DNA from: an uncultured Bacteroidota bacterium
GTDB taxonomy: Bacteria; Bacteroidota; Bacteroidia; Chitinophagales; Chitinophagaceae
Length of the DNA: 38,622 bases
NCBI GenBank assembly: GCA_903875055.1
Contig: CAIQUX010000312.1
Coordinates: 1 to 38,622, forward strand
Reading direction: 5' to 3'
In this document: one piece after another, positions 1-38,622 of the stretch
How the letters are laid out: every line of letters starts with the position of its first letter
How positions within the stretch are numbered: the first letter of the stretch is position 1
Position numbers and translations under genes: made by a program
Notes under the pieces: generated by a model
The model's input: the letters and a program-made list of their open reading frames with translations, nothing else
What the model was told of the DNA's origin: nothing
Database searches by the model: none

Positions 1-36
1 AATTGAAAGTTGTAATATTGCACCTCACGAGAAGAG

Positions 37-120
37 GCCCAGATGGCGGAATTGGTAGACGCGCTAGACTCAAAATCTTGTATTCGCAAGGATGTGCAGG
101 TTCGATTCCTGTTCTGGGCA
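37..120 (+). tRNA. tRNA-Leu (anticodon CAA), 3' CCA not encoded
   Basis: Acceptor stem GCCCAGA/TCTGGGC, anticodon loop CTCAAAA, long variable arm typical of class II tRNA, T-arm GGTTCGATTCC. Confidence 0.93.
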
Positions 121-136
121 CTTAAGTAAATCTTGA

Positions 137-170
137 AACCGTTGTAAACATTGAATTACAACGGTTTTTT
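137..170 (+). terminator. Rho-independent-type terminator after tRNA-Leu
   Basis: Perfect inverted repeat AACCGTTGTAA...TTACAACGGTT followed by a T run. Confidence 0.85.
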
Positions 171-281
171 CATGTTAAAAGGTGCAATAGGAGGGCAAAA
201 AGTGAGAAAAAGCCAACGTTTACCTTGAAGGCTATGGACTGTTATGTCTGTAAAAAATAGAACACAACATCTGCATTGATC

Positions 282-1214
282 TTACAATTCTAGTTCATTA
301 AAACTCTGTCTCAGGAAAACGGGAATCATTTCTTTTCGGTACGTTCGTGAGTAGTAATCATTGTCGATAATGCGTGATTTCTTAACGGCCTGCATGATCA
401 GCGAATCCATTTCATCATGGATGCTTCCTGTCACCACGACAGGTTTGGGGTCAATGCCTCCCAGCACGATCCTGATATTCCCCGACCTGTCCTTTGAAAC
501 TGCGGTACTAAGGGAAGAGAAATCAACGGCTTCACGGGGACGCAGTTTCTTAAAGATGATCCGGTAGCGATTATCAAGCGGTAACAGGATTGCCTGGATC
601 AGTGCTGTTTTTGAAAGATTTCGCGGATGGATGCCGTCGCCCGTATACACACTCTCCAAGGGGATCGTATGAATCCCATCAACATCAAGGATTTCAAGTT
701 GTGCCTTCGCACTGATGAGCACAGGAGCGGTGTCGGACACGAATCGTGAAAAGCAAGCTTTTTTTCCTCCAGTGGCAATGCAAACGTCACCCTCGCATTT
801 TAGACAGTAACCGACCGATTCCCTCCAAAACTCGCTTTGATTGAAAAATGAACATCTGTTTTCGCAAAGGATGTTTCCACCGATTGTTGCCGTTTTGCGA
901 AGTACTGGTGATGCTGCATGATGTGCTGCTTCCAGCAAGGCTGGAAAGAAGTTTACAATAGCATCATGTTTTTTAAGGTCATCTAGTGTTATAAGTGCAC
1001 CGATCCGTAGTACCTTTCCATGTGTTGAAACCTGCTTCAGTTCTTTAATATCAGTGATGTCTATCAAACAGCATGTCTCGTCTGTACCCTGAAATTTATT
1101 GATCAGAAGGTCAGTTCCTCCTGCAAGATATTTGAAACTATCAGGGTATTGCATTGCTATTTGAATCGCTTCATCGGTAGTTTTTGCTTTAAGGTAGTAT
1201 TGTTCGGTAGTCAT
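282..1214 (-). CDS. hcrB: 4-hydroxybenzoyl-CoA reductase beta (FAD) subunit-like, with [4Fe-4S] cysteine insertion
   Basis: FAD-binding molybdopterin dehydrogenase motifs (YLAGGTDLL, ATIGGNI) plus Cys insertion CX15CX7CX8C; overlaps the upstream gene. Confidence 0.85.
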   Translation of the reverse strand: MTTEQYYLKAKTTDEAIQIAMQYPDSFKYLAGGTDLLINKFQGTDETCCLIDITDIKELKQVSTHGKVLRIGALITLDDLKKHDAIVNFFPALLEAAHHAASPVLRKTATIGGNILCENRCSFFNQSEFWRESVGYCLKCEGDVCIATGGKKACFSRFVSDTAPVLISAKAQLEILDVDGIHTIPLESVYTGDGIHPRNLSKTALIQAILLPLDNRYRIIFKKLRPREAVDFSSLSTAVSKDRSGNIRIVLGGIDPKPVVVTGSIHDEMDSLIMQAVKKSRIIDNDYYSRTYRKEMIPVFLRQSFNELEL

Positions 1215-4006
1215 TATTGGAGTATTTCAGGTTTTATATTTTCTTTCAGTAACGTCAACACATCTTCACTCCGGATCGGTAGTTTCGTGATTCGTATTCC
1301 CACCGCATCATAAATGGCATTGGCAATGGCAGGAATGACAGGATGTAATGCGCCTTCACCGCATTCCTTTGCCCCGAACGGGCCTTCGGGATCGTTGGTC
1401 TCGATGATGTTGGTATGAATGTCTGGTGTATCTAGGGATGTCGGAATCTTGTAATCGATGAAATTATTGTTGACCAATAGACCATTGTAATATCTCATCT
1501 CCTCGCTCATCGCCTGTCCAATACCCATATGCCATGACCCTTCCAACTGTCCTTCGACAGCCAATGGATTCAGGGCTTTACCGCAATCATGTGCGCCCCA
1601 TACATTTAAAATCTTGATATGACCGGTCTCAATATTCACCTTCACTTCTGCCACACAGGCACCAAATGAATACGAGGGACTCAGACCTGCTCCGGCCCCT
1701 TTGAAGTCACCTCCTAATTTCGGCGAGATATACTTTCCGCTCACATTCACAGCACCTCTGTTTGCTGTGACGATTTCGATAGCTTCCAGCCATTCGATAT
1801 CAACTTTCCGATCATTGCTGAATACCCGTCCGTCCATGAAATTCAGTTCAGTCGCTTCAATATTCTTCTTTTTTGCAACTGCCGTCGCAATTTCATCCCT
1901 GAGATTTTCAGCCGCATTCTTTGCCGCATTACCAGCCATAAAGGTTACACGGCTCGAATAGCTTCCAAGGTCAACCGGTGTAATCAGCGTATCGGCTGCC
2001 AAGACAAATATTTCATCCATACCGATGCCGAGTACTTCGGCGATGATGATAGCAAGCATCGTGTCGCTTCCCTGTCCGATATCATTCGCACCTGAAGTAA
2101 TCAGGACCCTCCCGTCGAAATCCACCTTCAGATGAACCGTGGACTGAGGCAACTCATTCCAGATAATTGGCAAGGCACTGCCACTGATAAAGAATCCGCA
2201 ACCGACGCCCAAACCATGCCCGAATGGCATCTTGCCATGACGTTGCTTCCAATCAGATTGCTCGGCTACTTTCAATATCGACTCGCGGCTTCCATTCGAG
2301 GTAATGCGATATTGTCCGACAGTTAGTGTATTCGGATCAAGAAAGTTTTTTAATCTCATATCAACTGGGTCCATCTTGATCTTATGTGCGATATCATCAA
2401 TCAAAGATTCAACAGCGAAGCGTGAATTCACTGCACCATGACCTCGCATAGCACCGCATTGGGGTTTGTTGGTATAGACCCTGAACGTTCTGAATCCGAA
2501 ATTGTCAAGCTTATATGGGGCCTGTAAGAGCACGCCGTTATAATAGGAGGTGACCACCCCGAAACTGCCATACGCTCCACCATCAATGGCAATATCCGCG
2601 TCCAGCACTTTTAGTTCACCATCCATGCTTGCGCCTAACTGTACGGTCATTCTGGAGGGATGACGGCCATGATTAGTCAAGAATACTTCCTCGCGACTTA
2701 ACCTGACCCGTACAGGTTTACCTGTTTTTCGGGCAAGATGAGCAACGATGATTTCATGAGGGAAAGGGTCTCCTTTTCCCCCAAATCCACCACCTACATA
2801 AGGTTTAATCACCCTCACGCGACTTAATGGTATTTGCATCGTCTTCGCCAGCGCACGATGCAGATAATGAGTCACCTGCGTGGCAGAAACCAATGTCAAT
2901 CCGTTTTCATCCCAATAGGCTGAAGCTGCATGAGGTTCGGTGAACCCATGATTGATACCTTCCATCTCGAATGACATCGTACTCACGATATCCGCATCTC
3001 TCAGACCTTGTTGCTGGTCGCCAAAGCGTAACTCTGCTTTCTTATGGACGTTGTTGTTCAACTTTCCAAACTCAGGATGAATCTTTTCAAACTCACCGGC
3101 ATCTTGCAGGGAATCATCAATCGTAAGGAATTCCTTGATCGGATCATATTTCACGCGGATAAGCTTACAGGCGAACGCGGCGATATCTTCTGAATCGGCA
3201 GCGACTGCCGCAACAATCTCCCCGATATATCTTGTTTTTTCAATAGCGATTGCATGTTCATCCTGTGAAATCGGAAGCACACCGAACGTAACTGGCAATT
3301 CATGCCCAGTAGCGATATAACGTACACCTTCCAGTTTCATGGCTTCCTGAGTGTCGATGAAAACAATTTTTGCATGAGGGAATGTACTCCTGACAAATTT
3401 CACATGAAGAGCGTCCTTCAGTTTGATATCATCCGCATATTCCGCAATCCCCTGCACCTTCTTAGCAGCTTCAATAGAGGGCCTTCCTGTTCCAACTCGA
3501 GCGTATTTAGTTTCCGGGTTAAGTGGGGATGTTCTTTTCCCTGCCTGCTTTTCAATGGCATAATCAGCCACCGCTTCGATAATCTTTTTATAACCTGTAC
3601 ATCGGCAGATATTTCCTGATAACGCATCTTTGATCTCGTGCATGGATGGATTTGGATTCCTGTTGATGAAATCCAATGCGGTGATCACCATCCCCGGTGT
3701 GCAGAAGCCACATTGGACAGCACCTTTTTCGACGAACTTTTGCTGCAGTAAATCCAATTCACCCAGCTGAGATACTCCTTCTATCGTGATGATTTCGGCT
3801 CCGTCAAAGCGTATGGCCGGTGTAATACAGCTCAGCACAGGTTGCTGGTTTGCCATCACAGTGCAGGCTCCGCAACTTCCCTGCTCGCAACCGATCTTGG
3901 TTCCGGTCAATCCGATTTTCTCCCGGATAACCGTAGATAACATTTGATGTGCTTCAACCAGAACATCGTATTTTTTCCCGTTGATATGTAAGGTAATCTG
4001 TCTCAT
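1214..4006 (-). CDS. Fused [2Fe-2S] (gamma) and molybdopterin-binding (alpha) subunits of a 4-hydroxybenzoyl-CoA reductase-like xanthine-oxidase-family enzyme
   Basis: N-terminal CEQGSCGACTV and CGFCTPGM...CRCTGY 2x[2Fe-2S] motifs; C-terminal GGGFGGKGDPFPHE, AMRGHGAVNSRFAVE, ECGEGALHP molybdopterin domain; single uninterrupted 930 aa ORF. Confidence 0.85.
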   Translation of the reverse strand: MRQITLHINGKKYDVLVEAHQMLSTVIREKIGLTGTKIGCEQGSCGACTVMANQQPVLSCITPAIRFDGAEIITIEGVSQLGELDLLQQKFVEKGAVQCGFCTPGMVITALDFINRNPNPSMHEIKDALSGNICRCTGYKKIIEAVADYAIEKQAGKRTSPLNPETKYARVGTGRPSIEAAKKVQGIAEYADDIKLKDALHVKFVRSTFPHAKIVFIDTQEAMKLEGVRYIATGHELPVTFGVLPISQDEHAIAIEKTRYIGEIVAAVAADSEDIAAFACKLIRVKYDPIKEFLTIDDSLQDAGEFEKIHPEFGKLNNNVHKKAELRFGDQQQGLRDADIVSTMSFEMEGINHGFTEPHAASAYWDENGLTLVSATQVTHYLHRALAKTMQIPLSRVRVIKPYVGGGFGGKGDPFPHEIIVAHLARKTGKPVRVRLSREEVFLTNHGRHPSRMTVQLGASMDGELKVLDADIAIDGGAYGSFGVVTSYYNGVLLQAPYKLDNFGFRTFRVYTNKPQCGAMRGHGAVNSRFAVESLIDDIAHKIKMDPVDMRLKNFLDPNTLTVGQYRITSNGSRESILKVAEQSDWKQRHGKMPFGHGLGVGCGFFISGSALPIIWNELPQSTVHLKVDFDGRVLITSGANDIGQGSDTMLAIIIAEVLGIGMDEIFVLAADTLITPVDLGSYSSRVTFMAGNAAKNAAENLRDEIATAVAKKKNIEATELNFMDGRVFSNDRKVDIEWLEAIEIVTANRGAVNVSGKYISPKLGGDFKGAGAGLSPSYSFGACVAEVKVNIETGHIKILNVWGAHDCGKALNPLAVEGQLEGSWHMGIGQAMSEEMRYYNGLLVNNNFIDYKIPTSLDTPDIHTNIIETNDPEGPFGAKECGEGALHPVIPAIANAIYDAVGIRITKLPIRSEDVLTLLKENIKPEILQ

Positions 4007-4021
4007 GTTTTGACTGTTTGT

Positions 4022-4762
4022 TTATATTCCTGCCCCTATGCTTTTTCCCCCGTCCACATAAAGGGTCTGTCCTGTTATAAATTGTGTTTTTTCGTCAGCC
4101 AGAAAGGCGACTGCATTTGCTACATCAGATGGGTTCCCCATGGTCCGTGTAGGTTGCGCGTCAATTAGTTTGCTGAGCACATCCGGTTCCAATTTTTTTG
4201 TAAGTGGGGTGTCGATCAGGCCTGGTGCGACTGCATTCACACAGACATTGTACCTGCCCAGTTCAAGGGCAAGCACACGTGTAATGCCTATCACCCCGGC
4301 TTTTGATGCCGAATAATTGCTTTGGCCCCGGTTTCCCAGCCATGCCCGTGATGCGATATTCACGATTCTTCCGCTTTGCTGTTGTTTCATGATGATGGCA
4401 GCCTCACGGCACAATAGCCAGGTCCCTTTCAGATTGATATCGACAACCCGATCAAAATCATCAGCAGGCATGTTCCAGATCAGATTATCCTTGATAATCC
4501 CGGCATTATTCACCAGAACATCGATGCCCTTGTACTCAGCCTTTATTTTTGCAAACAGCATCTTCACTTCCTGTTCGTTGGCAATGTCAGCTCTTGCAAA
4601 TTCCAGGTTCATCTTGCCGAATTCATCTTCGAGTGCTTTCCCGTGTTCTTCATCCACATCGACTGCAATCACAATATAATGATCCTTCACGAAGCGCTCA
4701 ACTATAGCTTTCCCGATTCCTTTGGCTGCGCCGGTTATAATGGCAATTCTTTTTTCGTTCAT
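4022..4762 (-). CDS. Short-chain dehydrogenase/reductase (FabG-like; possible hydroxyacyl-CoA dehydrogenase)
   Basis: TGAAKGIG, NNAG, YSASKAG motifs; 246 aa. Confidence 0.9.
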   Translation of the reverse strand: MNEKRIAIITGAAKGIGKAIVERFVKDHYIVIAVDVDEEHGKALEDEFGKMNLEFARADIANEQEVKMLFAKIKAEYKGIDVLVNNAGIIKDNLIWNMPADDFDRVVDINLKGTWLLCREAAIIMKQQQSGRIVNIASRAWLGNRGQSNYSASKAGVIGITRVLALELGRYNVCVNAVAPGLIDTPLTKKLEPDVLSKLIDAQPTRTMGNPSDVANAVAFLADEKTQFITGQTLYVDGGKSIGAGI

Positions 4763-5526
4763 GTTGTTATCCTGTGTTTTACCTGTATCAATTTTGCCAG
4801 AATGCTGACAGCGATTTCCTCTGGTCCTTCGGCTCCGATATCGATTCCCATCGGCATATCCACTCTGACCAAGTCGTTGTCTGAAATACGCAATCCTGTT
4901 TTAAACAGCTTCTTCGTCATCTCAACCTTCCGCTGACTGCCTATCATACCGAGATAGGCAAATGGCTTCCCGAGGCAGTAAGCGAGAATATCTCTGTCCG
5001 TCGGATGACTGTAAGTCATGATGCATATGAAAACCTGTTCATCAAACGGCAGCTGCTCAAGCGCATCCTCGAAATGCATGCACATCCTGTTCACCACGGA
5101 GAGGTTGCATTGATCCATATATTCTCTGCGGTCATCAATCAGGGTAATATCAAAATCAAAGGGTATGGCTTGTGTGGCGAGTGCCTGACCGGTATGACCT
5201 GCACCAAAAATATATAAGCTGTTTCTTTTCATAATAGGCTCAATAAAAATATCTACTGTTCCTCCGCAACACATATTGTGCTGATTCAGCAAGTCGTGAC
5301 TGAACAAGGATGGCACTCTTGACTTTATCACCTCTAGTGCATCCATAATCACTTTCTTTTCCAGTGCCCCGCCACCAATCGTGCTTCCAATCGTGCCGTC
5401 AGCATACACCAGCATCTTGGAGCCTACTTTGCAAGGTGTCGATCCTCTGGTATGGACTATCGTACATAACGCTACAGTGTCATTTGCTCTTCTCGCTTCG
5501 AGTATCTGTTCAAATATAGTTTTCAC
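4759..5526 (-). CDS. XdhC/CoxI-family molybdenum cofactor insertion/maturation protein
   Basis: RGSTPCKVGSKMLV, GTIGGGALE, FGAGHTGQALA, LGMIGSQRK motifs. Confidence 0.88.
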   Translation of the reverse strand: MKTIFEQILEARRANDTVALCTIVHTRGSTPCKVGSKMLVYADGTIGSTIGGGALEKKVIMDALEVIKSRVPSLFSHDLLNQHNMCCGGTVDIFIEPIMKRNSLYIFGAGHTGQALATQAIPFDFDITLIDDRREYMDQCNLSVVNRMCMHFEDALEQLPFDEQVFICIMTYSHPTDRDILAYCLGKPFAYLGMIGSQRKVEMTKKLFKTGLRISDNDLVRVDMPMGIDIGAEGPEEIAVSILAKLIQVKHRITT

Positions 5527-6131
5527 GCCATTATATTATAGGATGAAATCTGCATATAGTCTTCCGGTGAATTGATATTTTTTAGTACGTTATTATTGTT
5601 CATCTTTATGTCAACTTTTGGAAATCGGCATAAGAATTCTTTCAGGTTCAAATCAGATTCTTTTTCAACAAGGGCAGACTTGATAACCGATTCTGAAATC
5701 AAGACAGGATGTCCGCCTCTTCCTTCAAATACAGGAGAAACAAAACCTGTAGGATTCCTATTTGCCCAAAGTGCATTCAACAGGTCTTCATCAATAAATG
5801 GTTGGTCAACCGGTTGGAGAAAGCAAAACGACTTTGCTGTAATGTGTCCCAGTCCCAATTTCAGTGAGTGAAACTTGCCGAAATCCGGGTCAGCATTGCG
5901 AACCAGAATGATTTTCGAAGAAACATTTCTGAGGAATTCTGCCCACTTGTCTTCACAATACTTCTGATTCATCACTACAACGATATTCGTAACCCCGAAA
6001 GCGCTGTACATATCAACCAGTCTTTTAAGAAATGTCTTCCCGTTAAGTTGAAGATAAGCTTTCGGGAACCTCATCCTTTCGGATTTCCCCCCTGATAATA
6101 TGATAACTGAACACTGCTTCTGCTCCATCAT
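5523..6131 (-). CDS. MobA/MocA-like nucleotidyltransferase (molybdenum cofactor cytidylyltransferase-like)
   Basis: N-terminal ILSGGKSERMRFPKAYLQLNGKTFL signature; PVDQPF motif; overlaps xdhC-like gene by 4 bp. Confidence 0.82.
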   Translation of the reverse strand: MMEQKQCSVIILSGGKSERMRFPKAYLQLNGKTFLKRLVDMYSAFGVTNIVVVMNQKYCEDKWAEFLRNVSSKIILVRNADPDFGKFHSLKLGLGHITAKSFCFLQPVDQPFIDEDLLNALWANRNPTGFVSPVFEGRGGHPVLISESVIKSALVEKESDLNLKEFLCRFPKVDIKMNNNNVLKNINSPEDYMQISSYNIMA

Positions 6132-6146
6132 GGTTTGGTAAAACTA

Positions 6147-6177
6147 CAAATTTTGCCAGAGAATAAAACATGACAAA
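6147..6177 (-). promoter_or_regulatory. Putative Bacteroidota-type promoter for the molybdoenzyme operon
   Basis: On the minus strand: TTTG (6177-6174), 19-nt spacer, AAAATTTG (6154-6147), resembling TTTG-N19-TAnnTTTG. Confidence 0.4.
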
Positions 6178-6189
6178 AGTCATCGTAAA

Positions 6190-6207
6190 CTGTGATGCGT
6201 ATCACAG
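6190..6207. promoter_or_regulatory. Putative CRP/FNR-family operator
   Basis: CTGTGAT-GCGT-ATCACAG palindrome (TGTGA-N6-TCACA consensus) in the divergent intergenic region. Confidence 0.6.
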
Positions 6208-6311
6208 AAAGCATTGATTTAAAAACGTCACTTTGTTATGCCAAGGTTAAAACAACTGTCTGTTTCAATCCGGGAGTTCTTAAAATACGATCACTTTTAT
6301 AACACTATCTG

Positions 6312-7475
6312 ATGAAATCATTGGAACAACTATTAGCCGAATGCGAAGAAGCCGCATTCGACCTTCAATTCAAAAGGGCGAAGCGATGGAAGGCCGAAGA
6401 TGAGACACGAGTAATAGTAGGTTATTTGCCAACCTATATTCCTCGAGAGATTATTCATGCAGCAAATGGTATCGCCGTAGGTATCATGGGTACAGGTGAC
6501 AGGAAACAAATCATAAAAGGTGATGCATATTACCAGTCCTATATATGCCATCTTCCAAGAGGAATCATTGAGATGGCCCTTGACACGAATCTCGAAGGCT
6601 TCGATGGATTCCTTTTCCCTGCCATTTGTGATTGTGTCCGTAATCTATCAGGAATGTTTAAACTGTCCAATAAAGGAAAGTTTCAGCGTTATTTCGATTA
6701 CCCACAGAATTTCTCTGCACATATCGGAGGTAAGTTTTATATCCAGGAACTTGAAAAGGTTCTGGAGGATATTTTTAATGTAAACGGGGTAAGGGTCACC
6801 ACTGAATCGTTGAACCATTCGATTGGCTTATATAATACCAACCGTCAGCTGATTGAAGCCATATATGATATCCGTGAAGCAAGTCCATGGAAACTTTCGG
6901 CCGTGGAGACCTATTATCTATTACGGGCAGGTTTGGGAATGCCGGTTGAGGAGCATAACGAAATCCTCGAACAGGTCGTTGGATATCTTCAGAATGAACG
7001 GGGTGAACCGATGGATAATACACGGGTAGTTGTTTCTGGCTCGTTTTGCGAACAACCGCCAATCGGATTGATCAAGTCGATTGAACTTGCCGGATGTTAT
7101 ATAGTGGATGATGACTTCATGCTGGGTTCGAGATTCATTATCGGTGATATCGATCATCATACGGACAATCCTTTGTCTGCCCTTTCAGAAGCCTATATCC
7201 ATCAGAGCACATTCTCTTCCGCATACTACGATGTCGGTAATCCTAAAGGAAAGAGGCTGGTGGCACTTGCTCAACGGCGTATGGCTGACGGGATCATTTT
7301 CTGTGCAGCAAGTTTTTGCGATCCGGCCTTACTCGACCGGCCCGAATTGCAGAAGGAAGCGGATGCCGCAGGACTCCCACATATCAATTTTCAGTTTCAC
7401 GAAAACACCGGTCAGTTCAAAATTATCAAGGAGCAGGCGGGAACTTTTTCAGACTCCATTAAACTCTGGGCATAA
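6312..7475 (+). CDS. bcrC: Benzoyl-CoA reductase subunit C (class I, ATP-dependent; BcrC/BadD-like)
   Basis: 387 aa 2-hydroxyacyl-CoA dehydratase-family protein, conserved Cys contexts (YICHLPRG, PAICDCVRN, AASFCDPALLDRP); gene order bcrCBAD. Confidence 0.9.
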   Translation: MKSLEQLLAECEEAAFDLQFKRAKRWKAEDETRVIVGYLPTYIPREIIHAANGIAVGIMGTGDRKQIIKGDAYYQSYICHLPRGIIEMALDTNLEGFDGFLFPAICDCVRNLSGMFKLSNKGKFQRYFDYPQNFSAHIGGKFYIQELEKVLEDIFNVNGVRVTTESLNHSIGLYNTNRQLIEAIYDIREASPWKLSAVETYYLLRAGLGMPVEEHNEILEQVVGYLQNERGEPMDNTRVVVSGSFCEQPPIGLIKSIELAGCYIVDDDFMLGSRFIIGDIDHHTDNPLSALSEAYIHQSTFSSAYYDVGNPKGKRLVALAQRRMADGIIFCAASFCDPALLDRPELQKEADAAGLPHINFQFHENTGQFKIIKEQAGTFSDSIKLWA

Positions 7476-7533
7476 CAGCATTCACAAGTGAATGATGCAA
7501 GAAATTAACTAATACAATCATAAAACAGTAAAG

Positions 7534-8835
7534 ATGTCAAGTCATAAAGAAGCGATCAAAGAAAACAGCATGATCATCCAGAAGGAGATGCTCGCAAAAC
7601 AATTCAAGGACCTTAGCATGGCAAAGGAACTGGGTAAGAAAGTGGTTTATACTTTCGTGCCCGGCAACCTGACCGAGCTGATTCTTTCCTTTGATATGCT
7701 CCCGGTCTATCCTGAAATCAACGCACTGCAATCAGGGATGAGAAAGAAATCCGCAGAATATATACGTGATGCTGAAAAGATAGGTTTTTCAGAGGATGTC
7801 TGCACCTATGTGAAGTGCGATATAGGAATGATGCTGAACGGGAATATCGGCCCGACAGGTGAAAAAATTCCTCCGCCTGACTTGCTTTTGCTGAGCTACA
7901 CCGGATGTTTCACTTTCCTGAAGTGGTTTGAGAATCTCGAAAGGCTCTACCCGGGAGTTCCGGTGGCCATGCTGCATACTCCTTATCAGGAGGATGGTGT
8001 AATGACGGAAGACCAGATTAATTACATGGTGAAACAAATGAAGGAAGAAGTGATTCCAAAGATGGAAATGGTCTCAGGGCAGAAGTATGATCATGCCAGA
8101 CTTTCAAAAATGATGGAGAATTCCGCCAAGGCCGAGGACTTGCTGGTGAAAATTCTTGAAAGTGCCAAACTGGTCCCTTCACCGATCGATGCATATTTCG
8201 CAGGTGTTTATTATATCGGCCCTATCTTCACTGCATTCAGGGGAACACAAGAAGCAGTGGATTATTATACTGAACTTTGGAATGAAGTACAGCAACGTAT
8301 CGAACTCGGTCTTGGCCCCGTGACCCCGGAAGGTGAGATCAAGGAAGAAAAATTCCGACTCGTAGTTGAAGGCCCTCCGAACTGGACAAACTTCCGCGAA
8401 TTCTGGAAGATCTTTTATGATATGGGGGCGGTTATTGTCGCTTCATCCTATACCAAGGTAGGCGGAGTCTATGATCTCGGTTTCCGTCATGATCCGAAAG
8501 AACCGCTGGAAAGTTTATCGAAATATTGCATGGGTGTCTATACGAACATGAACCTGCCGCAACGTGTTGAGATGCTTGAAAACTATGTGAAGGAGTACAA
8601 GGCAGACGGATTTCTCATCAATTCTATCAAAAGCTGCAATTCATTCTCGGCTGGTCAGCTGATGATTATGCGCGAGATCGAACAGCGCGCCAGCGTGCCG
8701 GTCGGGTTTATCGAATCTGATCTTGTCGACCCACGGTATTTCTCCTATTCGAATATCAAGAATAGGTTAGAATCCTATTTCCAGATGCTGGAGCAACGTA
8801 AGATCATTTTAAAACAGGAAGCAACCACAATTTAA
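7534..8835 (+). CDS. bcrB: Benzoyl-CoA reductase subunit B (BcrB/BadE-like)
   Basis: 433 aa; Cys contexts DVCTYVKCD, SYTGCFTFLKWF, SIKSCNSFSAGQ; gene order. Confidence 0.9.
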   Translation: MSSHKEAIKENSMIIQKEMLAKQFKDLSMAKELGKKVVYTFVPGNLTELILSFDMLPVYPEINALQSGMRKKSAEYIRDAEKIGFSEDVCTYVKCDIGMMLNGNIGPTGEKIPPPDLLLLSYTGCFTFLKWFENLERLYPGVPVAMLHTPYQEDGVMTEDQINYMVKQMKEEVIPKMEMVSGQKYDHARLSKMMENSAKAEDLLVKILESAKLVPSPIDAYFAGVYYIGPIFTAFRGTQEAVDYYTELWNEVQQRIELGLGPVTPEGEIKEEKFRLVVEGPPNWTNFREFWKIFYDMGAVIVASSYTKVGGVYDLGFRHDPKEPLESLSKYCMGVYTNMNLPQRVEMLENYVKEYKADGFLINSIKSCNSFSAGQLMIMREIEQRASVPVGFIESDLVDPRYFSYSNIKNRLESYFQMLEQRKIILKQEATTI

Positions 8836-8847
8836 AACACAACATGT

Positions 8848-10269
8848 ATGTATAAATATTATCTCGGAGTCGATCTGGGTTCTACCACATCCAAAGCGGT
8901 TATCATCAACGAACAAGATGAGATCATAGGCCGCGGTATCACGAATACACGCTCAAATTATTCAGTTGCTGCGGATATCGCCAGAGACGAAGCCATCTAT
9001 AATGCAAGGTTCTCCATCCTTCAGAAAAATATCCAGAAGGAAATCGAATTCAATCCTTCCTATCAGAAATATATTGCCGATCTGGCAAGTGTGTTCCAAT
9101 ATGAACAGTTCAAGGTAAGGCTTGACCGTTTGGGTGAGGAATTGGTAAAGACTTGTCATACTATGTTTGCTGATGAAGAAAAGCGGAAAATAATGTTAGG
9201 TCATCTTATCGCCATTCGTAAGGCCTTTAAGCCGGTGATCAAACATGATTATCTGTATAACAATCTCGGCAGCAAGAACCAGTTTTTTAGGGATATCGTT
9301 TCCGAAAAATACAATGAAGAGGTAAACAAACTCGAGATGTCTCTGTTCGAGCCGCTGATGACCATATGGGATAAGAGCATCAGCCCGGCTGAGAATGAAA
9401 GGGTGCAGTTCAATTTCAAAGAACTTATCCATAAGGCAATGGATGAACTGAAACATAAATACAAAAATCTTCCGGATACATCAACCGAAAACACAAGTAT
9501 TAATTTCGATGCCGAGATGAACTTGCTGAAAGGCAACTTTGACCAGGTGTCCGATACACTCAGGAAACATATAGATGAGATTGCAGATCTCGAATTCAAT
9601 ATCGCCAATATGACGGGTACCGGATATGGACGCGCCTTGCTGCCGTTCCCTGAGGATTGCATTCGTTCCGAAATCTTATGTCATGCGTTCGGTGCTCATG
9701 CCGTTTTCCCTGATACGAGGACAGTACTCGATATCGGTGGACAGGATACCAAAGCCATACAGGTAGACAAACACGGATTGGTGACAAGTTTCCAGATGAA
9801 CGATCGTTGTGCGGCTGGTTGCGGCCGTTACCTCGGATACATCGCCGATGAAATGAGCATTTCCATCAATGAACTTGGTCCTATGGCCATGCAGGCTGAA
9901 AAGGAAGTGACCATCTGTTCGACTTGCACCGTATTCGCAGGAGCGGAGTTGCGTGAATTGACCAATCTGGGAGAGAAACGGGAAGATATCCTTGGCGGTC
10001 TGCACAGGGCAATCATCATGCGTGCCATGTCGCTCATCGCACGATCAGGCGGTGTATTCAACGAATTTACCTTCACAGGCGGTGTGGCACGAAATCCTGC
10101 TGTGATTAAATACCTCACTCAACTGGTCAGGGAAAATTATGGGGAGAGTATAAAAATCAATATCCATACGGATTCTATTTTCATGGGGGCGCTTGGAGGT
10201 GCCATGTTTGCAAGAAGAAATTTAAACCTTGACCTGCCATCTGTCAAGAAAGTAAAAGAGATGGCCTAA
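8848..10269 (+). CDS. bcrA: Benzoyl-CoA reductase ATPase subunit A (BcrA/BadF-like)
   Basis: GVDLGSTTSKAV, DIGGQDTKAI, NDRCAAGCGRYLG, CSTCTVFAGAE, FTGGVARN ASKHA-ATPase motifs; long insertion as in BcrA. Confidence 0.9.
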   Translation: MYKYYLGVDLGSTTSKAVIINEQDEIIGRGITNTRSNYSVAADIARDEAIYNARFSILQKNIQKEIEFNPSYQKYIADLASVFQYEQFKVRLDRLGEELVKTCHTMFADEEKRKIMLGHLIAIRKAFKPVIKHDYLYNNLGSKNQFFRDIVSEKYNEEVNKLEMSLFEPLMTIWDKSISPAENERVQFNFKELIHKAMDELKHKYKNLPDTSTENTSINFDAEMNLLKGNFDQVSDTLRKHIDEIADLEFNIANMTGTGYGRALLPFPEDCIRSEILCHAFGAHAVFPDTRTVLDIGGQDTKAIQVDKHGLVTSFQMNDRCAAGCGRYLGYIADEMSISINELGPMAMQAEKEVTICSTCTVFAGAELRELTNLGEKREDILGGLHRAIIMRAMSLIARSGGVFNEFTFTGGVARNPAVIKYLTQLVRENYGESIKINIHTDSIFMGALGGAMFARRNLNLDLPSVKKVKEMA

Positions 10270-10286
10270 CAATTAATACTAATACA

Positions 10287-11126
10287 ATGAAGACTTCTTT
10301 ATTTACAATGGGTATTGACGTCGGGAGCAATTTTATCAAATTGGTGCTGATGGATTACTCCGACCATCCAGAAATCGTTGAGAAACATACCGAAAAGATC
10401 AGGAAGAGAAACCCGACTACGGTGGCTGATGAGATGATACAGACTATGCTTCAGAAACATCATCTGAAGTACGAGGATATTGCCTACCTGGCATCTACCG
10501 GTGAAGGCGACATGGTAAAACGCAAACGCGGACATTTCTACGGGATGACCACACATGCGAAAGGTGCTCATTTTCTTTTCCCTGATGCCAGGACGGTGGT
10601 CGATATGGGCGCTCTGTTTGTAAGGGCTATCAAGATTTCACCTGATGCACGTGTGGAAGATTATAAGATGACAGGACAGTGCGCATCGGGTTCAGGGCAA
10701 TTTGTGGAGAACATATCCCGTTATCTTGGATTGTCCATTGAAGAAGTCGGTGATGTGTCATTGAGCGCGACTGCACCTGAAATTTCTTCTGGTATATGTG
10801 CAGTGCTAGCAGAAACCGATGTCATCAACATGGTCTCCCGGGGAATCAAGACTCCGGACATCATCAAAGGAATCCACCTGTCAATTGCGAACCGGATCAT
10901 CAAATTGCTGAGTTCACTGAAAGGGGAATCTCCGATTATTCTTACTGGTGGTATGGCTCTGAACAAAGGAATGTTACAAGCTATCAGTGAACAACTGGCA
11001 GAGACCGGTAAACAATTTGAAATAAAGACCCATCCCGATGCAGGATATGCAGGAGCCATCGGCGCAGCATTGTGGGGAGGATTCAGGCATATCAAGCTAA
11101 AAGAAAAACAAGCGGTCGCAGTATAA
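10287..11126 (+). CDS. bcrD: Benzoyl-CoA reductase ATPase subunit D (BcrD/BadG-like)
   Basis: GIDVGSNFIKLV, TGQCASGSGQFVENISRYLG, GICAVLAETDVINMVSRG; 279 aa. Confidence 0.9.
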   Translation: MKTSLFTMGIDVGSNFIKLVLMDYSDHPEIVEKHTEKIRKRNPTTVADEMIQTMLQKHHLKYEDIAYLASTGEGDMVKRKRGHFYGMTTHAKGAHFLFPDARTVVDMGALFVRAIKISPDARVEDYKMTGQCASGSGQFVENISRYLGLSIEEVGDVSLSATAPEISSGICAVLAETDVINMVSRGIKTPDIIKGIHLSIANRIIKLLSSLKGESPIILTGGMALNKGMLQAISEQLAETGKQFEIKTHPDAGYAGAIGAALWGGFRHIKLKEKQAVAV

Positions 11127-11136
11127 AACTCATGTT

Positions 11137-13281
11137 ATGACAGAAGTGCCGGTCAATACCGAAAACAAAAACGTGGGGAATGAAAAACGGATTCATGAAC
11201 TGGATTCACTTTTCAAACCGAAAGCCATTGCCATCATCGGCGCATCATCCAAGGAATTATCCATTGGAAATGTCATCCTTAAGAATCTGGTTCATTACGG
11301 GTATACCGGACAGATTTATCCCATCAACCCGAAAGAACCTGAAATTCGAGGGATTAAGGCTTACCCGACTATTTTTGATGTCCCTGGCGACATTGATTTG
11401 GCGCATATCATTATTCCGAGCAGATTCGTTCCACAGATGATTGAAGATTGCGGTAAGAAAGGAATCAAATCAGTCATTATCAACTCGGCCGGTTTTAGCG
11501 AGATGGGTGAAGAAGGGATGGCATTACAAAAAGAGTTTCTGGCAAATGCAAAAAAATATGGCGTCCGGGTCTTTGGCCCGAATTGTCAGGGAATCATTAA
11601 CGCTGACCCACAATACAATGCGTATTGTGATTTTACATTCACATTTCCGAAGCCCGGCAGCATTTCGATTGTAGCCTTAAGCGGCGGAGTGGGAGCCTTC
11701 ATCATGCAAAGCTTGTTTGACCTCGATATTGGAATGCGGCTTTATGCCTCGAACGGAAACGCTTGTGATGTTTCTATTTCCGAAGTGGTTGATTACTATG
11801 GTAATGATGATGGCACAAGGGCGATTATCTTGTATACGGAAGGATTTCATAATCCGAAGGAATTTATGGATGTGGCCAAACGCGTTTCAAAGAAAAAACC
11901 GATTCTTGCGATGAAAGCAGGTCGAACCGAAGAAGGCGCAAAGGCAGCTGCTTCACATACTGGTTCACTCGCAGGTGTTGACATCGCCACGGAGTTGATA
12001 TTCGAAAAGACCGGTATCCTCTCCTTTCAAAACGAAGAAGAGATGTGTCAGGCAGCAATGGCATTTTCGACACAACCGCTTCCTAAAGGCAATCGTGTAG
12101 GCATCATCACGAATACAGGAGGCCCTGCAGTGATAGCCACCGATGAATTGGTGAGCGCGGGTTTGCAACTTCCAGCTTTATCGGAACGGGCTAAGGAAAT
12201 CCTTAAGGAGACGATGCTTCCTGAGGCATCAATCGGGAATCCTGTAGACGTAGTTGCAACAGGCGGTGGAACACATTTCCGAAGTGCGCTGGATGTAATG
12301 ATGGATGAGGATGACATCGATGCCGTATATATCAATTTTGTTACTGCTCCGTTTACTGATACAAACGAGGTGGCAAGGAATATTGTGGAAGTAAACAAGC
12401 AGAAGCGAAAACCGATGGTCTGCAACTTCATGACCAATATGAGTTTGGAACGTTTTCAGGAAACGGCAAAAATCCTGCGGGATGGGGGAGTGCCTTGTTA
12501 TAGCTTTCCAACCACTGCCGCGAAAGCGCTGGGTGCATTGTATAAGTATCATAAGATGCAATCGAGAAATATAGGTAAAGAGAAAGATTTCAATGATGTA
12601 AATAAAAAAGAAGCCGGCAATATTCTGCAACTGGCACGAAACGAGAACAGGGAGTTTCTCACCTCTGCCCAAACATACCAACTACTTGCCCATTATAAGA
12701 TTCCTTTTGCAGACTGGCGCATTGCATCGGATACTGAAGACGCTGTAAAAGCCGCAGAAGTGATTGGATTCCCTGTGGTAATCAAAGCCGATTCCTCTTC
12801 CCTGATTCATAAAAGTGATCAGGGCGGTGTTGCCATTAACCTTAATAATGCGGATGAGGTCCGTTCAACTGTTGTCAGAATGAAGGCATTATTCGACGCG
12901 GCTGATCTCAAATTTTTTATCCAGAAATATTTGCCAGGTGGACGGGAGCTGATAGCAGGTGTCAGTGCAAAGAAAGACCTCGGGCATCTGATCATGTTCG
13001 GTATCGGAGGTATCTATGTTGAAGTGTTGAAGGATGTGGTCTTCAAGATTGCGCCTGTCACAGAGGTAGAAGCTGATGAGATGCTTGCATCGCTGAAGGC
13101 TTCAAAATTACTGGATGGCGTTCGCGGTGAAAAGGGTATCGACAAACAACTTGTGACCGACATCATTCTCCGTGTTTCGCAACTTGTCACGGATTTTCCT
13201 GAAATACAAGAGATGGATATGAACCCGATTATGGCATTCGGTGACAACGCGTTTGTAGTTGATGCAAGAATAAAAATCTGA
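11137..13281 (+). CDS. ADP-forming (NDP-forming) acyl-CoA synthetase/acetate-CoA ligase family
   Basis: CoA-binding domain (KAIAIIGASSKELSIGN), HTGSLAG phospho-His motif, C-terminal ATP-grasp domain; 714 aa. Confidence 0.9.
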   Translation: MTEVPVNTENKNVGNEKRIHELDSLFKPKAIAIIGASSKELSIGNVILKNLVHYGYTGQIYPINPKEPEIRGIKAYPTIFDVPGDIDLAHIIIPSRFVPQMIEDCGKKGIKSVIINSAGFSEMGEEGMALQKEFLANAKKYGVRVFGPNCQGIINADPQYNAYCDFTFTFPKPGSISIVALSGGVGAFIMQSLFDLDIGMRLYASNGNACDVSISEVVDYYGNDDGTRAIILYTEGFHNPKEFMDVAKRVSKKKPILAMKAGRTEEGAKAAASHTGSLAGVDIATELIFEKTGILSFQNEEEMCQAAMAFSTQPLPKGNRVGIITNTGGPAVIATDELVSAGLQLPALSERAKEILKETMLPEASIGNPVDVVATGGGTHFRSALDVMMDEDDIDAVYINFVTAPFTDTNEVARNIVEVNKQKRKPMVCNFMTNMSLERFQETAKILRDGGVPCYSFPTTAAKALGALYKYHKMQSRNIGKEKDFNDVNKKEAGNILQLARNENREFLTSAQTYQLLAHYKIPFADWRIASDTEDAVKAAEVIGFPVVIKADSSSLIHKSDQGGVAINLNNADEVRSTVVRMKALFDAADLKFFIQKYLPGGRELIAGVSAKKDLGHLIMFGIGGIYVEVLKDVVFKIAPVTEVEADEMLASLKASKLLDGVRGEKGIDKQLVTDIILRVSQLVTDFPEIQEMDMNPIMAFGDNAFVVDARIKI

Positions 13282-13344
13282 TAAAAAATTGAACTTAAGA
13301 ATATTTGAAAACTAAACACTAACTGAAAATTTAAATCTGAAATT

Positions 13345-13364
13345 CCCTATTCTCCCTATTCTCC
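13345..13364. repeat. Short tandem repeat, 2 x CCCTATTCT plus CC
   Basis: Direct reading CCCTATTCTCCCTATTCTCC in the intergenic leader. Confidence 0.6.
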
Positions 13365-13383
13365 AAATCTCCAATTATCAAAT

Positions 13384-14601
13384 ATGTATAAGATAGAAAC
13401 GACTAAAATCATGAAGGAAATAATGTCAAATTATTTTCTTGGCATGAAGGACGCACGGAAGAAATACGCTTGGTGTACCAGCGTTGGTCCTGCCGAGTTA
13501 TTGCGTTCCTTCGGTTTTGAAGTTCATTTCCCTGAGAATCATGGTGCCTTATTAGGGGCTACCCGCTCTTCCGGCGATTTGATTCCTGAGAGTGCCAGCC
13601 TCGGGTACAATAATGATATCTGTTCCTATCTAACTTCTGATATCGGATCTTATCTGAAAAAACAGACCCCGCTGCAGGAGCATTACGGATTGGAAGGTCC
13701 TCCCAAACCGGATATCATAGTCTACAATACGAATCAGTGTCGCGAAGTGCAGGATTGGTTCACTTACTTTGCTAGGGAATTCAATTGCCCTATCGTTGGG
13801 ATCACCCCGCCCCGTCATGTGGATGAAGTAACCGATGTGCATATCAACGATGTCAGTAACCAGTTTAAGGCTATGATTCCTGCCTGTGAAGCGGCAAGTG
13901 GTCAGAAATTTGATATCGACCGATTCCGGGAGACACTCCAACTTAGCAAGGAAGCTACAGACCTTTGGAAAAAGGTATTATGGACAGCCACTGCTTCCCC
14001 TTCTCCAATCAGTTTTTTCGATGCTACCATTCACATGGGACCTATTGTGGTACTCCGAGGAACCCAGGTCGCCAAGGATTATTATACAACCCTTTTGAAG
14101 GAACTTGAATCGAATGTCAGAAATAAGGTCGGGTTTCTTGAGAAAGAACGATGCCGCATTTATTGGGATGGGATGCCCATTTGGGGTAAGCTGAGGCCTA
14201 TGTCAGAATTATTCCTCCAGAATCATGCGGCCGTCGTGGCTTCCACTTATTGTAACAGTTGGGTATTTGATGCCTTTGATGTAGAGCACCCATTTGAATC
14301 TTCAGCGAAAGCCTACACCGAAATTTTCATCAACAGGAGCGAGGAGGCAAAGGAAAAGATTTTGGCCAGATTGGTTGAAGACTTCAGGATAGACGGCATG
14401 ATTTTTCATGATGCAAAGACCTGTGCCAATAATTCCAACTCGCGATTTGGTATGCCGCAACGTATCACTGAGAAACTTGGCATTCCGACACTGGTGGTAG
14501 AAGGAGACCTCTGCGATTTGCGGTTCTATTCAGAAGGACAAACCACTACGAAGATTGAAAGTTTCATTGAGCAGATTGAAAATTCGAAAGTGTATAGTTG
14601 A
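13384..14601 (+). CDS. BcrB/HgdB-like 2-hydroxyacyl-CoA dehydratase-family subunit (second, orphan copy)
   Basis: 405 aa; conserved Cys contexts DICSYLTSD, NTNQCREVQDWF, HDAKTCANNSNS parallel to those of BcrB. Confidence 0.82.
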   Translation: MYKIETTKIMKEIMSNYFLGMKDARKKYAWCTSVGPAELLRSFGFEVHFPENHGALLGATRSSGDLIPESASLGYNNDICSYLTSDIGSYLKKQTPLQEHYGLEGPPKPDIIVYNTNQCREVQDWFTYFAREFNCPIVGITPPRHVDEVTDVHINDVSNQFKAMIPACEAASGQKFDIDRFRETLQLSKEATDLWKKVLWTATASPSPISFFDATIHMGPIVVLRGTQVAKDYYTTLLKELESNVRNKVGFLEKERCRIYWDGMPIWGKLRPMSELFLQNHAAVVASTYCNSWVFDAFDVEHPFESSAKAYTEIFINRSEEAKEKILARLVEDFRIDGMIFHDAKTCANNSNSRFGMPQRITEKLGIPTLVVEGDLCDLRFYSEGQTTTKIESFIEQIENSKVYS

Positions 14602-14626
14602 TAGATGAAGTAAAACGATTATAATC

Positions 14627-15097
14627 ATGAATGAAATACAGACCATCAAGGACAAGATATATAAACTTTCAACAGGGGAGAAAGTCAGTCCGCTGGAGTT
14701 GGAGAAACGGATCGGCGAGAAGTGCCATTATGTGCAGTATGTTGTTGTCGGCAAAGACGACAAGGAGCATCCAGTGGCTATGATATTTCCGAATCAAAAA
14801 TTGTTTCCGAATCCTGATTATCAGTTATCTCCTGAGGAAGGTTGTTTTTGCCCTCGGAGTCTGGATGAGTTGGGAAGATGTCTCAGCGGTTGCCTGAAAA
14901 GAGTGAACCAGGGGATTGAACATCAAGTCTCAAAACTTGCATCCGCGACCATCATCAATACTGGTTTAACGGCAGAGAATACTCCCCCTTTGTCGTCCGA
15001 TGAGATTTTCAATAAATATAAGGCCATTCTACAAGATAAATACGGGAAAAATGTTCCTGCAGAAGAAGAAATCTACGTAATAAAAAATCTCCAATGA
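14627..15097 (+). CDS. Small protein resembling an isolated C-terminal domain of long-chain acyl-CoA synthetase, with extra cysteines
   Basis: YKLSTGEKVSPLELEKRIGEKCHYVQYVVVGKDDKEHPVAMIFPN resembles the ACSL post-linker segment; C-terminal GLTAENTPPLSSDEIFNKYKAIL; no AMP-binding N-domain. Confidence 0.6.
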   Translation: MNEIQTIKDKIYKLSTGEKVSPLELEKRIGEKCHYVQYVVVGKDDKEHPVAMIFPNQKLFPNPDYQLSPEEGCFCPRSLDELGRCLSGCLKRVNQGIEHQVSKLASATIINTGLTAENTPPLSSDEIFNKYKAILQDKYGKNVPAEEEIYVIKNLQ

Positions 15098-16956
15098 ATA
15101 AAAATATTGAACTCTCCGGCATTAAATTCGGCGTTGTCGGCTTAGGCCCTGTCGGGATGATATTAGCCGTAAAACTCAAAGAAGCAGGATGTGATGTTGC
15201 CATATGCGATAGGAACGAATTCAAACTGAAGAAAATCAGGGAGGAGGGGATTATATTGGAAAATGTGATCGAGTCGACTACCCAATTTGATAAGGTTTTT
15301 AACTCCCCTAAAGATATGCGGAATCTCGATCTGGATTATCTGGTCTTCTCACTAAAGACCTATCAGACACTGAGTGCCGCCAAAGAAGCTGAAATTCTCA
15401 ATTCAGAGAAAATTACCTTGGTCTCAGCACAGAACGGTATTGATTCGGAAAAATTGGTTTCTTCTGTTTTCGGTGAGTCTAAAACACTTCGCATGGTCAT
15501 TAACTATGCAGGAAATCTCCGAGCACCTAATGTGGTTCGGGTTTCATTTGTCACCCCACCCAATTATATCGGCTCGATGGATGATAACCGGACTGCTCAA
15601 GCGGACATGTTAGCTTCTATTCTGAATAGTGTCGGTTTTACGACGCAAAAACTGGATTCTTTTGATCTGGTGAAGGGGAGTTGGGAAAAAACCATCCTGA
15701 ATTCCTCGGTTAGCGCTTTATGCGGAGTGGGACGTCTGACCATGGCTGAAGCAATGGCTGATGCAGACACATTGGAACTTGTCGAACAGATCATCAATGA
15801 AGGAATTGAGGTGGCGGGAAAGGAGAAGATTACATTTCCGGATGACTTCGTAAGGAAATGTATGAAGTACCTTCGTAAAGGGGGAGACCATTTTCCTTCC
15901 CTGGCCGTAGATCTCATCAATAACAGGCAGACAGAGGTTGATTACTTCAATGGAAAGATCGTCGAGTACGGAAAGAAGCATTATGTAAAGACCTCTCTGA
16001 ACCTGGCATTCACAAATATGGTAAAGGCGATGACCAATAAAAATGTCCTTGCCAGAATACCAGGTGTCGATGGTGAATTGAACCGCCTCATCATTACCAA
16101 GGGATTGCTTGAAAAGAATAAACCACCTGTTTTTTACAAGGAACAGGATTATTTCCTTGGAATCGATTTGGGGTCGGCATTCACAAAATTCACCATCATA
16201 GATGCCAAAGGCAATACCGTGTTCAGGAATACCTTGCAGACGATGAATAAAGATCGTCACGCCATGCGTAATATCCTTCAGGCGATACATGCCACCTTCA
16301 ACATCGTACACAGTTGTGCAACAGGATACGGTAGAAAGCATTTTACAGAAACGGACATAGTGAAGACTGAAATCAATTGCGCCGCAGCCGGTGTGTCTGA
16401 ATTATTCAGCGGCGAAAAGAATATCGTTGACATCGGAGGTGAGGATATCAAGATCATTCATACCGATCAAGAAAATCATGTCGCTCATTTCCACATGAAT
16501 GATAAATGCGCCGCAGGAACAGGAGCGTTTCTGGAAGAGATTTCAGAGCGGGCTGAAATAAACATTTCTGATATGAGCAGTCTCGCTTCGAATTCAGAAT
16601 TTGAAAAGGAATTGAATAGCTATTGTACGGTATTCGCAAAGACAGAAATTATGAACTGGGTGTTTGACGGGATGCCCCGCCATGATATCGCCCGGGGAAT
16701 CTATTGCTCTATCGCCAACAAAGTGGCTAAGATGCGACTGTATCCCAATATCCCAACCTTCATGATCGGAGGTGTGATTGCCTATCACCCTTACTTAAAC
16801 AAGGTGCTGAGCGATAAATTAAATAAGGAAATCAGGACAATCGAGCAGCCTCAACATATTGTATCATATGGCGCTGCATTAATTGCACGGCAGACCTGGC
16901 TTTCGAATATCGGCAAACAAATTATTCAGACTGAAACCCTAACAAACTCTTTATGA
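15094..16956 (+). CDS. Fusion protein: N-terminal ketopantoate-reductase (ApbA/PanE)-like dehydrogenase plus C-terminal BcrA/BadF/HgdC-type ATPase activator
   Basis: N-term VVGLGPVG Rossmann, SAQNGIDSE, WEKTILNSS, SLAVDLINNRQTEVDYFNG; C-term from about residue 353 GIDLGSAFTKF, DIGGEDIKII, NDKCAAGTGAFLE, NSYCTVFAKTEI, FMIGGVIAYHP; one continuous 620 aa ORF. Confidence 0.88.
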   Translation: MNKNIELSGIKFGVVGLGPVGMILAVKLKEAGCDVAICDRNEFKLKKIREEGIILENVIESTTQFDKVFNSPKDMRNLDLDYLVFSLKTYQTLSAAKEAEILNSEKITLVSAQNGIDSEKLVSSVFGESKTLRMVINYAGNLRAPNVVRVSFVTPPNYIGSMDDNRTAQADMLASILNSVGFTTQKLDSFDLVKGSWEKTILNSSVSALCGVGRLTMAEAMADADTLELVEQIINEGIEVAGKEKITFPDDFVRKCMKYLRKGGDHFPSLAVDLINNRQTEVDYFNGKIVEYGKKHYVKTSLNLAFTNMVKAMTNKNVLARIPGVDGELNRLIITKGLLEKNKPPVFYKEQDYFLGIDLGSAFTKFTIIDAKGNTVFRNTLQTMNKDRHAMRNILQAIHATFNIVHSCATGYGRKHFTETDIVKTEINCAAAGVSELFSGEKNIVDIGGEDIKIIHTDQENHVAHFHMNDKCAAGTGAFLEEISERAEINISDMSSLASNSEFEKELNSYCTVFAKTEIMNWVFDGMPRHDIARGIYCSIANKVAKMRLYPNIPTFMIGGVIAYHPYLNKVLSDKLNKEIRTIEQPQHIVSYGAALIARQTWLSNIGKQIIQTETLTNSL

Positions 16957-18215
16957 AATCATATCATTCAATAGAAAAAGGAATCGCCATCATCTATGAT
17001 GATATTTATCTTGTGAACGGTATGCGAACCCCGTTTGGAAAATATTGCGGAACGCTGGCAAATGTTTCCCCGACAGATCTGGGTATCATTGCGAGCCGAG
17101 CAGCGATGGAAAAATGTAATGTGCTTCCCGGCGAAATTGACCAAGCCATCATCGCAAATATCGGACAAGCTTCGGGTGATGCCTATTTTATTCCACGGCA
17201 TATTGCTTTATTTGCCGGATTGCCAATGTCAGTTCCTTCCTTGATGGTGCAACGGATTTGTGCTTCCGGATTTGAAACCATCATTACGGCTTCCGAACAG
17301 ATTACGCTTGGAAAGGCAGGGACTGTTCTTTGTTGCGGAACAGAAAATATGTCACTCTCACCTACCGTCAGCTTTGGCAACCGCATGGGCTATCAGCTTG
17401 GCAGGCCGGTGTTCAGGGATATGCTTTGGGATGCGCTGGATGATACCGCAGCTGGTTATCCGATGGGATATACTGCCGAAAATGTCGCGATGAAACATCA
17501 GATTACCCGTCAGCAATGCGATGAATTTGCAATGACTTCTTTTCAACGTTCTGTCAATGCGCGTGATAATAATTTGCTTAAAGATGAAATCACACCGGTG
17601 AATCCGATCATATTTGAAATCGAAGGGTTGAAACCAAGGAAGGTCCGCATACCTGGAGGAATAAAGAATTTTGTTTCAGATGAGCAAGTTCGCGAAACGA
17701 CCCTTGAGGCGTTATCAAAGTTAGCACCAGTCTTTTCTGATGTGGGCGTTCTTACTGCAGGGAATTGCAGCGGAATCGTCGATGGTGCCGCTGCCGTTGT
17801 GGTTGCCCATAAATCGTCAATTGAGGCAAAAGGATTGAAACCAATTGCAAGAGTGGTTGCTTCAGCCAGTTGCGGTATCGACCCGAAACTGATGGGCCTC
17901 GGCCCGGTTCCCGCGATCCGTCTTCTTCTTGAGATGACCGGATTGACGATGGAAGATATCGGTTTGATTGAAATTAACGAAGCCTTCTCAGCGCAGGTAA
18001 TCGGTTGCGAAATTGAACTCGGACTTGATCGAGAAAAACTCAATGTGAATGGTGGGGCCATTGCAATTGGTCACCCGTTGGCAGCAACAGGATTGAGGTT
18101 ATCGCTCACATTGGCGAGGGAAATGATTTCAAGAAATGTGAAATACGGAATCGGTTCAGCTTGTATAGGTGGCGGACAAGGCACGGCCGTCTTATTTGAA
18201 AATATAAATTTATAG
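16953..18215 (+). CDS. Thiolase (acetyl-CoA C-acyltransferase)
   Basis: RICASGFETI, NGGAIAIGHPLAATGLR, GSACIGGGQG thiolase signatures; ATGA overlap with the previous gene. Confidence 0.93.
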   Translation: MKSYHSIEKGIAIIYDDIYLVNGMRTPFGKYCGTLANVSPTDLGIIASRAAMEKCNVLPGEIDQAIIANIGQASGDAYFIPRHIALFAGLPMSVPSLMVQRICASGFETIITASEQITLGKAGTVLCCGTENMSLSPTVSFGNRMGYQLGRPVFRDMLWDALDDTAAGYPMGYTAENVAMKHQITRQQCDEFAMTSFQRSVNARDNNLLKDEITPVNPIIFEIEGLKPRKVRIPGGIKNFVSDEQVRETTLEALSKLAPVFSDVGVLTAGNCSGIVDGAAAVVVAHKSSIEAKGLKPIARVVASASCGIDPKLMGLGPVPAIRLLLEMTGLTMEDIGLIEINEAFSAQVIGCEIELGLDREKLNVNGGAIAIGHPLAATGLRLSLTLAREMISRNVKYGIGSACIGGGQGTAVLFENINL

Positions 18216-18217
18216 TA

Positions 18218-19327
18218 ATGTCAGATCAAATAGAAAAAACAGCATCCTTACCCGTTCAGGGGAAAGTAGAGGAGAAGATGTATCAATGGCAGATGGTTGA
18301 GCCTGATAAAGAATTTCAATTATCAGAGACCGCTCTTCCGGAATTAAAGGATGGAGAGGCTCTGATAAAGATTTCAGGTTGCGGTGTATGCCATACCGAT
18401 ATCAGTTTCTGGCATTACGGTGTGCAGACAAAACATTTATTACCCCTCACACTCGGACATGAAATAAGTGGTGTCGTAGTGAGAGGTGCGGATGAATGGT
18501 TAGGGAAGAACGTGATCATACCGGCTGTCCTGCCATGCGGCGAATGCGAATTGTGTGTGAATGGCAGGAGTAATATCTGCAGGAACCAGTTGATGCCAGG
18601 AAATGACTTTCATGGTGGATTTGCCTCCCATATCAGTGTGCCGGCAAGATTCCTTTGTCCAGTGCCGGACAAAGTATTAGAACAATATTCACTTGAGCAA
18701 TTAGCTGTCATCGCTGATGCGATTTCCACTCCTTATCAGGTGATGAAGAAATCCGAACTGGTCTCTGGGGATTTCGCTATCGTCATAGGTGTTGGGGGAG
18801 TTGGAATTTACGGTGCACAGATTGCAAAGATCTTCGGAGCTAAAGTATTGGCATTGGATATTGATGATGAAAAACTCGAAATAGCCAAACAGAACGGGGT
18901 GGATGTCACATTGAACACAAAAGGGATGGATGCCAAGACTGTGAAAGAAAAAGTAAAGGAAATTGCAAAGGAGCTGAAAGCACCGAAATTTGGATGGAAG
19001 ATCTTTGAGATTTCCGGCAGTAAAGCAGGACAAGAGCTGGCCTTCAATCTGATCACATTTGCCTCTACGCTTTCTATCGTCGGATTCACAATGGATAAAG
19101 TGGAAGTTCGATTAAGCAACCTGATGGCCTTCGATGCGAAACTCATTGGTACCTGGGGTTGTAAACCTGAATTGTATCCAGAAGTCGTAGATCTTGTTGC
19201 AGATGGCAAATTGAAGATTGGTCAGTTTGTACAGACTTTTCCAATGTCAAAAATCAATGAGGTGTTTCGAAACACACTTGAGCATAAATATACTAAGCGC
19301 TCGGTTCTGGTCCCTGATTTTTATTGA
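18218..19327 (+). CDS. had: 6-hydroxycyclohex-1-ene-1-carbonyl-CoA dehydrogenase-like Zn-alcohol dehydrogenase
   Basis: GCGVCHTDISFWHYGVQTKHLLPLTLGHEISG, CGECELCVNGRSNICRNQLMPGNDFHGGFA; context with oah/dch. Confidence 0.88.
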   Translation: MSDQIEKTASLPVQGKVEEKMYQWQMVEPDKEFQLSETALPELKDGEALIKISGCGVCHTDISFWHYGVQTKHLLPLTLGHEISGVVVRGADEWLGKNVIIPAVLPCGECELCVNGRSNICRNQLMPGNDFHGGFASHISVPARFLCPVPDKVLEQYSLEQLAVIADAISTPYQVMKKSELVSGDFAIVIGVGGVGIYGAQIAKIFGAKVLALDIDDEKLEIAKQNGVDVTLNTKGMDAKTVKEKVKEIAKELKAPKFGWKIFEISGSKAGQELAFNLITFASTLSIVGFTMDKVEVRLSNLMAFDAKLIGTWGCKPELYPEVVDLVADGKLKIGQFVQTFPMSKINEVFRNTLEHKYTKRSVLVPDFY

Positions 19328-19451
19328 CAGTAATTGGATATGAAAAATCAGCGATGAAATCAACTATCCAGATGAAATGAACCATTTAAAAAAGAACGCA
19401 AACACATAAAATTCAGTTGAAGACATTTATCATATTTTAAAATAATACAAC

Positions 19452-20552
19452 ATGACAGAGCTTAAAAACCATAATCTTATCCGCACTGATTTTAGTGAAA
19501 TTTTATTCGAAAAAAGACCATGCCTCGACAAGGATGGGACCCCGGTGGATAAATTATTTACCGCGTGGATATTCCTAAACAATCCGAAGCAATTCAATTC
19601 CTATACTACAGCTGCGATTAAGGAAATTATCCTCGCTTTCCGCCAGGCTTCCAATGACCGAAGTGTCGTAGCCGTCGTCCTGACCGGTGTTGGAGACAAG
19701 GCGTTCTGCACCGGAGGAAATACCAAGGAATATGCAGAATACTATGCCGGTAATCCGCAAGAGTATTCACAATATATGCGCCTCTTTAACGATATGGTCT
19801 CTACCATCCTGCTGTGCGAAAAGCCGGTTATCTGCCGTGTCAACGGCATGCGAATTGGTGGCGGGCAGGAAATCGGAATGGCATGTGATTTCAGTGTCGC
19901 CAGTGACATGGCAAGATTCGGACAAGCTGGTCCAAAACACGGCAGTGCTGCTATCGGTGGTGCTACTGATTTTCTTCCCTTGTATGTGGGTGTGGAAAGG
20001 GCCATGATGTCACTTACCTTATGTGAACCTTGGACGGCACATCAGGCCTATTATTATGGTGTAATCACCGATATCGCCCCCGTATTGAAAGTTGACGGAA
20101 ATTTCATTCCGAATCCGATGGTGAACCTGAATAAGATTACAGATGAATTCGGAAGAATATGCTTCGGTACGATGAAAACCGGTGAAGCCTTGTCTCAGGC
20201 GAAGGAAGTTATGTCAAAGGCCGAAACCGATTTAAGTATGTTGGATCAAACGGTCAATATGCTCATCGCTAAAATCCTTCACACCTTCCCGAATTGCATG
20301 TCTAAAACCATCAGTGAAGTCCGTAAATTCAAATTGGAACATTGGGATAAAAACAAGGAAGGCAGTCGTGAATGGCTGGCATTGAACATGATGACGGAAG
20401 CCAAGGCAGGATTCCGGGCCTTCAATGACGGGCCGAAAGATAACCGTGAAATTGATTTCATTCTGCTAAGGCAATTGCTCGCTGAAGGACATGAGTGGAA
20501 TGAAGAATTACACAACAAGATTTCTCCACAATATCAAACGGCAACAGTTTAA
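19452..20552 (+). CDS. oah: 6-oxocyclohex-1-ene-1-carbonyl-CoA hydrolase (Oah/BamA)
   Basis: Highly characteristic FNDMVSTILLCEKPVICRVNGMRIGGGQEIGMACDFSVASDMARFGQAGPKHGSAAIGGATDFLPL. Confidence 0.93.
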   Translation: MTELKNHNLIRTDFSEILFEKRPCLDKDGTPVDKLFTAWIFLNNPKQFNSYTTAAIKEIILAFRQASNDRSVVAVVLTGVGDKAFCTGGNTKEYAEYYAGNPQEYSQYMRLFNDMVSTILLCEKPVICRVNGMRIGGGQEIGMACDFSVASDMARFGQAGPKHGSAAIGGATDFLPLYVGVERAMMSLTLCEPWTAHQAYYYGVITDIAPVLKVDGNFIPNPMVNLNKITDEFGRICFGTMKTGEALSQAKEVMSKAETDLSMLDQTVNMLIAKILHTFPNCMSKTISEVRKFKLEHWDKNKEGSREWLALNMMTEAKAGFRAFNDGPKDNREIDFILLRQLLAEGHEWNEELHNKISPQYQTATV

Positions 20553-20555
20553 ATT

Positions 20556-21329
20556 ATGCAAAAGATAAAGCTCTCGTTTAGCCATGAAAATACTGTCGCA
20601 CGTGTCATCTTAGATGACGGGAAAGGGAATGTACTCGATCACATCATGATGGAGGAATTGCAGGACATCCTGACTTCATTCAAGGAAATGAAGGGATTGA
20701 AATTGATCGTGTTTGAAGGAGCCGGGAAACATTTCTCGTTCGGTGCCAATGTGGATGAACATAAAAAGGAAGCGGCGGCTGTTATGTTAAGGTCCTTTCA
20801 TCAGTTGTTTTACTCGTTGAAGGACTTGTCTGTACTAACTCTGGCAAAGATTTCAGGTCAATGTCTGGGTGGCGGAATGGAACTTGCTATCATGTGCAAT
20901 TTCTTGTTTGCCGATAAGTCAGCTAAAATGGGACAGCCCGAAATCGTGTTAGGTGTCTTTCCTCCTCCTGCATCCATCATCCTGCCCGAGAAAATAGGAT
21001 TGGCAAGAGCTGAAGAATTGTTGCTAACAGGAAAAATTATTTCAGCCGAGGAAGCTAAAACGGCCGGTTTACTGAATGAATTATTTGAGGATAAGGATAC
21101 GCTTGAACAGGGTGTCAATTCGTTTATCGAAAACTACATCATACCCCGGAGTTCGAGTTCGCTGCGTTTTGGCGTACGTGCCTCACGCACCAAATTCAAC
21201 CATGTACTTACAAACTTCCTCCAATCACTTGAGATGATGTATGTGAATGAGTTGATGAAGACCCATGATGCAAATGAAGGAATCAATGCATTTATTGAGA
21301 AGCGGAAACCGAATTGGGAAAATTATTAA
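20556..21329 (+). CDS. dch: Cyclohexa-1,5-diene-1-carbonyl-CoA hydratase
   Basis: Crotonase fold; DDGKGNVLDHIMMEELQ, GAGKHFSFGANVDEHKK, GQCLGGGMELA; 257 aa; context. Confidence 0.88.
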   Translation: MQKIKLSFSHENTVARVILDDGKGNVLDHIMMEELQDILTSFKEMKGLKLIVFEGAGKHFSFGANVDEHKKEAAAVMLRSFHQLFYSLKDLSVLTLAKISGQCLGGGMELAIMCNFLFADKSAKMGQPEIVLGVFPPPASIILPEKIGLARAEELLLTGKIISAEEAKTAGLLNELFEDKDTLEQGVNSFIENYIIPRSSSSLRFGVRASRTKFNHVLTNFLQSLEMMYVNELMKTHDANEGINAFIEKRKPNWENY

Positions 21330-21339
21330 AACTATTCAT

Positions 21340-23337
21340 ATGAAGACGATTAAACTTGTTGGTGTAGTAGGTGCCGGTACAATGGGCGCGGCGCTGGCTC
21401 AAAAATTTGCACAAGAGAATTTCAATGTGATACTTGCTGACCGTGAAATGTCCTTCGTTGAAAGAGGGCTGAATAACATCAGTAAGATGCTCGAAGAGGG
21501 CATTGAAAAAAAAGTATTTTCACCTGAGCAGGTGAAGGGTTATTTATCGGCTATCAAGGGAACGGCACGACTTGAAGATCTCAAGGATTGTGATCTGGTG
21601 GTTGAAGCGATCTATGAAAACTTCGATGCGAAAACTGACTTGTTCAGGAAGCTTAGCGAGGTATTGAGGCCGGAGGCCATTATTGCCACAAATACGTCTT
21701 CATTTTCAATCTCAGAATTGGCAAGGTCTGTAAAATTTCCTGAGCGATTTATCGGCTTACATTATTTCTATCATGCTGCCAAAAACCGTTTGGTTGAAAT
21801 TATTCCGTGTGAAATGACCTCGGAGGAAGTAGTTGAAACTGCCAGGATATTTTCAGTTCAGTCGGGTAAGGATGCAATTTCTTGCCGTGACGCATATGGC
21901 TTTGTCGTCAACAGATTTTTTGTTCCATGGCTGAACGAATCAACTAAGTTGCTTGAGGAAAAGATTGCCAATATCCCAACAATAGAAGATGTGTGTTTGA
22001 AAACCTTTGGAATTTCTATGGGGCCTTTTGCACTGATGAATGCAACCGGAGTCCCGGTCGCATATCATTCAGAGAAGACACTTGAGGTATTCGGTCCATT
22101 ATATAAAGTCTCAGAAAAATTGAAGGATCAGGCGGAAAGAAATGAACATTGGGATTTGGATGGAGAGATTTCTGACGATGAGGGGGCAAGAAAAAAAATC
22201 AGGGACAGGATGCTGGGTGTCATTCTTCTAATCTGTTCGCAATTGCTCGATGAAAAAGTTTGCAGAGCAGTAGATATCAATCGTGGCGCACGGATAGGTC
22301 TTCAATGGAAGAAGGGCCCGATTGAATTGATGAAAGAACTGGGACATGGCGAGGTCAAATCGCTGATTGCTGAAGCGGCTAGGTTATATCAGATGGAATT
22401 GCCCGTTTCAGTGGGTGAAGAACACTGGAAAATGAGTTATGTGGATCTGCATAAGGAGAATCATATTGCTGTGATTACCATGACCCGACCTGAAGACCTG
22501 AACGCATTGAATGAAGAGGTGATGATGCAATTGCACGAAAAATTTTCTGATGCGGATGCGGACACTGCCATAGACACCATCTTCCTTACAGGGACCGGAA
22601 AAGCCTTTGTGGCAGGCGCCGACATAAAGTTTTTTGTTACGCATATCAGGACGAATACGATCAATGAGATTGAAGACTTTGCAGCCTTCGGTCAAAAAGT
22701 ATGTTCAGGGATTGAGCATTCCAAAAAGAAAGTGGTTGCCATGATCAATGGGCTTGCGTTGGGTGGCGGACTGGAACTTGCCTTATGTGCAGATGTCCTG
22801 TTGGCAACACCCAAAGCGGTGATGGCATTTCCTGAAACCGGCATTGGCATTTACCCTGGACTAGGTGGCACTCAGCGCACTGCTACTAAAATCGGTAAGT
22901 CATTGGCCAGATATCTGATTCATACAGGCAAGATGCTGACAGCGGCTGAGGCTTATGACATGGGACTGATTGATGCAATCATTCCCGTTGATGAAGTTCC
23001 TCAACTGTTCTCAGGGAAGAAAGCGGTTCCGGTATTAAGGGAGTTTCATTTAAGTGAAAAATTAAAGAACATCAATGACTTCTTTGAATTGAATACGATC
23101 GATAAATTACTTTCCCATACATATATTGCCAAAGGAATAAATGATGAGGATGCTGAAAAATTGTTCAAATCAATCAAACGGAAGGCTCCCATCGCCATTC
23201 AGATTGCCGACAAACTTATTCGTGAAGCTAAAGGTTGCGAGTCAGAGTTAGATCATATGCGGGAAATATTTTCAACCAAAGACACCTTGCTGGGGTTAAC
23301 CTCCATCGGAAAGAAGGTTGAATACAGCGGTGAGTGA
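21340..23337 (+). CDS. 3-hydroxyacyl-CoA dehydrogenase/enoyl-CoA hydratase fusion (HAD domain first)
   Basis: N-term VGVVGAGTMGAALAQKFA, TNTSSFSISELA, GLHYFYHA; C-term GTGKAFVAGADIKFF, NGLALGGGLELALCADV; start moved from 21265 to ATG 21340. Confidence 0.9.
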   Translation: MKTIKLVGVVGAGTMGAALAQKFAQENFNVILADREMSFVERGLNNISKMLEEGIEKKVFSPEQVKGYLSAIKGTARLEDLKDCDLVVEAIYENFDAKTDLFRKLSEVLRPEAIIATNTSSFSISELARSVKFPERFIGLHYFYHAAKNRLVEIIPCEMTSEEVVETARIFSVQSGKDAISCRDAYGFVVNRFFVPWLNESTKLLEEKIANIPTIEDVCLKTFGISMGPFALMNATGVPVAYHSEKTLEVFGPLYKVSEKLKDQAERNEHWDLDGEISDDEGARKKIRDRMLGVILLICSQLLDEKVCRAVDINRGARIGLQWKKGPIELMKELGHGEVKSLIAEAARLYQMELPVSVGEEHWKMSYVDLHKENHIAVITMTRPEDLNALNEEVMMQLHEKFSDADADTAIDTIFLTGTGKAFVAGADIKFFVTHIRTNTINEIEDFAAFGQKVCSGIEHSKKKVVAMINGLALGGGLELALCADVLLATPKAVMAFPETGIGIYPGLGGTQRTATKIGKSLARYLIHTGKMLTAAEAYDMGLIDAIIPVDEVPQLFSGKKAVPVLREFHLSEKLKNINDFFELNTIDKLLSHTYIAKGINDEDAEKLFKSIKRKAPIAIQIADKLIREAKGCESELDHMREIFSTKDTLLGLTSIGKKVEYSGE

Positions 23338-23683
23338 TGCCTTGTTGTGAATGCAACTTTGATATTGTCGATGACTTATTTTAGCTCTACTGTATTCCGA
23401 TTGTAGACTGCAGTATCAATATTATCTTAACGATTTGCGCAAAAGAGGAAGATTCGGAAAGGGGATGAATTGTATACCTATGATGGAGGTCAGCTACGTG
23501 TTCATTTAGGAATTTATTAATGAACTCAACTTTCGTCCAATTTTGGCTGACGATTTACAGATTTAAAAGCACTATATGCAAATTGCGTATTTAAGTTTAA
23601 AGCATTTATCTTGCGCATTGGATTCTGAATTAGAATCTTGAAATAGGTTGGTCAAGACAATAATAAATAATACTTCTAATGAA

Positions 23684-24214
23684 ATGATGCTTGAAGAACA
23701 ACGATATCCTATAGGCCGATGTGAATATCCGGAACTCTATACAAAAGACCAGTTGAAAAAGTATACACTTGACATCGAGACATTTCCAATGAGGCTGGAG
23801 TATATGATTCAGCATTTGGACGCTGATCAGTTGCAGGCGCGTTATCGGGAAGGCGGATGGACCATCAATCAGGTGATTCATCATTGCGGTGATAGTCATA
23901 TGAATGCGATCATACGTATCAAACTCGCACTGACCGAAGATAACCCGTCGATTCATCCATACAAGGAAGATCGTTGGGCGGAGACGGCCGATTATGACTT
24001 GCCGTTCAATAATACGGTAACCATGTTATTTGCAATTCACAGGAAACTTGTCAAACTGCTGGAATCATTAAGTGAAGATCAACTTAACCGTACTTATTAT
24101 CATACCCAATATCAACGAAGTTTCTCTATAAAAGATGTCATGTGTCTTTATTCATGGCATGGGAATCATCATCTTGCTCTTATACAGAATGCAATTGCTA
24201 CATTTTCAATTTAA
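23684..24214 (+). CDS. DinB/YfiT-like putative metal-dependent hydrolase or thiol transferase
   Basis: RYPIGRCEYP, WTINQVIHHCGDSHMNA, WHGNHHLALIQ His motifs; provided ORF begins at TTG 23648. Confidence 0.8.
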   Translation: MMLEEQRYPIGRCEYPELYTKDQLKKYTLDIETFPMRLEYMIQHLDADQLQARYREGGWTINQVIHHCGDSHMNAIIRIKLALTEDNPSIHPYKEDRWAETADYDLPFNNTVTMLFAIHRKLVKLLESLSEDQLNRTYYHTQYQRSFSIKDVMCLYSWHGNHHLALIQNAIATFSI

Positions 24215-24225
24215 TCCCAATTCAC

Positions 24226-24576
24226 ATGAGATATTTTTTAAGTTTTCTCGCTATCGTTTCTATCCTTTCATGTTCGACCAATAAGGTGACGGAAGTGAAA
24301 GTGACGAATGAAAATGAATACTCGATTGCCGTCACAGTGGCTGCTTTAAATTGCCGACAGACATTTTCAAATATTAAACCGCATAGCGAATTCAGTGGCG
24401 TATTCGATTGGACAAAGATCGTGAAGGGTGAAGGGCAATGGGTGTTTCTTATCAAGAATGAAAGCACGGGTGGTGTTGACTCTTTTTCGCATGGCTACTT
24501 TACCAATGGAGAACTTTTCGGATTCGCCGATCTTGTGTGCAAAGGAAGTGAACTGAAAGTAAAAATCAGTGAATAG
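24226..24576 (+). CDS. Small predicted lipoprotein
   Basis: Signal peptide MRYFLSFLAIVSILSC lipobox; internal ATG of the provided ORF. Confidence 0.6.
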   Translation: MRYFLSFLAIVSILSCSTNKVTEVKVTNENEYSIAVTVAALNCRQTFSNIKPHSEFSGVFDWTKIVKGEGQWVFLIKNESTGGVDSFSHGYFTNGELFGFADLVCKGSELKVKISE

Positions 24577-24698
24577 TTTTCTGTATCGATTGAAGCCTTT
24601 TAAATTAGCCGGAAACAGGTCTGGACTTTACAAAATTATCTTATTTTCGCACCGGAATTGATGCATCAATTTCAACTAACATACTCAACTTTATAAAC

Positions 24699-25415
24699 AT
24701 GGGATTAAATAAAATTGTTGCCAACGCAGAGGAAGCCGTTAAGGATATTGAAGATGGAATGACCCTTATGTTGGGTGGATTCGGATTGTGTGGCATACCA
24801 GAAAACTGTATTGCCGCCTTGGTTAAAAAAGGTGTCAAGGGATTGACCTGTATTTCTAATAATGCCGGAGTTGATGATTATGGCATTGGATTGTTGTTGC
24901 AAAGCAAGCAGGTAAGGAAAATGATCTCGTCGTATGTAGGTGAAAATGAAGAATTCGAACGACAGTTGCTGACCGGCGAACTCGAAGTGGAACTGATTCC
25001 TCAAGGCACGCTGGCTACACGTTGTATGGCTACAGGCTATGGTTTGCCAGTGATATTCACACCAGCAGGAGTCGGTACAGAAGTTGCAGAAGGGAAAGAA
25101 ACGCGTACTTTTTATATGTATGGCGAGCAGAAGGAATATCTGATGGAACGTGCTTTTGAAAGTGATTATGCCATCGTAAAAGCCTGGAAAGGGGATGCTC
25201 ATGGCAACTTAATCTATAAGGCAACTGCACGAAATTTTAATCCGATGATGGCCATGGCTGGACGGATTACGATAGCTGAAGTAGAAGAGTTAGTTGAAAT
25301 CGGGGAATTGGATCCTGACCATATCCATACTCCAGGCATTTATGTGCACAAGATTTTTCAAGGAGAGAAATACGAAAAAAGAATCGAGCAACGAACCGTT
25401 AGGAAAGCAAATTAA
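24699..25415 (+). CDS. 3-oxoacid CoA-transferase subunit A
   Basis: DGMTLMLGGFGLCGIPENCIAAL, NNAGVDDYGIGLLL, FTPAGVGTEVAEGKE motifs. Confidence 0.92.
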   Translation: MGLNKIVANAEEAVKDIEDGMTLMLGGFGLCGIPENCIAALVKKGVKGLTCISNNAGVDDYGIGLLLQSKQVRKMISSYVGENEEFERQLLTGELEVELIPQGTLATRCMATGYGLPVIFTPAGVGTEVAEGKETRTFYMYGEQKEYLMERAFESDYAIVKAWKGDAHGNLIYKATARNFNPMMAMAGRITIAEVEELVEIGELDPDHIHTPGIYVHKIFQGEKYEKRIEQRTVRKAN

Positions 25416-25882
25416 TTGACGGTGAAATACACTACTGAACTGTCTTTTCGGTCGGCATAGTCAGTAGCTACACCCGTAAAACGGCATTTGGAAGTTCCAG
25501 CACCGGAAACAAGAAACGTTTTCTCATTGATGATATAACCTGCATCACCGTTCACATCAGGCGATTTTTGGAAAAGAACCTTCAAGACAGTATCCACTAT
25601 AGGATCCATGATAGAAATATTCAAGTATAGCGATTTTAATTTGCCGGCATTTTGGCGGATAGAATTCTTGGATTCAAGATCAGTAGCTGTTCCGACAATA
25701 TGAATATCCTCTCCATAACTATAGGTGTCAAGATTTACGGGCACTGTAATTGCTAACACAGGTGCTATCGTGTCTTTATTCAGGTCATACGCATAGCGGT
25801 TCAAGTCTTTTTGTTTGCAGGAAAAACTAAAGCAACTAATTACCAAGAACAACACTAAATACAGACAAGTAGAATATTTCAT
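25412..25882 (-). CDS. Predicted lipoprotein of unknown function
   Basis: N-terminal LVLFLVISCFSFSCKQKD lipobox; 156 aa. Confidence 0.65.
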   Translation of the reverse strand: MKYSTCLYLVLFLVISCFSFSCKQKDLNRYAYDLNKDTIAPVLAITVPVNLDTYSYGEDIHIVGTATDLESKNSIRQNAGKLKSLYLNISIMDPIVDTVLKVLFQKSPDVNGDAGYIINEKTFLVSGAGTSKCRFTGVATDYADRKDSSVVYFTVN

Positions 25883-25962
25883 TCATTACATTGTTTAAAT
25901 CTCAAATATAATCAATTTGATTGTAAAGCAAAGAATGTTTAATATTTTTACTTTTTAACCAA

Positions 25963-27069
25963 ATGAAAAAAGACGAATTATTCTACAGGCTTGCATTGTG
26001 TAAGGTCGATGGCATAGGGCCGGTCAGATTTAAAAAGTTGATTGAACAGGTAGGAAGTGCTGAGGAGATATTCAGTAAGTCGTTTAAGCAATTGAAATCA
26101 TTATCGGGACTGAGCGAAGCAAATGTTCATGCCATAAAAGGATTCATTGGTTTTTCGCTGATTGAGAATGAAATTAACTTCGCGGAAAAACATGGCATCC
26201 GCATATTAGATTTTGAGCATCAAGATTATCCTAAGCGACTAAGCTATTGCGTCGATTCACCTTCGATTTTGTTTTATAAGGGCACAGCAGATCTGAATCA
26301 GCAGCGGATTGTATCGATAATCGGAACACGATTATTTACGGAATACGGAAGACGCGTTTGCGAAGAACTGGTAGTGGGATTGAAAACATATGATGTGTCA
26401 GTTGTCAGCGGACTTGCTTTTGGTATCGATGCCATCGCGCATAAGGCATCGTTAAAATCGGAGATGCCAACAATAGGTGTAGTAGCACATGGTTTGGATA
26501 CGATTTATCCAGGAGCCCATCAGAAGCTTTCAAATGAGATGCTGCTGAATGGCGGACTTGTATCAGAATATTATTCTGGTACGAAAGCAGAAAAAGGAAA
26601 TTTTCCGGCACGTAATAGGATAGTAGCCGGGATGTCGGATGCCACGATTATCATTGAAACAGATATCAAAGGTGGTGGTTCGATGATAACAGCGGAGATC
26701 GCTGATTCTTATAACAGAGATGTATTTTGTGTGCCTGGGCGCATTCATGATAGTAAAAGTAATGGTTGTAATTATTTGATTAAATCGTTGAAGGCGCAAA
26801 TGGTGACAAATGCCGAAGACATAGCCAATAGTCTTGGATGGAACCAGCAGAAGAAATTGAAAGGCAATCAACGAAACTTGTTCATTGAACTTAGTTCTAA
26901 TGAGTCGATGATTTTTGAATTGCTGAAATCAAACGAAGTGATGCATATTGATGAGTTTTATGCTCATACTAAGCTCAGTAGTTCAGAATTGGCTTCATCC
27001 ATTCTAAGTCTTGAAATGCAGCATATTATAAGGGTGGCGCCGGGCAAGTTGGTCTCACTCATTGATTGA
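25963..27069 (+). CDS. dprA: DNA-processing protein DprA
   Basis: IIGTRLFTEYGRR, VSGLAFGIDAIAHKASL, FPARNRIVAGMSDATIIIE. Confidence 0.95.
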   Translation: MKKDELFYRLALCKVDGIGPVRFKKLIEQVGSAEEIFSKSFKQLKSLSGLSEANVHAIKGFIGFSLIENEINFAEKHGIRILDFEHQDYPKRLSYCVDSPSILFYKGTADLNQQRIVSIIGTRLFTEYGRRVCEELVVGLKTYDVSVVSGLAFGIDAIAHKASLKSEMPTIGVVAHGLDTIYPGAHQKLSNEMLLNGGLVSEYYSGTKAEKGNFPARNRIVAGMSDATIIIETDIKGGGSMITAEIADSYNRDVFCVPGRIHDSKSNGCNYLIKSLKAQMVTNAEDIANSLGWNQQKKLKGNQRNLFIELSSNESMIFELLKSNEVMHIDEFYAHTKLSSSELASSILSLEMQHIIRVAPGKLVSLID

Positions 27070-27154
27070 TAGCAAGCAGAATGTCTGTTTTTTTTAACGA
27101 ACTATAGGCTTTTTTTAAGGACGAATCGATTACTTTTGCGCCCAATAAAATGAT

Positions 27155-27766
27155 ATGAAGAATTTATCTCTGGTGTTCAGTTCACTTGCCCTGATTGGGG
27201 TATTTGTTCTTTTTGGAATGAAGCTTACTGAGAAGAAAGCACCTAAGCCGACGATTACAATCAAAGACTCCACTGGAAAGGAATTTATACTCAGCAGCGG
27301 GAAGGTAGGTTATATAGACATTGATACCCTTGAATCAAACTACAATTATTTCAAGTCGAAAAAAGCTGAATTCGAAGTGCGTCAGAAGAATATCGATGCA
27401 GAACTCGAAAAAATGTCCAGTTCATTGCAAAATGAATATAATGCATTACAAAAACAGGCCCAGGCTGGTGCGTTATCTCAATCAGATGGCGAAGCTGCTC
27501 AGCAGAAGTTACTGCAACGTCAGCAAGAACTGGAACTTAAACGCCAGAATATGGGGGCGAAATTCCTGAAGGATCAGGAGGCGTTTAACAAGGAGATTCA
27601 CGATAATCTGCATCAATATATTGAAAAATATAATGTAGAAAAGGGGTTCGATTATATTTTATCATACTCCAAAGACGGTTCCATATTATTTGCGAACAAG
27701 GATTTTGATTTGACCCGGGATATCATCAAAGGAATGAATAGTGAAACGCCGAATGTGAAAAAATAG
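27155..27766 (+). CDS. OmpH/Skp-family periplasmic chaperone-like protein
   Basis: N-terminal TM/signal, GYIDIDTLESNY..., coiled coil, C-terminal YNVEKGFDYILSYS. Confidence 0.8.
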   Translation: MKNLSLVFSSLALIGVFVLFGMKLTEKKAPKPTITIKDSTGKEFILSSGKVGYIDIDTLESNYNYFKSKKAEFEVRQKNIDAELEKMSSSLQNEYNALQKQAQAGALSQSDGEAAQQKLLQRQQELELKRQNMGAKFLKDQEAFNKEIHDNLHQYIEKYNVEKGFDYILSYSKDGSILFANKDFDLTRDIIKGMNSETPNVKK

Positions 27767-27814
27767 AATTTGCCGGACGAATCATCTAAGTAATAAAGTA
27801 TTAAATTTTAGCTT

Positions 27815-28585
27815 ATGCGTAAGAAAATTGTAGCCGGCAACTGGAAGATGAACCTTTCTATTGCAGATGGGGTGAATCTGGTAAATGAAGTTATTTCAAA
27901 ATTACCATCCTTGCCTGAACAGGCTCATGTGATTTTTTGTTGTCCATTTACTCATCTTGATCGGGTTTCATCATCGGTAAACAATACAGGAAATCATCAA
28001 GTTCATCTTGGAGCACAGAATTGTAATGACAAAGCCTCAGGAGCGTTTACCGGAGAAATATCCATTGCCATGCTGAAGGAAACAGGGGTGGATTCTGTCA
28101 TCGTAGGGCATTCCGAAAGACGACAATTATTCGGGGAGGATCACGATTTTTTAAAGAGAAAGACTGATGCCCTTGTTGCCGCTGGTATGCATGTATTGTT
28201 TTGCTGTGGGGAACCACTTGCTGTTAGGGAAAGCAATAAGCAAAATGACTATGTAGCTAACCAACTATCAGAAAGTCTGTTTCATCTGAGCGCGGAGGAA
28301 ATGATGGCTTCCATTACGATTGCTTATGAACCGATATGGGCGATAGGAACCGGAGTGACAGCATCGACTGAGCAAGCACAGGAAATGCATGCACACATTC
28401 GTAGTTTATTAGCCCATCAGTTTGGCGAAGAAATTGCTCAGAAGATTTCTATCCTTTATGGAGGAAGCTGTAATGCAGCCAATGCCGCAGAATTATTTGC
28501 CTGTAAGGATGTTGATGGTGGGTTGATAGGCGGAGCTGCTCTGAAGTCAGAAACTTTTCTGCCTATTATAGAGGCGATGTGTTAG
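27815..28585 (+). CDS. tpiA: Triosephosphate isomerase
   Basis: AGNWKMN, VGHSERR, AYEPIWAIGTG, YGGSCNAANA motifs. Confidence 0.97.
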   Translation: MRKKIVAGNWKMNLSIADGVNLVNEVISKLPSLPEQAHVIFCCPFTHLDRVSSSVNNTGNHQVHLGAQNCNDKASGAFTGEISIAMLKETGVDSVIVGHSERRQLFGEDHDFLKRKTDALVAAGMHVLFCCGEPLAVRESNKQNDYVANQLSESLFHLSAEEMMASITIAYEPIWAIGTGVTASTEQAQEMHAHIRSLLAHQFGEEIAQKISILYGGSCNAANAAELFACKDVDGGLIGGAALKSETFLPIIEAMC

Positions 28586-28863
28586 ACGACTACGATATCT
28601 TTAATAAAGGCTTCTCCGAAGTGCTGGTTGATTTTAGCTATCAATAAATTTTTATTATAAGACAGCTCATTTTTTAAGGGGGCGATATTGGTATAGATAT
28701 ATAGTCTTCCATCTTTAATTTTAAGGTCTTCAGTATGTTTGGCTACTGTTTTTCCCATCAGAAGTTCCCAATCCTCTTTGAGTTTTGTTACCTGATATCG
28801 GTATTTCCAATGACTGTCCTCCAGCATTTTATTGATTGCTTCCTTCATTGAATATTGCGCCAT
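28582..28863 (-). CDS. DUF721 (DciA-like) protein
   Basis: Short protein with WELLMGKTVAKHTEDLKIKDGRLYIYT pattern. Confidence 0.75.
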   Translation of the reverse strand: MAQYSMKEAINKMLEDSHWKYRYQVTKLKEDWELLMGKTVAKHTEDLKIKDGRLYIYTNIAPLKNELSYNKNLLIAKINQHFGEAFIKDIVVV

Positions 28864-28867
28864 AGAT

Positions 28868-30031
28868 CTAATTGATGGGGATTACAAATTTATCTACATC
28901 GGATGCGGTTATCTTGGATTCCGAAAGGATAATGAGTCTTTCCACAACATTTCTGAGTTCTCTGATATTTCCTGTCCAATTGTGTGACTCTAGTTTGGTA
29001 ATGGCATCCTTTTCAATTTCCTTTTTTATGATCTTATATTCATTACAGATCATCTCGATAAAATAATCACACAGAAGATATATATCTTCTCTTCGGTCAT
29101 TTAATGAAGGGACATGAATAGTGATAACATTAAGACGATGAAGCAGATCCATCCTGAAATTGTTGTGCTCGATTTCCTTTTGTAAATCCTTATTAGTAGC
29201 TGCAATAATCCGCACATTCACATCAATTTCTTTCTCACCACCCACTCTGGTTATCTTGCCTTCCTGTAAAGCACGTAAAACTTTGGCTTGAGCCGAAAGA
29301 CTCATGTCACCAATCTCATCCAGAAACAAGGTTCCTCCGTCAGCCTGTTCAAATTTGCCGATTCGTTGTTTTAGAGCTGATGTAAACGAGCCTTTCTCAT
29401 GACCGAATAATTCACTTTCGATTAATTCCGTTGGAATGGCCGCACAGTTGACTTCAATAAGTGGTTTGTTCTTTCGGCTACTTTTTTCATGCATCCATCT
29501 GGCAACGAGTTCTTTTCCACTTCCATTCTCACCGGTTACCAATACTCTTGCTTCTGTCGGGGCAACCCTGTCGATGGTCTCACGTATGGATATAATCGAG
29601 GGGCTGATACCAAGAATTTCCTGAACACCGTGTACATTAGCCAGCAATTTTTTTGTTTCATTGATAAGTTCACCTTTGTCCAGAGCATTTCGGACAGTGA
29701 TTAAAAGACGATTAAGATCTGGAGGTTTTGAAATGTAATCGAAGGCACCTTTCTTAACGGCTTCAACGGCTGTATCTGTATTGCCATGTCCTGAAATCAT
29801 GATAACTGGAATTTCAATTCCTTCAGATTTCAATGCCTCAAGCAACTCAATACCGTCCATCTTGGGCATTTTAATATCACTGAGTACGCAATTATATTTT
29901 TTAGCTTTAATGAGATTATATCCTTCCCGGCCATCAATAGCTTCATCTACCTGATATCCTTCTGATACAAGAATTTCAAGTAAAGCCTTTCGGATACTTT
30001 TCTCATCATCGATTACCAGGATAGTTGCCAT
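28868..30031 (-). CDS. NtrC-family sigma-54-dependent response regulator
   Basis: Receiver domain ([13 protein letters not shown]), AAA+ [35 protein letters not shown]-terminal Fis-type HTH not obvious. Confidence 0.92.
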
Positions 30032-30126
30032 AAACAGTTAAATAATATTTTATAAAGATAATGATGTAAAAAAGGTGGTTATCATTCATGAATGTCATTA
30101 CAATGTGAAACGAAAATCCGTTCAGT

Positions 30127-30417
30127 TTACTTTTTCTGGTTGTCTCTCCATTCGTATACCCAACTACTTTGAATCATTTCCAAATGTCCTTCGCAACTCT
30201 CCTCTCTTTTCCCTTCAAATCCATCAATTTCAAGAACCCATTCGAGCAGTTCTGTAAAACGTATCCTGTAAATTTTTGATTCAGTAAAGTCATCACCAAA
30301 GCGTTCGTGAAGCTTTAGTGCGATATCTTCGTAATCATTCCAGTGAATTGGAGGTTCGTATGACATAAAGTGGGGGCTAAATGGTGATTGTTTAATATAC
30401 TGAGAATTATTCTCCAT
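30127..30417 (-). CDS. iscX: IscX-like Fe-S assembly protein
   Basis: IHWNDYEDIALKLHERF..., IRFTELLEWVLEIDGFEG pattern; next to ferredoxin. Confidence 0.8.
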   Translation of the reverse strand: MENNSQYIKQSPFSPHFMSYEPPIHWNDYEDIALKLHERFGDDFTESKIYRIRFTELLEWVLEIDGFEGKREESCEGHLEMIQSSWVYEWRDNQKK

Positions 30418-30742
30418 GGATAAGTGTCTGGTCAGGCACGGTGACGTCTATAACTCCGGAGCCTTCCAAAAGGACGCATTGGCAGCCAAGGCGTGAATTG
30501 ATCCTTGGATTTCTTGCCCTGTCAATGAAATCTTCTTCTTTTTCTGTTAGGACTTCAATACATTCAGAATGGTTGTCAATATAAATATGACAGGTGCTGC
30601 AGGCACAAACGCCACCACAATTATGATGTATTCGTATGTTGTTCTTAAGAGCCACTTCCAGAATGCTGTCGTCGGGTTCGCAGTTTTCTATTGTCAGAGG
30701 CTCCATCCCCTTTTGCTCAAATCTGAAATTGATTGTATACAT
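30407..30742 (-). CDS. fdx: [2Fe-2S] adrenodoxin-type ferredoxin
   Basis: NCGGVCACSTCHIY cysteine motif and distal LGCQC. Confidence 0.92.
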   Translation of the reverse strand: MYTINFRFEQKGMEPLTIENCEPDDSILEVALKNNIRIHHNCGGVCACSTCHIYIDNHSECIEVLTEKEEDFIDRARNPRINSRLGCQCVLLEGSGVIDVTVPDQTLIHGE

Positions 30743-30850
30743 CTATTGTTACCTTCCTTTTAATATTATTGCTGCAAATCTACATGTAAAAAATGTTAAA
30801 CCAAATGCTTTCTTACAATACGTAACAGAAGCCTGAGTATGTTTAATTTC

Positions 30851-30961
30851 TAACTAACTAACTGTTTCTGGGCCAAGTCTTAGAGTCAGCACCGAAGGGG
30901 CTTTAGAAATCAGATTGAGACTAGCTCTACAAAAACGGGCACCAACTGGTACCCGTTTTTT
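30851..30961 (+). ncRNA. Candidate small RNA ending in a terminator (speculative)
   Basis: ORF-free interval preceded by TATGTTTA (30838-30845) and ended by a strong hairpin plus T run. Confidence 0.2.
30931..30961. terminator. Bidirectional terminator hairpin
   Basis: AAAAACGGGCACC-AACT-GGTACCCGTTTTTT; T runs in both orientations; just downstream of pckA. Confidence 0.82.
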
Positions 30962-30980
30962 GTATGATCATAAATTGTAA

Positions 30981-32594
30981 TTAGACATTTTGTGTAACCT
31001 TTGGTGCCGCAGCCATAATTTCTTCATTGGCTTGCGCTGCATATTTCTCGAAGTTTTTCACAAATAATGTAGCAAGTTCAATTGCTTTTTTGTTGTATTC
31101 AGATTTGTCGTTCCATGTGCTTTCAGGTACTAACAATTCCGAAGGGACATTAGGACATGAAGTAGGCATGTTAAAACCAAACACAGAATGAGGAATATAT
31201 TCCACATTGTCTAATTTGCCATTCATTGCGGCTGTAATCATTGCACGGGTATAACTAAGTTTCATTCTGTTGCCAACACCATAAGGTCCACCGCTCCAAC
31301 CTGTGTTAATCAGCCAAACTTTTACATCCGGATGTTGTTCTAATTTCTTTCCAAGAAGTTCAGCATATTTGGTCGGGTGTAATGGAAGAAAGGCTCTCCC
31401 AAAGCAAGCACTGAAAGTGGCTTGTGGTTCAGTCACACCTACTTCTGTGCCGGCTACCTTAGCTGTATAACCGCTGATGAAATTATACATGGCCTGCCCC
31501 TTATTCAGGCGTGAAATAGGAGGGAGGATGCCATATGCATCACAGGTAAGGAAGAAAATATTTTTAGGATCTCCACCAATACTTGGTTCTTTCGAGTTTG
31601 AAATATGGTCTATCGGATAAGCAACTCGAGTATTTTCTGTAATCGAGGCATTGGAAAAATCGACTGTATTGGTTCCAGGTATATAGTGTGTATTTTCTAC
31701 CAAAGCACCCGCCTTAATAGCAGCATAAATCTGTGGCTCTTTCTCTTCTGTCAAATCGATGCATTTGGCATAGCATCCGCCTTCGAAATTAAAGACAGAG
31801 CCGTCATCCCAACCATGTTCGTCATCACCGATAAGCTTTCTGTGAGGATCCGCACTCAGGGTGGTTTTACCGGTTCCGCTCAACCCGAAGAAAAGGGCTA
31901 CATCACCGTCAGACCCTTCGTTTGCCGAGCAATGCATACTCAAAACACCTTTTTCGTGCGGCAATACATAATTTAAAACGCCGAAAATACCTTTCTTCAT
32001 TTCACCGGTATAGGCAGAGCCCCCTATCAGTATCATTTTCTTAGTGAAATTAACGACAGTGAAATTTCCCTGTCGTGTGCCATGAATTGCTGGGTCAGCT
32101 AGGAAACCGGGAGCCTGTATGATGGTCCATTCAAGACGTTGTGTCTGTACTTCTTGAGGCGTCGGGCGCAAGAAGAGGTCCTGGCAAAATAAATTGGCCC
32201 AAGGATTTTCATTTACGACTACGATATTCAAACGGTGTTTAGGGTCGGCACAGGCATAGGCGTCTCTGACCCAAACTTCTTTGCCGTTTAAGTAGGCGGT
32301 TATATCTGTGTATAATTTATCAAAATGTTCAGGTGAAATGGCGATATTGATATCACTCCAATCAACACTGTTCTCTGTAATAGCGTCTTTTACAGTCAAT
32401 TTATCTTTAGGGGAACGTCCGGTGAATTTACCGGTATTCACTGCCAATGCACCCATATCTGTCAATGTGCCCTGTCCAAGAGACACGGTTTGTGCGGTTA
32501 ACTCTTCTGAGGACAGATTCCAATTCACTTTAGAGGGATTAATTCCTAATTCTGCTAAATTGATGGAGGGGTTTTTGATTCCAGTTTCTTGCAT
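30981..32594 (-). CDS. pckA: Phosphoenolpyruvate carboxykinase (ATP)
   Basis: GLSGTGKTTLSADPHRKLIGDDEHGWDDGSVFNFEGGCYAK, TGRSPKDK motifs. Confidence 0.97.
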   Translation of the reverse strand: MQETGIKNPSINLAELGINPSKVNWNLSSEELTAQTVSLGQGTLTDMGALAVNTGKFTGRSPKDKLTVKDAITENSVDWSDINIAISPEHFDKLYTDITAYLNGKEVWVRDAYACADPKHRLNIVVVNENPWANLFCQDLFLRPTPQEVQTQRLEWTIIQAPGFLADPAIHGTRQGNFTVVNFTKKMILIGGSAYTGEMKKGIFGVLNYVLPHEKGVLSMHCSANEGSDGDVALFFGLSGTGKTTLSADPHRKLIGDDEHGWDDGSVFNFEGGCYAKCIDLTEEKEPQIYAAIKAGALVENTHYIPGTNTVDFSNASITENTRVAYPIDHISNSKEPSIGGDPKNIFFLTCDAYGILPPISRLNKGQAMYNFISGYTAKVAGTEVGVTEPQATFSACFGRAFLPLHPTKYAELLGKKLEQHPDVKVWLINTGWSGGPYGVGNRMKLSYTRAMITAAMNGKLDNVEYIPHSVFGFNMPTSCPNVPSELLVPESTWNDKSEYNKKAIELATLFVKNFEKYAAQANEEIMAAAPKVTQNV

Positions 32595-32736
32595 AAAATT
32601 AAATAATTAGGGCGCAAAGATACTGGCCTCACTAATAAATCAGCGATTATTGCATCATAATTTGTTAACAAGTAATAAAATATGAATGTTATAACATGTA
32701 ATTAGATATTTACACGTATGTTTGCAATAAAATTAA

Positions 32737-33375
32737 ATGAAAAAACTGATTTATTCGCTCGCATTCATCTCAATGATGGGCTCATGTCAAAATGCTCCTG
32801 AAGGAGAAACTGCAAAAACAAGTGAGAAGCAAGAAACTGCTGCTCCAGCAACAGGCACCACTTATAATGTTGATATTGCCGCAAGTACTATCAACTTCCT
32901 TGGCACTAAGCCAATCGGAACACATAACGGTTTAATGCACCTTAAAGACGGGAAATTGATTGTTGGAAACGGGACTATCACCGGCGGAAGTTTTACCATC
33001 GACATGAGCAAAATGGAAATTCAAGATAAGGATACGGCCTATTCATATAAATTGGTCGGACATTTATTGTCACCCGACTTTTTTGATGCAGCTAAATATC
33101 CAACATCAAAATTTGAAATCACTAAATGTGAAGTACTCACGAACGATAGCACTGGTACTCACAGAATCAGTGGTAATCTGACGATGAAAGACAGTACGAA
33201 AAATGTGACTTTTCCGGCAAAAATATCCATTACTGATGCCGGTGTAACTGCTACAGCCGATTTTATTATCGACAGAACACAATGGGGGTTGCACTACGGA
33301 AATGACAAATCGTTGAAGGATAAATTTATCTACCCTGAAGTGAAAATTAAATTTAATATACAGGCAAAGAAATAA
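32737..33375 (+). CDS. YceI-family lipoprotein
   Basis: Lipobox MMGSC; DIAASTINFLGTKPIGTHNG, FDAAKYPTSKFEIT, LTMKDSTKNVTFP, DRTQWGLHYG. Confidence 0.9.
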   Translation: MKKLIYSLAFISMMGSCQNAPEGETAKTSEKQETAAPATGTTYNVDIAASTINFLGTKPIGTHNGLMHLKDGKLIVGNGTITGGSFTIDMSKMEIQDKDTAYSYKLVGHLLSPDFFDAAKYPTSKFEITKCEVLTNDSTGTHRISGNLTMKDSTKNVTFPAKISITDAGVTATADFIIDRTQWGLHYGNDKSLKDKFIYPEVKIKFNIQAKK

Positions 33376-33406
33376 AACTTTTTATTGATTGTTTTAGAAT
33401 GAAAAG

Positions 33407-33434
33407 AACCGTGGACTTAGGTCCGCGGTTTTTA
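33407..33434 (+). terminator. Rho-independent-type terminator after yceI-like gene
   Basis: AACCGTGGAC-TTAG-GTCCGCGGTTTTT hairpin and T run. Confidence 0.8.
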
Positions 33435-33473
33435 TCTTAAAGGTAGAATTCATTGAAATTCATTCAATTCAAA

Positions 33474-34400
33474 TTACACTTCCTGCTTGCCGGATAATAA
33501 GTACAAAACAGCCATTCGTATTGCCACACCATTTTCAACCTGTTGCAAGATGATAGAATGATGACTGTCTGCTGCGTCCGAACTCAATTCAACTCCCCGA
33601 TTAATCGGACCAGGATGCATGATGGTGATTTCTTTTTTTAATGAATCGAGTAATGCCTTATTTACACCATAGAACAATGAATATTCTCGGAGGGATGAAA
33701 ATAGAGGCATATTCTGTCGTTCAAGCTGAATTCGCAATATGTTGGCTACATCACACCATTCCAACGCTTCCTTCAGATTATAGGTGACATGTACACCCAA
33801 TGAATCGATATGCTTGGGTATCAAGGTGGGCGGACCGGCAACCGTCACTTCGGCCCCCATTTTTTTCAAACAATAAATATTTGATAAGGCTACCCGCGAA
33901 TGCATGATATCACCGATAATAGCCACTTTTTTACCCTTAAGGCTTTTGAGTTTTTCCCGAATCGAATATGCATCTAACAAGGCCTGAGTAGGATGCTCAT
34001 TAGTGCCATCACCAGCATTAATAATAGCTGCATTGATATGATTGGATAAAAAATGTGGTGCACCGCTCGCACTATGTCGCAAAACCACCATATCCACTTT
34101 CATGGCCAGAATATTCTGGGCGGTATCAATCAAGGTTTCGCCTTTGGAAACACTCGAGCTGCTTGTCACGAAATTGATCGTATCGGCACCTAATCTCTTT
34201 TCGGCCAATTCAAAAGAAATACGAGTTCGTGTAGAGTTTTCATAGAATAGATTTACAATCGTGGTGTCTCTGAGTGTAGGCACTTTTTTAATAGGTCTCT
34301 TCAATACCTCCTTGAAATTATCGGCGGTCTGAAAAATCAATTCGATATCATTCGGAGTCAGATTCTTTATTCCCAATAAATGCCTTGTGCTCAGTCTCAT
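33474..34400 (-). CDS. pyrB: Aspartate carbamoyltransferase catalytic subunit
   Basis: FYENSTRTRISFELAEKRLG, HPTQALLDAYSI, MHPGPINRGVEL. Confidence 0.97.
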   Translation of the reverse strand: MRLSTRHLLGIKNLTPNDIELIFQTADNFKEVLKRPIKKVPTLRDTTIVNLFYENSTRTRISFELAEKRLGADTINFVTSSSSVSKGETLIDTAQNILAMKVDMVVLRHSASGAPHFLSNHINAAIINAGDGTNEHPTQALLDAYSIREKLKSLKGKKVAIIGDIMHSRVALSNIYCLKKMGAEVTVAGPPTLIPKHIDSLGVHVTYNLKEALEWCDVANILRIQLERQNMPLFSSLREYSLFYGVNKALLDSLKKEITIMHPGPINRGVELSSDAADSHHSIILQQVENGVAIRMAVLYLLSGKQEV

Positions 34401-34442
34401 TTTAGTATGCAGGATTTGTGAATTTTCGTTTCATGTCAATCA

Positions 34443-34973
34443 TTATTTACTTATCATCACCACTTCATCTTTACCATCTTTTTCCTTCCAATAGACCCTG
34501 ACTTTTTGCGTATTGATGGAATCGATCACTAATCCCACATAATCCGGTTGTATCGGAAGTTGGCGGCTGAACCTTCGATCGATCAAGGTTAGAAGTTCTA
34601 CCTTTTGCGGTCTCCCGAAATCCAGTAACGCATCCAGTGCACTCCGTATCGTTCGGCCTGTAAACAATACATCATCAATCAAGACCACTTTTTTATCTTC
34701 AATGGAAAAATTAATTTCAGTATGGTTCGGCATATGAATCGCTCCTCCGGTATTGAAATCATCGCGGTAAAAGGTAATGTCAAGTTTGCCGTATTGGAGT
34801 TTTGTCTTTACAAGCGTATTCAGATATGTAACCACGCGGTCTGACAGATGAATGCCCCTGGGTTGTATACCTATCAGGACTGTATTGGAGAAATCACCGT
34901 GATTTTCGATTAATTGATGTGAGAGACGTTCTATGACGACGTTAAACTTATGCGGGTCAAGAATGGTTTTCAA
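34443..34973 (-). CDS. pyrR: PyrR bifunctional regulator/uracil phosphoribosyltransferase
   Basis: IGIQPRGIHLSDR, VVLIDDVLFTGRTIRSALDAL. Confidence 0.95.
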   Translation of the reverse strand: MKTILDPHKFNVVIERLSHQLIENHGDFSNTVLIGIQPRGIHLSDRVVTYLNTLVKTKLQYGKLDITFYRDDFNTGGAIHMPNHTEINFSIEDKKVVLIDDVLFTGRTIRSALDALLDFGRPQKVELLTLIDRRFSRQLPIQPDYVGLVIDSINTQKVRVYWKEKDGKDEVVMISK

Positions 34974-35029
34974 TCGATGTGTATTTGGGCAAAGATAAAA
35001 AAGAAAGTGACAAAATTCGGAACGCCGCC

Positions 35030-36799
35030 TTAATTAAAACCTTCAACCAGCAGTTTGCTGACAAGGAAGGTTCCCTTTGCTTCGTTGGAATTGAAGAAGA
35101 ACACATGCAGACTGTCATATCGGTCTGATCTTACATGGGCATCAAGATAGATCCGTTGTTTAGGATCCCTATAAAAAAGGCGATCAAGGAGCATCTTGTT
35201 TTCCTTGATACAACGATCAGCTTTGTAAAATCGAATTCCGAATTGCGTCATTCGTAAAATATCCCAATTCAAACGCACGCATTTGATATTAGCCGATGCC
35301 CTAATCCAGTCGACTTTCTGCTTGTTATTTATGATTGTATAGCTGACATATGTACTACTGTCGTTTTTTAAAAGAAGATAACTGCTCTCGTTAGTAATGA
35401 ATTCATTTGGGCGACCCAGATTAAAATCATAGGAGAACAACGTAACTAAATCTTGCTTCGTACCGGTGAAATCATCTGATACATCCAATAATTTCCTGTC
35501 TTGTTCATTGATATGCCATTGACCGACAATTTTCTTATAGTATGCTTCGCTCATATCCGTGGAATACACAAATCCCCCTCTATGCACACCATGTGTCCAC
35601 CAGATATTAAGGTATATGAATAAGAAAGCGATCGGGTATAGAAGCAGCATCGTAATCCGTCGTTTGTTAACCGATTCAATCAAAGCCGCCAACGGAAACA
35701 TCAACACCGCATAACCTTGTATCATGGCCCGGCCTCCATACCACCAGATATCCCAGGCTGTAACGGTATACAGATAGCAACATGAGAACAAGGCTAGCGT
35801 CCAGAACAATTCCTTCTTTTTCATGAGATACAAAAAACCGATATAAGGCAATATCATCATAGGGCAATAAATCAACCAGCCACAACGATAATTGATCGTA
35901 TATAAAAACAAATGTGGTCGAGTCCAGGTGAAATGCTGATTACCATAGCTATAGACAAACCAATGACCTGTCGCATATTTCCAATACAGTAATTGTATGC
36001 TTCCAATCAATATCATGAGGGAAAAGGTCAACAGGAAATTAGAAAAATGCTTTCCGAAAAAAGACAATCGTTCGCTGATGGCTTTCATGCTTAGGAAATT
36101 AAGTCCCCATAAGATTGGAATTAACACAGCCAATACTTCCGTAGGTCGGGTCAGGGCCAAGATGCCCAATATCAATCCGATACTAGCTGAGCGCTTCAGG
36201 TCAGGCTTCTTGAAGAAGAGGTGGGTCTGATAGAGTAAAAGACAATACCAGGAAAACAACCAACCATGCGTCATTCCAACATCAATAGCGGCATAGTTTA
36301 AATAATTAGTGCCTATCACCAAAAAGAATAAGACCCAGGCCACCGTACTGTCTTTGAAATATTCAAGCAATAACTTTCGCAAATACCATAATCCCAGTAA
36401 ACAAATCAACAACGCACCGAGTTGTATTGCCAATTGATAAGGCAAAGAGAATCCATCGGCCAAATAACCCAAGGGTTTGGCAACGAGATGTGCCATTAAA
36501 AAAAACGGCAAGTATTGCACAGCCATGCCGCTTGAATATTTCAAAACTTTGGTACCGTCAGGTAAGTAGGTGATTTGCTGATTCTCGGCCGAACAACCAT
36601 ATGCGTTCCGGATACTGTCTGAAAATTTCAAACCTTTCAGATCCTTATAGATGAATACAGCCGGCAAATACCAATAGTAACCGCTTACATCCCAGCTGAT
36701 AGTGGCTTCAGTTCCTAATTGTTTGTATTTAGGATAATAGGTAAGACTGAAGACGATAAGTCCGCAAGCCAGTAAAAAGTATGTGATAAGAGATTTCAA
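35030..36799 (-). CDS. Large multi-pass membrane protein, possibly GT-C-like
   Basis: 589 aa with many hydrophobic segments; N-terminal WDVSGYYWYLPA loop. Confidence 0.65.
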   Translation of the reverse strand: MKSLITYFLLACGLIVFSLTYYPKYKQLGTEATISWDVSGYYWYLPAVFIYKDLKGLKFSDSIRNAYGCSAENQQITYLPDGTKVLKYSSGMAVQYLPFFLMAHLVAKPLGYLADGFSLPYQLAIQLGALLICLLGLWYLRKLLLEYFKDSTVAWVLFFLVIGTNYLNYAAIDVGMTHGWLFSWYCLLLYQTHLFFKKPDLKRSASIGLILGILALTRPTEVLAVLIPILWGLNFLSMKAISERLSFFGKHFSNFLLTFSLMILIGSIQLLYWKYATGHWFVYSYGNQHFTWTRPHLFLYTINYRCGWLIYCPMMILPYIGFLYLMKKKELFWTLALFSCCYLYTVTAWDIWWYGGRAMIQGYAVLMFPLAALIESVNKRRITMLLLYPIAFLFIYLNIWWTHGVHRGGFVYSTDMSEAYYKKIVGQWHINEQDRKLLDVSDDFTGTKQDLVTLFSYDFNLGRPNEFITNESSYLLLKNDSSTYVSYTIINNKQKVDWIRASANIKCVRLNWDILRMTQFGIRFYKADRCIKENKMLLDRLFYRDPKQRIYLDAHVRSDRYDSLHVFFFNSNEAKGTFLVSKLLVEGFN

Positions 36800-36823
36800 T
36801 GGATTTTTTTTTGAATCATTGAA

Positions 36824-38200
36824 TTAATCAGCATCAGTTGTTGCGTGGTGTTGTAAATTCAAATTACTTTGTTTGCCATGCATCCAAATCAACTCCACTA
36901 AGACGATGATGACCACAAATGGAATGAGCCAGAGGCAACGCGAATTTAAACGGGCTAAAATATTGGCCAAGGAAGCGGTCGTGAACGCATTGATAAGGCA
37001 AAAAAGGATTGTCAATGCAATAATGAATAAGATACGGAGATCAATCTTCTTTAGCATGACTAGTAGAAACAATACGATGAAGCTAAGGATGAAGGAGCAT
37101 GCATATAGAAGATTAATCATCTGAACATGTATCGCCCCGGTACTTTGTTTCGATTTTAAATAAGGAATTAGTTCAGATCGGTAATGTTCCTGAATTTTCC
37201 AGAACGGGTTGGAACCTTCTACCTGTGGTGTCAAACCATCACCGATATTGGTCAGGATGAATTGCCTCATGGTCGCCTTTAAACTCTCCTTTACATTCAT
37301 CCATATAAAGTGAGGCTCAGTCAAGGTACCCTTGATTATGTTAGAATATTCCACCTCAGATGAATCCCAATAACCTGAATGCGCAAATGGACCATCATCA
37401 TTCCAGATAAAATCCCAGGCATGATCGGGTAGGCTGTTTTTGTATGAACAAAGTCTGAATTGTTCTTTCTGACAATGCGTGTCAAGGTATTCCTTCAACA
37501 CACCATTTTCAGACAACTTCGCAATAAGAAAAATATGGCTCGACTTTGAAGGTCTGAAACCAAAACCACCTATGGCATGCAAAGAACAAAGTGTCAGCCA
37601 CGATAGTACAGACACGATTAAAAGAGTAGCTGCCTTCTTTCGTATTTGAGGATTCGTTCGCATCAATATGCCAATTACAAATACAATCGTGTAGAAGAGG
37701 AGAGTGATGACAAGATTGGAATTGTGGGTCAGAATGGAGGAATAGATCAAGAGGATATAGATGAGTCGAATCTTGAATGTGGTTGCATAGTAGTAATTGA
37801 CACTTGCCAGAAAAATCATAGGCGTGAAGATATCAGGCATCACTTGTGACGTATACCATGAACAACTTGTCAATGCACAAAGCAAGATGATGGTCAGAAC
37901 CGCTTGCTTCTTATCGGGTGAACGCTGTAGAATATGCGCAATAAATGAAAGTATTAAAAGTGAGAGCAGCATACTCTGGACAAGTATGGTCAGCCAAAGT
38001 GAAAGATGAAGCGAGGTGAACAAGGTAAAATAACTATATGTTAGAGGTCTGTCGTTCGGTAGGCTCAGATGATAGGCATTTTCAATGTAAGCCCCAGTAT
38101 CAGACGTGACAAGTGGAAAGTGATTCCATATCGAGGGCGTCATCAACAAGATTGCACATAGTGCTGGTATGAGTATGCGATTGTATGCGGATGATACCAT
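36824..38200 (-). CDS. Multi-pass membrane protein of unknown function
   Basis: 458 aa with many hydrophobic segments; N-terminal loop TSDTGAYIENAYH. Confidence 0.6.
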   Translation of the reverse strand: MVSSAYNRILIPALCAILLMTPSIWNHFPLVTSDTGAYIENAYHLSLPNDRPLTYSYFTLFTSLHLSLWLTILVQSMLLSLLILSFIAHILQRSPDKKQAVLTIILLCALTSCSWYTSQVMPDIFTPMIFLASVNYYYATTFKIRLIYILLIYSSILTHNSNLVITLLFYTIVFVIGILMRTNPQIRKKAATLLIVSVLSWLTLCSLHAIGGFGFRPSKSSHIFLIAKLSENGVLKEYLDTHCQKEQFRLCSYKNSLPDHAWDFIWNDDGPFAHSGYWDSSEVEYSNIIKGTLTEPHFIWMNVKESLKATMRQFILTNIGDGLTPQVEGSNPFWKIQEHYRSELIPYLKSKQSTGAIHVQMINLLYACSFILSFIVLFLLVMLKKIDLRILFIIALTILFCLINAFTTASLANILARLNSRCLWLIPFVVIIVLVELIWMHGKQSNLNLQHHATTDAD

Positions 38201-38430
38201 ATAAGTATGTGAAATTAGCTATTTCGAATGATAAACTAAGAATATTCAGATAGGTTTGTTTTATTTATCTAAGACACTTAAATGTATTTCACAGAATCAT
38301 GCAGATGACATGCTGCCTTACAAGATCAGAAAGAAACTTGTTGACAAGCGAAGTGATTTAAAATGAGATGGATTATCAAAGAGAAAACTCAAGATGAGTC
38401 AATTGCTGTTTTCTGATATACTTTTACAGG

Positions 38431-38622
38431 ATGTTCAGAAACAATAGTACCATTAATTTCTTACAAAATAAAACATTGGTGGCTTTATGTATTCTTGTTC
38501 TGTTTATCCTCAAAGCACCTTATCTGCATCTTCCTTATTACTGGGATGAAGCATGGTCTTATGCTAAAGCAGTGAATGAAATGTATACACATAAAATAAC
38601 ATTGTTTCCTTCTGAGGTCAAT
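38431..38622 (+). CDS. Partial membrane glycosyltransferase (GT39/ArnT-like N-terminus), truncated by window end
   Basis: Open frame from ATG 38431 to the window end: MFRNNSTINFLQNKTLVALCILVLFILKAPYLHLPYYWDEAWSYAKAV, DE motif in first loop. Confidence 0.6.
   Translation, partial: MFRNNSTINFLQNKTLVALCILVLFILKAPYLHLPYYWDEAWSYAKAVNEMYTHKITLFPSEVN

Follow-up and report, generated by a model that had tools for sequence, protein, structure and literature searches.

Genes carried by uncultured lake and sediment Bacteroidota, centred on a lone radical-enzyme subunit (g1) and a dehydrogenase-activase fusion (g3), most likely feed the aromatic-ring-breaking benzoyl-CoA pathway from phenylalanine and tyrosine, a route new to the literature searched, with substrates that are predicted. 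The window analysed here comprises positions 1-38,622 (forward strand) of contig CAIQUX010000312.1 (GCA_903875055.1) from an uncultured member of the Chitinophagaceae (Table 1). A sequence-only reading had placed a three-gene module, g1-g2-g3, between benzoyl-CoA reductase (BCR) and beta-oxidation genes. The coordinates agree with this placement: the three genes are consecutive, co-directional and tightly spaced, with a 25 bp gap between g1 and g2 and a 4-bp overlap of g2 and g3 (15094-15097). Upstream lie bcrCBAD and then an ADP-forming ligase gene, acsNDP, ending 102 bp before g1; downstream lie the thiolase gene, whose start overlaps the end of g3 by 4 bp, had, oah, dch and the 3-hydroxyacyl-CoA dehydrogenase/hydratase gene. 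The trio is a stretch of one long benzoyl-CoA operon and no separate module.

Table 1 Features of the window around g1-g2-g3.
Feature	Position	Strand	Basis of assignment
hcr-like: 4-hydroxybenzoyl-CoA reductase beta subunit	282..1214	-	TIGR03195/TIGR03194 best hits and TIGR03193 match for the hcr region 282-4006, below equivalog cut-offs
hcr-like: fused 2Fe-2S and Mo subunit	1214..4006	-	same TIGR03193/03194/03195 basis, below equivalog cut-offs
bcrC, bcrB, bcrA, bcrD: class I benzoyl-CoA reductase	6312..11126	+	TIGR02263, TIGR02260 above cut-off; TIGR02259, TIGR02261 best hits, below cut-off
acsNDP: ADP-forming acyl-CoA ligase	11137..13281	+	NF045493, 574 bits, below equivalog cut-off 1300
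g1: lone HGD-D subunit of catalytic type, BCR/HAD family, 405 aa	13384..14601	+	PF06050, 207 bits
g2: AMP-forming acyl-CoA ligase C-terminal domain as a separate protein, 156 aa	14627..15097	+	PF23562 (AMP-binding_C_3), 29.5 bits
g3, whole: dehydrogenase-activase fusion, 620 aa	15094..16956	+	
g3, N-terminal part, residues 1-345: NAD(P)-dependent reductase of 2-oxoacids, ketopantoate-reductase (PanE/ApbA) type	15094..16128	+	TIGR00745
g3, C-terminal part, residues 346-620: HadI/HgdC-type activase, ATP-dependent	16129..16956	+	TIGR00241
thiolase (thl), immediately 3' of g3 in most loci	16953..18215	+	TIGR01930 above cut-off
had, oah, dch: ring oxidation, ring opening, ring hydration	18218..21329	+	TIGR03201, TIGR03200 above cut-off; TIGR03189 best hit
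3-hydroxyacyl-CoA dehydrogenase and enoyl-CoA hydratase fusion	21265..23337	+	PF02737, PF00378

Among 395 Bacteroidia genomes surveyed, g1 was found in 53, of which 52 also encode BcrB, and none encodes BcrB without g1. The single exception, G685, carries a class II reductase (bamBCDE), so that g1 is accompanied by a benzoyl-CoA reductase of either class in 53/53 genomes of this sample; dehydrogenase and activase were present in 51/52. Three Bacteroidales loci likewise have bamBCDE in place of bcrCBAD (bamCDE-like labels follow from the order and lengths of the genes and from their resemblance between loci), G197 has a Bzd-type reductase, and all of these, with G685, retain g1, dehydrogenase and activase. 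The set, retained with Bcr, Bzd and Bam reductases, is therefore tied to the pathway, not to one reductase, and does not need BcrC. Some 20 further Bacteroidota contigs share the order acsNDP-g1-g2-g3-thl, with g1 and g3 proteins that are 70-90% identical, which is more than chance. An undescribed, conserved set linked to the benzoyl-CoA pathway had been claimed, with lack of conserved synteny as its refuting condition; that condition did not hold, and both this synteny and the co-occurrence with BcrB uphold the claim; our literature search found no paper on the g1/activase/dehydrogenase set. Plasmids searched held only distant g1-family members (24-27% identity). At the level of sequence, the parts of the set, their families, their co-occurrence and their independence from reductase class are thus established.

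The same distribution bears on the improbable reading that g1, sharing BcrC, serves as a second catalytic subunit in the reductive dehydroxylation of hydroxybenzoyl-CoA esters. The family chemistry would permit such an enzyme, and in G331 the hcr genes are located between the dehydrogenase and activase genes. However, class II loci carry bamBCDE for bcrCBAD, G197 offers only BzdN, the dehydrogenase would be left without a role, and Hcr already serves 4-hydroxybenzoyl-CoA. Since g1 is retained in class II and Bzd-type loci, a g1-BcrC pairing was rejected as a general rule.

g1 belongs to the BCR/HAD radical-enzyme family (PF06050, 207.4 bits against a curated cut-off of 28.4). Alignment with HadB, BzdO and MbdO predicted Cys80, Cys119 and Cys347, invariant in 61 orthologues, as [4Fe-4S] ligands; the catalytic [4Fe-4S] cluster of BzdO is ligated by Cys95, 128 and 380 (PMC11971306). 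Five cysteines, not three, are invariant in g1 (Cys31, 80, 119, 290 and 347; invariant columns were also computed over 27 orthologues). The HadB-like motif W30-C-T-S-V, with Glu51, follows the pattern W-[CS]-T-S-V in the alignment, at the place of which the BcrB of the window reads YTFVPGN. The closest fold to the g1 AF2 model, which is poor at residues 346-348, is HadB (Z 42.5, 28% identity), followed by BzdO (40.5), MbdO (38.4) and DCCP (31.5), and HadB is also its best NCBIfam model (217.8 bits, below the equivalog cut-off of 750). g1 scored 162.6 bits with the BcrB equivalog TIGR02260 (cut-off 486.55; 683.7 for the window's own BcrB) and 55.5 bits with the double-cubane protein equivalog NF040772 (cut-off 350), passing no equivalog cut-off among the NCBIfam models. 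In the tree it forms its own clade of catalytic subunits, grouping with neither HadB nor BcrB.

According to a review, 2-hydroxyacyl-CoA dehydratases are alpha-beta heterodimers (PMC11574389). g1 lacks the second homologous subunit of that architecture: none was found in the genomes inspected, five of which hold only BcrB, BcrC and g1 as family members, and the members in G197 are BzdN, BzdO, g1 and one partial match. g1 is probably a homodimer. Compared with the (R)-2-hydroxyisocaproyl-CoA dehydratase HadBC and its activator HadI from Clostridioides difficile (3o3m, 4eht), g1 shares the catalytic-subunit fold, the three-cysteine cluster site, the W-x-T-S-V and PEN motifs and a one-gene activase, but it has no beta subunit, carries the extra invariant Cys31 and Cys290, falls below the HadB cut-off, and is served by an activase fused to a ketopantoate-reductase-type dehydrogenase. 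With the class I catalytic subunits BcrB, BzdO and MbdO it has family, cluster site and gene cluster in common, yet differs in its separate clade, in lacking YTFVPGN and in persisting where the reductase is of class II.

g3 consists of a ketopantoate-reductase-type dehydrogenase domain (residues 11-315) and a BcrAD/BadFG activase domain (residues 354-598). The former scored 165.3 bits with TIGR00745 (above the cut-off of 141.35), has 2ew2 and 3wfi as closest solved chains, and keeps the catalytic Lys/Asn/Glu motifs AQNG, WEKTILN and TEVDYxNGK of the PanE/ApbA family in about 70 orthologues. The latter scored 168.7 bits with TIGR00241 (above 125.4), is closest to 4eht (HadI), then 1hux (HgdC), and its KCAAGTG and CTVFAxTE cysteines are conserved in orthologues. 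Dehydratase systems use one activase gene, compared to two in BCR, and g3 provides a dedicated one-gene activase of the HgdC/HadI type.

The sequence-only reading had offered two functions, and the series from 2-oxoacid via 2-hydroxyacid and CoA thioester to dehydration appears the better one. Its other proposal, a homodimeric, double-cubane-like ATP-dependent reductase acting on a CoA intermediate, aromatic or alicyclic, or on a side product of the pathway, with the dehydrogenase re-oxidising a by-product, is weaker and in our view unlikely. As in DCCP/DCCP-R (6eno, 7yyl), g1 is a single HGD-D subunit, of probable one-subunit architecture, with a dedicated activase; its five invariant cysteines and its universality with benzoyl-CoA reductases would also suit such an enzyme. 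However, g1 scored far below the NF040772 cut-off, its fold is nearer HadB by 11 Z units, the activase is nearer HadI than the DCCP reductase, and the set is kept in class II genomes, whose reductase avoids stoichiometric ATP use. Cys31 and Cys290 seem to lie one column off the cysteines of DCCP, whose [8Fe-9S] cluster has six Cys, an uncertain alignment reading; model confidence is low at this site. It is fairly likely that g1 is a dehydratase.

g2 is not a constant third member as had been claimed, being absent in Bacteroidales, and a full AMP-forming ligase occupies the slot before g1 in other lineages, where the window has the ADP-forming acsNDP instead. A CoA ligase adjoins g1 or the dehydrogenase gene in nearly all loci. 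The module is better described as ligase, g1, dehydrogenase and activase; its constant core is g1, activase and dehydrogenase, g2 being a ligase remnant confined to certain lineages. It comprises the C-terminal ligase domain only, with neither the N-terminal AMP-binding domain nor the A10 catalytic lysine, which is lost with the TPSxK segment in alignment with full-length ligases of relatives, and it retains a four-cysteine motif, GC-x-CP...C-x3-C. Among near relatives pN is 0.22 and pS 0.73-0.80, values given instead of dN/dS because synonymous rates are saturated. The g2 AF2 model is weak (pLDDT 67), with adenylation domains as top Foldseek match (E 1.1e-3), and the full-length ligase had no PDB match at E 1e-40. 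We take g2 to be a retained, putatively non-catalytic ligase domain with a cysteine-dependent role, and propose acsNDP for the CoA-activating step.

Combined, these data make it a near-balanced, tentative proposal that the set is the entry branch of the anaerobic aromatic pathway, from phenylalanine or tyrosine to (4-hydroxy)benzoyl-CoA; aromatic substrates for the set are given about the same, slightly less than even, chance. The dehydrogenase half of g3 would reduce arylpyruvate, derived from either amino acid, to aryl-lactate, which the adjacent CoA ligase, an ADP-forming enzyme in this window and an AMP-forming one in other lineages, would convert to aryl-lactyl-CoA. The activase half would hydrolyse ATP to pass one low-potential electron to g1, which may form cinnamoyl- or 4-coumaroyl-CoA, water being lost via a ketyl radical as in HadBC and FldBC. 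The hydratase/dehydrogenase fusion and thiolase would then yield benzoyl-CoA or 4-hydroxybenzoyl-CoA with acetyl-CoA, and Hcr would reduce the latter aroyl-CoA to benzoyl-CoA for benzoyl-CoA reductase of either class. The occurrence of hcrA (4-hydroxybenzoyl-CoA reductase) in 57/58 genomes of the set and of a canonical benzoate-CoA ligase in 0/58 would be expected if aroyl-CoA arose from longer CoA thioesters.

The HadB-like fold, best model and motif, the HadI/HgdC-type activase, the 2-oxoacid reductase family and the adjoining CoA ligase would all support this route, as does the strict tie of the set to hcr and either reductase class. The set genes are scattered in G197, where one dehydrogenase copy adjoins hcr genes and the other overlaps an aminotransferase gene, also in support; the aminotransferase scores as HisC, however, so this neighbour may belong to histidine biosynthesis. 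Also against the route are the heterodimeric nature of known dehydratases, when g1 has no partner, the position of g1 outside the HadB and BcrB clades with all equivalog cut-offs failed, and the universality of the set in BCR genomes, which a peripheral branch need not show. In G197 the ADP-forming ligase gene is located with bzd genes rather than with g1, as would be fitting for a benzoate-CoA ligase, and the universal presence of Hcr is equally compatible with 4-hydroxybenzoate being the main substrate.

HadB, the closest fold and model, acts on 2-hydroxyisocaproyl-CoA, which favours an (R)-2-hydroxyacyl-CoA that is not aromatic, branched-chain or otherwise, as substrate of g1, the operon with benzoyl-CoA genes being merely shared. 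This is rather unlikely: across about 58 genomes the genes strictly accompany those for the benzoyl-CoA pathway and hcr, also where they are scattered (G197) or the reductase class is swapped, which is difficult to reconcile with an unrelated substrate.

korAB(C)-like genes stand beside several clusters. They would suit a 2-hydroxyglutarate bypass, in which g1 hydrates glutaconyl-CoA and subsequent oxidation to 2-oxoglutarate feeds KorAB for reduced ferredoxin, but kor-like genes were found at only six loci, and this reading is very improbable. G000, G018 and G096 encode glutaryl-CoA dehydrogenase-type proteins (with a DSG-[MIV]-R-S motif by our own reading), which leaves the ordinary route open, and the bypass was rejected on this ground.

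The proposed entry from phenylalanine and tyrosine has precedents in part. The phenyllactyl-CoA dehydratase system FldABC-FldI of Clostridium sporogenes, as cited in PMC13416013, is likened here by reaction alone: arylpyruvate is reduced, and aryl-lactyl-CoA becomes aryl-acryloyl-CoA. The Fld system uses a CoA transferase and ends in phenylpropionate, whereas the g1 set has a ligase and is proposed to end in benzoyl-CoA. The same chemical idea, from phenylpyruvate via phenyllactyl-CoA and cinnamoyl-CoA to benzoyl-CoA, was put forward hypothetically for the benzene-degrading culture BzS1 (PMC13416013), but for benzene, in a sulphate reducer outside the Bacteroidota, with a different set of scattered candidate genes. 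The full combination, in which a homodimeric, single-subunit radical 2-hydroxyacyl-CoA dehydratase, whose activase is joined in one protein to a dedicated 2-oxoacid reductase, provides a redox-neutral standard entry from phenylalanine and tyrosine to benzoyl-CoA across Bacteroidota, with a four-cysteine ligase domain kept separate after ligase replacement, is possible, at rather less than even odds.

About one in eight of the sampled Bacteroidia genomes (52/395, plus G685) has the benzoyl-CoA pathway and the g1 set without a canonical benzoate-CoA ligase. If the proposed route is true, common lake and sediment Bacteroidota would degrade aromatic amino acids anoxically by a route absent from the literature searched, and the dehydratase family would include a one-subunit form, testing the idea that a second subunit is needed for electron storage.

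In the window, the operon reads bcrC-bcrB-bcrA-bcrD-acsNDP-g1-g2-g3-thl-had-oah-dch-hcdh, where acsNDP encodes an ADP-forming acyl-CoA ligase, and 4-hydroxybenzoyl-CoA-reductase (Hcr)-type genes with their maturation genes occupy the opposite strand. Judged from its relatives, the genome is a Bacteroidota MAG; it contains exactly three HGD-D genes (bcrC, bcrB and g1), all within this operon. Among 44 related contigs, nearly all from Bacteroidota with three from Neomarinimicrobiota and one from Ignavibacteriae, few gene orders were observed around g1: the commonest, shared by the window, is bcrD-acsNDP-g1-g2-(dehydrogenase-activase)-thl, another is bcrD-(full AMP ligase)-g1-(dehydrogenase-activase, fused or as two genes), and that of Bacteroidales is acsNDP-dehydrogenase-had-oah-dch-g1-activase-thl. 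Across 395 genomes of the class, g1 (at least 53% identity) was present in 53, 52 of them with BcrB, and none carried BcrB without g1 (Fisher P ~1e-64, relatedness of genomes ignored). A g3-type match was found in 51 of 52 such genomes searched (48/48 among better assemblies); in genome G685 it covers the dehydrogenase part, and a more distant activase adjoins g1. None of the 13 same-genus genomes (G001-G013) carries g2, and the cluster is therefore patchy within the genus and was probably moved horizontally. Kor-like 2-oxoacid:ferredoxin oxidoreductase genes lie beside several clusters and probably provide the ferredoxin that the reductase uses.

Coordinates of the features discussed (L-numbers, contigs from comparison genomes)
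Feature	Location	Description
g1	window 13384-14601	lone HGD-D protein
g2	window 14627-15097	match limited to C-terminal domain of AMP-forming ligases
g3	window 15094-16956	ketopantoate-reductase-type dehydrogenase joined to activase
Four-cysteine motif GCxCP...CxxxC	window 14840-14893 (g2 residues 72-89); L029:5061-6803	in C-terminal domain of AMP-forming CoA ligase
Hcr-like protein	window 1214-4006	930 aa, 2Fe-2S subunit fused ahead of molybdenum subunit
AMP ligase	L144:8185-9753	adjoining ADP-forming ligase
bamBCDE-like genes	L161:1-5036; L042:1-5708; L044:1-5587; L051:1-1454	class II benzoyl-CoA reductase, Bacteroidales
Bzd-type genes	L073:7090-11220; L142:17334-19804	class I reductase, Bacteroidota
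Kor-like genes	L009:14963-17597; L014:13635-16147; L079:5912-8852; L157	

The sequence-only reading had proposed the three consecutive, co-directional genes as a module; g1, activase and dehydrogenase do form a conserved set, but g2 is a relict domain of the ligase that has kept a motif, and does not belong to the core. In relatives, a full ligase of ~580 aa lies between bcrD and g1, and g2 aligns to its C-terminal domain; where this position is taken by an ADP-forming ligase, g2 stands as a small gene of its own, 3' of g1 in most loci and directly 3' of bcrD in L155 and L156. Both ligases occur in L144; the AMP ligase there, with an altered hinge and the C-terminal catalytic segment lost, is apparently decaying, an intermediate of ligase replacement. 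The TPSxK lysine segment is missing from g2. The motif GC-x-CP-x9-C-x3-C is kept in 32 of 33 short forms of g2 type, which have lost the remainder of the ligase, and in most full ligases of the group, and was not found in the general acyl-CoA ligases inspected. A pN of 0.22-0.32 against near-saturated pS shows selection on the g2 protein, whose cysteines, at a guess, might bind metal or serve a redox role.

The sole g1 genome of the class sample without BcrB, G685, has class II reductase genes instead: the BamB-like protein encoded there is a full-length match to Geobacter BamB (4z3w; 1268 bits), and its gene is followed by genes of the order and lengths expected of BamC, BamD and BamE. In L042, L044 and L051, bam genes are divergent from the same acsNDP-dehydrogenase-...-g1-activase row. 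The full-length matches of Bacteroidales BamB to Geobacter metallireducens 4z3w (about 1240-1268 bits) suggest transfer between phyla. In G197, whose reductase is of Bzd type, g1, the activase and two copies of the dehydrogenase are retained, spread over separate contigs. Thus, whichever of the three reductase types is present, the set accompanies the pathway, even if unlinked. This retention rules out BcrC as a general partner of g1, and g1 is probably a homodimer. Bcr and Bzd types are both present in one genome, G437 (L142).

Cys80, Cys119 and Cys347 of g1, invariant in 61 orthologues, align with the residues that ligate the catalytic cluster in BzdO (PMC11971306); Cys31 and Cys290 are likewise invariant. 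The motif near residue 30, AWCTSVGP, resembles GWSTSVFP of HadB, unlike VYTFVPGN of BcrB. The AF2 model (pLDDT 82) is closest in fold to HadB (Z 42.5), followed by BzdO (40.5), MbdO (38.4) and the double-cubane protein DCCP (31.5). In the maximum-likelihood tree, g1 forms a separate, well-supported clade among catalytic subunits, long branches forbidding finer placement, and it passes no equivalog cut-off; HadB is therefore probably a guide to how g1 works, not its identity. The activase half of g3, with both cluster cysteine motifs conserved, is nearest to HadI (4eht) and HgdC (1hux); the activases of DCCP and methyl-BCR rank behind them. Together with the fold scores, this makes a DCCP-like reductase, the other proposal of the earlier reading, less favoured than a route from 2-oxoacid via 2-hydroxyacid and CoA thioester to dehydration. 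The dehydrogenase half exceeds the ketopantoate-reductase family cut-off; among solved chains it comes closest to 2ew2 and 3wfi, the second of which is a D-mandelate dehydrogenase of that family and is taken as a lead.

An hcrA match was obtained in 57 of the 58 genomes that carry the set (54/54 among better assemblies), and no protein close to the canonical benzoate-CoA ligase model is encoded in any of the 58. An alternative entry might be free benzoate, with the unusual ligases activating it. In proteobacterial degraders, Hcr is a side branch. We infer that the pathway may start from arylpyruvates derived from phenylalanine and tyrosine, which would account at once for the 2-oxoacid-type reductase half, the CoA ligase, the 2-hydroxyacyl-CoA-dehydratase-like enzyme, the hydratase/dehydrogenase/thiolase set and Hcr as standard equipment, and would be redox-neutral as far as aroyl-CoA. 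The same chemical idea has been put forward for a benzene-degrading culture (PMC13416013); we found no paper that connects it with these genes or with Bacteroidota. Tied to the benzoyl-CoA pathway, this variant dehydratase/activase system is real and widespread, and apparently undescribed so far.

Follow-up and report, generated by a model that had tools for sequence, protein, structure and literature searches.

Which reaction would call for a dehydrogenase of the ketopantoate-reductase fold and an ATP-driven activator of radical enzymes to be made as one protein? This question is raised by a 620-aa protein that is encoded in a 38,622-nt stretch of DNA from an uncultured Bacteroidota bacterium (GCA_903875055.1, CAIQUX010000312.1:1-38622; the window), in which an initial annotation had noticed one reading frame that joins the two folds, here called FusN (the dehydrogenase) and FusC (the activase). 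In this study, we examined the two domains, their homologues and their gene neighbourhood, and weighed the functions that the protein may have.

Genomic context of the fusion gene

The window contains an anaerobic aromatic-acid cluster in which the class I benzoyl-CoA set bcrCBAD is present together with had, oah and dch (Table 1). The initial annotation had missed this benzoyl-CoA degradation cluster. The fusion gene overlaps by 4 bases with the upstream gene and likewise with the downstream thiolase gene, and therefore lies in a tight operon. The xdhC/mocA-like helper genes of the Mo enzyme are on the strand opposite the bcr genes, and its HcrC-like and HcrA-like parts form a single 930-aa protein (1214-4006, minus strand), which corresponds to two genes in Fidelibacterota (loci L085-L088). 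PEPCK, pyrB, pyrR and tpiA were read by eye at the far end of the window, which looks like ordinary chromosome. By reading the sequences, three 2-oxoacid:ferredoxin oxidoreductase-like subunit genes were recognised within each of five related clusters (L015, L020, L023, L030 and L091), where they are the likely source of reduced ferredoxin for the benzoyl-CoA reductase (BCR). No recurrent aminotransferase or CoA-transferase was found among the unlabelled neighbours of the clusters.

Table 1. Features of the window around the fusion gene
Feature	Position	Strand	Remarks
4-hydroxybenzoyl-CoA-reductase-like Mo enzyme: HcrB-like and fused HcrC/HcrA-like	282..4006	-	best matches below equivalog cut-offs
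bcrC, bcrB, bcrA, bcrD: class I benzoyl-CoA reductase and its activase	6312..11126	+	bcrC, bcrB above equivalog cut-offs; bcrA, bcrD best matches below
ADP-forming acyl-CoA synthetase (ACD)	11137..13281	+	NCBIfam
HgdB2, HGD-D protein, HadB-like, proposed activase target	13384..14601	+	profile and structure comparison
Small Cys-rich protein, remnant of AMP-forming CoA ligase C-terminal domain	14627..15097	+	between HgdB2 and fusion
Fusion gene	15094..16956	+	uninterrupted ORF, ATG to stop, 620 aa; Pfam and NCBIfam
FusN, PanE/ApbA-fold dehydrogenase domain	15094..16053	+	residues 1 to ~320; predicted NAD(H)-dependent 2-hydroxyacid dehydrogenase
Linker between FusN and FusC	16054..16149	+	residues ~320-352
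FusC, ASKHA [4Fe-4S] activase domain	16150..16887	+	residues ~353-598; cluster cysteines C472 and C511
Thiolase	16953..18215	+	start overlaps fusion stop
had, oah, dch-like, FadJ-like genes (benzoyl-CoA pathway)	18218..23337	+	had, oah above equivalog cut-offs; dch best match below

The small protein between HgdB2 and the fusion has 156 aa, of which C33, C73, C75, C85 and C89 are nearly invariant in 22 homologues. The end that was expected to hold the ligase catalytic lysine is decayed while the Cys-rich stretch is kept, and in L034, L035, L041, L054 and L055 full-length ligases with the same Cys-rich stretch occupy its place. A PDB search with this protein as the query gave no match; it may be a retained metal or Fe-S domain that serves the HgdB2/FusN/FusC proteins.

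Two complete domains in a single protein

Profile searches with curated cut-offs assigned residues 11-315 to a complete ketopantoate-reductase fold and residues 354-597 to a complete acyl-CoA dehydratase activase. In Pfam, ApbA matched residues 13-161 (74.3 bits, cut-off 22.2), ApbA_C residues 193-313 (95.4 bits, cut-off 22.7) and BcrAD_BadFG residues 355-598 (127.7 bits, cut-off 31.5), while in NCBIfam TIGR00745 (apbA_panE) scored 165.3 against a cut-off of 141.35 and TIGR00241 (CoA_E_activ) 168.7 against 125.4. The view that two unrelated, complete domains share one frame is thus borne out. The first 340 residues or so had been assigned to the ApbA/PanE-like part; this part is indeed PanE-like, but the homology stops near residues 315-320 and is followed by a linker up to about residue 352, which is open in every fused homologue that was recovered. 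With a pLDDT of 68, the AF2 model of the fused protein is too weak for judging how the domains pack.

Homologues that are always separate and unlinked, or a frameshift, had been named beforehand as evidence against the fusion; neither is the case, as there are 35 fused rows and two independent fusions. An assembly chimera or a missed frameshift, which might be suspected because the window comes from a 329-contig draft genome, was rejected and has a negligible probability, since the 35 fused rows come from separate assemblies and include one from a single-contig genome (G203).

Distribution and origin of the fusion

The scan of genome contigs relied on exact peptide matches, by which distant relatives will be missed, and it yielded 45 loci, 28 of them fused; most of the genomes are MAGs. 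HgdB2 adjoins every fused copy, either directly or with the small protein in between, and in 27 of these 28 loci the contig also carries one or more of the bcr, had and oah genes. In the exception, L032, the contig starts just before HgdB2 and the genes after the fusion are unrelated, so that HgdB2 and the fusion stand there as a unit of two genes. Genome searches gave more fused copies, including the one in G203 (a single contig of 2.84 Mb), where the fused gene lies in the same cluster (L072). The 35 fused rows of the tree comprise the copies from the contig scan and the genome searches together with the window protein, and nearly all fused copies lie within class I benzoyl-CoA clusters. The fusion was found in none of the plasmid records; an Azoarcus plasmid has the usual layout of two subunits plus activase.

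Several split arrangements were also observed. The Bacteroidales loci (L043-L058) have a solitary FusN gene flanked by those for the CoA synthetase and had, with HgdB2 and a more distant activase further downstream, and in the single-contig genome G433 Hcr-like genes separate FusN from FusC. The order in Fidelibacterota (Candidatus Neomarinimicrobiota) is mostly HgdB2-FusN-FusC, with the genes adjacent in some genomes; four loci of this phylum (L085-L088) are fused without a linker, and the activase methionine is still visible in LHEKKK-MG(V/Q)Y(F/Y)LGIDLGSS.

In the FusN tree, which was based on 60 rows, 31 fused rows, which come from Bacteroidota and a single MAG labelled Ignavibacteriota, form one clade (support 100/96), and the four Fidelibacterota fusions fall elsewhere. 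The well-supported branches force three label changes, the simplest account being two gains and one re-split (L093). The FusN-FusC fusion arose twice independently, in Bacteroidota and in Fidelibacterota, and split relatives are known in both. The Ignavibacteriota-labelled row (L036) is close to L034, so a recent transfer or misbinning is possible. One Fidelibacterota genome, G644, has two complete clusters: the gene is fused in the first (L085), and FusN and FusC overlap in different frames in the second (L093). Furthermore, a very divergent FusN relative (31%) was observed in G653 beside Hcr-like genes, with no HgdB2 or FusC on that stretch (L090); the BCR genes and a third HGD-D protein of this genome are on another contig.

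The dehydrogenase domain

FusN was aligned with the E. coli PanE sequence. The PanE catalytic set K72, N98, K176, N180, S244 and E256 is retained, and the GxGxxG, QNG (N114), WEK (K199), S269 and E281 features that had been pointed out in FusN are present and conserved. In place of N184, N194, N241 and R31 of PanE, FusN has S207, M217, H266 and I37; in PanE, the three asparagines bind pantoate and R31 is the NADPH arginine after beta-2 (the residue letters were checked). FusN therefore has ApbA, ApbA_C and the catalytic Lys/Glu/Asn/Ser of PanE proper and has neither its pantoate asparagines nor its NADPH arginine. Among the 60 FusN rows, H266 is found in all 60 and M217 in 58, while position 39, at the end of beta-strand 2, is always acidic (56 rows with D, 4 with E). 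Among solved structures, those closest to FusN are the D-mandelate dehydrogenases 3wfi, 5x20 and 8wl1 and the putative relative 2ew2; in both sequence and structure FusN is nearest to such KPR-fold D-2-hydroxyacid dehydrogenases and shares their NADH signature, albeit at low identity. Because an acidic residue in this place is normally the mark of an NAD(H) enzyme, NAD(H) use is predicted, and to judge from these residues the cofactor looks to be NAD(H) rather than NADPH. The NADPH dependence that was originally suggested is not supported, given the acidic beta-2 end, the replacement of R31 and the NADH-binding D-mandelate dehydrogenases as closest solved relatives.

It is very improbable that FusN is the cell's ketopantoate reductase and was joined to FusC by chance, a candidate that was rejected because of the binding residues and the distribution. 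Although the host genome has panB and no other clear PanE, and most of the fusion genomes have a single ApbA_C domain, no ApbA_C domain occurs in 68 of the 79 genomes of the host's family, N184, N194 and N241 are replaced by other, conserved residues, and the FusN gene tracks the benzoyl-CoA cluster. Since the host itself has panB and so many of its relatives are devoid of ApbA_C, ketopantoate reduction in this family normally proceeds without a PanE-fold enzyme.

The activase domain and its proposed target

Both cluster cysteines of FusC are in place as initially described, C472 in NDKCAAGTG and C511 in NSYCTVFAKTE, and neither varies among the 35 fused and 19 split copies; the ATPase motifs are invariant too. 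In sequence and structure comparisons, FusC was closest to HadI and HgdC. It has what is expected of a 2-hydroxyacyl-CoA dehydratase activator, i.e., a score above the TIGR00241 cut-off, the two cysteines and the ASKHA motifs, and its gene lies beside a potential target, as HgdB2 is directly upstream or next but one in the fused loci. FusC as a third BcrA/BcrD copy was rejected, because it scored below the equivalog cut-offs for BCR activases (TIGR02259 red_A, 89.5 against 578; TIGR02261 red_D, 63.8 against 312.85; TIGR03192 bzdQ, 96.3 against 380.2) and because a FastTree phylogeny of activase domains placed it in its own clade, apart from BcrA and BcrD (support 98).

The neighbouring HgdB/BcrB-like subunit to which the initial annotation had referred exists and is the HGD-D protein HgdB2. 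By sequence it is closer to HadB (217 bits) than to MbdO (163) or BzdO (116), and its AF2 model (pLDDT 85) gave TM scores of 0.91 to HadB and 0.87 to MbdO. Like a dehydratase alpha subunit, it keeps the cluster cysteines C80, C119 and C347 and the Ser/Glu pair S33/E51, and C31 and C290 are near-invariant additional cysteines. The pair in HgdB2 aligns with HadB S37/E55 and with BzdO S44/E65, and the roles of the latter have been described (PMC11971306).

No second HGD-D partner of the HadC type was found: the host genome and 11 of 13 others hold three HGD-D proteins, namely the two BCR subunits and HgdB2. In the other two genomes there are six (G644), because of the two clusters there, and four (G302). 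A pairing of HgdB2 with BcrC is disfavoured, since HgdB2 retains 53-56% identity to its counterpart in the window where the values for BcrB and BcrC drop to 31-35%, and since HgdB2 is also kept with a bzd-like BCR in G302. Because its relatives need a second catalytic subunit, yet only three HGD-D proteins are available and BcrC is an improbable partner, HgdB2 may, as far as can be read from these sequences, be a homodimer, i.e., a dehydratase-like enzyme with a single HGD-D subunit.

Co-occurrence was analysed in 396 genomes, all from Bacteroidota, with FusN and FusC called at E <= 1e-60 and HgdB2 at E < 1e-200. The FusN/FusC domains were found in four of them and HgdB2 in exactly those four, all of which have a class I benzoyl-CoA reductase. 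Two random four-genome sets would match by chance with a probability of about 1e-9 if kinship is ignored; the four genomes span four families. The reductase is of the bcr type in three of them, and the fourth, G302, has a divergent bzd-like BCR (L137). In G302, HgdB2, two copies of FusN and FusC are spread over four different contigs, and therefore the tie between HgdB2 and FusN/FusC is more than operon inheritance. These observations define HgdB2, FusN and FusC as a three-component module tied to class I benzoyl-CoA reductase in Bacteroidota. The BCR of L137 is 23% (BcrC), 24% (BcrB) and 41% (BcrA) identical to that of the window, and the adjoining CoA synthetase is 61% identical to ACD.

Proposed function and alternatives

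The explanation that we favour, although tentatively and with somewhat less than even confidence, is that the 620-aa protein is a bifunctional member of a dedicated 2-hydroxyacyl-CoA dehydratase-type module in the anaerobic class I benzoyl-CoA pathway. FusN would interconvert a 2-oxoacid and the (R)-2-hydroxyacid with NAD(H), and the ACD or AMP-ligase of the cluster would then turn the hydroxyacid into its CoA ester. A FusC homodimer around one [4Fe-4S] cluster would inject the starting electron, driven by ATP, from ferredoxin into HgdB2, the putative target, which would take off the alpha-hydroxyl of the CoA ester via a ketyl radical; the enoyl-CoA product would be cut down by FadJ and thiolase and enter the benzoyl-CoA pathway. 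As a guess, the substrates could be aromatic 2-oxoacids such as phenylpyruvate or 4-hydroxyphenylpyruvate, which would be converted through cinnamoyl- or coumaroyl-CoA to benzoyl- or 4-hydroxybenzoyl-CoA, with the Mo enzyme handling the 4-hydroxy version. The simplest reading is a route that leads from an aromatic 2-oxoacid to benzoyl-CoA, because the three nearest relatives are parts of a dehydratase pathway and ligase, thiolase and FadJ-like genes flank the module.

Indeed, D-mandelate dehydrogenase, HadI and HadB, the nearest solved relatives, precisely match the three components of a pathway of this kind. The explanation also agrees with the retained PanE catalytic residues beside replaced pantoate contacts, the invariant activase cysteines and ATPase motifs, the HadB cluster cysteines and Ser/Glu pair in HgdB2, the two fusion events and the split HgdB2-FusN-FusC genes of Fidelibacterota, the two-gene unit of L032, and the perfect co-occurrence, which holds even on separate contigs. 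However, HgdB2 has no HadC-type partner whereas the characterised dehydratases are heterodimeric, neither a CoA-transferase nor an aminotransferase recurs in the clusters, FusN is only about 24% identical to D-mandelate dehydrogenases, and the strict tie to BCR would also fit a step on a ring intermediate.

Such a step is the core of the second explanation, which is possible but rather unlikely: in addition to BCR, HgdB2 and FusC would provide the benzoyl-CoA pathway with another ATP-dependent reductase, whose substrate would be a substituted benzoyl-CoA or a dienoyl-CoA. FusN would be an NAD-dependent dehydrogenase that oxidises or reduces a hydroxyl or oxo group on the ring of the alicyclic CoA ester so formed. 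In favour of this are the co-occurrence of the module with BCR and its place among had, oah and dch, the position of FusN immediately before had in Bacteroidales, the closeness of HgdB2 to the BCR subunit MbdO as well, and the ability of KPR-fold enzymes to bind CoA (5ayv). Nevertheless, HgdB2 and FusC are each nearer to HadB and HadI than to the BCR subunits, the nearest solved relatives of FusN use free 2-oxoacids, and a ring dehydrogenase is already provided by had.

Less probable again is that the two domains share only regulation or assembly, so that the fusion equalises their amounts, FusN works on a separate step and their proximity has no catalytic meaning. The domains are not joined by an electron path, and in G433 and G302 the genes are far apart, which makes the fusion unnecessary for function. 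On the other hand, this pair of domains was fused twice independently and each time in the same order, which, together with the perfect co-occurrence, suggests that the dehydrogenase and the activator act on one path.

A reverse, oxidative use of the module is improbable. Here, glutaconyl-CoA from glutaryl-CoA would be hydrated in reverse to 2-hydroxyglutaryl-CoA, which would be freed and oxidised by FusN to 2-oxoglutarate, from which a 2-oxoacid:ferredoxin oxidoreductase would make reduced ferredoxin for BCR. This direction would suit an NAD-dependent FusN, and genes resembling those for the oxidoreductase were read in five clusters and for an acyl-CoA dehydrogenase in seven, but both are absent from most clusters, a dedicated CoA-transferase does not recur, and 2-hydroxyglutaryl-CoA dehydratase is a heterodimer whose partner is absent here.

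The coupling of 2-oxoacid reduction to radical chemistry that was originally envisaged survives in part within our favoured dehydratase-type explanation. The link to ATP-driven radical chemistry on CoA thioesters stands, whereas direct electron transfer from FusN to FusC is unlikely: NADH cannot reduce the activase cluster by itself, and no flavin or Fe-S group links the two domains as a relay. The fusion most likely provides a fixed proximity and ratio of two enzymes on one path, and no electron-transfer route.

The architecture had been thought to be undescribed, and this appears to be so: no description of a dehydrogenase-activase protein was found in the PMC literature, subscription literature being outside its scope. 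Each half is an ordinary member of its family, and what appears to be new is that the two are combined, that this happened repeatedly and that the partner has one subunit. Because the joining took place at least twice, the two enzymes very probably cooperate in a step that is so far undescribed. The most far-reaching version, in which a twice-evolved protein joins NADH-dependent 2-oxoacid reduction to the ATP-driven activation of a homodimeric 2-hydroxyacyl-CoA dehydratase and so lets uncultured Bacteroidota and Fidelibacterota convert aromatic 2-oxoacids anaerobically to benzoyl-CoA by an undescribed route, is unlikely to hold in all of its parts. From the module one would expect a reaction that is still missing from anaerobic aromatic degradation, and a dehydratase-like enzyme built on one HGD-D subunit. 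The automatic labels '2-dehydropantoate 2-reductase' and 'activase' are each misleading for the fusion gene when used alone.

Comparison with known systems

FusN and the D-mandelate dehydrogenases (3wfi, 5x20, 8wl1) are alike in their ketopantoate-reductase fold, catalytic residues and acidic beta-2 end, but at the low identity given above, and those enzymes are unfused and outside benzoyl-CoA clusters. With HadI (4eht) and HgdC (1hux), FusC has in common the fold, the ATPase motifs, the two cluster cysteines and a gene beside that of an HGD-D protein; however, HadI and HgdC, at about 260-270 aa, stand on their own, whereas FusC has an N-terminal dehydrogenase, and it has DIGGED where they have DIGGQD. 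FusC and HgdB2 belong to the same superfamilies as class I BCR and its activase (BcrCBAD, BzdNOPQ, MbdONPQ) and lie in the same gene cluster, although FusC fails the equivalog cut-offs of the BCR activases (BcrA, BcrD, BzdQ) and its clade stands beside BcrA and BcrD. HgdB2 resembles HadB, the alpha subunit of (R)-2-hydroxyisocaproyl-CoA dehydratase HadBC (3o3m), in its three cluster cysteines and Ser/Glu pair; HadBC has a HadC-type beta subunit, whereas the HgdB2 genomes that were checked are without one, and C31 and C290 are extra in HgdB2. The homodimeric double-cubane protein and its activase (DCCP/DCCP-R; 6eno, 7yyl) have one HGD-D protein per activase, as is proposed for HgdB2 and FusC, but the similarity of HgdB2 to DCCP is about 17% (TM 0.78), and HgdB2 has five near-invariant cysteines and not six.
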